A stretch of 64,000 nucleotides of DNA from Planctomycetota bacterium (lineage in GTDB: Bacteria > Planctomycetota > Phycisphaerae > Phycisphaerales > SM1A02), in contig QWPV01000004.1 in NCBI GenBank assembly GCA_003671055.1, forward strand, positions 1 to 64,000, given 5' to 3'. A program made the translations under genes and the position numbers. The notes under the pieces are model-generated. The model saw only the letters and a list, made by a program, of their open reading frames with translations, ran no database searches and was not told the origin of the DNA. Below, piece after piece: positions 1 to 64,000 of the stretch (position 1 is the stretch's first letter; each line of letters starts with the position of its first letter).

Positions 1-278
1 TCCATGACGAACAACGAGTCAAACGTGTCGCGCGGTCAGTCGCGAACGCTAAAAAATGCGAATGCCGGCTACGCCGGCGAGGCGTACCAGAGTGAGCGAA
101 ACCGTGCGCCGTCCATGACGAACAACGAGTCAAACGTGTCGCGCGGTCAGTCGCGAACGCTAAAAAATGCGAATGCCGGCTACGCCGGCGAGGCGTACCA
201 GAGTGAGCGAAACCGTGCGCCGTCCATGACGAACAACGCGTCAAACGTATCGCGCGGTCAGTCGTGAACACTAAAAAA
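1..278. repeat. 111-bp tandem repeat, 2.5 copies from the window edge
   Basis: Units begin at 1, 112 and 223. The first two are identical over 111 bp; the third diverges after a few substitutions and decays near 278. Each unit holds a short perfect hairpin (GCCGGC-TAC-GCCGGC), a CGCG-GTCAGT-CGCG dyad and a run of six A. The period is 37 codons and one plus frame stays open through all copies until a TGA in the third, so a repeat-containing protein tail entering from the left cannot be excluded. The identity of units 1 and 2 at every base points to recent duplication of a DNA element rather than to coding selection. Confidence 0.85.
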
Positions 279-319
279 AACCGACCGCGGGGTTCGTTCC
301 GCCGAAACCCCTGCGGTCG
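273..319 (-). terminator. hairpin with T tract on the minus strand
   Basis: An imperfect stem pairs 283-294 (GACCGCGGGGTT) with 305-318 around an eight-to-ten-base loop. The plus strand carries eight A just before it (273-280), which gives a U tract on a minus-strand transcript. No convincing minus-strand gene lies immediately to the right, so it may insulate the repeat array or serve a gene left of the window. Confidence 0.45.
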
Positions 320-860
320 TCCCTTTGGGTCCAACGAGCCCAGCTTGGCGCAACTCGCGTGAATGCGAATCGCACCCGCTTCGAATCCGGGGATTCGAGG
401 GCTCAATACAGATCCTCCGAGTTTCATTGATCGATCACGCGTCGTTAAGCGAGAAAGAGCATGGAATTCGTTAGGCAGACGGAAACCATGAGGAAAATCG
501 ATCCCTTGGGACTGATGCCCAAAGAGACCTTGCCTCATGCGCCCTTTGACCTAACTCCTATGCTCCGCCCGCTCCCGCGGTTGGTGCAGGCTGAATCTGC
601 CACAGAAAGTGCGAGTGTCAAGGCAAGATTAAACTTTGTGTGCATAATGCCTACAAGATTTAAGTCGAAAGGGGGAATTATCGAACCAATCGCACTCGCG
701 CGCGGCTCGAAAATGAGCGAGTCTGGCAGAAAGCCTGGTCCGTAAACCATCCCCAGTCTGACTTTCCCCCCAAAATTCGAACCCTTTGGCACACATTTGA
801 TTAATCGGGAGTACTTTTCTCCGCTATCTGTCCAGGTCCGTCTGACCCTCTGGAATCTCT
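320..860. other. gene-poor region, no supported gene
   Basis: Short open frames exist (461-745 plus, 535-792 minus), but neither shows a recognisable domain, a good ribosome binding site or the G/C-rich third positions of the neighbours. The right end presumably carries the promoter of the gene at 861; no clear -35/-10 pair was found. Confidence 0.5.
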
Positions 861-2327
861 ATGCCAAGCACGCTCGTTCGCGCCGTTGTCATCACCGCCT
901 CGCTTGTCCTTTCGTGCACCGCTTCTGCAGCGACACGATTTGTGAACGCGAGCCTCACCACCGGACTCAACAACGGAACATCATGGACTGACGCACACCA
1001 AGGCGCAGGCGGCCTCGCTGCGGCGCTGACTGCGAGCGTAGCTGGCGACCAGATCTGGGTCTCGAAAGGCACGTACAAGCCTACGACAACCACCGCACGC
1101 ACGATCTTCCTCACGATGAAGACTGGCGTTGGGATCTACGGAGGATTCACCGGCATCGAGAGCAAACTCGCCCAACGCAATTGGACGACGAACCCGACAA
1201 TCGTCACCGGCGACTTGCTCGGCAACGACAGCGGCGCATTGAACCTCACCGACAATAGTTACCACTGCTTCGTCGGAAGCGGCGCGACTGCGAGCGCAAT
1301 CCTTGATGGGTTCACGGTCAAGGGTGGCTACGCCAACGGCGCGACCGCATCGAACTACGACAAGGGCGCTGGCATCATCATCGTCGGCAGCGGATCGCCA
1401 ACGATTCGAAACTGCAATTTCACTGGCAATCGCTGCACATTCGGCGGCGGCGCGGGATACATCTTCACTGCTGGTGGAACATTCACCGACTGCCGCTTTG
1501 AGAACAATGTTGGTGGCTCCTTCGGCGGCGCGTTCGACACGAACAATGTCACGAGCAACTTCGAACGCTGCGTTTTCATTGGCAATACCGCAGCGCGTGC
1601 AGGTGCGATCGAAAGTTACGGATCCTCGGCAACGAAGATCACCAACTGCGTGTTCAGCGGAAACTCTGCGACCGGCGCAAACGGTGGTGGCGCAGTGTGG
1701 ATCGGAACAAGCAGCGCTTGCACGATTCGCAACTCCACGTTCGTCGCGAATTCCGCGACCACACTCGCAGGATGCATTATCAATACGAGCGGCACGTCTT
1801 CGATTGTGAATTGCATTCTCTGGCAGAACTCCGGACCTGGTGGCATGACTGCAGCGAATCAGATCACGAACTCCGGTGGATCAACCGGCGTCACATACTC
1901 GGTCGTCACCGGTGGATTCACCGGCACTGGTAACACGAATGTTGATCCGCTCTTCGTCGATGCACCGACTCGCAACTACGCATTGCAATTGACATCGCCT
2001 GCGATCGATGCAGGCGCGAATGCGAGTGTGCCAGTTGGAACAACGACAGACATCACAGGTGCGCCACGCTTCGTCAACATCACCACCGTTGTGGATACTG
2101 GTGTTGGCAGTCCACCGATGGTCGATCGCGGCGCCTACGAAGCGCAGACTCCACCACCACCGCCCTGCCCCGCAGATCTCGACGGCAACGCGATAGTGGA
2201 CGCGGCTGACCTCGCAACACTGCTCAGCTACTGGGGAGGCTCCGGCACTGGCGACCTTAACGCGAGTGGGACCATCGACGCCGCTGATCTCACGATCATT
2301 CTCAACGCATGGGGTCCATGTAGCTAA
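861..2327 (+). CDS. secreted right-handed beta-helix protein with dockerin-like C-terminus
   Basis: 488 residues. The N-terminus is a Sec signal peptide (about 1-24, cleavage after TASA). The body, about residues 100-400, is rich in Gly, Asn, Thr and Ser, with recurring short blocks such as CVFSGNSA and CNFTGNRC, each one turn of a right-handed parallel beta-helix of the polymorphic outer membrane/pectate-lyase type. A Pro-rich linker (PPPPPC) leads to two dockerin-like calcium loops (DLDGNAIVDAADL and DLNASGTIDAADL). Such tails are frequent on secreted planctomycete proteins; what they bind is not established. Substrate unknown: surface adhesin or polysaccharide-active protein are both possible. 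It ends convergently with ileS, the stop codons overlapping by 4 bp. Confidence 0.85.
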   Translation: MPSTLVRAVVITASLVLSCTASAATRFVNASLTTGLNNGTSWTDAHQGAGGLAAALTASVAGDQIWVSKGTYKPTTTTARTIFLTMKTGVGIYGGFTGIESKLAQRNWTTNPTIVTGDLLGNDSGALNLTDNSYHCFVGSGATASAILDGFTVKGGYANGATASNYDKGAGIIIVGSGSPTIRNCNFTGNRCTFGGGAGYIFTAGGTFTDCRFENNVGGSFGGAFDTNNVTSNFERCVFIGNTAARAGAIESYGSSATKITNCVFSGNSATGANGGGAVWIGTSSACTIRNSTFVANSATTLAGCIINTSGTSSIVNCILWQNSGPGGMTAANQITNSGGSTGVTYSVVTGGFTGTGNTNVDPLFVDAPTRNYALQLTSPAIDAGANASVPVGTTTDITGAPRFVNITTVVDTGVGSPPMVDRGAYEAQTPPPPPCPADLDGNAIVDAADLATLLSYWGGSGTGDLNASGTIDAADLTIILNAWGPCS

Positions 2328-5137
2328 ACGCCGATTGCCTGCGCGTCTCGATCGCTCAACATGCCGCCGTCGCTGCGAAGTCGAACGGACACATCGCGCC
2401 GCCAACTGCGTTCGCAACGCGGTTGCTCGCGAAGATCCTCCACTTGCACGGCTCCATCCGCAGCGAGTGCCACACGCGATACGCCGAAGAGATCCGCAAG
2501 GTCGCCCATGAACGGCTGCAACTGATTCGTCGGATCTGGCAGCACTAACCCAGCATCAAGTTTGTTGTCGATGCCATTTGACTTCGCCGCCTCGAGCGCT
2601 TTGCCCACTGCATCTTCAAGCGCCCAAACCGCTTCCCAGCGCGAATCTGCCGTGACATCAAGTGCTTCGTACTGTTCGAGCATGATGCAGGCTGCGTCAT
2701 CACGCTTGAGTACGCGCCATGCTTCATCTGCTGTGTGCGGCAAAAGCGGTGCGAGCATTCTGCAAAGCGTTGCAGCAGCTGTGTACATCGCACTCTGTGC
2801 AGCGCGTCGACGCGGCGAATCCGCAGCGTCGCAGTACAAGCGATCCTTCGTCGCAACGCAGTAGCCTGCGGAGAGCGTGTCGTTGCAGAAGTCGAAGATT
2901 GCACGGTTCGCATCGCGGAAGCGGAACGCTTTGTACGACGCACGAACTTCGCGTTGCACACGCGAGAGTTCCGCAAGCATCCACGCTTCGAGTGAATCGC
3001 TTCGATGCGCGCTCGGCACAATGCCATGCGTTGCATGATCGAAGTCCTCAAGGTTCGAAAGGAGGTAGCGAATCGTGTTGCGCACCTTGCGATACGCCTC
3101 GCCCGCGACATTGAAGAACTCGATGTCCATTCGAATGTCGTTCTCGTAATCGATCGAACTCGTCCACCATCGCGCAACATCCGCACCGTGATCTTTCATC
3201 ACAGTTTCCACTTCGATGGTGTTGCCGAGCGACTTCGACATCTTCTTCCCTTCCTTGTCGACGATGAAGCCGTGCGTCACAAGTCGCTTGAATGGCGCGA
3301 CGCCTGTTGCGCCCAATGCGGGAAGCAACGAGAGTTGAAACCATCCGCGGTGCTGATCGCTTCCCTCAAGGTAAGCCTCGCTCGGATAGCCGAGCCCGCG
3401 CGCGCGAAGCACTGCGTTCCATGAACTTCCCGCTTCAAACCACACGTCAAAGATGTCGTAGAGCTTTGTGATCGTCGACAGGTCAAAGCCAGCGGGCGCG
3501 TCGGGATCATTCTTCGCGTCGTAGCCCGCGAGTAGTTCCGCAGGCGTTTCCATGAACCAGCAATCGCTGCCCTTCTCCGCAACGCGAGCAGCGATCGCGC
3601 GCACGCTTGCGGAGGTGAGAAACACTGTGCCATCGGCGAGTTTGAAGGCAGGAATTGGAAGTCCCCACGCACGCTGACGCGAGAGACACCAATCAGGGCG
3701 CGACTCAAGCATGCCGCGCATGCGATTGCGTCCCCACTCCGGCACGAACTCTACATCGTGCTCGACTGCACTGATCGCCATCGCGCGCAGACTCTTGTTG
3801 TCACGCTTCGTTGGTCGGTCGACGGAGATGAACCATTGCTCTGTCGAACGAAAAATCACTGGCGTCTTTGATCGCCAATCATGCGGATAGGAGTGTGTGA
3901 ACTTGTGGTCGTGGAAGAGATGCCCGCTCTCACGCAAATGTTCGGCGACTTCAGGGTTCGCGTCCCAGATGGATTTTCCGATGAGCCACGCGGGGACAGA
4001 GTCGTCGTAGGTGCCGTCTTCCTTCACTGGACAATACGCAGGAAGACCTTCCTTCAATCCCGTGCGATAGTCATCTGCACCGTGACCTGGCGCGGTGTGC
4101 ACAAGGCCAGTGCCATCTTCAAGCGTGACGTAGTCGGCTGCAACAATGCGCCCGAGTCGATCGCAGAATGGATGCTTGTACTCAAGACCAAGCAGTTGCT
4201 CGCCGTCGACTTCTGCCAACCGAACGACATGCTCCACGCCCGCCTTCTTCGCGACGCGATCGACAAGTTCGCTCGCAAGAATCGACGTCGATCCGTCCAT
4301 CTCCACCAGTGCGTACCGATTGCGTGGGTGCACGGCAATCGCGAGATTCGCAGGCAAAGTCCACGGTGTCGTCGTCCAAATCATGAACGAAGGCGTGACA
4401 TCAATCTCGCAGCCGAACACTGTTTCAAGTTTCGTCTTGTCCACTGCCTCGAAATCAACGTACACCGAAAGATCTTCGCGATCCTCGTACTCCAACTCCG
4501 CTTCTGCGAGCGCTGTTTTGTTGGCGATCGACCAATGCACCGGCTTGAGTGCGCGATACACCACGCCTTGTTCAAGTAGAAGCGCGAAGACGTCAAGCAC
4601 TTTCGATTCAAACTCCGGCATCATCGTGAAGTAGGGATGCGCGTAATCCGCCATCGTGAGCAAGCGCTTCATCTGCGTCGTTTGCAACTCGATGAACTTC
4701 TTCGCACTCGCGGCACACTCGCGGCGAATCGCCATGCGTCGCGCGTCAGGTTCGAGGCCGTCGATCTTCGCGCCCTTCCCCTTCTCGTGCAGTTCGGTCA
4801 TGACCTTGTGCTCGATGGGAAGTCCATGCGTGTCCCAACCTGGAACATAGTGGACGCGATGACCTTCCATCAACGCCGAACGCACGACAAAGTCCTTGAG
4901 CACCTTGTTGAGCAAATGCCCTGCGTGAATGTTGCCGTTGGCGTAGGGAGGTCCATCGTGGAACACAAAGGGTTCCGCCTCACTTCGCGCTGCAAGCAAC
5001 TGATCATGCAGTCCCATGCTCTCCCAGCGCTTCATGGACGCAGGCTCAGACTGCACAAGATTCGCCTTCATCGCGAAGCTGGTCTTCGGAAGGCGAACGG
5101 TTTCTTTGTAGCTGCGTGGGCTGCTTGCGTCGGTCAT
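2324..5137 (-). CDS. ileS: isoleucine-tRNA ligase
   Basis: Class I aminoacyl-tRNA synthetase charging tRNA-Ile in the cytoplasm, about 937 residues. Visible are the HIGH-type motif (NIHAGHLLNKVLKDF), the CP1 editing-domain signature (TTTPWTLPANLAI), the adenylate motif (GSDQHRGWFQLSLL) and KMSKS (KKMSKSLGNTIE). The anticodon-binding helical domain follows. The C-terminal zinc-finger module ends with RDAQAIGV as usual, but its cysteines are largely gone (RCERSWRR in place of C-x-x-C), so zinc binding there is probably lost. The start at MTDASSPRSYKET is chosen because family homology begins just after it; the frame stays open upstream but that part is not protein-like. Divergent from the methyltransferase gene at 5267. 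Confidence 0.96.
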   Translation of the reverse strand: MTDASSPRSYKETVRLPKTSFAMKANLVQSEPASMKRWESMGLHDQLLAARSEAEPFVFHDGPPYANGNIHAGHLLNKVLKDFVVRSALMEGHRVHYVPGWDTHGLPIEHKVMTELHEKGKGAKIDGLEPDARRMAIRRECAASAKKFIELQTTQMKRLLTMADYAHPYFTMMPEFESKVLDVFALLLEQGVVYRALKPVHWSIANKTALAEAELEYEDREDLSVYVDFEAVDKTKLETVFGCEIDVTPSFMIWTTTPWTLPANLAIAVHPRNRYALVEMDGSTSILASELVDRVAKKAGVEHVVRLAEVDGEQLLGLEYKHPFCDRLGRIVAADYVTLEDGTGLVHTAPGHGADDYRTGLKEGLPAYCPVKEDGTYDDSVPAWLIGKSIWDANPEVAEHLRESGHLFHDHKFTHSYPHDWRSKTPVIFRSTEQWFISVDRPTKRDNKSLRAMAISAVEHDVEFVPEWGRNRMRGMLESRPDWCLSRQRAWGLPIPAFKLADGTVFLTSASVRAIAARVAEKGSDCWFMETPAELLAGYDAKNDPDAPAGFDLSTITKLYDIFDVWFEAGSSWNAVLRARGLGYPSEAYLEGSDQHRGWFQLSLLPALGATGVAPFKRLVTHGFIVDKEGKKMSKSLGNTIEVETVMKDHGADVARWWTSSIDYENDIRMDIEFFNVAGEAYRKVRNTIRYLLSNLEDFDHATHGIVPSAHRSDSLEAWMLAELSRVQREVRASYKAFRFRDANRAIFDFCNDTLSAGYCVATKDRLYCDAADSPRRRAAQSAMYTAAATLCRMLAPLLPHTADEAWRVLKRDDAACIMLEQYEALDVTADSRWEAVWALEDAVGKALEAAKSNGIDNKLDAGLVLPDPTNQLQPFMGDLADLFGVSRVALAADGAVQVEDLREQPRCERSWRRDVSVRLRSDGGMLSDRDAQAIGV

Positions 5138-5266
5138 GGTGTACAGCGTGGGATCAGGTGATGCGTAGGGGCGTTGACAGAAGAGGCGGAAGGATATCAG
5201 GGCGAGTTCCCCGTTCTTCATGCGCTCCTTCATGCCTCGCACCATCAGAAGCCGATCTTGGCATCC

Positions 5267-6469
5267 ATGGCTGAACGCGTTCTTGCGCATGAAACTATTG
5301 GTGGATTGGTCATCGTCAAAGATGATGCCGCTGTCGTCGTGCGCAAACCGTGGGTGACTGAAGCAGAAGGCGCGGCGCTCGCGCAATCACTCGCCTCCCA
5401 GCCAGGCGCAGTCGCAGCTGTCGGCGCGTTTCGACTGCGCAATGGAACCGTTCTCTCTGCTGGTGATTTTCTGCTCCATCCCAAAGGTCTGCACTTCCGC
5501 ATGCGAGGTGCTCCTGCAGCAGCCGCACGTTTCGGCTGCGAATGTGATTGCGTTGCGGATGGCGCGGTCGCGATTCGACGCGGCGCATTTGATGTGATGC
5601 AAGGCCGCACCATTCTTGCAGGCGGATTCGGCGACCTCTCGATGGCAACACTCACGCTCGCGATTCGAAGATCACTTGGTGCGAGTGTGCGCGTCGTGAT
5701 GCTTCCAGACGTTCTGCTTGAGCAGCGTGATCCTGAACTCTCCATCACGCCGGACGCGCGCGCCGCATGCACCCGCGAATTCGGCATCGATCCACTCGCT
5801 GCGAATCTGCACGCGCTGCGTGATATCCATTTCGCGTGGACGCGTTGGAACGCGCAACTCTGGGGTCGACCTGGAGACTTCTCCAAGTACGAAGAGCGCG
5901 GCGCGTACCACTTTACGAGTTATGACTCGCACGTTCCCTTTCGTCAACGCGCCGATTCCATCGCGCAACTCGTCATCGACACGCTTGCGAAGAGTGCTAT
6001 TGCAGGACCTGTGCTCGACGTCGGTGCGGGCGACGGCTTGTTCTCGTGGCTCATCGCGAAATCTGGGCGGCGCGTGGAAGGCATCGAGCGCGAAGCTGCT
6101 GCAATCGAAGCCGCCAACGCAGAGTTTCAGAAGCGTGGCGTGAATGCTGCCGTCACGCTCGGCGATGCTGAAGCGATGCAGTACCCAGATGCGACGTTTG
6201 CTGCTGCGCTCCTCGCCGATGTGATTGAACATCTCCCGAACCCCGTCCAAGCGCTGCACGAGATACGTCGAGTGCTGAAGCCGGGCGGCTCGCTTATCGT
6301 CGTCACACCATCGTGGCGATTCGGTGGTTCACCAGATCCGGTGCATCATCTTGAGGAATACAGGATGGATGAACTGCTGCGTCAACTTGGCGCATGCGGA
6401 TTTACTGTGCGCGAATCAGGCGCCATCAAAGGGCAATACGACGACCTCGTCGCGATCGCCTCACGCTGA
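5267..6469 (+). CDS. SAM-dependent methyltransferase with an N-terminal unassigned domain
   Basis: About 400 residues. The C-terminal half is a class I (methyltransferase type 11) fold: motif I is VLDVGAGDGLFSWLIAKSG, then an acidic EGIER-type strand end, LLADVIEHLPNP (motif IV region) and RRVLKPGGSLIVVTPSW. The N-terminal 190 residues are not confidently assigned; they look like a sugar- or nucleotide-transfer type alpha/beta domain (ILAGGFGDLSMATL). The class suggests methylation of a small molecule, lipid or glycan; substrate unknown. ATG 5267 is preferred over a TTG at 5174 because the upstream 31 residues are low-quality and leave little room for the divergent ileS promoter. Confidence 0.8.
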   Translation: MAERVLAHETIGGLVIVKDDAAVVVRKPWVTEAEGAALAQSLASQPGAVAAVGAFRLRNGTVLSAGDFLLHPKGLHFRMRGAPAAAARFGCECDCVADGAVAIRRGAFDVMQGRTILAGGFGDLSMATLTLAIRRSLGASVRVVMLPDVLLEQRDPELSITPDARAACTREFGIDPLAANLHALRDIHFAWTRWNAQLWGRPGDFSKYEERGAYHFTSYDSHVPFRQRADSIAQLVIDTLAKSAIAGPVLDVGAGDGLFSWLIAKSGRRVEGIEREAAAIEAANAEFQKRGVNAAVTLGDAEAMQYPDATFAAALLADVIEHLPNPVQALHEIRRVLKPGGSLIVVTPSWRFGGSPDPVHHLEEYRMDELLRQLGACGFTVRESGAIKGQYDDLVAIASR

Positions 6470-6487
6470 TCATTCAGACCATTCAGA

Positions 6488-6694
6488 TCATGGATGCTCG
6501 CCAGGCTTCACGACCTCGTCGAGGTACTTCTGAAACTCGCCCATCTTGTAGGAAATGAAACAGAACGCGTGATGAATCGCGAAGTACTCCGCGTCCGTGA
6601 GATCCTTGTCGAGGTCTCCACGCTGGCGGTTGAGTTCAGCAAGGACGCGTTCCACTTTGATCTTCATGCTCTTCTCAGGTGCTGATTCAGTCAT
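6488..6694 (-). CDS. small hypothetical protein (68 aa)
   Basis: Charged, helical small protein (motif ending ISYKMGEFQKYLDEVVKPG) without a recognised domain, signal peptide or membrane segment. The start at MTESAPEKS has a good ribosome binding site (GAGGGG, 7 nt upstream on the minus strand) and overlaps the end of the ZIP transporter gene by 8 bp, so the two are probably translationally coupled. Aromatic and charged residues at regular spacing suggest a small helical bundle. Role unknown. Confidence 0.65.
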   Translation of the reverse strand: MTESAPEKSMKIKVERVLAELNRQRGDLDKDLTDAEYFAIHHAFCFISYKMGEFQKYLDEVVKPGEHP

Positions 6695-7691
6695 GCGTGT
6701 GCCCCTCATGCGACTCATGCGATTCATGCGAATGCGAATGCGCTGATTGCGCGTAATGCGATTCCACGCGCGCAATCGCGATCGAAATCGCGAGTCCACA
6801 CAAGAGTGCGACACTCAGCGCCACGCGATCATGCCGATGGAACTGCAATTCAGGCAGTAAATCACTCGACGCGATGCAGATGAATGTTCCCGCGGCAAAC
6901 GCAAGCGCGTAGGGAAGCACGGTTGACTCATGCCCCTGCGCGCCGAGCATGAATGCAATCGCGCCCACAGGCACAACGAGCGAGAAGAGAATATTGATGA
7001 GATGCGCGTGCGATTTTGGGCGACCGCTCGCGCGTGCGAGCGTGAGAACCGTCATCGAGTCAAACGGCTTGTGCAAGACGATGACGAGAAATGTGCCAAG
7101 GCCAGCGATTGCCCCAGTACTCTCGCCATGCGAACCCGCAAGCACCGCCGCTGCGAGCGCGACACCTTCGAGCAGACTGTGCAGCGACATCCCAATCGCA
7201 GCACCAATCCACGACAAGTTTCGCACAGGCGCATCCTGCGAAGACTTCGCGCGACCGTTCTGGACTTTTGGCGAATGATGATGCCCATCGCAACACGCAT
7301 CGTGTTCGTGCGAATCCGCAAGCGGCTCATGCTGGTGATAGTGAAAGAGTCGCTCAAGCAAGAACATGAGCGCAAAGCCAACGAGCACCGCGAGCATCAC
7401 GCCATCAAGTTTCGAGTGCATCAACCCGTGCGCATTTTCTCCAGCACTCGCGTTTCCCTCCAACGCAGGTTCAAGCGCAAGCATCACCGCATGCGGCAAC
7501 AGATGCAGTAACCCAACACCAAGCATTACGCCCGAGACAAGGCTCAACGAAATCTGCAATCGACGATGCCCAAGTTTCAGCACAGTCGCAAGCGCGCCAC
7601 CCGCAAAGGAAGCAATGCAAATGAGCGCAACAAAGATGCTCAGCAGTGCGAATGGTTGGTCAAGCGTGGGAGCGGTGGATGGCGTCAGCAT
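6687..7691 (-). CDS. ZIP-family divalent metal transporter
   Basis: About 334 residues, inner membrane. Hydrophobic helices begin at about residue 12 (LLSIFVALICIASFAGG). TM4 carries GMSLHSLLEGVALAAAV, the HS..EG metal-binding signature of ZIP proteins, and TM5 carries a companion HKPFDS motif. The central loop is histidine-rich (HYHQHEP, HEHDACCDGHHH), as is the C-terminus (HSHSHESHESHEGHTHD), both typical metal-sensing or delivery segments. ZIP proteins import Zn2+ and sometimes Fe2+ or Mn2+; the metal is not determinable here. Start MLTPSTAP is chosen because the longer frame would run through the tRNA-Ala region. Coupled to the small gene at 6488. Confidence 0.9.
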   Translation of the reverse strand: MLTPSTAPTLDQPFALLSIFVALICIASFAGGALATVLKLGHRRLQISLSLVSGVMLGVGLLHLLPHAVMLALEPALEGNASAGENAHGLMHSKLDGVMLAVLVGFALMFLLERLFHYHQHEPLADSHEHDACCDGHHHSPKVQNGRAKSSQDAPVRNLSWIGAAIGMSLHSLLEGVALAAAVLAGSHGESTGAIAGLGTFLVIVLHKPFDSMTVLTLARASGRPKSHAHLINILFSLVVPVGAIAFMLGAQGHESTVLPYALAFAAGTFICIASSDLLPELQFHRHDRVALSVALLCGLAISIAIARVESHYAQSAHSHSHESHESHEGHTHD

Positions 7692-7796
7692 TTGGGGAAC
7701 AAGCGGGAGATGGGTGAGACGCGCGGAGGATAGCCCACAAGTGCAACTCGTTGCCTGCACGACACCCATCGGATACAGTCTGCCCCCCGAAGTGTT

Positions 7797-7869
7797 GGGG
7801 TGGTAGCTCAATTGGCAGAGCGCCTCGGTCGCATCGAGGAGGTTGTGAGTTCGACTCTCATCCACTCCA
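7797..7869 (+). tRNA. tRNA-Ala (anticodon CGC)
   Basis: A full cloverleaf folds: acceptor GGGGTGG with CCACTCC, D arm GCTC-AATTGGCA-GAGC, anticodon arm CCTCG-GTCGCAT-CGAGG, and T arm GTGAG-TTCGACT-CTCAT. The loop gives anticodon CGC (codon GCG). The acceptor stem has the G3:U70 wobble pair, the classical alanine identity element, and A as discriminator. CCA is not encoded. Confidence 0.95.
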
Positions 7870-7873
7870 CTTC

Positions 7874-7910
7874 AATAAGGCTCCCCCTCAAGTGGGAGCC
7901 TTATTCTTTT
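7874..7910 (+). terminator. Rho-independent terminator of tRNA-Ala
   Basis: A perfect 12-bp stem (AATAAGGCTCCC paired with GGGAGCCTTATT, 8-nt loop) is followed by CTTTT, five bases after the tRNA end. Confidence 0.9.
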
Positions 7911-7972
7911 GGTTCGAAACACCTGCAAGAATCACTCTTTTTTGCCACTCTCTGCCCCGTAAACTCTCTCGG

Positions 7973-10654
7973 ATGCCTGCGGCGGATGTTTCTCCTCCAA
8001 CTTCGACAACTGCGCCGGCGCAGCACTCTGCATACGCGCAGTACTTTCAGTCGCCGGCGATGCGGCAGTATGCGACGTTTAAGGCGGCGCATCCCGAGTG
8101 CGTGTTGTTTTTTCGGATGGGGGATTTTTATGAGTTGTTTGCGGAGGATGCGATCACTGCGCACAAGGCGCTCGGCATCACGCTGACGGAGCGGACGACA
8201 GGGCTTCCGATGGCGGGTGTGCCCTACCACTCTGCGGAGCCTTACATGCGCAAGATGGTTGCGCTTGGGTTTCGGGTGGCGGTGTGTGAACAGATGCAGG
8301 ATCCCAAGGACGCGAAGGGCGTGCTTGATCGGGCTGTGACGCGCGTGCTTACGCCTGGGACGCTTGTCGACGATGCGCTGCTCGATGAATCGCGTGCGTG
8401 CAAAACGGTCGCGGTGAGTTTCACTGCGGATGCTGCGCAGCTTGCGGCGATTGAACTTTCTACGGGATCGTTTGAGATTGCGGAAGTTCCGCTGCATGCG
8501 CTCCACGATGAACTCGCGCGACTTGCGCCGAGTGAGATCATTCACGCGGAAGATCGGGACGGCGCTGTCTCTGCGCACATCACGGCCCTGCGCGGTGGAT
8601 CCATTCCGCTTACCGCGCGTGCGAACTGGTACTTCCGCATTCCAGATGCGATGGATGCGCTGAAGACGCAGTTTCGTGTCGGGAGTCTCGAAGGATTCGG
8701 CTTCGCATCGGACGATCCAACGCTTGCACCTGCTGGCGCGCTGTTGCGATACATGCTTGAAACGCAGCCTGTTCCGATGCATCAGGCGCGTCCGCTTGCG
8801 CATCTCTCGCCACCACGACGGCGTGTTGCAGGAAGTGCGCTCGCGATTGATGCGACAAGTCTGCGTTCGCTTGAAATCGAGCGAACGATGCGTTCTGGTG
8901 ACAGTGCGCTCGGGCTGTTGAGTGTCTTTGACGATCTTCGCACGCCGATGGGCAAGCGTTTGCTTCGCGATTGGTTGTGCTTCCCACTCGCGCAGCATGA
9001 TCGCATTCTCGCGCGGCAACGTGCGGTTGCCGCGTTTGTAGAAGTTGATCAATTGCGCGACGCGACCGCGGCGTTGCTCGACAAGATTTCCGACGTCCTC
9101 CGCATCGGCGGTCGTCTCGCACTCGGCCGCGTGACGCCGCGTGATCTCGGATCGCTCGCGCGTTCACTCGTGCAAGCAGACGCGCTCCGCGACATCGTGA
9201 GTAGTCACGATGCGTTGCTGTCGTATGCAAGTGAATCCACCGCGCTTGCTACTGCGCTCGTTCCGTACGGACAGAAACTGCAGCAGATGCTCGTCGATGC
9301 TGCGCCGATGACCACGCGCGAAGGCGGAATCTTCAAGGATGGCGTGGACGCGCCGCTTGATGAGCAGCGCTTGCTGCAACGCGACGCGAATGTCTGGCTT
9401 GCGCAGTATCAAGCGCGACTCGTGGAAGAATCCGGGATTGCGAACCTCAAGGTTGGATACAACTCCGTCTTCGGCTACTACATCGAACTCTCGCACGCGC
9501 AGAGCGCGAAAGCGCCTGCGAGTTTCACGCGCCGACAAACGCTGCGCAATGCTGAACGCTACATCACGCCTGAGCTCAAAGAGTTTGAGGACAAGGTGCT
9601 GCGCGCGGAGAGTCGCGCGATCGAGCGAGAAAAGGAGCTCTTTTCGCAACTTGTCACCGAAGGTATCGAGATCGTGCGCAGCATGCTTCGTTACGGCGAA
9701 ATCGCTGCGGAGATCGACGCGCTCTACGGTCTTGCATCCACCGCTCGACGCGCGCGCTGGTCGCGACCAGAAATCGTCACCACACCGATCGTGCGCTATT
9801 CAGGCGGGCGACATCCCGTGCTCGAGCGAATGCTCGGCACACGATTCGTTCCCAACGATCTCGAACTCGGTACCACAGGCACGCTCGCGTTGATCACCGG
9901 CCCCAACATGGCGGGCAAGAGCACGTTCATCCGTCAGACCGCGCTCATCGCACTGCTTGCGCACGTTGGTTCGTTCGTGCCAGCGGAGAATGCAACCATC
10001 GGCATCCTCGACCGCATCTTCACACGCATCGGCAGCGCGGATGAATTGCACAGCGGACAATCGACCTTTATGGTGGAGATGACGGAAACTGCGAACATTC
10101 TCCATCACGCGACCAAGCACAGTCTCGTGATCCTTGACGAGATCGGTCGCGGCACGAGCACGCTTGATGGATTGAGTCTCGCATGGGCCACTGCCGAAAC
10201 GCTCGCGACGCGTGAAGCACTCACGCTCTTTGCCACGCACTATCACGAGCTCACGCAACTTGCAGACGAACAACCACGCGTGATGAATCTGCATGTCTCG
10301 GTGCGCGAATGGAATGATGAAGTCGTCTTCCTGCACCGCATCCTTCCTGGTCGCACTGATCGCAGTTACGGCATTCACGTTGCGCGGCTTGCTGGGCTTC
10401 CTGATGCAACTGTGCAGCGCGCGAAAGAAATTCTCGAAGCGCTCGCGGTGCTTCCCTCTCCGGACATTGCCGCCCAGCGCGCCATCGGAAGCGCAACTCG
10501 ACGCGCCGTGGGCGCCCCAGCAAACACGCAGATGCCCCTCTTCACCGAGTTCCTCGAGAACCCAGCGCTCGCGGAACTGCGCGCGGTCGACCTCGACAAG
10601 TTGACCCCGCTTGCCGCGTTTGATCTGCTCCGAAGCCTTCGCGCAAGGCTCTGA
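7973..10654 (+). CDS. mutS: DNA mismatch repair protein MutS
   Basis: 893 residues, the normal MutS1 length. It recognises mismatches and small loops as a dimer and hands over to MutL. Seen in order: domain I with the mismatch-wedging Phe-x-Glu in GDFYELF (about residue 53), connector and lever/clamp domains, Walker A GPNMAGKSTFIRQ, the TFMVEMTE segment, Walker B DEIGRGTSTLDG, a TATHYHEL-like switch (LFATHYHELTQLA), and a C-terminal helix-turn-helix dimer region (YGIHVARLAGLP). The ATG at 7973 follows the tRNA terminator by 60 bp, and homology begins shortly after it. Encoded alone; no mutL in the window. Confidence 0.97.
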   Translation: MPAADVSPPTSTTAPAQHSAYAQYFQSPAMRQYATFKAAHPECVLFFRMGDFYELFAEDAITAHKALGITLTERTTGLPMAGVPYHSAEPYMRKMVALGFRVAVCEQMQDPKDAKGVLDRAVTRVLTPGTLVDDALLDESRACKTVAVSFTADAAQLAAIELSTGSFEIAEVPLHALHDELARLAPSEIIHAEDRDGAVSAHITALRGGSIPLTARANWYFRIPDAMDALKTQFRVGSLEGFGFASDDPTLAPAGALLRYMLETQPVPMHQARPLAHLSPPRRRVAGSALAIDATSLRSLEIERTMRSGDSALGLLSVFDDLRTPMGKRLLRDWLCFPLAQHDRILARQRAVAAFVEVDQLRDATAALLDKISDVLRIGGRLALGRVTPRDLGSLARSLVQADALRDIVSSHDALLSYASESTALATALVPYGQKLQQMLVDAAPMTTREGGIFKDGVDAPLDEQRLLQRDANVWLAQYQARLVEESGIANLKVGYNSVFGYYIELSHAQSAKAPASFTRRQTLRNAERYITPELKEFEDKVLRAESRAIEREKELFSQLVTEGIEIVRSMLRYGEIAAEIDALYGLASTARRARWSRPEIVTTPIVRYSGGRHPVLERMLGTRFVPNDLELGTTGTLALITGPNMAGKSTFIRQTALIALLAHVGSFVPAENATIGILDRIFTRIGSADELHSGQSTFMVEMTETANILHHATKHSLVILDEIGRGTSTLDGLSLAWATAETLATREALTLFATHYHELTQLADEQPRVMNLHVSVREWNDEVVFLHRILPGRTDRSYGIHVARLAGLPDATVQRAKEILEALAVLPSPDIAAQRAIGSATRRAVGAPANTQMPLFTEFLENPALAELRAVDLDKLTPLAAFDLLRSLRARL

Positions 10655-10742
10655 TCCCCGAGGCTCTGATCCGAACCTGAATCCGCTCTCAAATGCCGTG
10701 AGGGGTTCTTTTGTCATTTTCATTAAAAACTGTCAGTATTTG

Positions 10743-10770
10743 TTGACATTGATTACTGTTACTGTAAGAT
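10743..10770 (+). promoter_or_regulatory. promoter of the MerR-like gene
   Basis: TTGACA (10743-10748, perfect -35), a 16-bp spacer and TAAGAT (10765-10770, four of six to the -10 consensus). The ATG of the next gene begins 7 nt after the -10, so transcription would start at or next to the start codon. The spacer contains a direct repeat (TACTGT-TACTGT) that could be an operator. Confidence 0.65.
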
Positions 10771-10776
10771 GGGATC

Positions 10777-11391
10777 ATGGCAATCGCGCTCGCGCACATC
10801 CTCGATGAGATTCCAGCCGAGGGGCTCTCGCTCGACGAACTCACACACGCCGCGACGCGAGTGCTTCAAGAACTCGGCATCACCTCGGGCGATGCGAGAA
10901 CTTCAGCCTCGATCGATGTGCGCACTGTCCGCTTCTATCAAACGCTCGGCATTCTCCCGAAACCAGCGTACGAAGGTCGGTGCGCGGTCTACAGCCTGAC
11001 GCATGTTGTGCGCGTCGTTGCAGCAAAGCAATTGCAAGCGGAAGGACATTCGCTTGCGCAGATTCAAACGGTACTTCCAGCAGCCACTGATGACGCACTT
11101 GTCCAAGCGCTCACCACTGCACAGCGTTCAACGTCCTCGCGTTCCTCACCACTTCCCCAACGATCGGAGCCCGCCCATTGCGAACTGAACAGCGCGCCCA
11201 GCCCAGCTTGCATTCCAGAGTTCGAATCTCCTTGCGTCGCCGAACTACGAACATTCACCCTCACCACTGGAGTCACGCTCATTCTCGATCCTCGCATCGT
11301 CGCAAACGCTGAAGTACTCGTCACCACTCTCGCGGCCCTCACTCTCTCGCACCAATCCAGAAATCAATCTACGCCCCATGGAGGAAAATGA
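10777..11391 (+). CDS. MerR-family-like transcriptional regulator
   Basis: 204 residues. Residues about 46-100 form a MerR-type winged helix (VRTVRFYQTLGILPKP, then RCAVYSLTHVVRVVAAKQL and GHSLAQIQTVL). Unlike typical MerR proteins it has about 45 residues before the HTH, itself helical (SLDELTHAATRVLQELGI), and a C-terminal part lacking the usual long dimer helix or metal-binding cysteines. That C-terminal segment (LRTFTLTTGVTLILDPRI) may be the sensor or dimer part. The start lies at the predicted transcription start without a Shine-Dalgarno. It overlaps the next gene (ATGA), so regulator and VIT/VWA protein are likely produced together and the regulator may control this pair. Confidence 0.85.
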   Translation: MAIALAHILDEIPAEGLSLDELTHAATRVLQELGITSGDARTSASIDVRTVRFYQTLGILPKPAYEGRCAVYSLTHVVRVVAAKQLQAEGHSLAQIQTVLPAATDDALVQALTTAQRSTSSRSSPLPQRSEPAHCELNSAPSPACIPEFESPCVAELRTFTLTTGVTLILDPRIVANAEVLVTTLAALTLSHQSRNQSTPHGGK

Positions 11392-13688
11392 TGTCCACAC
11401 CGCTCTCTAGCCCACTCTCCAGCCTCGCAGCATCCATCAACGCGACGATCCCAAGTTCCGATTCTGTACGCACACTCGGTGAACTTCTCGGCATCCCACG
11501 CACAGAGAAGAAGACTCGCGGCAAGCCAGTCACGAAACCGTTTCCGCTCACGAAGGTCGTCGTCACCGCGCGTATCGTCGGCGATTGCGCCGTCACAACT
11601 CTTGAAGAGCACTACGCAAACCCTCACAAACAGCCACTCGATGTCACGCACACGATGCCACTGCCTTACGGCGCAGCGGTCACCGCGTTTGAAATCATCG
11701 CTGGCGATCGTGTTGCGAAGGGACTGTGTAAGCGCACAGCGGAAGCGAAAAACGACTTCGCCAATGCGCTTGCTCGCGGAAAAACTGCGGCAATGATCGA
11801 GAGTCATCGCGATGATGTGCACACGATTTCACTCGGGAATATCGCAGTCGGTGCGAGCGTGATTGTTCGCATGACACTTGTTGAACGGCTTGAGTGTCGC
11901 AACGGCGCACTTGAGTACCGCTTCCCGACGACGATCGCGAAGAAGTTTGTGCCAGGCGAACCGAAGTCCCACAAGGGCAGCGGCACAAGTGCGGACACGG
12001 ACCGAGCGCCAGATGCATCGCACCTCTCGCCACCGATTCGGCTTGAAGGCGGGACTGCGCTGCACTTCTCGTTGCACTATCCAACAGCCGTGTGCACGGT
12101 GCAGAGTTCGGTGAATCTTGTCCTTACTCTAGAGGCGAGTGAAACCATCGCACGACTTTCTCCAGACGCGACCTGCAGCGGCGATGTGGTGATTCGTCTC
12201 GACTCCCGCGCAACAGATTCGACAATGCGTGCATACTCCGATGGCGAACGCACGCTGGTGATTCTGGATCCACCGATCCAACGCAAGCGCGATCAGGAGT
12301 GTCGACGCATCGCGTCCTTCATGCTCGATCGCTCGGGATCCATGAAAGGCACTCCACTCGATGCTGCGAAACAAGCCGTGAGCGCTGCGCTCGATGAACT
12401 CGGTGAGAATGATGCGTTCGAATTGGCTGCGTTCGATGGCGAAGTCGAACGCTTTCGCCCATCGGCGACAGCAGTGACGCGTCAGAACCTTCGCAGTGCG
12501 AAAACGTGGCTCGCTACGATCAATGCGCGAGGTGGTACCGATGCGTTGCCTGCTCTTGAAGCCGCGTGCACAACGCCAGTGCAAGCAGGTTGGGTGCGCA
12601 CGGTGATGTTCGTGACCGATGGACATGTCGCGCAAGACGGGGAGATTCTCAATCTCACCAACCGCATGGACCTCGCCACGCGATTGTTTGTGGTCGGCAT
12701 CGGCATGGCGCCTTCGAACGCATTGCTCGCTCGGCTCGCACGACTCGGCGGTGGAACCTATCTCGCGTTGCCCGAACGCGACGGCATCGAAACAGCAATG
12801 ACTCGGTTCGGGCACGAGTTCGCTGGTCCGATTGCGTTTGCGTTGCGCGAGCAAGGCACGGCGGAGAGTTCGAAGCGCGATCTCTTCTCTGGAAAGAGCG
12901 CGAGTTTCTTTCTGCAAGGCCATCGCGACACGGTGAGCATCGAGAGCATCGACGGCCGCTTCAGCGTGACCTGCGACGCAACTCGCGCGCCAATCTCGCT
13001 CGGTGCATTGTGGGCTCGCGGCGTCGTGGAAACACTCGAAGACTCGCTGGTCGCAAATCCTCGCGAGGAAGCGGCGATTCTCGAATCGATCTGCGCACTC
13101 GGCGTCGCACACCAAATTCAAACGCGCTGCACTTCGTTTGTCGCGATTGATGAAACGGGGACAGTTGACGGTGAACCGATGCAGATTGAGCAGCCTGTTG
13201 ATGCTGTTGGGTGCGAGTCCATCATGGATTGCGTGCTTCCCACGCCGGTGTCGAATCATGCCTCCCGCATGGTGTTCTGCGCTCCTCGCGCTACGGAATC
13301 TCCTGCGCGAAAGTCCCGCAGCAGCTTCGCCTCTATGGGTTTCATCCGGGGTTTTCTTGCCGCTCCAACAACGCCTCAAACCCCAGTCAGTTTCACCGCA
13401 CCACCAACTGGTAAGCGCACGCTTGATTGGTCGAAAGCGATGTCGCCTCCACCGAGCATGTTTCACGCGCTGCAGATTCTCTATTGGGGAGTGATGACGA
13501 AGGTCGATCGCAACGGCGCGCTCTGGCAGCAACTCGTCGAACTTGTGACGAGCACCATTGCGAGCGGCACGCGCACGGATGATGAGCGCAAGGTGCTCAA
13601 GAAGCTCGTCAATACGCTCGGCGGCTCGTACGGCGACGGCCGCATCATCAACGCGCTCGAAGAGCTCGCGCAACGCTTTCCAAGGTAA
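11388..13688 (+). CDS. VIT and von Willebrand factor A domain protein
   Basis: 766 residues. An N-terminal VIT (vault/inter-alpha-trypsin) domain covers about 45-170 (VTARIVGDCAVTTLEEHY then THTMPLPYGAAV and RMTLVERLE). A VWA domain starts near 308 with the MIDAS motif DRSGS (D314, S316, S318), a conserved Thr in GGTDALPAL and a distal Asp in FVTDGH. The remaining 250 residues are helical without assigned family. No signal peptide or membrane anchor is seen, so it is probably cytoplasmic. VIT-VWA proteins bind partners through metal-dependent adhesion; the function in bacteria is poorly defined. A GGAGG site precedes ATGATG, and the start overlaps the stop of the MerR-like gene. Terminator follows. 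Confidence 0.88.
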   Translation: MMSTPLSSPLSSLAASINATIPSSDSVRTLGELLGIPRTEKKTRGKPVTKPFPLTKVVVTARIVGDCAVTTLEEHYANPHKQPLDVTHTMPLPYGAAVTAFEIIAGDRVAKGLCKRTAEAKNDFANALARGKTAAMIESHRDDVHTISLGNIAVGASVIVRMTLVERLECRNGALEYRFPTTIAKKFVPGEPKSHKGSGTSADTDRAPDASHLSPPIRLEGGTALHFSLHYPTAVCTVQSSVNLVLTLEASETIARLSPDATCSGDVVIRLDSRATDSTMRAYSDGERTLVILDPPIQRKRDQECRRIASFMLDRSGSMKGTPLDAAKQAVSAALDELGENDAFELAAFDGEVERFRPSATAVTRQNLRSAKTWLATINARGGTDALPALEAACTTPVQAGWVRTVMFVTDGHVAQDGEILNLTNRMDLATRLFVVGIGMAPSNALLARLARLGGGTYLALPERDGIETAMTRFGHEFAGPIAFALREQGTAESSKRDLFSGKSASFFLQGHRDTVSIESIDGRFSVTCDATRAPISLGALWARGVVETLEDSLVANPREEAAILESICALGVAHQIQTRCTSFVAIDETGTVDGEPMQIEQPVDAVGCESIMDCVLPTPVSNHASRMVFCAPRATESPARKSRSSFASMGFIRGFLAAPTTPQTPVSFTAPPTGKRTLDWSKAMSPPPSMFHALQILYWGVMTKVDRNGALWQQLVELVTSTIASGTRTDDERKVLKKLVNTLGGSYGDGRIINALEELAQRFPR

Positions 13689-13715
13689 CTGACGCAACAA
13701 CCGACGATCATCGGC

Positions 13716-13754
13716 TCCCCTGTCTGGCAGATCGCTGTCGGACAGGGGATTTTT
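13716..13754 (+). terminator. terminator after the VIT/VWA gene
   Basis: The stem TCCCCTGTC / GACAGGGGA (13716-13724 with 13741-13749) is followed by TTTTT, 28 bp downstream of the stop codon. Confidence 0.8.
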
Positions 13755-14320
13755 CAATCCCCGTGCAACGCGCGGAGCCTTGACGAAAGGCGCAGCATCC
13801 ACTGCACTCGCTCGAACTCATCGAGCCAGTCTGCGAGCGTCGCGTGCAATTCTTCGTCGGAGTTCTTCGCCCATGCGACTTCGCATGCAACGCCGAGTTG
13901 GCGACTCGCGACGGCGCGATAGCGTGCGAGCGTGCGATCACCGAACACGCCACAGGGCGCGAAATCTTCCGACATGAAGATCACGACAGGCACTCGCGCG
14001 CCGCCGCAGATCTGCAACTGATCGCTCAACGCTGTCGCCTGCGTGCGATCGATGCATCGGAAGTCGATGCACTTCGATCCTTCTGCAATCGCGTGCATCA
14101 GCGGCACTTGCTGGACGCAATCACCGCACCACGTTCCGCTCAAGCACAGCACGTTCATCTTGCGTGTGAAGCTCGCGAGCAGCGCGGACTGTTTCGCGCT
14201 GAGCGCTGCACGCGCGTGCACTTGCCAAAAGTTCGGCGCTTTTGAGGGATCGGTAGCCACGTAGGGCGCGAAAGGCTGTGCGCGGGCGAAAGTTTCTTGA
14301 AGCAGTGACTGATCGAACAT
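13754..14320 (-). CDS. thioredoxin-like protein
   Basis: 188 residues. A thioredoxin fold is indicated by a strand-CxxC-helix element, LCLSGTWCGDCVQQVPLM (active site WCGDC, about residue 65-69), and a later cis-Pro segment ARVPVVIFMSEDF. About 50 residues precede the fold and 60 follow. It lacks a signal peptide, so it likely acts in the cytoplasm as a thiol-disulfide oxidoreductase; the partner is unknown. WCGDC differs from the thioredoxin WCGPC and resembles the TlpA/YtpP-like group. Start MFDQSLLQ has AGGAA 5 nt upstream. Divergent from the VWA gene at 14389. Confidence 0.85.
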   Translation of the reverse strand: MFDQSLLQETFARAQPFAPYVATDPSKAPNFWQVHARAALSAKQSALLASFTRKMNVLCLSGTWCGDCVQQVPLMHAIAEGSKCIDFRCIDRTQATALSDQLQICGGARVPVVIFMSEDFAPCGVFGDRTLARYRAVASRQLGVACEVAWAKNSDEELHATLADWLDEFERVQWMLRLSSRLRALHGD

Positions 14321-14388
14321 GGAATTCCTCAGGATTGAAGGAGCGAGTTGCGGCAAGCCTACCCGTAGACTGTGTCGTTGTGATTGCG

Positions 14389-15840
14389 ATGCTTCTTCTC
14401 AGCCTTTCGCTGTGCGTGGCTCCTCCTCCCGCGAGCGAGGCGACTCTTGTACCCGTCGAGCTCGCAGATGCCACTGACGCGGAGCGCGGCGCACTCGAAA
14501 AGTTGCGGCAAGGCGAATTCTGGCCCTCACGAGCGCTCGGGCTCATGCGGCTCGAACGGTTCGATTGCCCTGAGAGTGCATTGCTGCTCACGGGTTGCTT
14601 TGAAGACAAAGCATGGCAAGTTCGCTCCTATGCATTCGCGATCGCTGCGCGTCGTGGCGTCGAGATTCCAGAATCGCTCGCGGCGATGGAGCAGAGCGCA
14701 CTTGTTGCACGAACAATTCTTCGCGCGCGCATTCCGTTTCCACAAGCTCGTGTGACGACTGCGATCGAACGGCTGCGCGTTTCGGAGTCACTCGAAGATC
14801 AACTTCTCGCGCTCGAACTCGGATGCGCAGTGCGTGGCGCGCGTTCGATCGAGCCGCCCACTGATGATCCGAAGATCACGCGTGCTCGCGTCGCTGCGGA
14901 TCGGCAAGAATCTGAAGCACTCGACGCGCTGTTGAGTCGCATCGTCATGCGCATGACTCGCGCGGAAGCTGGCGTCTTCTCCTCGCGCCTCGCAGCGATT
15001 ACTTCCGGCAGCGATATGAAGCGCGACTACCGCTGGCGCGAATGGCTGCGCAAGCACTCCAGCGATCCGCGCTACGACGGCGCGTTCATCGTGCCGCGCA
15101 CACCGAACGGCGTTCGTTGCGCGCCACTCAACGCCGTTGCGCAACTCGAAGCACCTGACTTCGTCAAACTCGAGGAGTACCTCGGTGCCTTCGCGTCCAA
15201 ATCAATCGATCTCGCGATTCTCATTGATTGCACGGCAAGCATGTCGGGCGAAATTGCCGAAGCGCAAGCAGGCGCGGATGATCTGTTGGCGTTTCTCACG
15301 GGCTGCTCTGCGTCACTTCGCACTGCGGTTGCTGGATACCGTGACACGCGCGATCGCTGGGAAATCAGCGCATTTGATTTCACGAGCGACGCGACACTCG
15401 CGCGCAAGAACTTGTGGTCGCTCACCGCTGAAGGCGGCGGCGATGAACCGGAGTCGCTGTATCGCGCAATGAAAGAGACGCTCACGAAAGCATCGTGGCG
15501 ACCAGATCCGCCCATCGGTTCGAACGACCCGCCGCCTGAGCGCGTCATGGTGATCATCGGTGACGCGCCGCCTCATGTTGGCGAAGGCGGCAAGTGTGAA
15601 GAACTTGCCAAGAGCGCGGCCGCCAAAGGAATGCGGATCTACACGATTCAAGCGCATGCGGCAGAGAACGCGAAAGACGTGAAGTGGTTTCCGGAGATCT
15701 CGCTCGCGGGCGGTGGACGAAGCGTTCGACTCGGCGACGAAGATTCACTCATCGCAGAGATCGCGCAACTCACACTGGGTGATCGCTTTCACGATGAACT
15801 CGGTGAGTTCTTCAGTGTCTATCGCGCGCTGTGTCGTTGA
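14389..15840 (+). CDS. secreted VWA-domain protein
   Basis: About 483 residues. The N-terminus is a signal peptide (MLLLSLSLCVAPPPASEA). Residues about 30-230 are helical with HEAT-like character (SRALGLMRLERFDCPESALLL). A VWA domain begins near 274 with the MIDAS motif DCTAS (D280, T282, S284), followed by GYRDTRDRWEISAFDFTSD and RVMVIIGDAPPHVGEGG, close to the stress-type VWA proteins that bind metal and protein ligands. The start could also be GTG 14380. The location is most likely periplasmic; partner unknown. Convergent with obg. Confidence 0.8.
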   Translation: MLLLSLSLCVAPPPASEATLVPVELADATDAERGALEKLRQGEFWPSRALGLMRLERFDCPESALLLTGCFEDKAWQVRSYAFAIAARRGVEIPESLAAMEQSALVARTILRARIPFPQARVTTAIERLRVSESLEDQLLALELGCAVRGARSIEPPTDDPKITRARVAADRQESEALDALLSRIVMRMTRAEAGVFSSRLAAITSGSDMKRDYRWREWLRKHSSDPRYDGAFIVPRTPNGVRCAPLNAVAQLEAPDFVKLEEYLGAFASKSIDLAILIDCTASMSGEIAEAQAGADDLLAFLTGCSASLRTAVAGYRDTRDRWEISAFDFTSDATLARKNLWSLTAEGGGDEPESLYRAMKETLTKASWRPDPPIGSNDPPPERVMVIIGDAPPHVGEGGKCEELAKSAAAKGMRIYTIQAHAAENAKDVKWFPEISLAGGGRSVRLGDEDSLIAEIAQLTLGDRFHDELGEFFSVYRALCR

Positions 15841-15856
15841 TGAACGCGTCGAACGA

Positions 15857-16888
15857 TCAGGTTCGTCGCCAGGTGTCTGCCTCGGGCTTCACGAGCGTCC
15901 AGCACGCTTCAAGAAGTTCGCGCATCCCGAGACCCGTTGCACCCGACACGACGAAGTAAGGCTCATCCTTCGCAATGCCGATTTCGCCGCTCAGTCGACG
16001 CACCAACGCAGCACGGTCGTCGTCATCCATGAGATCTGCTTTGCTGAACGCGACAATCTCTTGCTTCTCTGCAAGCTCCGTCGAGAACGCGTGCAACTCC
16101 GCGCGAATCGTTCGATAGTTTGCCGCGGGATCTGAACCATCCAACGGTTCGAGTTCCACGAGATGCACGATCGCCTTGGTGCGCTCAATGTGACGAAGGA
16201 AATCGTGTCCGAGTCCGTGACCCGAACTCGCACCTTCGATGAGGCCAGGAATATCCGCGATGATCAAGCGTCGATCGCCAGGAAGTTCAGCAAGGCCGAG
16301 CTGTGGCTTGAGCGTCGTGAAGGGATATGCGGCGACCTTGGGATTTGCACGACTCACTGCCTTGAGCATCGTGGACTTGCCTGCGTTAGGCAGTCCCACC
16401 AGACCGATGTCTGCGATGAGTTTGAGTTCAATGTGGAGCGTGCGCTCAATCGCTTCTCCGGGTGGATGCGATTCGTTCGGCGTCTGATTCGTGCTGGTCT
16501 TGAAGTGCGCGTTGCCGAAACCGCCCTTGCCGCCTGGTGCAACGACAACTTCTTGATTAGGTTCTGTGATGTCCGCGACAAAGTCGCCCGTCGTCGCATC
16601 AACAACCACACTGCCAAGCGGGACGCGAACGCGGAGGTCCGGCGCATCCTTTCCGTGACAGCATTTTCCACCGCCCTTTTCGCCGTTCTCCGCAAAGTGA
16701 TGCGGCTTGAATGCGAACTCAATGAGCGTGTCGAGGTGGGGATCGCCGACGAGAATGACATCGCCACCGCGTCCGCCGTCACCACCATCGGGACCCGCAT
16801 ACGGACGATCCTTCTCGCGGAGCAAACTCACGATGCCTACGCCACCGAAACCGGATCGAACAAAAATTGTGGCTTCGTCAACAAGCAT
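15857..16888 (-). CDS. obg: Obg-family GTPase (ribosome-associated)
   Basis: 343 residues, the length of Obg proteins without the C-terminal extension. The glycine-rich Obg fold comes first (GPDGGDGGRGGDVI, RVPLGSVVVD, GGKGGFGNAHF), then the G domain: G1 GLPNAGKST, G2 region AAYPFTTL, G3 DIPGLIEGA, G4 SKAD and a G5-like VSGATG. Obg binds the 50S subunit and acts in late assembly and stringent control. The start MLVDEATIFVRSG fits the family; the upstream in-frame 19 residues are not conserved-looking. rpmA lies upstream on the same strand, a widespread pairing, though 131 bp with a hairpin separate them. Confidence 0.96.
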   Translation of the reverse strand: MLVDEATIFVRSGFGGVGIVSLLREKDRPYAGPDGGDGGRGGDVILVGDPHLDTLIEFAFKPHHFAENGEKGGGKCCHGKDAPDLRVRVPLGSVVVDATTGDFVADITEPNQEVVVAPGGKGGFGNAHFKTSTNQTPNESHPPGEAIERTLHIELKLIADIGLVGLPNAGKSTMLKAVSRANPKVAAYPFTTLKPQLGLAELPGDRRLIIADIPGLIEGASSGHGLGHDFLRHIERTKAIVHLVELEPLDGSDPAANYRTIRAELHAFSTELAEKQEIVAFSKADLMDDDDRAALVRRLSGEIGIAKDEPYFVVSGATGLGMRELLEACWTLVKPEADTWRRT

Positions 16889-16923
16889 GGCGTGCGCGTG
16901 AAATGCAATCAGTGATCGAACGA

Positions 16924-16975
16924 AACGCCGCACGCGAAGTTGCACAAGATCGCGTGCATCGTCGCGTGCGGCGTT
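16924..16975 (-). other. long perfect inverted repeat between rpmA and obg
   Basis: A 14-bp perfect stem (AACGCCGCACGCGA with TCGCGTGCGGCGTT) surrounds a 24-nt loop. No T tract follows on the minus strand, so a simple intrinsic terminator is unlikely. It could be an mRNA processing or stability element tuning obg relative to rpmA. Confidence 0.5.
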
Positions 16976-17019
16976 GAAATCATACGAGGTTCAGGCGAGT
17001 CGTTTCGCCGTACAGCACA

Positions 17020-17292
17020 TCAGCAAACTGCTGTGAAATGCGGTGTCGCAGGATCCACAGGGATGATGTCGATGTTCTTGCCTCGGAAACGAATCGCACC
17101 GGCTTGAAGTGCCATGAGCGTGTCGTCCTTGCAGCGATGCACAAGGTATCCAGCCTTCCACTTCGTGCCGCACTGGCGCACGATGATTGAGCCTGCCTTC
17201 GCGATTTCGCCACCAAAGAGTTTCACTCCGCGGTATTGCGCGTTGGAATCTCGACCGTTTTCTGTAGAGCCTTGGCCCTTCTTGTGTGCCAC
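17020..17292 (-). CDS. rpmA: 50S ribosomal protein L27
   Basis: 90 residues. The N-terminus after the initiator is [15 protein letters not shown], the signature of L27, whose tail reaches the peptidyl-transferase centre, followed by [10 protein letters not shown] and [15 protein letters not shown]. The start is GTG with GGAG 8 nt upstream; no ATG is available in frame, and L27 homology begins exactly there. No cleavable N-terminal extension of the Firmicutes kind is present. rplU (L21), normally next upstream, is absent: a secreted hypothetical occupies that place. Confidence 0.96.
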
Positions 17293-17429
17293 TGATGAAA
17301 CTCCTAATCGAAGCAAATGCTCGCAGACGAATTGTTTGCGAGCCAAACTACTTGGTTGAATGGAACGAACTTGACGCGAACTTGGGGCGCAGTTGCCTGC
17401 GATTCCGAGTCGCGGAGGATATCAAAATC

Positions 17430-18077
17430 TCAGCGCATGATCCAGTCGATCTTCTCTGGTTCGTAACTTACTGTCGTGTGAGGGATCGCATCGCCAGGGA
17501 CGAGGTACTCGACCTGCATTGTCTTGCGCCGAACGAGCGGTTCGCCGTTGGTTGGGTGAGGATTCTTATCAGACACCCGCGACAGACCAGTGATGAACAC
17601 TGTGATCTCGGTAGGCGCTGTTTCCTTCATATGCCAGATGATGAGCCCGCGACGTCCGTTTTCCTTGCCTTCAAGGACGCTGCCGAGGAGCTCGAACTGA
17701 TCCTCCATCAGCGGATCGCCGAGCGCCGTTTTGATTGCGCGGGTGACCTTCGACGGAACAGCGTTACCCGATTCAATCACGACGCCTTCGTCTGTGAGCA
17801 ATTCAAATCGTGGGGCAAAGCGTCGATCACTTCCGGTTGAGTTCAGCAGATCGAATGTGATGTACGCGTACATCTGGCCACTCGAAGGATCTTTGTACAT
17901 CCGCATCGCGTTTGGCGTGAGCGTGAGATCCTTCTTGGGCGGTGCTGCCAACGGGCTCGCGACTGCCTGAGTCGATTCCGCGATTCCCGAGAGAACCGAG
18001 AGTGTCGTCACGAAAAGCAGTGACGCAGAAAGGGACAGAGTAGAAAAGAAGACGACTTTGGTTCCGCGCAAACGCAT
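17430..18077 (-). CDS. secreted or membrane-anchored hypothetical protein
   Basis: 215 residues. The N-terminus is a long signal peptide or anchor (VVFFSTLSLSASLLFVTTLSVLSG). The mature part reads like a beta-rich extracytoplasmic domain (MYAYITFDLLNSTGSDRRFAPRF split by loops, then LIIWHMKETAPTEITVF). No family recognised. It could bind or scaffold envelope components. Start MRLRGTKVVFF is chosen because it opens directly into the signal sequence. Divergent from the acetyltransferase gene, 48 bp apart. Confidence 0.7.
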   Translation of the reverse strand: MRLRGTKVVFFSTLSLSASLLFVTTLSVLSGIAESTQAVASPLAAPPKKDLTLTPNAMRMYKDPSSGQMYAYITFDLLNSTGSDRRFAPRFELLTDEGVVIESGNAVPSKVTRAIKTALGDPLMEDQFELLGSVLEGKENGRRGLIIWHMKETAPTEITVFITGLSRVSDKNPHPTNGEPLVRRKTMQVEYLVPGDAIPHTTVSYEPEKIDWIMR

Positions 18078-18125
18078 GAAGCCGATTGTACAACTTCCCA
18101 AACTCGCTTGCCCATCAACCGCCCA

Positions 18126-19052
18126 ATGACTTCTCCGCACTTTTTCCCATGCCCCCCCAACCGACTCGCGGACGCTGCGGGGCTTCTCGTCAACGGCGGT
18201 CCAACCGCTGGCGAGCGCTTCCTCGCACATGCACGAAGCACGGGGATAAACCTGAGCAATCTCTTCTGTTCGGGCGACCCAAAGGGCGCGCTCAGCGGCG
18301 CTGCACTCGCAATTGCCGCGCCCGGACGCACCGCGATGATCGCGATTTCGTCTCCCACGAGCATTGAGAAGGCGGAGCACCTCGGAAAACTCATCGCGCA
18401 CGCCGTTGCATCTATACGCGGCGAGATCGATCTCGCGCAAGCATTGGTTCCACCTGAAAAAGCACTCGAAACACACGCGTTCGAGTGCGCGGGGTTCACC
18501 CGCCTCGCGATGCTCGACTACCTCGAACGACCGATGCCGCGTCTCTTCGCTGGTGTCGTGAGTGATCTCGCTGCGGGCTGGTCGCTTGAAAGTATCGACA
18601 TCACCAAGGTTGGGGCACGCGAAGAAGTGTGCGCCGTTCTCGAGCGGACCTACGAAGACACGCTCGACTGCCCCGCACTCGCAGGAATGCGCAAGACGAG
18701 CGATGTGCTCGATGGACACATTCGCGCTGGCGCAGGTGCACGCTGGTGGGTCGCGCTTCGAGATGTTGAAGGTCGCGCGCATGGACTCGCGTTACTGAAC
18801 CCAGCGGTCACCGATTCAACAACTGAACTCGTGTACTTTGGTTTGGCACCCGAGGCACGTGGGAAAGGGCTAGGAATTGCGTTACTTTCTCGCGCGATTG
18901 CAGCAGTGCTTCGCGATCGACCAGGCATGATCGTGCTCGCAGTTGATGCACGCAATGCACCCGCACATGCGTTGTATGCACGACTTGGTTTCCGCTGCGT
19001 GACGCAACGACTTGCACTCGTGTTGAGGCCAGATGCAACACGCGACGATTGA
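18126..19052 (+). CDS. GNAT-family N-acetyltransferase, tandem-domain type
   Basis: About 308 residues. The C-terminal domain has the acetyl-CoA loop in PEARGKGLGIALLSRAI (R/Q-x-x-G-x-G/A) and a late ARLGFRCVTQRL strand, both typical of GNAT folds. The N-terminal half keeps a degenerate GNAT-like layout (SIEKAEHLGKLIAHAVASI, then FECAGFTRLAMLDYLER), so the protein may be a tandem GNAT of the MshD kind with one working site. Substrate unknown. ATG 18126 is preferred over an in-frame TTG at 18108. Encoded alone; the gene-free region before dnaA follows. Confidence 0.85.
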   Translation: MTSPHFFPCPPNRLADAAGLLVNGGPTAGERFLAHARSTGINLSNLFCSGDPKGALSGAALAIAAPGRTAMIAISSPTSIEKAEHLGKLIAHAVASIRGEIDLAQALVPPEKALETHAFECAGFTRLAMLDYLERPMPRLFAGVVSDLAAGWSLESIDITKVGAREEVCAVLERTYEDTLDCPALAGMRKTSDVLDGHIRAGAGARWWVALRDVEGRAHGLALLNPAVTDSTTELVYFGLAPEARGKGLGIALLSRAIAAVLRDRPGMIVLAVDARNAPAHALYARLGFRCVTQRLALVLRPDATRDD

Positions 19053-19152
19053 AATCGATGCGCGTACCCACGCGTGTCAAGCGTGTGCGAAGGCTGCGTA
19101 TCAAAACAAAATCTTTGTGCAAGTCGAGGAGAGGAAAATCGCAACTCGCGAG

Positions 19153-19161
19153 TTTTCCACA
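19153..19161 (+). promoter_or_regulatory. DnaA-box-like site (TTTTCCACA)
   Basis: One mismatch to the consensus TTATCCACA; a variant used in several bacteria. It lies 495 bp before dnaA. Confidence 0.4.
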
Positions 19162-19612
19162 AGCCGCGCGAATTCGACAACGGGGACATCTGAAAATCGC
19201 GGAAACCCAACATAAATAGACACTTCTGAGCGATGCAGCCCATTCGCATGGCGTGCAAACTGCACGCTTCGGTTGCATCGCTCACGCAGTCGGGTATTGT
19301 TCGAAGTGCTGCAGGGACGCAGTGCGCTTAAGGGCGCCTTCAGCCGCGGAGCGTGCTGGCCGACTGGTTCGATATGTTGAGCGACACATGAGTTGCATGA
19401 AGTTTGAGAGTGCGCAAGAGGCTCTCAGAGAAGCATGCAGGCACCGAGACGAAGGGTGCGCGCGGTCGCTCGAAACAATCGATGCCAGTCTTCGTTGCCA
19501 GACAGTTTGGACACTCTCGCCGCTGAACACAGTCAGACTTGCCTTCCCGAGGTCGCTCACCACGACCACTTCCAAAGCACTCCCTCTTCAAACGCGGCAT
19601 GCGCATGAAAAG

Positions 19613-19621
19613 TTATGCACA
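19613..19621 (+). promoter_or_regulatory. DnaA-box-like site (TTATGCACA)
   Basis: Matches TTATNCACA exactly and lies 34 bp before the dnaA start codon, where autoregulation would be expected. Confidence 0.5.
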
Positions 19622-19655
19622 TCGCGATTGATATCTCCGTCCCTTTGGCGCTCTC

Positions 19656-21242
19656 ATGACCAGTTTCTTCCAAGCAAACCACCCAAATGGAGCGGCATCG
19701 GCGCGGCCATCAGCCTCACGAGTGCGCGGCAATCGAACCGGCGGCGTATCGTCGCGAGCAGTTGAAGTGGACCAGCAGCCTGATCTGGAGCCTTCCTGCG
19801 AACTTGGCGCGTTCGAGCAGGCACTCCGAATCGACATTGGCGCCCACCGCTATCGAATAGGGTTCGAAACGGGCGCGCGGATTCAGTGCTGTGCGCAGCG
19901 TGTGACTGTCGCGACGGAGACCCTCTTCCAAGCCGAGTGGATCACGCGCCATCTTCGGAGCAACCTTGAGCAGGTCGCCAAGCAGCTCTTCGGCAATGCT
20001 GTCACGGTTGAGATTGCGGTGGCGGTAGCGGCTGAGGCTGCACACGCTGAGCGAGGAGCCTTACCTGTCGCGGCGGCGCTCGCCACCCCAAGCAATGGAA
20101 ATCAGCGCGAGATTGAGCCCGCTTTGGTCGCGAGTGCGCCAATTCGACGCGTGAGTGCGTCGGTGCGCGAGGGAACCTTTCGCCGCCTCGATGACTTCGT
20201 GATCGGTGACGCCAACCGTCTCGCGTTTAGTGCGTCCGAGGCGTTCGCGCATAACGGTGCAGGCGCGCCCAACCTTCTCTTCCTCCACGGAGAGTGCGGC
20301 GTTGGAAAGACACACTTGCTTCAGGGCATCTGCCGACGCTGGGCGGAATGTTCGCCACAGAGCTCGATTCGATACGCGACCGCTGAGCAGTTCACGAATG
20401 AGTACATCACAGCAGTACGCGCGAGCACGCTTGATGATTTCCGTCGACGCATTCGCAAGCTCGACCTCCTCGCGATTGACGATGTGCACTTCTTCGCAAG
20501 CAAGCACGCGACAGAAAGAGAGTTCCTTTACACACTCGACGCAATCGCGCTCTCCGGTGCGCGGCTCGCACTCGTTTCCGATGAGCATCCACGACAGATC
20601 AAGCGATTCAGCGAATCACTCATCAGTCGTTTCCTCTCTGGCATGGTGGTGCGACTCGATCGACCCGATCGTGCGACGCGTCTTTCGCTCGTCCGTCGAC
20701 TCGCACATGAACGGCAACTCGCGTTGCACCCTTGTGCGGAAGAAGTGCTCGTCTCTCGTTGTGCAGGAAGCGTGCGCGAAATCGAAGGTGCGTTGACTCG
20801 GATCAGGGCAGTCGCGCAACTGGATGGCATCCATGGCGCGATCACTGGCGTGCATGCTGAGCGAATGCTTGGAGGCGATGTGAGTCTCGCACTGCCTTCA
20901 GCGCCCATTCGCCTCAGTCGAATCATTGAAGCTGTTTCGATGCGACTGGGGATCTCGCGCGATGACCTTCTCACGAACTCGCGCCATCGAAAGTCTGCAC
21001 TTGCGCGCGGTGTCGTCGCACACCTTGCACGCGAAGTCACGACGCACAGTTACCCTGAAATCGCTCGCGTCCTCGGCCGACGCGCGCACTCTTCGGTGCA
21101 TGCGGGCGCGAAAGCGATCCGTGAACTCCTCGATTGTGACGGTGTGCTGCTTGCTGGGATGAGTGCGCGAGAAGCGATCGACCAACTCCGACACGATCTC
21201 GTGCGCGGCGCACGTCCACTCGCTTCGTTACACTCGGCTTGA
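19656..21242 (+). CDS. dnaA: chromosomal replication initiator protein DnaA (divergent)
   Basis: 528 residues. Domain I is present at about 50-125 (VTVATETLFQAEWITRHLR), followed by a linker. The AAA+ domain has Walker A GECGVGKTHLLQG (about 212-224), the TAEQFTNEYI initiator element, Walker B LLAIDDVHFF (271-280) and the GSVREIEGAL sensor II arginine. Domain IV contains KSALARGVVAHLAREVTTHS and the signature helix RRAHSSVHAGAKAI (475-488). In E. coli the matching residues are D433-H434-T435, which read the DnaA box; here they are A477-H478-S479, so base contact at the Asp position is lost. It may recognise altered boxes or be a paralogue. dnaN, recF and gyrB are not adjacent. The next gene overlaps by one base. 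Confidence 0.92.
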   Translation: MTSFFQANHPNGAASARPSASRVRGNRTGGVSSRAVEVDQQPDLEPSCELGAFEQALRIDIGAHRYRIGFETGARIQCCAQRVTVATETLFQAEWITRHLRSNLEQVAKQLFGNAVTVEIAVAVAAEAAHAERGALPVAAALATPSNGNQREIEPALVASAPIRRVSASVREGTFRRLDDFVIGDANRLAFSASEAFAHNGAGAPNLLFLHGECGVGKTHLLQGICRRWAECSPQSSIRYATAEQFTNEYITAVRASTLDDFRRRIRKLDLLAIDDVHFFASKHATEREFLYTLDAIALSGARLALVSDEHPRQIKRFSESLISRFLSGMVVRLDRPDRATRLSLVRRLAHERQLALHPCAEEVLVSRCAGSVREIEGALTRIRAVAQLDGIHGAITGVHAERMLGGDVSLALPSAPIRLSRIIEAVSMRLGISRDDLLTNSRHRKSALARGVVAHLAREVTTHSYPEIARVLGRRAHSSVHAGAKAIRELLDCDGVLLAGMSAREAIDQLRHDLVRGARPLASLHSA

Positions 21243-22786
21243 TGCGACTTCGCGCTCTGCAGATTTTTCGATCTCTCGCGCGCCATTCTGTGGCGTGCGC
21301 GATGCTGACCGCGCTCGGTCTCACGTCGCCCCATGCGTTTGCGCAGTACGGTCCCGTCGATCCCTTCGCGAGTTCGTATCGCCAGATGCGCGAGACACTT
21401 GAACCGCGACAGAACGGATCGCATCACACGCTGCTCGTTGCGCTTCGTCAGCTCGACGATCCAGCGCTCAAGCCATTTTTCGAATGCCTGTTGCGCGCGG
21501 AACATTGGTCGATTCGAGTCGATGGCGTTTTGGGTCTCGCTGAACTCTCACCCTCGCACACAGTCGACCCTTCGCTCATCGAAAAACTTCCCGAAGATGC
21601 GGATCGTGACAACGCGATTCAAGCAGCACTCGCAATCAATCTCATCGGTGCACAAGAAGCGCTGGTGATGGCAGAGTGGGAGGACCTCGATGGACGAGCG
21701 CGCGCCGTGCTCTGCGGCGAAGCACAGAAGGACGGCGTGACTCCATCCGCTGCGCTGCGTGCAAAACTTCTCGCGTCGCGCACGCCGGAAGTTGCGGCAA
21801 TTGGTGCGGCGTTCTCGCTTTCGCTCGGTGAACTTGATGAAGCCGCACTGCGCACCGCGCTCGACGCGATAGCCGCGCTGAATCCACGAACACGCGCCGC
21901 GACGCTGACCGAATTGAGCGCAGGTATTGTCCGCTTTCAATTGAAAGGAACGGGCGAATTCCTCACGCGCGCACTCGAGCTCAAAGACCTCACCGCAGAA
22001 TCGCGCGCGCGGCTGATCATCGCGCTGCTGGTCGTCGACGCTGCGAAAGGAATTGAAGCTTGGCGCGCGACGGTTGCCACGGAGCGAACCCAGCTCGCAC
22101 TCGTGCGCGCAGCACATGTCCTGCTGGTGAGCGGCGCGCGCGCAACCGCCGCCGATTGGGATCTGCTCCGCAACCAAGATCCGCTGCTCGAAGGCATTGC
22201 AACGGCGGGCGCGTCTTTCTCGAAAGGTGAACTCAACGCGTTCTACGGAGCACTTCTCGCGCTCGGACATCGACAAACCCTCGCGGCTGCACTCGACGGC
22301 TCCCCGGTACTTGGAGTCGACGCAGAACGCGCGCTCGGCGAAGCATCGCTGGCAGTGCTTCTCGAACAGAGCGCCGTCGTCCGTACGCTCGGCGATGGAT
22401 TGCTCCGCGCTGTGGCACGCCTTGCGGAATTGTCCCCCGAGAGTTTCCGCGCCGCGCTCGAGACAGCGAAGCTTGATGTGCCGCTCACCGAACTGTTGCT
22501 CTTCGCGCTCGCTGAAGCAGGCACGAAGGCGGCCGCGGATGTCGCGCAGATCGCACGCGATGGTGCGAGTGCTCGCGCGGAGTCACTCATCCGAATTCTT
22601 CATGCTCGGCACGCTACGCAACTCGCTGAGCCGGATCTGCTCTACCTCTCCAAGATCGGTGGCGCTGGTGATCCTGCCGTCTCGATTCAAGCAGCATGGC
22701 TTTGGCTTCGATTCACGGGACGAGCGCAAGAGTGCATCGAAAAACTCTGCGCAGAGATCAATGGAACTTCAGCCGCGACGGAGTGA
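21242..22786 (+). CDS. secreted helical-repeat protein of unknown function
   Basis: 514 residues. Starts with a signal peptide (ACAMLTALGLTSPHAFAQ, cleavage after AFA near residue 34). The rest is a long alpha-helical, Ala- and Leu-rich chain with HEAT/ARM-like pairing of helices (SIRVDGVLGLAEL, ARAVLCGEAQKDG, AALRTALDAIAALNPRT). No catalytic motif. Its ATG overlaps the TGA of dnaA (ATGA), so it is translationally coupled to a replication initiator although it is exported, an unusual pairing. Likely a periplasmic scaffold; no family named with confidence. Confidence 0.72.
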   Translation: MRLRALQIFRSLARHSVACAMLTALGLTSPHAFAQYGPVDPFASSYRQMRETLEPRQNGSHHTLLVALRQLDDPALKPFFECLLRAEHWSIRVDGVLGLAELSPSHTVDPSLIEKLPEDADRDNAIQAALAINLIGAQEALVMAEWEDLDGRARAVLCGEAQKDGVTPSAALRAKLLASRTPEVAAIGAAFSLSLGELDEAALRTALDAIAALNPRTRAATLTELSAGIVRFQLKGTGEFLTRALELKDLTAESRARLIIALLVVDAAKGIEAWRATVATERTQLALVRAAHVLLVSGARATAADWDLLRNQDPLLEGIATAGASFSKGELNAFYGALLALGHRQTLAAALDGSPVLGVDAERALGEASLAVLLEQSAVVRTLGDGLLRAVARLAELSPESFRAALETAKLDVPLTELLLFALAEAGTKAAADVAQIARDGASARAESLIRILHARHATQLAEPDLLYLSKIGGAGDPAVSIQAAWLWLRFTGRAQECIEKLCAEINGTSAATE

Positions 22787-22945
22787 CGGCGTTCGAAGTG
22801 TTCGTCGGGCGAATGGGCCTTGCATGGATTTTCATCGACGCGGATTCGCGAGAGAACTCCACAGCAAACTTTCGCGGTTCTCGATACTCTTCAATTGCGC
22901 GAACATCCTCCGATGTGAAGTACGGCGCATCGAACCGAGACACCC

Positions 22946-24100
22946 ATGAGCGAGATCATCACGCTCTCCCTTCCCTGGATCCTCCCGCATGAGCAAGCAG
23001 AGCTCTCGGAGTTTCTTGATGGAACTGTGGAGACGGCACTAGCCATCGAGAAAGAACTTGAAGAGGGCGTGGCCGACATTGTCGAGCGCCCCTTCGGATC
23101 CGCCTTTGGATCGACGCAAAGCGCGATCGAATGCGCGCTCACCGCACTCGGTGTGAAGGACGGTGATGAGGTTGTGCTTCCCGCACTCTCTCCTCCCGCA
23201 TTGCTCGCTGCGATCGCGCGCATGCGTGCTCGACCGTTGTTCGTGGACTCCGATCCAAAGAGCCTCACCGTTCGTGGTCCCTCCGCTGATACTCGATGCA
23301 CTGCACGAACGCGTGTGATCATCGGCGTCACGGTGCACGGTGATCCGACTGGTTTGAACGAACTCGCTGGTGTCGCATCGAAGTTCGAAATCCCCCTACT
23401 TGAAGTTGTTTGCGGCGGCCTTGGTGGTCGCATCGGACGAGATCCGGTCGGGCGATTCGGGCGCGTCTCCGTCGTCGGACTCGACGCAGCAAGCGGCTAC
23501 ATCGGCGCAAGTGGCGCGGTTGCCTGTACGAACGACGATACGCTCGCCGCAACGCTCTCGCTGCTGCGCGAAGGCGGCGTGCGTCGCCCCCGCGTCGATT
23601 GGGAACGCCTCGGTGGCGTGCGCGCAATCGAACACTTTGTCAGTGATCCATCACTTCCGCTCATCGCTGCAGCCGTGAGTGTGCTGCGCATTCGCCGACA
23701 CGCGCAGCACAAGCAACGAGTGAGTGAGATCTTCAAGCAATACATGAGCCGACTTGGTGGTCACTCCGATCTACTCTTGCCGGCTTCCTGCGAAGACAAC
23801 ACGGTCGCGTGGTCACACTTTGCGGTACGCCTCTCCGACCGCTACACGCGCGACGAACGCGACTCCATTGTGAACGGGCTTCTCCGCCACGACATCGGTG
23901 CATCAAGCGCAGTGTGCTACGCACCCAGCGAAGCTGCGGCAGTCGCGCAATTCGGCGTTGTCGAAGGTTTCGCCACTGCAGAACGCGCGGCGCATCGGCT
24001 CATCACACTGCCGTTCCATCCTGCGTTGAACGCGCGCGATGTGGAACTCACTTGCCAGACGCTCGAGGTGATGATTCAGCGACAGAGCATCATTCGCTAG
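22946..24100 (+). CDS. DegT/DnrJ/EryC1-like protein without the PLP lysine
   Basis: 384 residues with the layout of DegT-type sugar aminotransferases: STQSAIECALTALGVKDGDEV (helix and PLP-phosphate region), VVLPALSPPALLAAIA, VDSDPKSLTV, VTVHGDPTGLNELAGVA, FGRVSVVGLD and GAVACTNDDTL. Where the family carries the PLP Lys (S-F-x-x-x-K) this protein has SVVGLDAASGYIG with no lysine between residues 171 and 200. The Asp that contacts the PLP ring (EDAAQA in the family) is replaced (EVVCGG). It is therefore probably not a PLP aminotransferase; a binding or regulatory role, or different chemistry, is an inference. ATG at 22946 fits; 159 bp from the gene upstream. Convergent with guaA. Confidence 0.75.
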   Translation: MSEIITLSLPWILPHEQAELSEFLDGTVETALAIEKELEEGVADIVERPFGSAFGSTQSAIECALTALGVKDGDEVVLPALSPPALLAAIARMRARPLFVDSDPKSLTVRGPSADTRCTARTRVIIGVTVHGDPTGLNELAGVASKFEIPLLEVVCGGLGGRIGRDPVGRFGRVSVVGLDAASGYIGASGAVACTNDDTLAATLSLLREGGVRRPRVDWERLGGVRAIEHFVSDPSLPLIAAAVSVLRIRRHAQHKQRVSEIFKQYMSRLGGHSDLLLPASCEDNTVAWSHFAVRLSDRYTRDERDSIVNGLLRHDIGASSAVCYAPSEAAAVAQFGVVEGFATAERAAHRLITLPFHPALNARDVELTCQTLEVMIQRQSIIR

Positions 24101-24113
24101 CGATCGAACGAGA

Positions 24114-25676
24114 TCACTCCCATTCAATCGTCGCTGGCGGCTTCGACGAAATGTCGTAGACAACTCGATTGACGCCCTTCACTTCATTAATGATGCGATT
24201 CGAAATCGTCGCGAGTACGTCGTAGGGAATCCGAGACCAGTCTGCGGTCATGAAGTCTTGGGTATCGACTGCGCGCACCGCGACAACCGACTCATAGGTT
24301 CGACCATCACCCATCACGCCGACGCTTTTCACGGGCAAGAGCACGGTGAAAACTTGACTCGTCGATCGATAGAGATTCGCTGAGACGATCTCTTCGAGAA
24401 GGATCAAGTCACACTCGCGCAGCAAGTCGAGTTTGGGAACCGTGACTTCGCCAAGGACGCGCACCGCAAGCCCAGGTCCTGGGAATGGATGACGCCAGAC
24501 GATTTGCGGCGGAAGCCCAAGCACTTCGCCAAGCGCGCGGACTTCATCCTTGAAGAGCAAGCGCATGGGTTCAATCAACTTGAACTGCATGTCTTCAGGA
24601 AGCCCACCTACATTGTGATGGAGTTTGATATTCGCAGCCGTTCCCGCATGACCGTGACCAGATTCGATCACATCTGGATAGAGCGTGCCTTGCGCGAGAA
24701 ACTGTGCGCCACCGTCGATCGTCGCGGCCATCTCAGAGAAGACTGTGATGAAGCGATGTCCGATGCGACGACGCTTCTCTTGCGGATCTTCGATGCCCAC
24801 AAGATCGCCGAGAAATTCCTTGCTCGCGTCCACCACGCGCAGATCGACATCGAAGTGATCGCGAAAGGTTGTCTCGACAAGCTCACGCTCATTCTTTCGA
24901 AGTAGGCCGTTGTCGACAAAGATGCAGGTGAGTTGCTTGCCGATCGCCTTCGCAAGAAGTGCGGCAACCACCGAACTATCCACGCCGCCCGAAAGGCCGC
25001 AAATCACGCGCGACGAACCCACGCGTTCACGAATGCGCGCGCACTCCGCGTCGACGAAGTCCGCCATCTTCCATGATCCGCTACACCCGCAACCCTTGAA
25101 CAAGAAGTTCGCGAGCATGTTGCCACCCTGCGGCGTGTGCGTCACCTCTGGATGGAATTGCACACCGTAAAACCGCCGCGCCTTATCCCGCATCGCTGAA
25201 ACGGCGCATGTTGAAGTCGATGCAAGAGGAGTGAAACCAGCTGGAAGATCCACGACTTGATCACCGTGACTCATCCACACCGTCGCATGCGCATCAACGC
25301 CAGCGAAGAGATCGACGCCATCTTTGACATCCAACTTCGCGCGACCAAACTCACGATGCGCCGCCGATTGCACACGACCGCCGAGCAGATGGCTCATGAG
25401 CTGCATGCCATAGCAAATCCCAAGCACGGGAATGCCAAGCGTAAAAATCTCCGCGTCGCAGGTCGGCGCGCCTGGTTCAAACACGCTCGACGGACCACCC
25501 GAGAGAATGATCCCCTTTGGCGCGAGTGCCTTGATCTCCGCAGCCGTGATCTTCGGTGACACGAGAAGGCTAAACACCCCCGCCTCGCGAACGCGCCGCG
25601 CAATCAGCTGCGCCGTTTGACTTCCGAAGTCAAGGATCAAGATGCTTTCAGTGCCGGTAGGTGGTCGCTCGCTCAT
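24114..25676 (-). CDS. guaA: GMP synthase (glutamine-hydrolysing)
   Basis: 520 residues, the family's usual length. It converts XMP, glutamine and ATP into GMP. The N-terminal class I glutamine amidotransferase domain shows [18 protein letters not shown], the nucleophile in GICYGMQL, and the His-Glu pair in [13 protein letters not shown]. The ATP-pyrophosphatase domain has the P-loop [12 protein letters not shown] and [12 protein letters not shown]. The C-terminal dimerisation domain ends with [12 protein letters not shown], the near-universal GuaA terminus. No purine riboswitch-like fold was recognised in the 213 bp upstream. Confidence 0.97.
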
Positions 25677-25889
25677 CAGTAGATCGTCAAGGAATCGTCA
25701 GGGGGACATGCTCGGATCGTCACAGGCTCATCGCACCCCGTGGATTCTGGAGAGGAAACCATAGGGGAAACGAGCACTGTAGCAATCCCCGCATGCTTGT
25801 CCGCATGCGAGTCCGTCCGAGTCGATGCCTCACCGATCGAGCGCTTGATGTCCCGCGCGATGAACGTGCATTTTCCAGGCAAAACATGC

Positions 25890-27173
25890 CTATGGCGGCG
25901 CCACGGCGACCCACTCGTCACCCTCAAGGCGAGCGAGCCCCTTTCGTGCAAGCAGCGTCAGTAACACCGCCACTGATGCCCATGGTCGATCGAGCGCTTC
26001 GGCCAAGTCCTCTCCGCACCATGGCTTCTCACGCAATCGTGCGTGCACCGCTCGCTCTTCTTCGCTCATCGCCGGCTGTGTGGCGAGCGCTGGAGATGTC
26101 GATGTCGATGTTGCTCCACGAGACGCTTGACACATGACACGCTGAGGCAACGGCTCCGATCTTTCAATCACACTTGATGACCCGCCTCCCGCGCGCGCGA
26201 GATTCGCGATGGCAAGCGATCGCTGCGACACAATTAGTTCTGCAACATCGCGCGGCTCATGTGCGAGTTGCGCCCAGCCTTCACGGATCGCGCGATGGCA
26301 TCCCGCAGAGCGCGTCGAATCCACTGGACCAGGAATGCACGCAACCTCTCGCGCCTGATCTTCCACAGCAAGCCGCGCCGTAAGCAACGCGCCGCTTCGT
26401 TCGGCTGCTTCGACGACAAGGACCACAAGACTCAGCGCACTCACGAGCCGATTTCGACGCGGAAAATTCTCTGGCCGCGGCACGACGCCGCACGGAAACT
26501 CCGTTGCCACAGCCCCGCCGCCTTCAACGATCGCATCAAAGAGCCCCGCATGCTCTGGCGGATAGAGATGACCGAATCCACCGCCTAGCACTGCGACAGT
26601 GATTCCATTTGCACGAAGTGCCGCGCGATGTGCTTCCGCATCAATACCACGCGCTCCACCGCTCACGATGACAACGCCGAGCTCAGCAAGTTCGCCAGCA
26701 AATCGCGCCGCCTGTAATCGTCCATACGCAGTCGCTGCGCGCGAACCCACGACTGCGACGCTCGGCTGTTCGGGCGGCGGCAATACACCGCGCAACCAGA
26801 GTGCCGCAGGCGCGTCATCAAGGGTTCGCAGCGATGCAGGAAGTTCTGGATGCGCAAGCACCCGCGCGCCATGCTTCGCCGCGGTCTCGCGCACTCGATC
26901 AAGATCAATCGCGCGCGCCTCACGCACACGCGCGCAAACCTCGGGAAAACGCGAGAAGAACAGATCCCGCCACCATGCGTCACCGTGTGCCATCGCTGCC
27001 GCTGCGGAACCAGCCGCGTCGACAGCTACGCGTGCACGACGCGGACCGATGTCCCGCGCAAGCGCCAACCGGATCCACGCATCGCATTCCTCTCGGCCAA
27101 CACCGCGCTCATCCGCTTGGTCACACACTGCGTGCCCGAGCTTTGTCAATTCCAACCGTTCTTCCACGTCCAT
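25890..27173 (-). CDS. dprA: DNA processing protein DprA
   Basis: 427 residues. DprA binds incoming single-stranded DNA and loads RecA during natural transformation. The Rossmann-like core holds VAVVGSRAATAYGR, VIVSGGARGIDAEAHRAAL, AVLGGGFGHLYPPEHAGLF, FPRRNRLVSALS and VVEAAERSGALLTARLA, all DprA signatures. An N-terminal helix-hairpin/SAM-like part (WIRLALARDIGPRRARVAV) and a C-terminal winged helix (about 370-425) flank it. The gene follows no com genes here. Same strand as guaA but 213 bp away. ATG 27173 is the natural start. Confidence 0.95.
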   Translation of the reverse strand: MDVEERLELTKLGHAVCDQADERGVGREECDAWIRLALARDIGPRRARVAVDAAGSAAAAMAHGDAWWRDLFFSRFPEVCARVREARAIDLDRVRETAAKHGARVLAHPELPASLRTLDDAPAALWLRGVLPPPEQPSVAVVGSRAATAYGRLQAARFAGELAELGVVIVSGGARGIDAEAHRAALRANGITVAVLGGGFGHLYPPEHAGLFDAIVEGGGAVATEFPCGVVPRPENFPRRNRLVSALSLVVLVVEAAERSGALLTARLAVEDQAREVACIPGPVDSTRSAGCHRAIREGWAQLAHEPRDVAELIVSQRSLAIANLARAGGGSSSVIERSEPLPQRVMCQASRGATSTSTSPALATQPAMSEEERAVHARLREKPWCGEDLAEALDRPWASVAVLLTLLARKGLARLEGDEWVAVAPP

Positions 27174-27298
27174 CTGCTCAACACCCCTTTCACGAACTGC
27201 CGTTCGATCGCTGCGCTCACATTACAGCACACAAAGGCACGACCTCAAAAGTCCCACCTTTTTTCCACCCGAATACTTGTGAAATTTGTAGACGAACG

Positions 27299-28210
27299 TC
27301 AGGCGCGAGTATCGCACTCATTCTCGTCAGCAACGCGACACTCGCGCACACTTGGCGATGCGCGGGTCCACTCGCTGCCTTCAACGTCTCCGCCGTCCGC
27401 GTATGCGAGCAATGCCGCTGATGCATCACCTGTTTGTTCCGCCGAGTTCTGCGAGGACACACACTCGACAACCACGTCTTCCGTCGCAGCATGCGAAGCA
27501 ACCTCAACAAGCGAGGGGATACTCTCGCTCGATGAGTGCTTCAGTTCCTGCTTCAATTCGACATCACCACTCACACGCGAATCCATGCATTCACGGCCTT
27601 CGCGGCCTTCACGCTGGCGCTTACGGCCACTGAACTCCGTTTCCGGGCCCACAAAGAGCCCGATGAACAGGAGAAACGTTCCGATACCGAGAATCCAGAG
27701 TCGTCGTGGTCCGCTCGCGAGCCGCGAGAGCAGCGTGTCGGGCGCAGGTTGGGCGGGCGCGACAGCCAGCGGCACGGACGCGTCGATCCACTCGACGACC
27801 GTGTCGTTCATGCTCTCAGAAAGCATCAGTGACTCTGCACCCGCCTCCTTCAGATTCAGTTGGCTCGCGGCAAGTCGGCGCAAAACGCGCTCGTCACCCT
27901 GCTGTACGTCTTGAAGAAATCGATCGTACGCAGCGAGGCGCTCGAAAGCCTGCTGTTCCCTCGCTTGGTGGTACTGCACGAGCCCCTTGAGGTCGTGCAG
28001 TTCGTGCTGCGCGGGGATCAGCAATCCGGAAACTAACAACGCCAGACCGGCAATGACAAATGGCCAGCCGGCGTCGAAACGGAAGAGTGGAATCACGCGA
28101 GACACGACGCTTGATCTATCGACGCGAACGCTTCTCGCACTCAAATGGAACGAAATCATCACCGCACCGCTCGATCGAACGAAGTCGTCACTCAGTTTCA
28201 TCAGGTGCAT
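27299..28210 (-). CDS. two-span membrane protein, unknown
   Basis: 303 residues. Two hydrophobic segments (FVIAGLALLVSGLLIP at about 50-66 and LWILGIGTFLLFIGLFVG at about 170-188) enclose a roughly 100-residue helical, charged segment (LKGLVQYHQAREQQAFERL), likely periplasmic and coiled-coil-like. The C-terminal 110 residues are hydrophilic and acidic-polar, probably disordered. No domain recognised. Start may be MHLMKLSDDF (28210) or MKLSDDF (28201). It is divergent from the chemotaxis operon with 138 bp between, so shared regulation is possible but unproven. Confidence 0.65.
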   Translation of the reverse strand: MHLMKLSDDFVRSSGAVMISFHLSARSVRVDRSSVVSRVIPLFRFDAGWPFVIAGLALLVSGLLIPAQHELHDLKGLVQYHQAREQQAFERLAAYDRFLQDVQQGDERVLRRLAASQLNLKEAGAESLMLSESMNDTVVEWIDASVPLAVAPAQPAPDTLLSRLASGPRRLWILGIGTFLLFIGLFVGPETEFSGRKRQREGREGRECMDSRVSGDVELKQELKHSSSESIPSLVEVASHAATEDVVVECVSSQNSAEQTGDASAALLAYADGGDVEGSEWTRASPSVRECRVADENECDTRA

Positions 28211-28348
28211 TCCCTAATCGAGCGCGCGTTACGAACCGCACTGCATCGATGCCCTTGGTGAGCCGATGCCGGATGCGCAGGGCGTTGCATTCTGCTCCCT
28301 GTGTTCGCTGAGGCGACCTTCCGATCCCCTTCTGACAAAGCACGCACT

Positions 28349-30889
28349 ATGAGTCTTCGCCAATCCATCGACCAAGCGGCAAAGGCGGTCATGCTCTCCG
28401 ACGCGCGTGATCTTCCTGGACTCGTCGCGCTCCAGGATCTCCTTCAAATCATCATGCGCGAAGCGGAATTGCGGCACGTTCCAACCGCCGCCAGTTGCTC
28501 CGCAGACGCAGTAGAGCTCGTCGAACAAATCGTGCTCCGGCAAGTCGCGGATGTGGAACTCGCCTTCAGCCGACTGACGGAAGCAATTTCGCGCCTCGAT
28601 GAATCGACGACGGAAGATGGACGATGCGCCGTCGCTCCGGGTGCGTACACGGATGCTCGGAGCAGCGTCGATCGCGATCTGATCGCCGCGTGGGTTTCCA
28701 GTTGCGAGACCACGCTCCCTGAACTCGAGCATCTCGCTGTCGGTTGCGAAGATGTCGCCCACGCAGGCGACGCGCTTCCCGACCTCAAGCGCCGCATCCA
28801 CACATTCAAAGGTGAGTGCGGCGTCCTCAGCCTCGATCGCGCGCAGCGTCTATGCCACGACACTGAAACCTACATCGAAGAAGAACTCGAGCGTGGCCGC
28901 TTCCCCGTCGACGCGGTGCTCTCGCTCGCGGACTGGCTTCGTTCGCTCATGGCAGCACTCGCACATGATCCGTGCGCTGCGGAGCCGGATGATGCGTTCG
29001 CGCGAACTGCGCTGCATGGGGATGGTGAGCCGAGCGCACGCGTCGAAGCAGCAGAAGTGCAAAGCGTCGTGGTGAACGAGACGACCGATGGCGACGAACT
29101 CATCGTCCTCAACTTCGATGCGGCCGATGACAACCTTTCTGATTTCGTTGGTGAAGCGAAAGAGCATCTTGCGAACGCGGAGAGTGCAGTCCTTCAACTC
29201 GAAAAATCCTCTGCCGATCCAGAGCACGTCAATGTCATCTTCCGCGCGTTCCACACGATCAAGGGAGTTGCGGGATTCATGAATCTCGTGCCCGTCGTGC
29301 GATGCGCGCACGCTGCGGAGTGCCTGCTTGATCGAGTTCGAAGTGGTCGCCGAGCGCTCGATACCACTGTGCTTGATCTTGTGTTGGTCTCGTCTGATGT
29401 GCTCGGTCAACTCATCGCGGGAATTACTGGCGGACCTCTTCCCACTCGCCGCGCTGTCGAAGGGCTCATCGCACGACTCGAAGCAGCAAGCGAGAATATT
29501 GAAGTTGCGAAGTCGAGTGCATCGGAGCCACCAGTCAGTGCATCCGTCGCAAAGAACGACGCATCAACCCTGATGCCGCCGACTGAGGATGCGCTCCATC
29601 CAATTCCAGCAGCAACGGATCCATCCGCGCGCGTGACGGCGATGCGCAGGGGTGATCAGACTGTAAAGGTCTCAACCATGCGCCTCGATAGCCTCGTGAA
29701 CGAGGTTGGAGAGCTTGTCATCGCACAACTGATGGTGATGCAAGACCCCGCCATCAGCGCAGTGGTCGATCAACGTCTCCAGCGCAACCTCTCGCACCTT
29801 GGCAAAATCGTCCGTGACCTGCAAGAGACATCCATGTCACTTCGCATGGTGACGCTCAAAGCGACGTTTCAAAAAATGGCGCGACTCGTGCGCGACGTTG
29901 CGCATAAAGCTGGCAAGAAAGTGCAACTCGTCGTTGAAGGCGAGGATGTTGAACTCGATCGCAATGTGGTGGAAGAGATCGGCGACCCGCTCGTGCACAT
30001 GATTCGCAATGCATGCGATCACGGCATTGAATGCGCTGCGGATCGCCGCGCCGTGGGCAAAGATGAAACCGGAACGCTCACCCTGCGCGCGTTTCACTCC
30101 GGCGGATCTATTGTGATTGAAGTTGTGGATGATGGACGCGGGCTCAACCGCGAGCGCATCCTGAAAAAGTGCGTTGAACGCGGGCTTCTCGATGTTTCGC
30201 GCAATCCAGCCGACATTCCCGACGCTGAAGTGTGGAACTATGTGTTCCTCCCAGGATTCTCCACCGCGGAAAAAGTCACCGACATCTCGGGCCGCGGCGT
30301 CGGCATGGATGTCGTGCGACGCAACATCGAAGCGCTGCGAGGCAACGTCGAAATCTCTTCTATGCCTGGTGAAGGCTCTGTCTTCAGCATGCGTCTCCCT
30401 CTCACGATGGCGATCATTGATGGCATGGTCGTGCGCGTTGGAACGCAGCGCTACGTCATCCCGACACTCAGTATTGAGCGCAGCTTCCGCCCCGTTGAGA
30501 ACGATCTCACGATTGTCTTCGGCAGAGGCGAGCTCGTGCGCGTCGGCGAACAACACTTGGCGATTCACCGACTCAACCGAGTCTTCGGTGTGCAAGAAGG
30601 AGTCGATGATCTCTTCGAGGGACTTCTCCTCGTGCTCGAATCCGGTAAGCGACGCGCATGCGTCTTCGTCGATGAAATCCTCGGTCAACAACAAGTCGTC
30701 ATCAAAACGCTTGGAGCTCGCGAGGCACTGCGCGGGGTTTCTGGTGGCGCGATTCTCGGGGATGGTCGCGTAGCGCTCATCGTCGATGTCGGTGGTCTTC
30801 TCGAAGAGGCAGCCTCGCACGGTCACGACCGCGCCGAACGCAACGGAATGCAAGTACACGGAAAGTCATCTCAAGGAGCACAGTCATGA
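28349..30889 (+). CDS. cheA: chemotaxis histidine kinase CheA with two HPt domains
   Basis: 846 residues. Two phosphotransfer domains are visible: RRIHTFKGECGVL (His about 151) and RAFHTIKGVAGFM (His about 302). A variable linker follows, then the dimerisation helix (RLDSLVNEVGELVIAQ), the HATPase domain (N box HMIRNACDHGIE, G1 DDGRG, G2 GRGVGMDVV) and a C-terminal CheW-like SH3 pair (VRVGTQRYVIPTLSIERSF). It phosphorylates CheY and CheB on signals from receptors in the membrane arrays. The common CheA has one HPt; the extra one resembles the multi-HPt kinases of twitching-motility systems, but other explanations exist. ATG 28349 is chosen over an in-frame GTG at 28301. Overlaps cheW (ATGA). 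Confidence 0.95.
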   Translation: MSLRQSIDQAAKAVMLSDARDLPGLVALQDLLQIIMREAELRHVPTAASCSADAVELVEQIVLRQVADVELAFSRLTEAISRLDESTTEDGRCAVAPGAYTDARSSVDRDLIAAWVSSCETTLPELEHLAVGCEDVAHAGDALPDLKRRIHTFKGECGVLSLDRAQRLCHDTETYIEEELERGRFPVDAVLSLADWLRSLMAALAHDPCAAEPDDAFARTALHGDGEPSARVEAAEVQSVVVNETTDGDELIVLNFDAADDNLSDFVGEAKEHLANAESAVLQLEKSSADPEHVNVIFRAFHTIKGVAGFMNLVPVVRCAHAAECLLDRVRSGRRALDTTVLDLVLVSSDVLGQLIAGITGGPLPTRRAVEGLIARLEAASENIEVAKSSASEPPVSASVAKNDASTLMPPTEDALHPIPAATDPSARVTAMRRGDQTVKVSTMRLDSLVNEVGELVIAQLMVMQDPAISAVVDQRLQRNLSHLGKIVRDLQETSMSLRMVTLKATFQKMARLVRDVAHKAGKKVQLVVEGEDVELDRNVVEEIGDPLVHMIRNACDHGIECAADRRAVGKDETGTLTLRAFHSGGSIVIEVVDDGRGLNRERILKKCVERGLLDVSRNPADIPDAEVWNYVFLPGFSTAEKVTDISGRGVGMDVVRRNIEALRGNVEISSMPGEGSVFSMRLPLTMAIIDGMVVRVGTQRYVIPTLSIERSFRPVENDLTIVFGRGELVRVGEQHLAIHRLNRVFGVQEGVDDLFEGLLLVLESGKRRACVFVDEILGQQQVVIKTLGAREALRGVSGGAILGDGRVALIVDVGGLLEEAASHGHDRAERNGMQVHGKSSQGAQS

Positions 30890-31461
30890 GCATTGTCGAT
30901 CGCCCCAGCAGCACATCACCCGCAACCACACCTACTAATCAAGGCGTGCGCAAACATCGCGACGCGAACGAACACAAGTTCCTTTCGTTCTGCCTCGGCA
31001 CGGAAACATACGGTGTCGAGATTCTCAAAGTCCGCGAAATCATCGGACTTCTCGCGATCACTCCCCTTCCGCAAACGCCTCCGTATGTGCGCGGCGTGAT
31101 GAATCTACGAGGCAGGATCATCCCTGTCATCGACCTGCGATTGCGCTTTGCGCTTCCCGCAGTTGAAGCGACGAAGGAAACCTGCGTGATCGTGCTTGAG
31201 AGCACCGACAGCGAGGGCGAGCAAACTGTCATGGGCGCAGTCGTGGACAGCGTGCGCGAAGTGCAAGATATTCCACCGTCTGCGATCGAGCCACCGCCAG
31301 AGTTCGGATGCGAGATTCCTCTCGGTTACATCCAGGGCATGGGCAAGGTGAAGGACAAAGTCATTCTCTTGCTCGAGATCGCTGAGGTTGTTGGTTCGCG
31401 CGAGCGACAGCAAATCGCACAGGCCGCCGCGGCTGCGGCTTCAAGCCGCGCCGCTGCATGA
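30886..31461 (+). CDS. cheW: chemotaxis coupling protein CheW
   Basis: 191 residues. Single CheW domain: FLSFCLGTETYGVEILKVREI, TPLPQTPPYVRGVMNLRGRIIPVIDLR and the closing strand IPLGYIQGMGKVKDKVILLL. It couples receptors to CheA in the array. The N-terminal 27 residues and the Ala-rich C-terminal tail (AAAAAASSRAAA) are extensions. Ribosome site AAGGAG is 8 nt upstream, and the start overlaps the cheA stop. Confidence 0.95.
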   Translation: MSIVDRPSSTSPATTPTNQGVRKHRDANEHKFLSFCLGTETYGVEILKVREIIGLLAITPLPQTPPYVRGVMNLRGRIIPVIDLRLRFALPAVEATKETCVIVLESTDSEGEQTVMGAVVDSVREVQDIPPSAIEPPPEFGCEIPLGYIQGMGKVKDKVILLLEIAEVVGSRERQQIAQAAAAAASSRAAA

Positions 31462-31515
31462 AGTTTGTCGCAGCGCTCTAAGGACAGCACACAGTGATTG
31501 CATGAGGTACTTCGA

Positions 31516-32346
31516 ATGTTTGACACACTGACAGGTTCACTTTTCGAACGCATCACGCGGCTTGCGCGAGCCCGCTGGGGACTTTCGTTGACGGAACGAA
31601 AGTTCTCGCTTGTGCAGAATCGACTCACGAGTCATCTGCGCAAATCAGGCGGAACAATTGAGGAGTGGGTGCAACGGATCGAGAAGAGCCCCTCTGAGTC
31701 GGACATGCTGTTGTTCTTTGACATCCTCTCCACGAATGTCACGAGCTTCTTCCGCGACTCCACGCACTTCGATTTTCTCGAACGCGAATTGTGGACGCCA
31801 CTCGCGCGCGGCCAGCGCACTGCTGCTGGCCGCAAGATTCGATTCTGGAGCGCCGCTTGTTCGACCGGAGCGGAGCCCTACTCCATTGCGATGCAAGCAC
31901 TCGAATTGCTACCACCAGAGCAGCGTTGGGACGTGAAGGTCATAGGCAGCGACCTCTCGAGCAAGGCGCTTGCTGCTGCTCGCGCTGGAGTATTTCCCGA
32001 GAGTCAACTCGCAGGTCTCTCGCCCGAACGGCGCAAGCGTTGGCTCACGCCGTCGCCGAAATCTTCCGAACCTGAGTGGAGCATCCGTCCTGAAGTGCGC
32101 GCACTTGTGGAGTTCCGTCAACACAACCTCATGGACCCGCCGCACGCAATAGGTGGGCCATTCGATTGCATCATGCTGCGCAACTGCATGATTTACTTCG
32201 ACCGTGAGACACGCGAGGAAGTCGTGCATCGCATGCACTCCATGCTCAAGCCTAGTGCGTGGCTCATCGTCGGAAGTGCCGAGACGCTGTCGTCGCTCAA
32301 GGTGCCGTTCAAAACAACTGCCGCAAGTATCTACACGAAGGAGTGA
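31516..32346 (+). CDS. cheR: chemoreceptor methyltransferase CheR
   Basis: 276 residues. It transfers methyl from SAM to receptor glutamates. The N-terminal helical domain (GLSLTERKFSLVQNRLTSHL) is followed by the SAM-binding core: RFWSAACSTGAEPYSIAM (motif I), VIGSDLSSKALAAARAG, FRQHNLMDPP and FDCIMLRNCMIYFDRETREE, the CheR signature. ATG 31516 has GAGG 8 nt upstream and is preferred over an in-frame TTG at 31498. Confidence 0.95.
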   Translation: MFDTLTGSLFERITRLARARWGLSLTERKFSLVQNRLTSHLRKSGGTIEEWVQRIEKSPSESDMLLFFDILSTNVTSFFRDSTHFDFLERELWTPLARGQRTAAGRKIRFWSAACSTGAEPYSIAMQALELLPPEQRWDVKVIGSDLSSKALAAARAGVFPESQLAGLSPERRKRWLTPSPKSSEPEWSIRPEVRALVEFRQHNLMDPPHAIGGPFDCIMLRNCMIYFDRETREEVVHRMHSMLKPSAWLIVGSAETLSSLKVPFKTTAASIYTKE

Positions 32347-32355
32347 GCTCGGTTT

Positions 32356-32889
32356 ATGCCACCTCCCCGATCTGACACGGTTCCTTTTCTCGCCGCTAAT
32401 GCCGATCGCATCACGGTCGGCGTCGCAGACTTGCAGACAAGCAAGGACGCATCGCGCACGATCATCACCTATGCACTTGGATCGTGTATCGGGGTCACGG
32501 TGTGGGATCCCATCTTGCGCGCTGGAGGCATGCTGCATTTCATGCTTCCCGAAGCGGCGATCAGCCAACTACGCGCTGCGGAAAACCCATCCATGTTTGG
32601 CGACACTGGATTTCCAATGCTTCTCGATCGCGTCCTCGCACTCGGTGCGCGACGCGAACGGCTCATCATCTGCGCAGCGGGTGGTGCAGAAGTCCTTGCT
32701 GACGAGGGGCACTTCCGCATCGGGAGTCGAAATCGAACGCTGCTTCGAAAGTTGTTGTGGAAGCACGGCATGCTTCTCTCTGCGGATGACACCGGTGGCT
32801 CGCACAGCAGGACGCTCTCGCTCCGACTCGCCGATGGTTCCATTATCGTGAGAAGTCAGGGAAAGGAGCGTGCATTGTGGCCGAGCTAA
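32356..32889 (+). CDS. cheD: chemoreceptor glutamine deamidase CheD
   Basis: 177 residues. The Cys-His-Thr catalytic set is visible: Cys in YALGSCIGVTVWDP, His in GGMLHFMLP, and Thr in DDTGGSHSRTLSL. CheD deamidates receptor glutamines and, in systems with CheC/CheX, is controlled by it. Nine bases after cheR; its end overlaps the HDOD gene by 13 bp. Confidence 0.92.
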   Translation: MPPPRSDTVPFLAANADRITVGVADLQTSKDASRTIITYALGSCIGVTVWDPILRAGGMLHFMLPEAAISQLRAAENPSMFGDTGFPMLLDRVLALGARRERLIICAAGGAEVLADEGHFRIGSRNRTLLRKLLWKHGMLLSADDTGGSHSRTLSLRLADGSIIVRSQGKERALWPS

Positions 32890-33752
32890 TGCAACTTAGT
32901 TCAAAGGAAGCGCGCGCACTCGTTGCACACATCGAAGGATTACCCGCGATGCCAGCAGCCGCAATGCGACTGCTGTCTGCGATCGGGCGCGATCTCGACT
33001 TCACGCAAATCGATCACATCGTGCGCAGTGATGAAGCGATCGCCGCGCGTGTGCTGCGCATTGCAAACTCCGTTGTCTACAACCCACGCGGCGGGACGGT
33101 GATGTTGCCTGACGCTGTTCGTCGCCTCGGGACGAGAGCTCTCGTGCGCATTGCGATGGAAACTGAAATCGGTGGGCTTCTCGCCGAAGGTGGACGCGCG
33201 TATGGCATGCGGCGCGGCGACTTGAGCGAGGCTGCAGTCGGAGGTGCGATCGCCGCGGGGCTCATCGCCAAACGCGTCAGCGCCGATGAAGGTCTCTGTT
33301 TCGCGGGCGCATTGCTTCGCGACGTTGGCAAGATTGTGATTGATTCACTCGCTGGTCCAGCCGCACTCGATGCGCTCGCGGATCGAAGCGAGGGTCTTCC
33401 ATTTCTCGAATGTGAGCATGCGCAGTTCGGCGCGGATCACGCTGAACTCGGCGCAGCGCTCGCACAGCAATGGAAACTTCCTGATTCGATGGCGCGATTG
33501 ATTCGACTGCATCACACGCCGCCGCAAGATCCGCCGGATCTCGCGTGTGATGTCGTGCACGCAGCCGATTGGGTAGCACGATTTGCTGGGCTTGGACTAG
33601 GTGCGGATGGAATGATGTATCCATTTGATAGTGGCGCGCGAGTGAGGCTCGGCCTTACGCGTGCCGATCTCGAACCACTTGTCATCGCTGTGCTCACCGA
33701 AACCACACAGCAGCGCACGGCAGCGAAAGCTGCCTTTGGGAGAACCACATGA
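32877..33752 (+). CDS. HDOD-domain signalling protein
   Basis: 291 residues. HDOD domain with the start LPAMPAAAMRLLSAIG, AARVLRIANSVVYN and LPDAVRRLGTRALVRIAME; residues 100-210 keep a helical HD-like core with ALLRDVGKIVIDSL and LGAALAQQWKLPDSMARLIRLHH, but the metal HD pair is not intact, as in HDOD proteins generally. HDOD proteins act in signalling networks without clear enzyme activity. The GTG start at 32877 has AAGGAG 8 nt upstream inside cheD. Embedded in the che operon and overlapping the CheY-like gene (ATGA). Confidence 0.88.
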   Translation: MAELMQLSSKEARALVAHIEGLPAMPAAAMRLLSAIGRDLDFTQIDHIVRSDEAIAARVLRIANSVVYNPRGGTVMLPDAVRRLGTRALVRIAMETEIGGLLAEGGRAYGMRRGDLSEAAVGGAIAAGLIAKRVSADEGLCFAGALLRDVGKIVIDSLAGPAALDALADRSEGLPFLECEHAQFGADHAELGAALAQQWKLPDSMARLIRLHHTPPQDPPDLACDVVHAADWVARFAGLGLGADGMMYPFDSGARVRLGLTRADLEPLVIAVLTETTQQRTAAKAAFGRTT

Positions 33753-34150
33753 ACCCGCCGCTCACTTGTCATGTCCTCATCGTCGACGACTCTCCAATTC
33801 TGAGAGCCGCGATTAAGAAAGTCGTTCGACTCGCTGGAGTTCAGCCAGAACGGATCTTCGAAGCAGGCAATGGTCGCGAAGCACTCGATGTGATGTCGAG
33901 CGTGTGGGTCGATCTTGTGCTGCTCGACCTCAATATGCCCGTCATGGATGGCGAAGCATTTGCGAAAGAACTTCGCGAACACTCCGATCTCGCGGATGTC
34001 GCCGTTGTTGTTGTTTCAACCGAAGCAAACCGCGCACGACTCGAGCGCATGCGCGAGTACGGCGTGCGTCACACGTTGCGCAAACCATTCGAACCCGAAG
34101 AACTCTGCCGACTGATCACCGAAGTTCTCGGTGTGGCGACTGACCGCTGA
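33749..34150 (+). CDS. cheY: single-domain response regulator, CheY-like
   Basis: 133 residues, one receiver domain. The acidic pair is IVDDS, the phospho-acceptor is Asp in LLDLNMPVMDGE, the Ser/Thr is in VVVVSTEAN, and the Lys is in LRKPFEPEEL. No output domain, so it likely binds a motor or pilus component after phosphorylation by CheA. Overlaps the HDOD gene by 4 bp. Confidence 0.9.
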   Translation: MNPPLTCHVLIVDDSPILRAAIKKVVRLAGVQPERIFEAGNGREALDVMSSVWVDLVLLDLNMPVMDGEAFAKELREHSDLADVAVVVVSTEANRARLERMREYGVRHTLRKPFEPEELCRLITEVLGVATDR

Positions 34151-34176
34151 AGCTCACTTCCACGCTGGAGTACATC

Positions 34177-34638
34177 ATGCCTGAACCGACGCCCGATTCT
34201 AAGAATGTCCTTCATCCTGACGCCACGATGCTCGCTCGGATCACCATCGACGCGCTCGAACGCACTGCGTTCGTACTCGCAGATCCAGCCGATGATCCAC
34301 AGGCACTCCCTCCCATTTCGACGACCGCGAGCATCGACTACTCCGGCCCTTGCAATGGAGGCATCGACCTTGTCGCGAGTGCTGGATTCGGCCGAAATCT
34401 CGCCGCAAGTTTGCTCGGATGCGAGCCCTCCGAAGTGAGTGACTCCACTGCTGCCGAAGCGGTGCGTGAACTCGCGAACATCGTAGGTGGCTCGATGATT
34501 CTCGAACTCGGCGGCACAAATTGCTGCTACTCACTCGGCCTTCCGCGCACATCAGCTTCGCCGCGCAAAAACTTGGTGGAAAGTTGCGTCCTCAACGCCG
34601 AAGGCGAACGACTCGAAGTCCATGTCATCGCTGCCTAG
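34177..34638 (+). CDS. CheX/CheC-like CheY-phosphate phosphatase
   Basis: 153 residues. The family motif E-x-x-N lies in VRELANIVGGSMILELGG, with a preceding GCEPSEVSDSTAAEA helix, which matches CheX/CheC/FliY phosphatases. CheX normally dimerises and dephosphorylates CheY-P. Only one E-x-x-N is visible, as in CheX. Position between CheY and CheB fits signal termination. GGAG 7 nt upstream of the ATG. Confidence 0.8.
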   Translation: MPEPTPDSKNVLHPDATMLARITIDALERTAFVLADPADDPQALPPISTTASIDYSGPCNGGIDLVASAGFGRNLAASLLGCEPSEVSDSTAAEAVRELANIVGGSMILELGGTNCCYSLGLPRTSASPRKNLVESCVLNAEGERLEVHVIAA

Positions 34639-34665
34639 TGCCTGCGATTGTTCGAGAAACCGCCG

Positions 34666-35802
34666 ATGCCCAACGCACGAATCATCATTGTTGACGACAG
34701 CGCCGTGGTGCGCCAAGTGTTGCGCAACCAACTCGTGCGCCACGAAGGCATCGAGGTTGTCGCGACCGCTGCAGATCCCTTCGATGCACGAGAGAAAATC
34801 CTCGCGCTCAATCCGGACTGCGTGATCCTCGATCTCGAAATGCCCAAAATGGATGGGCTCACGTTCCTTCGGAAGTTGATGAAATTTCATCCCGTGCCCG
34901 TGATTGTCTGTTCCTCACTCACGCCGAAAGGTTGCTCGCTCGCCGTCGATTGTCTCGAGGCTGGCGCGTTTGAAGTTGTCTCCAAGCCAGGCGGAAACTT
35001 TAGCGTGGGCGAAGTTGCCGCTCGGCTTGCCGAGCTCGTGCGTGTCGCGGCATCAAGCCGCGCACGCACGGCTCGGCTCCTCTCGCCGCAAGGCGCGAAT
35101 GCGCTGTCGCTCGGGATGACCGCAACTCCTGCGCCGTCAATCGCAACCACGCTTCGTGCAACAGGGCCAGTGCTGCAGCAATCGCGCGGAGGAACCGATC
35201 GATTGATTGCGATTGGAACTTCAACGGGCGGAACCGAAGCGCTCCGCGTCGTGCTCTCTGAACTTACGCAGGACACGCCGGGGATCGTCATGGTGCAACA
35301 CATGCCCGAAGGCTTCACGAAAGCATTCGCAGATCGGCTGAACACACTGTGCCGAATCGAAGTGAAGGAAGCGGAGGACGGTGATGTCGTGCAAACGGGA
35401 CGCGCGCTCCTTGCGCCAGGAAATCGTCACATGCGTGTCGCGCGTGAAGGAACTCGTTGGGTTGTCCGCGTCGCCGATGGACCACGCGTGCTTCGGCATA
35501 AGCCATCCGTTGAAGTGCTCTTCGAAAGTGCTGCGCAAGTTGCTGGCGCGCGCGCGATGGGGTTGATCATGACCGGCATGGGCGGCGATGGTGCAACGGG
35601 GTTGCTCTCGATGCGCCGCGCGGGTGCTGTCACTGTTGCGCAAGACGAACAGAGTTGCGTGGTATTCGGCATGCCACGCGAAGCAATTCGTTGCGGCGCA
35701 GTACAAGTTGTCGCCCCGCTCGATCGCATTGCGAAACTCATCGCCGACTACACCGCCATGCGGCTTGTCGCCGAACCCAGCGCAGTCGTGACCGCCGCAT
35801 AA
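34666..35802 (+). CDS. cheB: chemotaxis methylesterase/deamidase CheB
   Basis: 378 residues. The receiver domain (IIIVDDSAVVRQ, Asp in VILDLEMPKMDGL) is followed by a linker and the methylesterase domain with catalytic Ser in GTSTGGTEAL, His in QHMPEGFT and Asp in MTGMGGDGATGLL. Phospho-CheB removes receptor methyl groups. ATG 34666 is preferred over TTG 34648. Last gene of the operon. Confidence 0.95.
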   Translation: MPNARIIIVDDSAVVRQVLRNQLVRHEGIEVVATAADPFDAREKILALNPDCVILDLEMPKMDGLTFLRKLMKFHPVPVIVCSSLTPKGCSLAVDCLEAGAFEVVSKPGGNFSVGEVAARLAELVRVAASSRARTARLLSPQGANALSLGMTATPAPSIATTLRATGPVLQQSRGGTDRLIAIGTSTGGTEALRVVLSELTQDTPGIVMVQHMPEGFTKAFADRLNTLCRIEVKEAEDGDVVQTGRALLAPGNRHMRVAREGTRWVVRVADGPRVLRHKPSVEVLFESAAQVAGARAMGLIMTGMGGDGATGLLSMRRAGAVTVAQDEQSCVVFGMPREAIRCGAVQVVAPLDRIAKLIADYTAMRLVAEPSAVVTAA

Positions 35803-35841
35803 AAAGACGACGCACGCGAATGTATGCATTCGCGTGCGTCG
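35801..35841 (-). terminator. terminator between cheB and mdh
   Basis: A perfect 15-bp stem (35808-35822 with 35827-35841, loop TATG). On the minus strand TCTTTTT follows, serving mdh; in the plus direction it lies 5 bp after the cheB stop but lacks a T tract, so it may stop cheB transcripts only weakly. Confidence 0.85.
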
Positions 35842-35871
35842 AAAATCACTTGCTTGACGAAAGGTTACGGC

Positions 35872-36834
35872 TCAACCGAGCTCTGGGAAGAGCTTCTGCA
35901 CAACGGCAACGAGATCCTTCACATGCTGCGCGCTCTCCGCAAAGAGTGCGGCTTCCGCGTCGTTGAATTTCACTTCGACGACCTTCTCCATGCCGCCCTT
36001 GCCGAGAATGCACGGTACGCCGACGAAGAAACCCTTGCCTGTTTGACCAGGCGCAACACCAAACGCGTCTTCGCAGTAGGCCGCGCAAGGAAGAATGCGC
36101 TTCTTGTCCTTGATGATTGCTTCCGCCATTTGAATCACGCCAGCCGCAGGCGCGTAGTAAGCGCTCGTGCCCATGAGTTGCACGATTTCGCCGCCGCCAA
36201 CTTTCGCGCGCTGCACACACTCATTGATGTCTGCTTCGGAGAGCAACTGATCAATAGGAATGCCATGCACACTTGTGAAGCGAGGGAGCGGCACCATGTC
36301 GTCGCCGTGGCCACCGAGCAAGAGCGCTTGAATGTCCTCGACCGAGCAACCGAGTTTGAGCGAAAGGAATGCGCGGAAGCGCGCAACGTCCAAACATCCT
36401 GCTTGTCCGAGCACGCGACTTGCGGGGAATCCCGAACTCTTCCATGCGGTGTACACCATCGCATCGAGTGGATTCGAGAGCACGATGAGAATCGAGTTCG
36501 GCGCGTACTTCGCAACATTCTGCGAGACCTCGCGCACGATCTTCACGTTCGTCTGAATGAGATCATCGCGACTCATGCCTGGCTTGCGCGGAATACCTGC
36601 AGTGATGATGACGATGTCGCTGTCGGCGATGAGCGCGTAGTCGCTGCCACCTTCGATGCGGCAATCGAATCCTTCAATCGGCGCAGCTTCGTACAAGTCG
36701 AGCGCCTTCCCCTTTGCAACGCCCTCAGCGATATCGAGGAGCACGATGTCTCCAAGTTCCTTTGATGCAGCCCACACTGCGCAAGCAGCACCTGTATTTC
36801 CAGCTCCGATGATCGAGATCTTTGCGCGACGCAT
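35872..36834 (-). CDS. mdh: malate dehydrogenase (LDH-like type)
   Basis: 320 residues. NAD-dependent malate/oxaloacetate interconversion in the TCA cycle. The Rossmann start is ISIIGAGNTGAACAVWAA, then VLLDIAEG, TAGIPRKPGMSRDDL, the catalytic-loop IVLSNPLDAMVYTAWK and the proton-acceptor His in LLGGHGDDMVPLPR. Arg in RKPGMSRDDL is the substrate-loop residue pattern of malate dehydrogenases (Arg at the position equivalent to lactate dehydrogenase Gln102). The start MRRAKISIIG is chosen because the frame upstream lies in an A/T-richer leader without homology. Confidence 0.95.
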   Translation of the reverse strand: MRRAKISIIGAGNTGAACAVWAASKELGDIVLLDIAEGVAKGKALDLYEAAPIEGFDCRIEGGSDYALIADSDIVIITAGIPRKPGMSRDDLIQTNVKIVREVSQNVAKYAPNSILIVLSNPLDAMVYTAWKSSGFPASRVLGQAGCLDVARFRAFLSLKLGCSVEDIQALLLGGHGDDMVPLPRFTSVHGIPIDQLLSEADINECVQRAKVGGGEIVQLMGTSAYYAPAAGVIQMAEAIIKDKKRILPCAAYCEDAFGVAPGQTGKGFFVGVPCILGKGGMEKVVEVKFNDAEAALFAESAQHVKDLVAVVQKLFPELG

Positions 36835-36984
36835 TTCGTTCAGTACTCCAAAGTCGTGGTGAGGATGAGTGAGTCCCTTCGGGTTCGCCGAAGAGGGGAA
36901 CAGAGCATAGGGTGGAACGGCCGACGTGCGGGATCGCTGCTTCGAGTAATGCAACACAAGTCAGCTTCCCAAGTCTTCTGCACC

Positions 36985-37024
36985 CAAAAAAGCATGCAGC
37001 CGTCCCATTTCTGGAACGGCTGCA
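36985..37024 (-). terminator. terminator of tRNA-Ile
   Basis: The stem TGCAGCCGTCCC / GGAACGGCTGCA (36995-37006 with 37013-37024, one mismatch) is followed on the minus strand by a run of six T, 9 bp after the tRNA. Confidence 0.85.
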
Positions 37025-37032
37025 TATGCGAA

Positions 37033-37106
37033 TGGGCCTGAAAGGACTCGAACCTTCGACCTCACCCTTATCAGGGGTGCGCTCTAGCCAGCTGAGCTAC
37101 AAGCCC
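37033..37106 (-). tRNA. tRNA-Ile (anticodon GAT)
   Basis: Minus-strand cloverleaf: acceptor GGGCTTG with CAGGCCC, D arm GCTCAGCTGGCTAGAGC, anticodon arm CACCC-CTGATAA-GGGTG, T loop TTCGAGT. Anticodon GAT reads isoleucine codons. CCA is not encoded. It stands alone, not inside an rRNA operon, where GAT isoleucine tRNAs often sit. Confidence 0.95.
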
Positions 37107-37167
37107 CACGCGGAGGGCGAGGAGTATAGCAAGAAGAGGAATCAAAACCACTCGCGCGCGAATGCCT

Positions 37168-38151
37168 TTACCACGCTGCAAGATCCCCAACGAGCGGCTC
37201 GACAAGGTCCTTGATAGTGACCAATCCAAGTGGTCTATCGGGGCGTTCTGCGACGATCGCCATCGGCACACGAGCAGCGCGCATCGCCGTAAGCGCGGTG
37301 AGCGCTGGGGTCTCGGGCGGCAAGATTGGAATTGCCGTGACAAGTGAAGCGGTCTGTGCTGCGGGAGAAAGAAGCACGTCAAGTGCGGAGACAATGCCGA
37401 GCACGGTTCCTGATTGATCAACCGCAGGAAGTCGACTGAACGGCGCGCGCCGAAGCACTTCGAGCCGATCAAGCGCTGTCACCCCGATGCTCAGCGTCAC
37501 CACTTGTTTCCATGGCACCATTTCGGCACCGATCATTACGCCGCGCATCGTGAACACGCGTTCAGCGATTCCCATCTGCTGCTCACTCATGCTGTCGCTC
37601 TCTTCATGCAAGAGCATGAAAACACGTTGGCGTGCATCGATCGGCGCACCCGCGCGTGATGCCCCGGTCGCGCGAGAAATTCCGTGCGCGAGTGCAGAGA
37701 GCACCGGAAGGATGCCCGTCCATGTGCACAGCAGTCTGAGGAACCACAACGGTCGCGCGAAGGTCGGCATCCAACGGTCCGCATTCGTGCGGAAGAGTTC
37801 TTTCGGCATCACGTCGCCGATGATGAAAAGCATCGGCGTGAGGATGGCAAGTTCTGCGACGACTGCAGCCCACGTCGAAAGCCCCATCGCTTCGAGGCCA
37901 GTTGCGATGCCGAGTCCGCCGATCCAACCGCCACACGCTTGACCGAGGAGCGCCGTACTCAGCACTCGCTCCGGCGCGCGAAGCTCGCGTTCAAGCACCA
38001 CTGCCCGCGCATCACCTCGGGCAGCTCGCACGAACAACCGAACGCGGCTAAGCGTGTAAATGCCTGTTTCAAGGCCCGATGCAATTCCCGCGAGCATCAT
38101 TCCACCGAGCGCGATGCCGGCGTACATGAACACATCAGAAGGATGACTCAT
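37168..38151 (-). CDS. CNNM/CorC-family membrane protein (second of pair)
   Basis: 327 residues. DUF21/CNNM transmembrane part with helices near 10-30 and 90-150 (GIALGGMMLAGIASGLETG and FIIGDVMPKELF), then two CBS motifs (ALDRLEVLRRAPFSRLPAV with GTVLGIVSALDVLL, and VPMAIVAERPDRPLGLVTI). Members of this family handle divalent cations, mainly Mg2+ export. It lacks the C-terminal CorC/HlyC domain of its neighbour. Overlaps 38148-39416 by 4 bp, so the two are probably made as a heterodimeric pair. Confidence 0.85.
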   Translation of the reverse strand: MSHPSDVFMYAGIALGGMMLAGIASGLETGIYTLSRVRLFVRAARGDARAVVLERELRAPERVLSTALLGQACGGWIGGLGIATGLEAMGLSTWAAVVAELAILTPMLFIIGDVMPKELFRTNADRWMPTFARPLWFLRLLCTWTGILPVLSALAHGISRATGASRAGAPIDARQRVFMLLHEESDSMSEQQMGIAERVFTMRGVMIGAEMVPWKQVVTLSIGVTALDRLEVLRRAPFSRLPAVDQSGTVLGIVSALDVLLSPAAQTASLVTAIPILPPETPALTALTAMRAARVPMAIVAERPDRPLGLVTIKDLVEPLVGDLAAW

Positions 38152-39416
38152 TCATCGCCCTCCTGCGAAACGAGCACCGTCTCAACGCGTGCGCCATCCA
38201 TCGACTCGACTTCGAGCAGCACGTTGCCCAACTGGATGCGGTCACCCACGCGTGGAACTCGCGTCAATCGATCAAGCACGAGCCCAGCCACAGTGCTCGT
38301 GCGGCCCGATCGGATTTGAAGCCCGAAGACCTCACTCCACCGCTGCGCACTCATCTCACCACTCACGCGCCAACGACCATCGGGAAGTTCGACTGGTGAT
38401 GCGAGCGGATGTTCGCCAGTGCCAACGATGTCGCCGATGATTTCCTCAACGCAGTCCTCGACTGCGACAACGCCTGCTGTGCCTCCGTATTCATCAACAG
38501 CGATCGCGAGCTTTACCCCGGTCTTGCGAAAGTGCTCGAGCAAGTGCTCAAGCGACGCGAGTTCAGGAATGAAATGCACCTGCTGCAACGAATCCGCGAT
38601 GCTGCGACGGGGCTGCGTGAGCAACCATGATTTCACTGGTAGGAGACCGCGGATATCGTCCACGCCCTCGCCGACAATCGGAAAATGCGTGAGACGAAAA
38701 CTCGCCGCAGCCTCGAGTACATCGCGCTCGCTCGCGTCCATCTCAAGCCAAGCCATGTCGACGCGCGGCGTCATGACATCGCGCACACGAAGTCGGCGCA
38801 ATCGCACGACACCTTCGAGAACGCCTTGTTCTGCAGCGTCGATCGATCCACTCTGCGCGGAAAGATCGAGTAGCGCTGCGAGTTCTTCCTTCGTGAGCCT
38901 CGGCGCTTCTTGTGCCTTGCCGACAAGGCGTGCCAAGGGCGTGATGAAGAATTCATCGAGCACGTTTCGCACGGGCGCGACAACCGAATCGAATGCGATA
39001 GCCGGATACACGAGGAGTGCTGCGAGCCGCACGCGATCGAGCATCGCAAGTGCTTTCGGGAGAAGTTCACCCGCGACGACGCATCCAAAGATGGAAGCAA
39101 GCGCGAGCGCGGCCTTCCCCCACGGCGATCCACCGACTCGCGTGAAGAGCACTGTGCTCGCCACGAAGTACGCACTCGAACAGAGGATGGCGCCGATCAT
39201 CGTCGAGAGCAAGAGCGCACGCGGTCGACGACACAATCGCTCCACCAACGCAGATGCATGTGGATGTGTGCGCTTCATCGCGACACGATCTGATGCGGTC
39301 AATCCGAAGAGTGCCGTTTCGACTGCTGCAAAGAACGCGATCCCTGCAACCATCGGAATCATCGCGATGCCCACGGCGATTTCTGCGATGCCAGCAACTT
39401 CGCTCTCAATGCTCAT
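38148..39416 (-). CDS. CNNM/CorC-family membrane protein with CorC_HlyC domain
   Basis: 422 residues. Transmembrane DUF21 domain (AGIAFFAAVETALFGLTASDRV, GCVVAGELLPKALAML shown in part), CBS pair from about 215 (VRDVMTPRVDMAWLEMDAS, FRLTHFPIVGEGVDDIRGLL) and a CorC/HlyC domain (LAIAVDEYGGTAGVVAVEDC). The DEYGG motif is a family hallmark. Likely divalent cation export or homeostasis at the inner membrane. Overlaps the following gene (38151) and the preceding HscB-like gene (39413). Confidence 0.9.
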   Translation of the reverse strand: MSIESEVAGIAEIAVGIAMIPMVAGIAFFAAVETALFGLTASDRVAMKRTHPHASALVERLCRRPRALLLSTMIGAILCSSAYFVASTVLFTRVGGSPWGKAALALASIFGCVVAGELLPKALAMLDRVRLAALLVYPAIAFDSVVAPVRNVLDEFFITPLARLVGKAQEAPRLTKEELAALLDLSAQSGSIDAAEQGVLEGVVRLRRLRVRDVMTPRVDMAWLEMDASERDVLEAAASFRLTHFPIVGEGVDDIRGLLPVKSWLLTQPRRSIADSLQQVHFIPELASLEHLLEHFRKTGVKLAIAVDEYGGTAGVVAVEDCVEEIIGDIVGTGEHPLASPVELPDGRWRVSGEMSAQRWSEVFGLQIRSGRTSTVAGLVLDRLTRVPRVGDRIQLGNVLLEVESMDGARVETVLVSQEGDE

Positions 39417-39922
39417 CGCGCGCTCTCCCCCGCACCACGGTCGAGTTGCTCAAGCATTCGCTGCGCCGCGCGTAAGACATTCATCCCGAGCCACACATGG
39501 TGCGTTGCGTCTGGCGTCAACACGCTTCCATTGTCTCCCTCGTTAAACGCGCGTGCGATGTCGGCGATCGCGCTGTCTTTGAGACGAGCTCCTTCTTCCT
39601 TGAGTTCTCGCAGCACACTCTCATCGCCGCACGCGGCATCGAGACGCTCGCGCAACTCCATCATTTCGAGCAAAAAACCCGCCGGAAGTGCGCGTTCATC
39701 ACTTGGAGGAGCGTGTCGCGCTTGGAGCAACGCTGCACTTCGCAGCAGTGGATCGAGAAGCGCTTGATACGCATCGTTCAAACGCGCGGCATCCGCGACA
39801 TCGCCTCCCGCATCAGGATGCGCAGTCGCAACACGTCGCATCCACGCTCGACGAAGTTCGTCCGCACTGAGATTGAAACTCGGCGCAAGTCCAAGAACAT
39901 TGAATGGGCAGAACGCACTCAA
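39413..39922 (-). CDS. hscB: HscB-like J-domain co-chaperone
   Basis: 169 residues. J domain (DELRRAWMRRVATAHPDAGGD) with the HPD tripeptide that activates Hsp70 ATPase. The C-terminal helical part FLLEMMELRERLDAA matches the HscB/Jac1 segment that binds the IscU scaffold. HscB helps transfer iron-sulfur clusters with HscA. No isc or suf gene lies in the window; the operon companions are a PilB-like ATPase and CNNM proteins, so the functional link is unclear. Overlaps both neighbours by 4 bp. Confidence 0.82.
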   Translation of the reverse strand: MSAFCPFNVLGLAPSFNLSADELRRAWMRRVATAHPDAGGDVADAARLNDAYQALLDPLLRSAALLQARHAPPSDERALPAGFLLEMMELRERLDAACGDESVLRELKEEGARLKDSAIADIARAFNEGDNGSVLTPDATHHVWLGMNVLRAAQRMLEQLDRGAGESAR

Positions 39923-41601
39923 TCCGTGCCAGAAACCCTTTCGATCTCGTCGAAGCTTGTCATGCCGTTTGCGACGAGTTGGAATCCGTACGACTGCAGC
40001 GTGGTGAATAGACTGCCCGAGAGTGATTCTCGGATTTGTGCGATGGTCGGCTTTTTCAAAATCACATCGCGAAGGTTGTCATTGAACTCCACCATCTCGA
40101 AGATTGCGCGCCGCCCGTAGAAACCTGTGTCGAGACAGTACGCGCAACCTTGGGGCGCGTAGATCTGTGCAACGCCGTGCACAGACTTGCCCATGCGCAT
40201 CTGTTGCGCAGGCGTTGGAACCACTGCTTTTCTGCAGGTTCCGCACAGTACGCGCACGAGTCGTTGCGCAATTACGAGGTTGAGCGCGTTCGCGACTTGG
40301 TAACTCTCGACGCCGAGATCCATGAGTCGGAAGATCGTTCCGATCGTGTCGCGAGCGTGGACGGTCGAGAAAACAAGGTGACCCGTCATTGCTGCTTGCA
40401 TCGCAACCGTTGCAGTTTCAAGATCTCGGATTTCGCCCACCAAGATGACGTCAGGATCCTGACGCAGCACCGAACGGAGAAGTCCACCGAACGTATGCCC
40501 CTGCTTGCCATCAATCGGAATCTGCGTGGCGCCGTCGATCTGATACTCGACAGGATCTTCAATCGTGATTGCGTTCCGTTCCACAAGATTGATTTCACGC
40601 AAGCATGAGTACAGCGAAGTCGTCTTGCCCGATCCTGTTGGACCGCACACAAGAATGAGACCCGCATCGCGATTGCAGACGACGCGAACCTTCTCATACA
40701 TCCACGGCAACAGTCCCATCTCATGCAAACGACCTGGAGCAGTCGCGGGATCAAGCACGCGCACCACCATCTTCTGACCATGCACCGCTGGCGTGAGACT
40801 CACGCGGTAATCAACGCGACGAGACTTCACGTTCACGGTGAAGTGGCCGTCAAGCACTTCGTTCTTCATGCTCTGATCGAAATGGCAGAGCACTTTCACC
40901 ACACCGAGAATCCGACGGAAGACCTGCAGCGGTAGATCACACACCGTCACCATCGTTCCATCGACGCGAAAGCGCACCACGGCAACATCGGTGCGAGGCT
41001 CGATATGCAAATCGCTCGCACGGGCGCGGAAGCATGCGAGCAAGAGCAGTCGATAGATGTAGACGCTTTCTGCTGGCGCGTCGTCACCGGAATCACCCTC
41101 GCCCTGCGCAGCGTGCATCACAGCGCCGCGTGCATCGACGAGCGCGATGTCGGTCTCGCCGAACTGCTTCGCTAAACTCGAGTCAATGACGCGTCGGATA
41201 TCTGCTTCATAACTCGATTGCGCGACAACTTCTCTCGCATCGATGTCGATGGTCGCCTGCGGCCGTGCACGCGCCTGCTGCGGCGGAGGAGTCGCGGACT
41301 TCACTGGTTCGGCGCCTTGGGGTTCGAGGAAGCGAATCTCTATCGAACCGATCCGAATGATGTCGCCGTTTCCGAGCACCTGAAGCGGAACCTTCGCGCC
41401 ATTCACCTTCATGCCGTTACGGGAACCGAGGTCGCGGACTTGCCAGAGCCCGTCAATAGTCTCAATGACGCAGTGCTGACGGCTCAAGCCATCGTCGTTG
41501 TAGTTGATTTCATTTTCTGGAAGTCGTCCGACACGAACTGGTTCGGCTGCGAGATCCATGCGCCGCGTCCAACGCGGGCTTGTTACTTCAAGAAATGCCA
41601 T
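39919..41601 (-). CDS. FHA-domain fusion of a PilB/GspE-type secretion ATPase
   Basis: 560 residues. The N-terminal FHA domain (about 20-80) has GRLPENEINYNDDGLSRQHC and LGSRNGMKVNG, which bind phosphothreonine. After a Pro/Gln/Arg-rich linker comes an N2-like domain and the ATPase: Walker A CGPTGSGKTTSLYS, Asp box TIEDPVEYQIDG, Walker B VILVGEIRDLETA, His box GHLVFSTVHARDT and the tetracysteine zinc site (VLCGTCRKAV and GCAYC). It powers type IV pilus extension or type II secretion. FHA fused to PilB is unusual and suggests control by Ser/Thr phosphorylation. Start MAFLEVTSPRW because the upstream 18 residues are unlike the rest. Confidence 0.9.
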   Translation of the reverse strand: MAFLEVTSPRWTRRMDLAAEPVRVGRLPENEINYNDDGLSRQHCVIETIDGLWQVRDLGSRNGMKVNGAKVPLQVLGNGDIIRIGSIEIRFLEPQGAEPVKSATPPPQQARARPQATIDIDAREVVAQSSYEADIRRVIDSSLAKQFGETDIALVDARGAVMHAAQGEGDSGDDAPAESVYIYRLLLLACFRARASDLHIEPRTDVAVVRFRVDGTMVTVCDLPLQVFRRILGVVKVLCHFDQSMKNEVLDGHFTVNVKSRRVDYRVSLTPAVHGQKMVVRVLDPATAPGRLHEMGLLPWMYEKVRVVCNRDAGLILVCGPTGSGKTTSLYSCLREINLVERNAITIEDPVEYQIDGATQIPIDGKQGHTFGGLLRSVLRQDPDVILVGEIRDLETATVAMQAAMTGHLVFSTVHARDTIGTIFRLMDLGVESYQVANALNLVIAQRLVRVLCGTCRKAVVPTPAQQMRMGKSVHGVAQIYAPQGCAYCLDTGFYGRRAIFEMVEFNDNLRDVILKKPTIAQIRESLSGSLFTTLQSYGFQLVANGMTSFDEIERVSGTD

Positions 41602-41713
41602 AACGGAGATCGTACAGCGCGAGACAACTAAAATTTGAATGCAACGAAACGCCAAGACCGCTTTGCGTGCGCTTCCTTCCGCTTAGAATCCTGTTCCACG
41701 AGGGCGCCTAGTC

Positions 41714-42175
41714 ATGTTCAAACTCTTCATCGGTAACCTCAGTTTTCACACCAGCGCAGACCGCCTCCGGCAAGTCTTCTCAAAGTTCGGAGAAGTAACC
41801 GAGGTGTTCCTCGGCACTGACCCGAATTCTGGTCGCTCGCGTGGGTTTGGCTTTATCTCGATGGGAACGCAAGACAGCGGACTCGCTGCGATCGCCGCGC
41901 TCGACGGCAAAGATCTCGAAGGCCGAACGATCGTCGTCAATGCCGCGGAGAAACGCACGAAACCCACTGCAAAGTCGGACGAGTCCCGCGCGAGCGGAAA
42001 AGGCGGCGCTTCAGGTGGTGCAAAAAAGACTGCCGCGAAGAGCCCACCGAATGCTGCGCTCCCACCGCATGGCTTTGAAGGTCATCACGACAGCACGCGA
42101 CAATGGGACCATGGAAGAGATCGCGATCGCGCGCATGATGAGAAACGCGAACAACGCTTCGACCGCGAACCGTGA
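41714..42175 (+). CDS. RRM RNA-binding protein
   Basis: 153 residues. One RNA recognition motif: RNP2 LFIGNL at 4-9 and RNP1 RGFGFISM near 43-50, both complete. The tail (about 80-153) is charged and low-complexity, ending with DRDRAHDEKREQRFDRE. Single-RRM proteins of this kind are found in cyanobacteria and planctomycetes and act in RNA metabolism, often at low temperature. Convergent with the second RRM gene. Confidence 0.9.
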   Translation: MFKLFIGNLSFHTSADRLRQVFSKFGEVTEVFLGTDPNSGRSRGFGFISMGTQDSGLAAIAALDGKDLEGRTIVVNAAEKRTKPTAKSDESRASGKGGASGGAKKTAAKSPPNAALPPHGFEGHHDSTRQWDHGRDRDRAHDEKREQRFDREP

Positions 42176-42248
42176 TGACTTGCGAGCAGGACCGCGCAGC
42201 ATGATGCTTCGTCATATCGCGCGCTGCAGAAAACCGAATCCTTACTAA

Positions 42249-43484
42249 TTACTTGGTCTTGGTTGCTTTCGACGCAGGCTTGGCTGCTTTCGCAACTTTT
42301 GCGACCTTCGCCACCTTGGTGACTTTGGCAACCTTCGCGACCTTCGTGACTTTCGCAACCTTAGTGACCTTCGCAACCTTGGCTACCTTGGCTACTTTGG
42401 CTACTTTGACAACCTTAGTCACCTTAGCTGCTTTGGCAACTGTTGCTTCCTTCGCAATTTTTTCGACCTTGGCAACCTTCGCTACTTTGGCAACCTTCGC
42501 TACTTTCGCTACTTTCGCGACCTTCGCAACCTTGGCAATCTTTTTAGGTGCCTCTTCTTTCGTGTTGCTCGGGACGCTTGAAGACTTCGACGCTTTCACG
42601 ACGCTCGCGAGCTTCGCCGCAGTCGAGGTCGCCTTGGACGTTGCCAACGACGCACTCTGAGCGAGCGGCTTCGCTGGCGATGCTGATGCTGCTGCTGATG
42701 GAACTGGTGCAGCTGTGGTTCCGAGTGGCCTTGCCATCGGGCGCACAGGGCCTCCGACAGTTCCTGAGAATGGACGAGCGACGACTCTTGTCGGTGCTCC
42801 GGCGTATCCTGAAAGCGAGCCGGACCCTGCACCCGCGGTCGGAGCACTCGAGTTTCGCACGGGAAATGCTGAGGTTCCAGATGACATGGGGCGACTTGTG
42901 ATTCCCATCGATGTGTTCGGCGCGAGGCTCGGTCGTGGTGCTGTGGATGGATCCATCGGACCGACACCCGACAGCGGCGCTGATGCGCGCAAAGGCGCGC
43001 CTTCCTCTGCGCGAGCGGAGTAGCCGCCGATTGGCCTCGAGGATCGAGGCGCAAAAGCGCTTGGCGCGTTCGAGGGATACTCAGAACGCGAACTCCCGAA
43101 AGAGGATCCACCAGCACTCGCACCAGGGCTTCGTCGTGGATTTGCGCGACCACCAAATCGCGCGACGCCACCGCCGCGATTCATATGTGGACCGAACGGA
43201 CCTGTTTGCACAGGGCGCTCCTGCACGGCCGCCTTCTTCTTCACAACTTCGTTAATCACGAGCTCTTTGCCCAGCAAGCGTTTCCCGATGTTTGCAGCGA
43301 TTGCCGCACGACCTAGCTCAGGATCACGCACCATGATGATGGCAAAACCCTTGCTTTTCTCGGTATCGGGATTGATCGCGATGACCGCGTCTTCGATCGG
43401 AACAAACGGCGCGAAGAGCTCACGAATTTGCTCAATCTTGGTTCGAGGCTCGAGATTGCCCACGTAGATTTTGAACATAGCCAT
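42249..43484 (-). CDS. RRM protein with a long Lys-Val-Ala repeat tail
   Basis: 411 residues. N-terminal RRM: RNP2 IYVGNL, RNP1-like KGFAIIMV (aromatic residues partly lost). Then a Gly/Ser/Pro/Arg-rich middle (about 90-290) and a C-terminal tail of about 100 residues built from KVA, KVT and KIA tripeptides, strongly basic, resembling histone-H1-like or AlgP-like tails that bind nucleic acid. It could compact RNA or DNA or form condensates. Start MAMFKIYVGNL rather than an upstream in-frame ATG whose 28 residues are poor. Confidence 0.85.
   Translation of the reverse strand: MAMFKIYVGNLEPRTKIEQIRELFAPFVPIEDAVIAINPDTEKSKGFAIIMVRDPELGRAAIAANIGKRLLGKELVINEVVKKKAAVQERPVQTGPFGPHMNRGGGVARFGGRANPRRSPGASAGGSSFGSSRSEYPSNAPSAFAPRSSRPIGGYSARAEEGAPLRASAPLSGVGPMDPSTAPRPSLAPNTSMGITSRPMSSGTSAFPVRNSSAPTAGAGSGSLSGYAGAPTRVVARPFSGTVGGPVRPMARPLGTTAAPVPSAAASASPAKPLAQSASLATSKATSTAAKLASVVKASKSSSVPSNTKEEAPKKIAKVAKVAKVAKVAKVAKVAKVAKVEKIAKEATVAKAAKVTKVVKVAKVAKVAKVAKVTKVAKVTKVAKVAKVTKVAKVAKVAKAAKPASKATKTK
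42265..42544 (-). repeat. Lys-Val-Ala tripeptide-coding repeat
   Basis: Imperfect 9-bp tandem units inside the gene above, read as AAGGTNGCG-like on the minus strand. The units keep the protein frame but vary in third positions (GCA/GCG/GCC, GTC/GTT/GTA), so the array has drifted under coding selection. Confidence 0.85.
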
Positions 43485-44216
43485 AGGAATGTCTTTCGTT
43501 CGTTTCCCGCCAAAAGACATCCCCCACCAGACGCTGTAATGCCAGCGCGAGACGCTGTTGGAAGCCATTCCGAATCAACGCACCGACACTGTCTAAAGAA
43601 CGATCAAGATTGTCAAGCAGTCCAACGGCCGTTCCCCAAAAATTCTTAGATGAGCGAGGGCATGCCACGCCCAACAACGAGCCGTCCATCAACCGGCGGT
43701 TCCCAAACGATCACCATCGATCACTGCGCGTCGGGAGTCCATCAGCAATCCCCAAATAGGAGCGGCACCCACCGTCAACGCTCAAGGTACCAGCGCACTG
43801 GCGACGCACAGCCGCCGAATGCGTCACGAACAGGACGCAACCGTCCACCGCCTTTGCCCCCGCCCAAGCGAATGCGTGCACATGCGCGAGACCTCTCCAC
43901 CGTTTCGACAGAATCCGCCATCAATCAACACGCGCATCGCTTCGAAGCGAAGTCCCACCTTCAAGCACTGCGATTCAAGCGAAAAGACTCGAATTCAATT
44001 GAGTCGAAACCAAGGCCAAAACCCGAAACCAGAATCGAACTTCAAGTAGTCAGGGTTCGACACATTTGAAGCATCTCGGGGCCGCCACCATAAAACAGGC
44101 AACGCACGCACCGAAGATCCAGACGCGCGAGAAAACACCCAAGCCTTGAAACGCCGTTCAATCTCGCAAGCCATCCGGCAATCGAAAAAGAACACATGGC
44201 GCACACGCCGCGCATG
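43485..44216. other. 732-bp region without a supported gene
   Basis: Between the KVA-repeat gene start and the 5S terminator. A plus-strand open frame at 43650-44069 is compositionally unlike the neighbouring genes and has no domain. No tRNA fold or strong hairpin was found. The left part probably holds the promoter of the RRM gene. Confidence 0.5.
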
Positions 44217-44259
44217 CCAAAAATAAAAAGGGCTCTGTCGAGTTTCCTCGACAGAGCCC
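44217..44259 (-). terminator. rRNA operon terminator
   Basis: A perfect 13-bp stem GGGCTCTGTCGAG / CTCGACAGAGCCC with a GAAA tetraloop on the minus strand, followed by TTTTTATTTTT. It begins 5 bp after the 5S end. Confidence 0.92.
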
Positions 44260-44264
44260 ATTAA

Positions 44265-44370
44265 GCCGGCAATCACCTACTTTCCCGCTGAGCAGTATCA
44301 TTGGCGACAAGGTCTTAACTTCTGTGTTCGGGATGGGAACAGGTGTGACCCCTTGTCTATATTCACCGGC
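44265..44370 (-). rRNA. rrf: 5S ribosomal RNA
   Basis: Minus-strand sequence contains the conserved blocks CACACCTGTTCCCATCCCGA and GAAGTTAAGACC plus GGGAAAGTAGGTGA. The ends pair (GCCGGTG with TTGCCGGC), giving about 106 nt. It is downstream of 23S in the same unit. Confidence 0.93.
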
Positions 44371-44373
44371 AAT

Positions 44374-44403
44374 CCATGGAGTGCCATTCCTGGCACTCCA
44401 TGG
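44374..44403 (-). other. hairpin just upstream of 5S
   Basis: A perfect 13-bp stem CCATGGAGTGCCA / TGGCACTCCATGG with a GGAA tetraloop in the RNA, three bases before the 5S 5' end. Likely a processing signal for 5S maturation. Confidence 0.6.
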
Positions 44404-44562
44404 TGATAAATCGTGCAATGTGTCGCGCTTCGAATCACTCAAGACAAATCATGGACTTCATGAAAATCTAGAGCGGTCGTAAACTGCATGTCTAACGAGC
44501 GAAGTCGGCGACCAGTCAGCCGACCGCAGAAAAACTGCGATTCGGAGACCGGTAGACGCGAC

Positions 44563-47317
<2,755 letters not shown>

Positions 47318-47613
47318 GCGTCTACCGAACCCCGAATTTGACTTCGTTGGTTCGCTAAATGATCAACGAGACCAGTTCGTGACAAACGCATTTCGCGCTT
47401 GCGCACTTGCTGGCCTCTAGCATGCCACCCATCGATTTACAGGTGACACACATTTCGCCTTCTAGCTGCTCGTTAAACTCATTGCAATTTACGCGACACC
47501 AACCATTCCGCAAGTTCCACACATTGAGCCTGAGCTGGCTTTCGCCATCACCGGTTCGCTGCACTTCCTTTACGGAATTCTGGTGTCGCCTTATCACGAC
47601 ATCATTGCACTGA

Positions 47614-47645
47614 CTTGTCAAAGAAACGCTTCAAAAGAAGCGTTT
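47614..47645 (-). promoter_or_regulatory. boxB/boxA-like antitermination leader
   Basis: On the minus strand a perfect 9-bp hairpin (AAACGCTTC-TTTT-GAAGCGTTT, 47624-47645) is immediately followed by CTTTGACAAG (47614-47623), one mismatch from the boxA core CTTTAACAA bound by NusB/S10. Order and spacing match rRNA leaders. Confidence 0.55.
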
Positions 47646-47688
47646 TTCCGCTTGGTTCCTGAATCTCAGGGACTTACGCGGGACGGAG

Positions 47689-47716
47689 AGTTTAGCGACT
47701 CTCTTGCTGCTGTCAA
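47689..47716 (-). promoter_or_regulatory. candidate promoter of the 23S-5S unit
   Basis: On the minus strand: TTGACA (47716-47711), a 16-bp spacer, TAAACT (47694-47689), and a GC-rich discriminator CTCCGTCCCGCG as in stringently controlled promoters. It lies about 370 bp before 23S and upstream of the boxB/boxA element. Confidence 0.6.
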
Positions 47717-47830
47717 CCCCTACGGCGTCTCTGTGCATGATTTTTTTATGGAGAGTTCAGGAAGTCGCTATTTTGTCTAATAACCCAATTCAAACACCCC
47801 AAATTTGGCCAATTTCAACGGGTTGTCCAC

Positions 47831-47860
47831 AAAAGGAAGCCGAGGCTTACGCCTCGGCTT
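47831..47860 (-). terminator. terminator of the pilM-led operon
   Basis: Perfect 10-bp stem AAGCCGAGGC / GCCTCGGCTT with a 4-nt loop, followed on the minus strand by CCTTTTG, 36 bp after the last stop codon. Confidence 0.85.
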
Positions 47861-47895
47861 CTTGAAATCGAAATCTGAACGATGTCGGGGGCCCT

Positions 47896-49890
47896 TTATG
47901 AGCCTTCACCGCCGCGCGGCCCATACTTAGGTGCGTCGCCACCAGCGCCTGTACCGACGCCGCCTCCAGCAGGAGCGCCGCCTGTTGCTGCATCGCCTGT
48001 GGCTGGCGCTTTCACACCCTTCTTTTGCCGTGCTTCGGTCTCTGCGAGCTCTGCATCGTCAAAGTACTCACGCCTGCGCGCATCCGCGGTGTCCGCGGTT
48101 GGCACACGAACCTCATAGGGATCCTCTGGACGAGCGAGTTCCTTCACAAGCACGACTGCCGCGCCACGTCGATCGCTTGCGCCTCGATCGACCGAAGGAT
48201 CCGCAACGATGTCAACAATGTAATATCCGGTGGAGAAGTCATTAGACGAGCCTGAAGTACTAATAACATCACCAGGCTGCAGTGTTACGCGCTCACGGCG
48301 GCGAGCGCCGTCTCGATATCGATAGATCTCGACAGATGCTTGTCCGACGCCGAGACGACCTTCGGCAGGCGCTGCATCCACGAAGAAGAACGCAACGGGT
48401 GGAATCACTCGAATCGGCTCGCCCCAACCACTTTCGATGCTTCCGAGGATGAACGGGGTTGCGTTGGCTTTTTGCTCGGCAACGAGTTGCGCGCCCCGTG
48501 CGAAAAATGGGTTGTAGAAGTTCGCCGAGCAAGAATATCGATAGGTTTTACCTGGTACGACGGAAATGTCGTGCGTCCACACGAGCACGGATGGATCCGC
48601 AGCGAGGTCGGGGAACTTCGATTTTGGCGCAGCAAGTGTTGCTTTCGCATCGAGCGCGGTCAGTGTCTCAGTTCCAGCGTCGACAAGTGCTTGCTCGCGC
48701 CTTTGCTTCTTCGTCAACGCGATGCGCTTTGCTTTGCCTGCCTCGTCCTTCGGGTCTGCGCCATCAGCGCCACGCTTTCCGCCACCCATGCCACCACCAA
48801 GACCACCACCACCAAGTCCACCGCCTGGCCGTCCGCCCGCACCACCGCCGCCTGCGGAGTCGCCACCGCCTGGCTTCTTTGGCGCTTCCTCAAGCGGGCC
48901 ACCCGCATCGGTGAGTTGCTGTGAGGTCTGTGCCAGGTTGGCTTGGGCTGTTGCGAGCTTCTTCTTTGCGGCGCGAATTTCTGGCTTGTCCCCGTCCGAC
49001 TCGCTGCCGCTTTCCGCGACCATCAAGCCGGTGGAGAACGCGCCTACCTTCGTGGGAAGGAATGCAGGTTGAATGACTTCGCGCTGATTTGCAGGATCGG
49101 AAAGTTGCGTGAACACGGACTGACGCAATCCAGCGTCAGCTCCCTTTGCAATCTCGGCGCGATAGTTGAAAGCGACTGTAGGAAGATGACCAACGACAAC
49201 TTCGTCTCCCCAAGTGCCATCGGCGCGCTCTGTCTGACGGTGGAATTCGACGTCCACAATATAGAACGCACTGTTGTACCAAATGGTTGGAATCTGCTTG
49301 CGCGGTGGGGAAAGGCCGAGGTCGTCTGCCGACATTTCCTTGCGCACTGCGCTGAGATCAAGCACCGCGGAGGGAACCGTCCAGAGCACGTCGTAGGGCG
49401 CGGAAGAACTCGCCAGCAGTGACTTCAACTCTGGATACTGCTCGACCACTGCGTCTTCGAGCGTGTCTGCGAGTTGAATCGTTGGTTGCAGTGCGACCGA
49501 AGGCAGCGAGGGTTCGTGGTACCACGAGTCTGCTGATCCGCCGCCCGAACTGAGCAGCGAACCCATAGCGGGCGAAAGTCGCGCGAGGCGAGAGGACGGA
49601 GCGACGCCGCGATCAAGACGCGCAATGAACGCATCTGCTGCGGGATCAAGGCCGTCTTTCGGGATCGTGATGGATGCTTGATCCGAGTCGAGCAACGCCT
49701 TCACCGTGTTCGACTTCACGCCGATGACCTTGGCGATTTCGCCTGGATCTACAGTCTGTGAGCCAAGCTTCACCTCATTAGGTGAATGCACAAGTTGCCA
49801 GCCTGCGACGCCCACAAGCGCCAGCAAACTAACACCTAGGACGAGCTTCTCAACATGCTGCTCAAGGGGCTTCATGCCTTTGGTCTTCAT
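47896..49890 (-). CDS. large single-span membrane protein, pilM operon gene 3
   Basis: 664 residues. One transmembrane helix near the N-terminus (LVLGVSLLALVGVAGWQLV) makes most of the chain extracytoplasmic or leaves a short cytoplasmic tail. Middle helix-rich stretch (AKKKLATAQANLAQTSQQL), then a Gly-rich low-complexity block (about 350-390, GGGLGGGGLGGGMGGGKRG), a beta-rich part (WTHDISVVPGKTYRYSCSAN) and a C-terminus with KYGPRGGEGS. No family recognised with confidence; position suggests a PilO/PilP-like partner of PilM. Start MKTKGMKPLEQ has GGAG 8 nt upstream. Confidence 0.75.
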   Translation of the reverse strand: MKTKGMKPLEQHVEKLVLGVSLLALVGVAGWQLVHSPNEVKLGSQTVDPGEIAKVIGVKSNTVKALLDSDQASITIPKDGLDPAADAFIARLDRGVAPSSRLARLSPAMGSLLSSGGGSADSWYHEPSLPSVALQPTIQLADTLEDAVVEQYPELKSLLASSSAPYDVLWTVPSAVLDLSAVRKEMSADDLGLSPPRKQIPTIWYNSAFYIVDVEFHRQTERADGTWGDEVVVGHLPTVAFNYRAEIAKGADAGLRQSVFTQLSDPANQREVIQPAFLPTKVGAFSTGLMVAESGSESDGDKPEIRAAKKKLATAQANLAQTSQQLTDAGGPLEEAPKKPGGGDSAGGGGAGGRPGGGLGGGGLGGGMGGGKRGADGADPKDEAGKAKRIALTKKQRREQALVDAGTETLTALDAKATLAAPKSKFPDLAADPSVLVWTHDISVVPGKTYRYSCSANFYNPFFARGAQLVAEQKANATPFILGSIESGWGEPIRVIPPVAFFFVDAAPAEGRLGVGQASVEIYRYRDGARRRERVTLQPGDVISTSGSSNDFSTGYYIVDIVADPSVDRGASDRRGAAVVLVKELARPEDPYEVRVPTADTADARRREYFDDAELAETEARQKKGVKAPATGDAATGGAPAGGGVGTGAGGDAPKYGPRGGEGS

Positions 49891-49935
49891 TGCGTGCTCC
49901 AATTCAATCTGATGGCGCTCAATGGCGCTCCACAC

Positions 49936-51369
49936 TTAACTACCTGTTGTCTCGCCGCTTGCTTCTGCTGACTCTGCTGTGATCGTCGTGACTCCGAGAA
50001 GTCCTCGCACGGACTCTGGCATGAAAAACGCTGTCCACTCTCGGAACCAGATGGTTTCGATATCCAATGTCACCGTCGAGACTGGCTCCACGCCGTATGC
50101 GAAACCCTTCCGCGCTGCGGCGAATGGATCTGCAGGAACGACTTCCATGTCGAGAATTGTCATGAAGTTCTCGCGTGAAAGCGCGTTGAGCACCGCTGGA
50201 ATCGCTGCTGTTTCCGCCACAAACACCAGGGTCACTTGACGCACGTCATAGACCGTGTTTGATGTTCGACCCGTAAATGACTTGGAGTAATCGCGCGCTG
50301 CTTCGGCTGCAGGATCGACTTGAGGACTGCCGAGTCCGGCTCGCACTGTTGCCGTTGGTGTTGGCGTTGCTGCACCCTCGGGTGATTCGGGCGCGGCACC
50401 GAACGCGGCGGCCTCGCCAGAACTTGCGTTCTCGGAAGCGGATCCTTCCTCGCTCGCTCCTCCTGATTTTCCCATGGGGGCAATCGTGAGGGAGATGAGA
50501 TGCTTCACGGGTGCTCGCAACTCAGGAACGAGTTCTTTCGCACCATCTTGATTCGCGGCGTAGAGGCCACGCAAGATGTCTTCGGTTACCCAAAACCTCC
50601 ACTGCCAGTCAAACAGTGTTTGCTCGTATGCGGCGATCTGCGCAGGCTTCTCGAAGTCGAGCGCCTTTGCAGCCGCTTCCGTTGGGATCGAAAGATCAAT
50701 CGGATCGCAAAAGAACGACACACCCATCGCGGATGATTCGAGCAGACCAATGCGATCGCTTGCGAGCTTCTGTTCAAGCTTGAGTTTCTCCTCTGCGGAG
50801 AGACTCGCTGCATCATTCTTTCGAAGATCTTGGTTGATGAAGTTGAGCCGCGCACCCTCGAGACGCTTCGTGATTTCGGTGACCGAAGGCGCTGTGCCCG
50901 CGTGGACATCTGCAAGGAGTTTCGCGTACTGCGCGGCAACAAACTTCTGCGCTGCGTAGCGAACCTTTGCTGCCTGCTTGTCGTTGATTCGAGGCAAAAA
51001 CTCGGCGATTTCTGACTTCGGATCGTACGGATCACGACCATTCAGATTCCGCGCCAGCGCGGCCTGCTGAATCTTCGTCGCGTCCTCAGCGATAACGTTG
51101 ATGACTTGGCCGTACTGCTTCACCACGGCTTCGTTGATCACGCCCTTTGCATTGAAGGGCTCTGCACTTCCGGGGAATGCGATCGTGATCGAGCCCTTCT
51201 CAGCGCCCTCAAGCTCACCGAACCGCCGCGCTTGCTCTTCTGCTTTCAGCCGCACAGTTTCATTGAACCCCGCGCTCGCAAACCAGCCTCCTGCAAGCGC
51301 CGCGATGATCGTTCCACAAAATACGACGACGAGCACATGTTCTTTGACGAACGCGATCACTTGCTTCAT
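49936..51369 (-). CDS. single-span membrane protein, pilM operon gene 2
   Basis: 477 residues. N-terminal anchor (VLVVVFCGTIIAALAGGWFAS), then a long alpha-helical region with coiled-coil character (ETVRLKAEEQARRFGELEG), a low-complexity Ala/Ser/Glu/Pro stretch near 305-345, and a C-terminal alpha/beta domain (YDVRQVTLVFVAETAAIPAVL) that resembles the ferredoxin-like domain of PilO/GspM-type proteins, though the match is only by shape. Predicted partner in the inner-membrane platform. ATG overlaps the pilM-like stop region by 4 bp. Confidence 0.75.
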   Translation of the reverse strand: MKQVIAFVKEHVLVVVFCGTIIAALAGGWFASAGFNETVRLKAEEQARRFGELEGAEKGSITIAFPGSAEPFNAKGVINEAVVKQYGQVINVIAEDATKIQQAALARNLNGRDPYDPKSEIAEFLPRINDKQAAKVRYAAQKFVAAQYAKLLADVHAGTAPSVTEITKRLEGARLNFINQDLRKNDAASLSAEEKLKLEQKLASDRIGLLESSAMGVSFFCDPIDLSIPTEAAAKALDFEKPAQIAAYEQTLFDWQWRFWVTEDILRGLYAANQDGAKELVPELRAPVKHLISLTIAPMGKSGGASEEGSASENASSGEAAAFGAAPESPEGAATPTPTATVRAGLGSPQVDPAAEAARDYSKSFTGRTSNTVYDVRQVTLVFVAETAAIPAVLNALSRENFMTILDMEVVPADPFAAARKGFAYGVEPVSTVTLDIETIWFREWTAFFMPESVRGLLGVTTITAESAEASGETTGS

Positions 51370-53534
51370 TGCGCAGCCTCCGCAGATGCCGGAGCCGACA
51401 CCTGAACATCACCGTTAATCTCAACTGTAAAGACAATTTGTGCGCGGTAGATTTCCGAGCCCACTGGGAACATCGCTGGCCGTGAAGGAAGTGGTGCGAG
51501 TGAGTCAAGCGAGGTGCTCGCTTCATTCGTTGCGCCAGATCCGCGGTCAATCTTGTTCCCGCCACTCTGATCGGAACCATCGCCACGCGGGCCGTAGTTT
51601 GGATTCTCTTTCTCAGGCGTTTCGAAACTGGTCCCGCCAGCACCTGCGCCACTCAAACGTCCTTTCGGCGCAGCAATCTGCGTACCGGACGCGCCACGCT
51701 TTCCTTTCACGCCACCGAAAGTACTTCCGCTGCCATCGCCGCCTCCCGCGTTCACATCGTTGCCTTCCTCGTCCTTCATATTCGCGGATTCAAATCGTGG
51801 CTTCGAAGAGCCAGACGCTGCACTTCCACCGGCCTCGGCGTCTGCGCCCTGCGCACTTCCATCCGCGGCAACGATGAATTTGTCATCTTTGCCGCTGTTG
51901 TAGCGCACAGAAACGATCTTGTACGGCGACTTGGGATTGGATGCGCGCTTAGGGTCCTTCAGGAACTCGACGATCTTCTCGTCGATGAATCGCTGTGGAT
52001 CTCCTGATGCGTAATCAATCGCCATCGTCACTTCGACGGTCCGCTTTGAATTCGCGATGCCGTAGCGACCCGAGAGCGAAAGCAGTTCGACTTGCTCGCG
52101 TTGATTCGCGGGCTTCTCGCCGAGTTCCTTCGTCCATGTCGCGCTCTGATACTCGTCGTTGGTTGCATTGTCGACCGCTGCCGCGACATCGTTCAAGATG
52201 CATGGCCACACTTCACGATCTTCGAGCAAGCGCTGCGCGTTTGTTGCGCGGAATCCAACATTGGACTCGCCCTCTTTCGCCTTCAACGCATCGACTTGCG
52301 TCTTCGCTGCACGAATCACCGAGTCTGCAGCGCTCACTGAGTCTTGATTTGCTGCCACGGCTGCTTGATCAGAAAGTCCTCGTGCAAACATCAGCGCGCC
52401 AGCGCCGACGCCGAGTGCTGCAGCAGTCGCGAACCAGCGATTCTTCGCTTGCCAGAGTTGGCGACGAAGCACTGCAGAAGGCGCGAGATTCACTTCGATT
52501 GGCGCAAGTCCAATGCCTTGCAGCGCGAGACCGTACGCAGTCGCAAGATTGATTGTTGCTGCGGAGAGATCCGCGCCGCGCTCGCCTTCGAATCGAATGC
52601 GTCGGAACTCGTCGTAGCGCAGCACCTCGAGATTCAGCTGTTGACCGAGGAATTTGCGCAGGCCAGGAATTTTGAATGTGGATCCGAGTCCGAGCACCGT
52701 CTTCAACTGCACGCCACGATTGAGCTGCTGGTAGTACACGAGCGACTTCTGCACATCGCCGAGCAGATCACCGAAAACCGTGCGCATTGCTTGCATCATC
52801 TGCTTCGCGTACTTACTCGTCGCGCCGTCGCGCTTGAGTTCTTCTGCCTTGGAGTAAGAGACTTGAAACGCTTCTGCAATCGCTTCGGTGAAGTGCGTGC
52901 CGCCGAGCGGGAATGTGCGAATCCAGCAGCGATTTCCGTGTGCAACGATGAGATCGGTTGCAAGCGTTCCGATGTCGAGGATGACGACAGGCTCGCTCGT
53001 GTCATTGAGTCCGAGGTCATACGCGAGACCGTTGTATGCGCCCACTGGACCGAGTGTCACTTGCTGCGCGCCGACACCGACATCGCTGTAGAGCGAGAGG
53101 CGTTGATCGAGTCGATCTTTCTGAATCGCGAAGATTCCGACTTCAATCTCCGGTGAATCTGCAGATTCGAATGTCTGGTAGTCCCACTCAACATCATCCA
53201 TTTGAAATGGAATTTGCTGCTGCGCCTCGAAGCGAACGATGTTCGCAACTTGCTTCGGTTCAACTGGAGGAAGTTTGGTAAAGCGCGCAAACGCCTGATT
53301 TCCAGGGATTGAGAGCACAACCTTCTGCTTCTCAAGCACGCGCTCGCTCATGAATTGACCGAGACTCAGACGAATCATTTCGTCGACGTCGAGATCGGGA
53401 GTCGTGAGCACCTTGCGATGCGGGATGACGGCGAAATCTGCGATGCGGGCTTCGTCGCCAACGCGCTCGAGGCGAATTGCCTTAACTGCGAAGGATCCGA
53501 TTTCAATACCCCATGCTGAGCGTGCTGATGCCAT
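51366..53534 (-). CDS. pilM: PilM-PilN-like fusion protein
   Basis: 722 residues. Residues 1-345 are a PilM-type actin-like ATPase: AWGIEIGSFAVKAIRLERV, KVVLSIPGNQAFARF, ILDIGTLATDLIVAHG (phosphate 2 motif) and VLGLGSTFKIPGL. After IEVNLAPSAVLRRQLW, which copies the INLLP cytoplasmic motif of PilN, come a transmembrane helix (WFATAAALGVGAGALMF, about 367-383) and a periplasmic helical part. The remaining 200 residues are Gly/Ser-rich, with NYGPRGDGS near 650. In standard systems PilM and PilN are separate proteins joined by the INLLP peptide; here the peptide seems fused in cis. Strong SD (GGAGG). Start of a three-gene operon. Confidence 0.88.
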   Translation of the reverse strand: MASARSAWGIEIGSFAVKAIRLERVGDEARIADFAVIPHRKVLTTPDLDVDEMIRLSLGQFMSERVLEKQKVVLSIPGNQAFARFTKLPPVEPKQVANIVRFEAQQQIPFQMDDVEWDYQTFESADSPEIEVGIFAIQKDRLDQRLSLYSDVGVGAQQVTLGPVGAYNGLAYDLGLNDTSEPVVILDIGTLATDLIVAHGNRCWIRTFPLGGTHFTEAIAEAFQVSYSKAEELKRDGATSKYAKQMMQAMRTVFGDLLGDVQKSLVYYQQLNRGVQLKTVLGLGSTFKIPGLRKFLGQQLNLEVLRYDEFRRIRFEGERGADLSAATINLATAYGLALQGIGLAPIEVNLAPSAVLRRQLWQAKNRWFATAAALGVGAGALMFARGLSDQAAVAANQDSVSAADSVIRAAKTQVDALKAKEGESNVGFRATNAQRLLEDREVWPCILNDVAAAVDNATNDEYQSATWTKELGEKPANQREQVELLSLSGRYGIANSKRTVEVTMAIDYASGDPQRFIDEKIVEFLKDPKRASNPKSPYKIVSVRYNSGKDDKFIVAADGSAQGADAEAGGSAASGSSKPRFESANMKDEEGNDVNAGGGDGSGSTFGGVKGKRGASGTQIAAPKGRLSGAGAGGTSFETPEKENPNYGPRGDGSDQSGGNKIDRGSGATNEASTSLDSLAPLPSRPAMFPVGSEIYRAQIVFTVEINGDVQVSAPASAEAAQ

Positions 53535-53954
53535 GACAACCTCCTAGAACTATTTGCGCCGGGGAAACCCCCGACGGGTGGCGAATGATAACGAACATGC
53601 TCGGACTGCTTTGGACGGTGATCGAGGCGGTCTCGATCACGCAGTCCGAGAACTTTGGTTATTTGGACATATTCGGAAACGTGTGTCTAGCGCGAACGGC
53701 TGAGCAGGCTTGCTTAAGCCCACTTCTGCACAGGCTGGAGTCGAGGCAACATGCGAATGGCCGGTGCTCCGGATGCATTCGAAAGTTCCTCACGACAGAT
53801 TGCTCTTCAAGACTCGACTGCGCTTGTGTTCGTACGCAGTGCTCTGAAGTTGCTCGTGATCATGGGGAACACAGGATTCTGTCTCAACAATTACAGCAAA
53901 CACTTTGGGGATGCGACTGAAACGAGTACGCTGCGCGACCCAGGTTTTCCCTCT
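53535..53954. other. 420-bp divergent promoter region
   Basis: Between pilM (minus) and the S1 protein (plus). No convincing gene; a plus frame at 53585-53920 is not protein-like. Promoters for both genes must lie here, but no clear -35/-10 pair was recognised. Confidence 0.5.
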
Positions 53955-55331
53955 ATGTCGCTCCCCGAAGAACAAGCCCCGATTTCCCCTCTCGCACCCA
54001 CTGCGGACGCTTCGCGCCCTTCTGCGTATGACGCTGAACTCGAAGCCGAGATTCAAGCAGCGCTCGGTGGACTTTCCATTGAGGATCTTGAATCCTCACA
54101 TGAGTCGAAAGCACCACAGCGCGCGACCCAGACTGGTGGAAGGCAACGAAAATTGGGACGCGTCATTCAGGTGCGCGACGGTGAGATCTTTGTGGAGTTT
54201 GGACCGAAGTCTCAGGGTGTCTGTCCTGCGAGCCAGTTCCTCGCGATGTCTCGCGAAGTTCCCGCGCTCGGCAGTTCATTCGAATTCATCGTCGAGCGCT
54301 TCGATCCGTTTGAGGGAATGCATGTGCTCTCGATCGAAGGTGCGGTGCAGAAGGCCGATTGGGGCACGCTTGAGGTTGGTCAAGTTGTCGATGCACGCTG
54401 CACGGGCATGAACCGCGGCGGGCTTGAGATGGAGATCGCGCATCACAAGGGCTTCATGCCTGCTGGTCAGGTCGATGTGCGACACATTCCAGATATCTCT
54501 ATTTTCATCGGCGAAAAGTTCGCGGTGAAGATTGTCGAACTCAACAGGGACAAGGATCGCCTCGTTGTGAGCCGCAAGGCTGTGCTTGCTGGTGAACGCG
54601 CAGAGCAACGCGAGCAATTGCTTGCGGTGCTTGAGGTTGGCCAGACGCGTCCAGCAACCATCGTGAAAATCGAGAGTTTCGGCGCGTTTGCAGACCTTGG
54701 CGGCGTCGATGGCTTGATCCATGTCTCCGATCTTTCGCATGAGCGAGTGAAGAGCCCGCTTGATGTTGTGAAGATCGGGATGGAAGTAAGTGTGAAGATT
54801 CTTCGCATCGATCTCTCCGGTGATCGACCGAAGCTTTCGCTCGGACTCAAGCAGCTTTCAGCGGAACCTATCCATCCAGTTGCAGCGATGGAAATCGGCG
54901 GAACCGTCACAGGTCGCGTCACGAAACTCATGGAGTTCGGCGCGTTTGTGGAACTTGCTCCTGGTATTGAAGGGCTCGTGCACATCTCTGAAATCAGCCA
55001 CGATCGGATTCCTGCGCCCGATGCGGTGCTCCGCCGTGACGAAGTCATTACGTGCAAGATTCTGTCGATCGACCATGAGCGTCGACGTATCAGCCTCTCG
55101 ATCAAAGCACTCACCGATGCACCAGTGCGACCAGCGCCTGCACCTCGCGAGGCTCGCCCTGAAGGCGGCGCGCCTAGAGGAACTGGTGGAGGAACTGGCG
55201 GCGGTGGCGGTGATCGTCGTCGTGATGGTCGCAGCACGACACCAGACGTCGCGCGCGCAGAGGATCCAGAATTGCGGAAGTTACGCGCTCGCTTCGGCGG
55301 CGGTGGCGACCTCAAGGGCGGACTTTCCTAA
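53955..55331 (+). CDS. S1-domain RNA-binding protein (four S1 domains)
   Basis: 458 residues. After an acidic N-terminal 60 residues come four S1 OB-folds at about 65-132, 137-212, 225-302 and 312-385. Repeats 3 and 4 have the clearest motif (SFGAFADLGGVDGLIHVSDLS and EFGAFVELAPGIEGLVHISE); repeat 1 is degenerate. The tail is Arg/Gly-rich. The domain count and order match a short ribosomal protein S1 (RpsA-like), which brings mRNA to the 30S subunit, but S1-repeat RNases and transcription factors are alternatives. ATG 53955 lies just before the acidic segment; the frame continues upstream without homology. Confidence 0.85.
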   Translation: MSLPEEQAPISPLAPTADASRPSAYDAELEAEIQAALGGLSIEDLESSHESKAPQRATQTGGRQRKLGRVIQVRDGEIFVEFGPKSQGVCPASQFLAMSREVPALGSSFEFIVERFDPFEGMHVLSIEGAVQKADWGTLEVGQVVDARCTGMNRGGLEMEIAHHKGFMPAGQVDVRHIPDISIFIGEKFAVKIVELNRDKDRLVVSRKAVLAGERAEQREQLLAVLEVGQTRPATIVKIESFGAFADLGGVDGLIHVSDLSHERVKSPLDVVKIGMEVSVKILRIDLSGDRPKLSLGLKQLSAEPIHPVAAMEIGGTVTGRVTKLMEFGAFVELAPGIEGLVHISEISHDRIPAPDAVLRRDEVITCKILSIDHERRRISLSIKALTDAPVRPAPAPREARPEGGAPRGTGGGTGGGGGDRRRDGRSTTPDVARAEDPELRKLRARFGGGGDLKGGLS

Positions 55332-55363
55332 ACACCGCGCGATCTGCAACACCATTCAAAAAC

Positions 55364-55397
55364 ACACGAACCGCGAGTCTGGACTCGCGGTTCGTGT
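55364..55397. terminator. bidirectional terminator between the S1 gene and the receptor
   Basis: A 15-16 bp perfect stem ACACGAACCGCGAGTC / GACTCGCGGTTCGTGT with a very short loop. T-rich flanks on both strands (TTTG in plus, GTTTTTG in minus) suit both convergent genes. Confidence 0.85.
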
Positions 55398-55498
55398 TTG
55401 AGTCCCGACTGAGGGATTCAACGCAGATTCATGCTGCGGAAATCAACAGTCGAATCCTCAAGGGTCGCGCGCCTCCGCGGACCCTCAGCCAGTGCGCA

Positions 55499-57193
55499 TC
55501 ATCCGCCGGTCTTGAACTGACCGAGCAGTCCCTTCAACTGCGCCACTTGTGACGCGGTCTCTTCGCTCGCAGCACTCAATTCCTCGCTGTTTCCAGCGTT
55601 TTGCTGCGTGACCTTGTCGAGTTCAGAGACGCCAGAGTTTACTTGTGAGATGCCTTGTGCTTGCTCCTTGCTCGCGCTCGCAATCTGTGTGAGCAGGTCA
55701 TTCACTTCCTTCGTGCCCACCACAATCGTGCGAAGCGATCCATCGACCTCGTTGCAAAGCGTCACTGCGCGATTGGCGCGAACAGTGGACTCATCAATCA
55801 TCGCGGCCGTCTCACGCGCTGCCTGCGCGCTGCGCTGTGCGAGCGTTCGAACTTCTTCTGCGACAACCGCAAATCCCTTGCCTGCTTCACCTGCTCGCGC
55901 AGCTTCAACAGCTGCGTTGAGTGCCAAGAGGTTTGTCTGGAAAGCGATTTCGTCGATGACCTTGAGTACCTTGCCAATTGAATCGCTCGACTGCTTGATC
56001 GCGCCCATTGCTTCGGTCATTCGAGCCATACCTTCCTGGCAAGAGTTCGCCTTCTCACGGGCGGCATCGCTTCGGGTGACCGCTGAAGTGCAGTTCTCCG
56101 CGTTGCGCTCGGTCATGGAGGACATCTCTTCAAGACTGGCTGAAATCTGCTGCAAACTGGCTGCTTGCTCGCTTGCGCCGCTCGCGACCGATTGACTTGT
56201 CGATGCGACTTGCGAACTTCCCGCATCGATCTCCGCGGCACCGCGACGGATGTCCGAAAGGATGCGATCGAGCTTCTCGATGAACTTGTTGAACCAGTTC
56301 GAGAGGACGCCGAGTTCATCCTTAGAGTCTGCCCTCAGCCGCTGCGTGAGATCGCCATCACCCTCCGCGATGTCCTTGAGTCTTGCGATCATCTCGCGCA
56401 TCGGTCGGCCGAACGCGATCGTCAAGATCCAACTGAACCCACCGATGCCAACCACGAGCACTGGAACACTCCACATCGCGCCGTAACTCACGAAGCCTGC
56501 AACTTGTTCATCCATCGGTGCCAGCGGCATTGCGACTTCATACGCGCCATGCGTGCCGCCGACGCTCCAATTTTCCATCGGGAAACCCAGCGCATCTTTG
56601 CCGTCGCCATCGGGGTCGTACTTTCCTCCTGGTGCGCCATGGCAAAGCATGCAACTCTCATCAAGTTTGATCGCGCGGAAATAGTGCAGTGTGTTCGTCG
56701 CGCGATCAATGCGGCCGATGCTCCCCGCGTTTCCGGCAGCAATCTGCGTCTCGAGGTCTTTAAGAAGCTTGGCACGGAAACTGCCGGATTCTGGCTCGTT
56801 TTTCTTGTTGCGCGCATCGAAGGCGATGACCTTGAAGTCGATGTTCTCACTCTTAGCGGCTCTCTCTGCGGTGACCCAACCAGTCACGACTGGAATCGTC
56901 TGAAAGAAGCGGCTTTTCGTATAGTCGCCACCCTTTGCGACCTCGGCGTTCAATTCAGTCAGCAGCTCATCGACGGCGATAGACTTTTTCAAGAAGAGTT
57001 CACTTGCGTGATTCTTCGCTTCATCGGCAACGGCAGTGAATGCTGCAGCCTTTTCCATCATTGCGGTTTCTGCGCTTTCGCGGAAACGCTTGACAAAGAC
57101 GGTGTAACTGACGCCAGCGACCGCGAGGGTCACAAAGGTTGCCAACACGATGATTCGCGTACTGAGGGAAATGTTGCGGAGCCATGAGAACAT
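55499..57193 (-). CDS. methyl-accepting chemotaxis protein with heme-binding sensor domain
   Basis: 564 residues. TM1 at about 12-34; periplasmic sensor 35-235 of the Tll0287/DUF3365 type, with a c-type heme motif CMLCH (C181, C184, H185), followed by DPDGDGKD, which looks like a calcium-binding loop. TM2 near 235-255, HAMP, then a signalling domain with the hairpin tip [21 protein letters not shown] split in the family style. Heme-binding receptors sense gases or redox state; ligand unknown here. GGAGG 8 nt upstream of ATG. It is the only receptor in the window and a natural client of the che operon 20 kb away. Confidence 0.92.
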
Positions 57194-57383
57194 AGGAGAA
57201 CCTCCAAGATTCCGCGATCAGCCACAACGAGCAGCAACGACCAACGGGCAACGGCGACATCGTCGAGGAGATTCCTACGCTTCACGATCTTGTGCGATCT
57301 CACCGCACAAGTGGGAACACGCCCGACTCGCTCGGGCTGAAAACAACCAAGGATTGGGACAAACGCTCCCTCGCGCGCGCCGA

Positions 57384-57995
57384 TCACTCGGCAAGCAGCG
57401 CGCGAAGTCCATCGACATCGACGCATGCGATGGGACGACCCGAGACGGCGTCAAGGCCGAACGACACACGCATCGCTGTTGGAATACGCAGCAGCGACAA
57501 CGGAATCCCTCGGATTTCCGCATCAAATCGGTCGACACGCCCCTTCAAGATCTGCTGCGACGTACATCTCGGTTCACCACATCCGAGGTCGACGATGGCT
57601 TGCGCAACGTGTGGCGCGTCGGCGTCCGTCTCAAGCCGTAGATGCAGACTTGGATCGAGATCGAGTTGTCCACGCGCTGCCCGACCGAGCAACAGTGGAT
57701 TGGATCCAGGAATTTTTTCCGCGAGTCCTTCAAGCAACGAGAGCGCTGTCAAGAGTTGTCCGCGAATGCGTGCCTTGCGCCCCTCGACACCGACTTCTTC
57801 CTCTTCTTGCGCTTGTGCGTGCTTCCGCATTTCTGAGTGCGTCGGTCGCTGCACATTGTCGAATCCGAGCCGATTCGCGACAACCCGCAGTGCTTCGTCG
57901 AGCGACGGTGCGCCTCCCTTGCGAAACAAACGGACTGCGGCTGCGGTGAGTTCATCCGCTGAAGAAGACTGGTGTGGAACGCTTCCGTCAAACAT
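57384..57995 (-). CDS. hypothetical protein (203 aa)
   Basis: No recognised domain. Helical N-terminal part with ELTAAAVRLFRKGGAPSLDEA, then a mixed segment with two cysteines in DLGCGEPRCTSQQI and a C-terminal half ending PIACVDVDGLRALLAE. No signal peptide or membrane span. Start MFDGSVPHQSS is chosen because homology-like composition begins there; the longer frame runs over the divergent yceH start. 190 bp before the receptor gene on the same strand. Confidence 0.6.
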   Translation of the reverse strand: MFDGSVPHQSSSADELTAAAVRLFRKGGAPSLDEALRVVANRLGFDNVQRPTHSEMRKHAQAQEEEEVGVEGRKARIRGQLLTALSLLEGLAEKIPGSNPLLLGRAARGQLDLDPSLHLRLETDADAPHVAQAIVDLGCGEPRCTSQQILKGRVDRFDAEIRGIPLSLLRIPTAMRVSFGLDAVSGRPIACVDVDGLRALLAE

Positions 57996-58037
57996 GCGGC
58001 GAGTGTAGGCGCAACGACGCGGATATAGTTCCGCGAG

Positions 58038-58712
58038 ATGCTGCAGACGCTTACTCCAGACGAATGTCGAGCCCTCGGAACACTCATTGAGAAGGCGTTG
58101 ACGACGCCTGCGCAGTACCCGCTTTCCCTCAACGGGCTGATTGTCGGCATCAATCAGAAATCGAATCGCGATCCGGTGATTGAAATCGACGAAGCGCGAG
58201 TACTTCGCGCGGTGGATGGGCTTGCTGCGAAATCGCTTGCGCGCGCTGTGAGCATGTCGTCGGGCGCGCGCGTGGAGAAATTCCGCCACATCGCGAATGA
58301 ATCACTCGGGCTGCGTGCTCCAGAACTCTCCATCCTTTGCGAATTGCTGCTGCGTGGACCACAAACTACTGGCGAGCTTCGTTCTCGCGCTTCACGCATG
58401 CACCACTACGAGTCCATGGAGACGGTGGAGAACATTCTTCAATCGATGAGCACCGCCGTGGAGGGTGACGGCGCTGCGTCGCGAGGGCCGCTGGTGCGAG
58501 AGATTCCTGCGGTGGCGGGTGAACGCACGACGCGTTGGATGCAGTTACTCCATCCAACGCTGCATCCTCTTCATATCTCAGAGGCAAGTTCGCCGGCAAC
58601 TTTCACGGCGCGCGCGGTGGCGGAGCCTTCCGAAATTGCTGCCCTCACGACGCGAGTGAGCGAACTTGAGCGCGTGGTGGAAGAGTTGAAGCGCGCGATT
58701 GAATCACGCTGA
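58038..58712 (+). CDS. YceH/UPF0502-family protein
   Basis: 224 residues. The N-terminal LTPDECRALGTLIEKALTTP and YPLSLNGLIVGINQKSNR are signatures of the DUF480 family, which has two winged-helix domains; ELSILCELLLRGPQTTGELRSRA is the second. Function in other bacteria is not established. C-terminal coiled-coil tail (VSELERVVEELKRAIES). Overlaps the next minus gene by 9 bp at its end. Confidence 0.92.
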   Translation: MLQTLTPDECRALGTLIEKALTTPAQYPLSLNGLIVGINQKSNRDPVIEIDEARVLRAVDGLAAKSLARAVSMSSGARVEKFRHIANESLGLRAPELSILCELLLRGPQTTGELRSRASRMHHYESMETVENILQSMSTAVEGDGAASRGPLVREIPAVAGERTTRWMQLLHPTLHPLHISEASSPATFTARAVAEPSEIAALTTRVSELERVVEELKRAIESR

Positions 58713-60053
58713 CTGCGCAACAGTCGCAACCTCTTCGCCATCCACGCGTGCACGCATATAGAAGTACGCGCGCGTGGACAACTCAGCGAGTAACGAGAAT
58801 AAGTACGCGCTCAAGAGCGTGCGGAACAGTGCGAGCCAGCCACTGAGAATCTGCGCGCTCATTCCTTGCGTCGAGGAAAGCGTCTCCACCGAACCGAGCC
58901 GGGAAGACGCCGCGTTCTCCACGATGGAATCACCCATCACCACGCTCGCTGCAATGAGCGTCAACACTTCTGTCACTTGGAGGAGCAGACTCACGAGGAT
59001 TCCGCCCATCGCGAGTGTGACGAGAGAGGTGCTCAAAACGCCGAGCCAAAGCAGCGGTCGCGCGATGACGAAGGATGCGCTTCGTGTGATTGCATCGGGT
59101 AAGTCTGCGTCTTCAACCGCCGCCGCTGCGGGGTAGAGCAGCATCGCAGAGAACGAAACGATGAGCACAACACTTGCGAGCAGCGCGAACACCAACGCAA
59201 TCGGGAAGAGCACTGCTGCGATAATGTCGCCCATCGGCAACGCGAGAAGCACACCATAAAGCGCAGGAACAAACAGCAGCACCAACACGAGCCCGATGGG
59301 CGCGATCGGCAGCAGCAGACAGCGCGTCGCACGATCGGCCGCGTACCACGCGCCTTCGCGAGCACTGAGTTTTTGGCCGCGTGCAAGATCAAGTGCACTC
59401 ATGCGACACAGCGCAGTCGCTGCGAAACTTCCTGTGGCGAACACGATGAGCAGCACCAGACTCGTCATCCACGGCGCGACTTCCCACAAGCGCATCGGTG
59501 CTTGAATGAGTGCGCGTGCGCTGACGGCGAGCAATGCTGGCAAATCGAAGTCGATCAACGCCGTCACAAATTGCGGTGCTGCGCGGCGCTCTTCTGCTGC
59601 GAATGCTTCGAAGAGCCCACGAGGTCGCACTTCTTCAATGACGCTGAGCGCGCGAGCGAACTGTTGCGCTGCGCTTTGGGTTTGACGCGCGCGCGTGGAA
59701 TCATCGAGCGCATCGTCGCTCTCGATCGCAGCAACGCGATCACTAAATCCTGCTTGCGCAAACGCGCGGAGTTCGCCAACAGACAAGTCCCAAGTGCGCA
59801 CGCCACTCCCATCGCTGCTCTCGGCTGCGGCTGCATCCGCAAGAGCTGCGTCGAAAGCAGCGGTATCCACAAGCGATTCTCGAACTGCCGCCGATGCGCG
59901 CATGGCACCGAGTCGCGCATCACTTGTCGAGCGCTCTGCCGCGAGAAGCCCTCGCTGCGTGAAGTCGTGCGATTGCACAGCGTCTGCAAGCGAGAAGAGC
60001 CCACCGAACAACAGCACCACGAGGAGTGCCATTGGAAAACGCGACGGTTGCAT
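58704..60053 (-). CDS. multi-span membrane protein, unknown
   Basis: About 449 residues. One N-terminal helix (MALLVVLLFGGLFSLADA), a periplasmic-like helical stretch to about 190, then at least five hydrophobic segments (WMTSLVLLIVFATGSFAATAL, VLVLLFVPALYGVLLALP, VLFPIALVFALLASVVLIV, and two more). No enzyme motif. Resembles integral membrane proteins of planctomycetes with no known role. Start MQPSRFP is the best of several; a longer start cannot be excluded. Convergent with yceH. Confidence 0.7.
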   Translation of the reverse strand: MQPSRFPMALLVVLLFGGLFSLADAVQSHDFTQRGLLAAERSTSDARLGAMRASAAVRESLVDTAAFDAALADAAAAESSDGSGVRTWDLSVGELRAFAQAGFSDRVAAIESDDALDDSTRARQTQSAAQQFARALSVIEEVRPRGLFEAFAAEERRAAPQFVTALIDFDLPALLAVSARALIQAPMRLWEVAPWMTSLVLLIVFATGSFAATALCRMSALDLARGQKLSAREGAWYAADRATRCLLLPIAPIGLVLVLLFVPALYGVLLALPMGDIIAAVLFPIALVFALLASVVLIVSFSAMLLYPAAAAVEDADLPDAITRSASFVIARPLLWLGVLSTSLVTLAMGGILVSLLLQVTEVLTLIAASVVMGDSIVENAASSRLGSVETLSSTQGMSAQILSGWLALFRTLLSAYLFSLLAELSTRAYFYMRARVDGEEVATVAQSA

Positions 60054-60195
60054 TGCGCAAGTCACCGCTGTGAAAAACCCTGTCAATCGAGCGCCTGAAG
60101 CGCAGCAAGTGTGTCCGTTCGTTCGTGTGCAACCCATCGTGCGCGGCATCCTACCGCTGAGGGCCTTGAAGGCGGATGACGCTAACATCGCGCGC

Positions 60196-61635
60196 ATGAC
60201 CACCACCGCTTCCGCGCCAAGTGCGATGCACCCGCTTCTTCCGCAAGTCAGAGCTCAGTGCGAAGCTTCACGCCCCGCTGCAGTGGAGCGACTGCAAGCG
60301 CTGCTTCGCATCCCGAGCGTGAGCACGGATCCTGCGTTTGATGGCGAAGTGCGCCGCGCGGCTGATTGGTTGGTCGCGGACTTGAAGAGCCTTGGTTTCA
60401 CCGCTGAATCGTGCAAAACGATTGGGCACCCGATTGTCGTTGCGCATCATCCTGGCGTGGGCGTACATGCGGCAACCGCGCCGCGCGTCCTGTTCTATGG
60501 GCATTACGACGTGCAGCCCGCAGATCCAATCGACTTGTGGACGAGTCCGCCGTTTGAACCTGTGATTGTCGATGGCAAGGATGGACCTCGTGTGGTCGCG
60601 CGCGGTGCGGTGGATGACAAGGGTCAAGTGATGAGTTTCATCGAAGCACTTCGTGCCTGGAACGCAGTCGCGGGCGGACCTCCAGTTCCGGTGACGCTCA
60701 TGCTTGAAGGCGAAGAAGAATCTGGAAGTCGCAGTCTCGAGCCATTCTTGCGTGAAGCGAAGGATCGACTCGCGGGCGACATCTGCATCGTGAGTGATAC
60801 GGGGATGTGGGACGCGTCAACGCCAGCAATCACGACGCGATTGCGTGGGCTTGTGTACATCGAAGTCACCGTGCACGGTCCAACACGCGATCTTCACAGC
60901 GGCATGTACGGCGGCGCGGTGCCAAATCCGATTCAGGTGCTCGCGGACATCATCGCATCCTTCCACGATAAAGATCGACGCATCACAGTCGCCGGCTTCT
61001 ATGACGGCGTCGATGAACTTCCACCACAAACGAAGGCGCAGTGGGAATCACTCGGATTCAGCGAGAGCGATTTTCTCGGCGACATCGGTCTTTCAAGCGG
61101 TTTTGGCGAAACGGGACGAAGCGCGCTCGAACGCACATGGTCTCGCCCCACGCTCGAAGTCAATGGCATCTTCGGCGGCTACACAGGCAAGGGCGCGAAG
61201 ACCGTCATCGGCGCACACGCGACGGCGAAGATTTCATGTCGACTCGTTGGTCGACAAGATCCAGCGGCAATCACCGCCGCACTCAAGGCGCATATCCACG
61301 CGAGACTTCCCGCAGGTTGCCGCGCCGAATTCGAATTGCACGGCGCGAATCCAGCAATCAGCGTGCGCGAATCGTCGCCTTACTTGAACGCCGCCAACAG
61401 CGCGCTTTCTCATGTCTACGGCTGCGCGCCACTCCTCATCGGAACGGGTGGGTCGATCCCCGCCGTGGGTTCGATCAAGCAGATCCTCGGTATGGATTCA
61501 TTGCTCATCGGCTTCGGACTCGATGACGATTGCGTCCACTCGCCTAATGAGAAGTTTGAACTTCGATGTTTTTACGGTGGTACGGATAGTCACGCAGCGT
61601 TGCTTGGGCAACTTGCGACGACTCCTCGTGCGTGA
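60196..61635 (+). CDS. M20-family metallopeptidase (dipeptidase type)
   Basis: 479 residues. The zinc site is laid out as in M20 enzymes: FYGHYDVQP (His), RGAVDDKGQ (bridging Asp), EGEEESGSRS (catalytic and metal Glu), SDTGMW (Asp), and a closing GGTDSHAALLG (His). The dimerisation lid is present (EVTVHGPTRDLHSGMYGGAV). These enzymes cleave dipeptides or remove N-acyl groups. No signal peptide, so cytoplasmic. Start MTTTASAPS is chosen because the open frame upstream runs through the opposite-strand gene. Confidence 0.93.
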   Translation: MTTTASAPSAMHPLLPQVRAQCEASRPAAVERLQALLRIPSVSTDPAFDGEVRRAADWLVADLKSLGFTAESCKTIGHPIVVAHHPGVGVHAATAPRVLFYGHYDVQPADPIDLWTSPPFEPVIVDGKDGPRVVARGAVDDKGQVMSFIEALRAWNAVAGGPPVPVTLMLEGEEESGSRSLEPFLREAKDRLAGDICIVSDTGMWDASTPAITTRLRGLVYIEVTVHGPTRDLHSGMYGGAVPNPIQVLADIIASFHDKDRRITVAGFYDGVDELPPQTKAQWESLGFSESDFLGDIGLSSGFGETGRSALERTWSRPTLEVNGIFGGYTGKGAKTVIGAHATAKISCRLVGRQDPAAITAALKAHIHARLPAGCRAEFELHGANPAISVRESSPYLNAANSALSHVYGCAPLLIGTGGSIPAVGSIKQILGMDSLLIGFGLDDDCVHSPNEKFELRCFYGGTDSHAALLGQLATTPRA

Positions 61636-61794
61636 TCAACGACGATCGCGGCGTTGCGATTGCAATCGCGACATCTCAATGCGCAGTTCCGCTACGCGAC
61701 CAGCGTGATCCAACCGCGCGGCAACGATGCGCAATACGGCAAGTGACGCGCAGAACGCGACAACGAGTACGACAGCGACCAGTGCGGCGTCCAT
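61636..61794 (-). CDS. 52-residue membrane miniprotein
   Basis: Residues 2-27 are a transmembrane helix (ALVAVVLVVAFCASLAVLRI). The remainder is a basic amphipathic helix (RVAELRIEMSRLQSQRRDRR), the layout of single-pass regulatory miniproteins. It abuts the stop of the M20 gene with no gap and is convergent to it. Read as a gene because start, span and tail fit together; no homology is claimed. Confidence 0.5.
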   Translation of the reverse strand: MDAALVAVVLVVAFCASLAVLRIVAARLDHAGRVAELRIEMSRLQSQRRDRR

Positions 61795-61900
61795 GCGCCT
61801 CGCATCGACCCTTGCGACACACGAATTGAGCCGCATGCAGGGAGTTTGTGAATTCTCGCGCCTCTCGCCAACGGTGCGCGCGGGTATCTTGCCCCAACTC

Positions 61901-64000
61901 ATGCTCGGCGCGCTCAGCTTCTCCCTTCGCACCCTCGTTCTGCTCCTCGCACTTGCGAGCCCGAGCATTGCAGAAGCGCAATTTTCTGATGTCGAGTTGA
62001 AGTTGCTTCGCTACGGCGCGGGAAATGTTGCGCGTGTCGGCGACCCTGTGGGCTTACTTGTTGAAGTGAAGAACTCGCTTGACGAACCGACTGAAGTCGA
62101 ACTCGTGTGGGAAACCCGCAACGCGGACGGCGACATCGAAGAACAGTCTCGGAACTTCGTGCTCAATCCCGGACAGCCAATCGAACGATGGGTGTATGGC
62201 ACAACGCCGATTGCGCGCAACATCTCGGATGCATCGAGTGTCATCACGACGCTGCGAGTGTTCTCGCTGAAGGGCGGCCGACGAGAAACAGAACTCGCGT
62301 CGCTTCCGATCAGTGCGGAGTCGGCAGAAACGCCTGGCCTCGCAATCAGCACCAGCGTGGATCTTCTCGGCGTGCTTGGGCCGCAGACGCTCGGGCTCAA
62401 TGCGTACGCGACCAACTACGACGGACGCAACTCACCTGCACACAACTCGCTGGCGGTCATCGCGCGTTTCGGCGCAGTCGATGATCTACCCGACCGCTGG
62501 TACGGATTCGCTGCACTCGATGCACTCGTTTGGTGTGACCCGTCTGCTGCACCAGCGCGATTGAGCACTGATCAATCGGAAGCACTCATCGATTGGATTG
62601 AACGCGGAGGGCATCTCATCATCGCGCTGAATGCGAATGGTGATCCGTGGGACCTCGGTGGTGCGGGTCGACACGCGCTGCAACCGCTGCTTCCATCCGT
62701 TGCCCCAACACGCATCGAGGCGGTGCGCGTGGATGCGATTCTTCCAGTGCTCTCGCTCAGCACGCGAAACAATGCGCCCAACGCGACCACACGCATCGCA
62801 GTCTTCGACCCAGCGACGCTCGATCGACAATGGCGTCCGCTGCTCGCTTTTCCCTCTAAAAAGGCTGCGAGCGGATTTGCCGTGCCGCGCGAGGGCTCGC
62901 TCGATGCGCAGGTCTATGGAGTCGAACGCGTCTACGGATTCGGCACGATCACCTTGATTGGGCTCGACCTCTACGAACTCTCGGCGCGACGATTGCAGAG
63001 CGACACCTCCCTTCCGCAGGGCGATGTGTTTTGGAATCGCATCCTCGCTCGTCGCGGCGATACGCCTAACGCTGGCGAACTGAAAGAGCTTGAAGAAGCG
63101 AAACGACTTTCTAAGGGCGGCGTGTCGAGCGATCTCGGTGGCGGCGGACTCATCGCAAATCGCATCGGACTCATCGGCGCTGCTGCGATGGGCGTGCTTG
63201 CGGCTGCGGGAACCTTCAGCGTTTACTGGTTGCTCGCGGGGCCCCTTGGATTCGCGATATTGAAATCGTTGCGCCATGAGCGTGCTGCGTGGGTGTACTC
63301 CGCGCTGCTCTCGTTGCTCTTCGCCATCGGCATCTGGCTCGTGGGCAGCACTGTTTCAGGCAGCGCGCCACGAGTGAAGTACCTGATGTTCCTCGATGCG
63401 GCGGCGCGTCCACAGGGTGAGACATCGTTACTACAACGACAGCCAGTGCGCGCAAGTGGCTGGTTGTCGATGCACGTTCCCGCGTATGCATCGAGCGCGC
63501 TGCAAGTTGGCACAAAGGAAGATGGGCGCACACTGCTGCGATCATGGTTGAATCCATCCGACCCGACGATTGAAGGGTTTCCGAGCCAAGCGCGTGTTGC
63601 GCGCCCCATCGATGCTGGCGGCTCGATGGATTTGGTTTCGCGAGCGGCGAGCACAGATCTTTCGTTCCGTTGGCTCGGTGGAATCGACGCCTCGTGGGGA
63701 GCATTGCCGTCGGTTGCGTCGGAAGTGCGCGTGGACATTGATCGCACAAAGTCGCCGCTCGATGTGCGCATCGTCGGTACGCTCGTCCATGAACTTCCGC
63801 AACCGCTGCGCAATGTGATGCTCATTCACATTTGGCCGCTGCGTTCTGCGCCAGTTAGGTTGCGAGACCCAAACAGTTCCATTCGAACACCCAGTGGCGC
63901 GATGCCGAATTTCGGTTCTTCGGTCACGCTCACGGAGTGGCGCGCGCATGAGCCACTCGATCTTGCAAAGGCATTTGCGCCCTCTCCTGACCGCGAAGAA
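61901..64000 (+). CDS. membrane-anchored secreted protein, 3' end cut by the window edge
   Basis: 700 codons open from ATG 61901 to the last base, with no stop inside. Signal peptide: TLVLLLALASPSIAEA. The extracellular part includes beta strands like carbohydrate- or cell-surface domains and a segment (LIDWIERGGHLIIALNANG) resembling a glutamine-amidotransferase-like fold. Two membrane helices occur near residues 425-455 and 470-490 (LLSLLFAIGIWLVGS). Function unknown. The signal peptide begins immediately, supporting this start. Confidence 0.82.
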   Translation, partial: MLGALSFSLRTLVLLLALASPSIAEAQFSDVELKLLRYGAGNVARVGDPVGLLVEVKNSLDEPTEVELVWETRNADGDIEEQSRNFVLNPGQPIERWVYGTTPIARNISDASSVITTLRVFSLKGGRRETELASLPISAESAETPGLAISTSVDLLGVLGPQTLGLNAYATNYDGRNSPAHNSLAVIARFGAVDDLPDRWYGFAALDALVWCDPSAAPARLSTDQSEALIDWIERGGHLIIALNANGDPWDLGGAGRHALQPLLPSVAPTRIEAVRVDAILPVLSLSTRNNAPNATTRIAVFDPATLDRQWRPLLAFPSKKAASGFAVPREGSLDAQVYGVERVYGFGTITLIGLDLYELSARRLQSDTSLPQGDVFWNRILARRGDTPNAGELKELEEAKRLSKGGVSSDLGGGGLIANRIGLIGAAAMGVLAAAGTFSVYWLLAGPLGFAILKSLRHERAAWVYSALLSLLFAIGIWLVGSTVSGSAPRVKYLMFLDAAARPQGETSLLQRQPVRASGWLSMHVPAYASSALQVGTKEDGRTLLRSWLNPSDPTIEGFPSQARVARPIDAGGSMDLVSRAASTDLSFRWLGGIDASWGALPSVASEVRVDIDRTKSPLDVRIVGTLVHELPQPLRNVMLIHIWPLRSAPVRLRDPNSSIRTPSGAMPNFGSSVTLTEWRAHEPLDLAKAFAPSPDREE

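Follow-up and report, generated by a model that had tools for sequence, protein, structure and literature searches.

PilM-like and PilN-like parts are united in a single protein in GspL, PulL and EpsL of type II secretion (PMC10191384, PMC6325625), and most type IV pilus clusters of Campylobacterota carry a fused pilM-pilN (PMC11870540). The locus of Akkermansia that is homologous to the one studied here, MUL2 or Amuc_1098–1102 (PMC13174399, PMC5332112), has been described as an attachment system resembling a secretion system (PMC13174399), and its PilQ, Amuc_1098, is a protein of 907 residues with a TPR plus Secretin layout (PMC4960237). A fused PilM-PilN is an already known arrangement, represented by GspL, by the pili of Campylobacterota and by the Amuc_1101 family.

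We analysed a window of 64,000 nucleotides (the whole stretch of DNA), in which three adjacent genes on the minus strand invite comparison with these systems. With the Akkermansia locus (Amuc_1101, Amuc_1100, Amuc_1099 and the secretin Amuc_1098) they share a long PilM-type protein, which matches Amuc_1101/MUL2B (Akkermansia muciniphila, NF045709) across the PilM/PilN junction, an Amuc_1100-like PilO-fold protein that follows it, and a TPR-secretin that is linked to the operon in planctomycete relatives. They differ from it in that genes 2 and 3 are larger here, the secretin is unlinked and the family score falls under the 650-bit cut-off. The canonical type IVa set of PilM, PilN, PilO, PilP and PilQ has the same PilM-PilN order and NLLP motif, and its PilO and PilQ have counterparts here in a PilO-like partner and an orthologous secretin; however, pilM and pilN are one gene here, gene 3 has no recognisable PilP and the secretin gene lies elsewhere. 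GspL, PulL and EpsL are likewise natural, single-span fusions of a PilM-like and a PilN-like part, whereas the PilM part here is PilM by sequence and by fold score. The pil clusters of Campylobacterota also have pilMN as one gene at the cluster head, but in another phylum (PMC11870540). The features of the locus are as follows.

51366–53534, minus strand: gene 1, fused PilM-PilN protein of the Amuc_1101 type (722 aa, ATG start, frame without interruption)
52512–53510, minus strand: PilM actin-like domain, residues 9–341 (Pfam PilM_2, AF2, Foldseek; pLDDT of the block mostly 94–98)
52479–52499, minus strand: INLLP-equivalent segment IEVNLAP, residues 346–352 (conservation; profile alignment through the INLLP of 5eou)
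52371–52439, minus strand: predicted transmembrane helix, about residues 366–388 (hydropathy in relatives; AF2 helix 353–395)
51846–52346, minus strand: predicted PilN-like periplasmic coiled coil and alpha/beta domain, residues 397–563 (AF2; the PilN profile match is the coiled-coil part)
51510–51836, minus strand: low-complexity disordered insert, residues 567–675 (pLDDT < 50)
51417–51455, minus strand: last beta strand, residues 694–706 (AF2 model)
49936–51369, minus strand: gene 2, PilO/Amuc_1100-like protein of 477 aa (AF2, Foldseek, NCBIfam Amuc_1100_fam)
47896–49935, minus strand: gene 3, at most 679 aa, N-terminal transmembrane helix and large periplasmic part (synteny, alignment)

The PilM and PilN halves of gene 1

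The initial annotation placed an actin-like PilM domain, an INLLP-like segment and a PilN-like transmembrane helix in one chain, and this layout is borne out by Pfam, by conservation of the motif, by a PilN profile match and by the AF2 model. Pfam PilM_2 covers residues 9–339 (E = 5.6e-31; 108.1 bits against a cut-off of 27), and NCBIfam Amuc_1101_fam (NF045709) aligns residues 1–456 to positions 1–463 of its 608, a match of 237.7 bits that spans the PilM/PilN junction. Since the curated equivalog cut-off of this family is 650 bits, gene 1 is a relative and no NCBI equivalog of Amuc_1101; all 53 fused members match the same model at E ≤ 0.01 (best 1.8e-79). The Pfam PilN model itself gave no match.

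Structure prediction, which had been proposed as a check on the actin-like fold, returned that fold with high confidence. In the AF2 model the actin-like domain (residues 1–341) is followed by a long membrane helix, a coiled coil and an alpha/beta domain, with the disordered insert at 567–675; the alpha/beta elements of the periplasmic part lie at residues 442–563 and 694–706, and the strand formed by the latter probably completes the periplasmic domain. The transmembrane helix is weakly hydrophobic in the sequence of gene 1 itself, but hydropathy shows it clearly at the corresponding position of most relatives. The junction residues are modelled with high confidence, which plausibly fits docking of the NLLP segment in PilM, a contact that would here be made within the same chain.

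It is improbable that gene 1 is a GspL and the operon a true type II secretion platform. GspL has the same PilM plus PilN layout, and weak matches to Pfam T2SSL are found in 10 of the 53 members, with TIGR01709 matching in nine (9/53). However, PilM models score far higher on gene 1: TIGR01175 (pilM) reaches 129.6 bits, narrowly under its cut-off of 133, against 15 bits for T2SSL. Foldseek likewise ranks the PilM:PilN1-12 structure 5eou first for the gene 1 model (1.6e-25), with the cytoplasmic domain of EpsL far lower (2.3e-9), and a separate cluster of secretin, GspE, GspF and pseudopilin-like genes sits on contig 46 of the genome.

The PilN half is recognised by profile comparison. Searched against the PDB, the whole-protein profile matches Myxococcus xanthus PilM at 1.9e-64 and, separately, M. 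xanthus PilN at 7.6e-6, and it aligns through the INLLP of 5eou (the P. aeruginosa PilM:PilN1-12 construct). A profile of the C-terminal half, built from fused proteins alone, has M. xanthus PilN, from its residue 3, as its single significant PDB match (E = 8.7e-6); it also detects stand-alone PilN proteins encoded beside stand-alone PilM in canonical pil operons of other planctomycetes (E = 5e-4 to 6e-11). When the PilN half was compared by hhalign, as a single sequence, with the separate PilN of its own genome, the NLLP motif alone was aligned. At the junction, the alignment of 53 fused sequences shows LALQG, a spacer of a few residues and I-x-x-N-L-L-P, after which R, W and K lead into a hydrophobic helix. 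P352 occurs in 53/53, while the positions of L350 and N349 hold L in 48/53 and N in 47/53, respectively.

Distribution and descent of the fusion

The three-gene operon had been called unusual, a description that does not hold across the phylum. The initial annotation had also suggested a search for the fusion in other Planctomycetota genomes, and this gave matches nearly throughout: gene 1 is matched in 145/147 sampled Planctomycetota genomes and in 196/198 of the class, and almost all leading matches lie in single open frames of 530–960 codons, with short stand-alone PilM making up a minority of the weaker ones. The same operon recurs, a walk over 61 loci (by a crude method) recovering gene 2, as a single-span protein, at 59 of them and gene 3 at 51. 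The fusion and the operon are not unusual within the phylum, and the hosts of the fused protein are mostly environmental planctomycetes. There were three misses, in G032, G160 and G122; true loss was rejected for the first two, where 12,000 N exactly at the locus and a contig that starts inside the gene, respectively, account for them. An explicit description of a planctomycete PilM-PilN fusion was not found in the one open-access library searched, which is no proof of its being undescribed.

These data bear directly on the concern that two genes were joined by frameshift, sequencing error or misassembly. Nothing was found in favour of such an artefact, and the frameshift worry is excluded because the sampled, independent genomes show this one reading frame again and again, with P352 invariant at the junction; we regard its probability as negligible.

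A 100/99 branch of the PilM-domain tree splits the 53 fused operon proteins from 16 stand-alone PilM. Three shorter fused PilM-PilN proteins (540–558 aa; L264–L266) lie with the stand-alone PilM as a separate group with 100/99 support, which suggests that more than one fused lineage exists, and these proteins possibly represent an independent fusion. As the tree is unrooted, fusion events are not countable from it alone. Three further loci (L261–L263) encode PilM paralogues of 560–567 aa with two hydrophobic segments in place of the NLLP/PilN part, and a pilin-like gene follows the paralogue in L262 and L263. One fused PilMN (L116, G178) comes from a genome of family f7 yet falls within the clade of f2, which belongs to another order, pointing to transfer or contamination, and a record titled Chitinophaga pinensis (L165) carries a planctomycete-type fused PilMN and is probably a mislabelled MAG.

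Partner genes, secretins and motor genes

The start of gene 2 overlaps the end of gene 1 by 4 bases and gene 3 directly abuts gene 2. Two single-span proteins had been noted here in place of recognisable PilO, PilP and PilQ; the single-span pair and the absence of a PilP signature stand, but a PilO fold is found in gene 2 and a PilQ lies on contig 14. The gene 2 model (AF2, pLDDT 85) has one N-terminal transmembrane helix, a coiled coil, a helical region and a ferredoxin-like C-terminal part. Foldseek places P. aeruginosa PilO first and Amuc_1100 (6lad/6laf/6kny) next, with probabilities of 0.90–1.00 and E-values of 1.6e-3 to 1.7e-2; for PilO 2rjz and 5uvr the probability is 1.00 (E = 1.6e-3 to 1e-2) and about 75 residues alone are matched. 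These scores are weak, and no unrelated fold ranks alongside PilO/Amuc_1100. NCBIfam Amuc_1100_fam matches 5 of 59 gene 2 members (best E = 6.6e-4). By its predicted fold, gene 2 is a PilO/Amuc_1100-type protein.

When the sequences of genes 2 and 3 were searched against the PDB, chance matches alone came up. Gene 3 matches no Pfam family and has no PilP or GspC HR-type signature; hhalign gave no link between it and the PilP-slot proteins of canonical planctomycete operons, and Pfam PilP had no match above its cut-off in 99 planctomycete genomes. It occupies the PilP/GspC slot, and from this position we infer its role. M16 of gene 3 hardly varies in the alignment, which makes this residue (position 49890) the probable start. 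Here gene 3 is the last gene of the operon, since 23S and 5S rRNA genes come next (44264–47317, minus strand, directly downstream, with no adjoining 16S in the part searched). ORFs of an rRNA region likewise trail the operon in two relatives (L053 and L054).

In 10 loci of relatives the operon is followed by a long secretin-like gene, and all five of those tested with Pfam encode TPR-secretins. The present genome holds four secretins, and for 10/10 of the operon-linked secretin-like proteins of relatives the contig-14 protein is by far the best match among the four. This protein (1002 aa) has a TPR N-terminus and a Secretin domain, like gene 4 of the relatives, and is, on sequence comparison, the orthologue of their operon-linked PilQ; PilQ is therefore unlinked here and not missing. 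In a locus of another lineage (L070), type IV pilin-like genes come after the secretin.

A search for pilC and pilQ elsewhere in the genome, also proposed initially, was productive for both: alongside the PilQ-type secretin of contig 14, contig 19 carries PilC together with PilB, PilT, a second PilB-type ATPase and pilin-like genes. Contigs 46 and 8 carry further PilB/PilC/secretin sets, which makes the pairing of the operon with the contig-19 genes a putative one. On contig 46, moreover, pilM (377 aa) and pilN (239 aa) are separate genes of an ordinary operon, with a secretin gene behind them. Within the window, 39919–41655 (minus strand) encodes an ATPase of GspE/PilB type that carries FHA at its N-terminus and lacks MshEN; a small DnaJ-like ORF (39413–39922) adjoins it.

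The proposed machine and its meaning

We propose, with a probability of about 0.8, that the products of the three genes make up the inner-membrane part of a type IV pilus-type machine, one of the planctomycete/Akkermansia kind. The best reading of the platform is PilMN-PilO-(PilP slot)-PilQ, with the genes scattered across contigs. This is supported by homology to PilM and PilN on one chain, with 5eou as best match, by the phylum-wide operon with its linked secretins and the pilin-like genes in L070, and by the PilB/PilT/PilC/pilin-like cluster of contig 19. It is also consistent with Rhodopirellula baltica, where salt stress induced pilM (RB2860, fused or stand-alone) together with the distant pilT/pilB/pilC (RB12773–12781) (PMC2754498). 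The proposal is weakened by gene 3, which has no PilP/GspC signature, and by the PilO match of gene 2, which covers about 75 residues at E ≥ 1.6e-3. The initial suggestion of a reorganised platform is not sustained, given a PilO-like gene 2, a secretin orthologue in the genome and a fusion that is common within the phylum.

In the assembled machine, the actin-like domain of gene 1, presumably of the ATP-binding type, would lie close to PilC and PilB on the cytoplasmic side, with the NLLP segment docked in the PilM cleft of the same chain. One membrane span would lead to the coiled coil and PilN-like domain in the periplasm, where, by analogy with PilMNOP elsewhere, the PilO-type product of gene 2 would pair with the PilN part. 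Judging from the same systems and from its position, gene 3 most likely bridges the ring to the outer-membrane secretin. The PilQ-type secretin of contig 14 and the PilB/PilT/PilC motor and pilins of contig 19 may then complete the machine.

The homologous locus in Akkermansia is tied to mucin use, which counts against a pilus. The three genes might belong to an attachment or mucin/glycan-uptake apparatus like MUL2, made of pilus-related parts and with no retractable pilus; we consider this unlikely, though it is the alternative that deserves most weight. Kinship to the Amuc_1101 family, an Amuc_1100-like gene 2 and the account of MUL2 as an attachment system (PMC13174399) speak for it, whereas the hosts are mostly environmental planctomycetes, a PilT-type ATPase gene is present in the contig-19 cluster and pilin-like genes adjoin the L070 operon. 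Co-option into a flagellar cage, as for FcpMNO, is very improbable: Campylobacterota did recruit PilMNO homologues to flagellar motors, but the cage is reported in Campylobacterota only (PMC11870540), and it is secretin genes, joined by pilin genes in one lineage, that accompany the fused operon.

On the reading as a pilus-type platform, annotation is corrected from PilM alone to PilMN in nearly every sampled planctomycete genome, the missing neighbours are supplied (gene 2 as the PilO-like partner and a secretin encoded elsewhere), and the pilus locus of Akkermansia gains a connection to a large group of environmental bacteria. Because it would fix PilM and PilN covalently at 1:1, a naturally fused PilMN is also a convenient object for structural studies of PilN sensing by PilM. 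More tentatively, and with odds slightly short of even, Planctomycetota, and probably Akkermansia as their relative, may share a distinct, vertically inherited platform in which a fused PilMN is joined by a PilO-type protein of larger size and by an unrecognised third subunit. In that case, Amuc_1100 would by homology be a PilO-type inner-membrane platform protein; it has been studied immunologically and is described as a pili-like outer-membrane protein.

Elsewhere in the window, 42249–43568 (minus strand) encodes a protein of RNA-binding type (439 aa) whose long tail consists of AKV repeats. A chemotaxis-type cluster with CheA-, CheR- and CheB-like genes occupies 28301–35802 (plus strand), and 55499–57193 (minus strand) encodes a chemoreceptor-like protein that contains a CxxCH motif. 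It is possible that these genes control the pilus.
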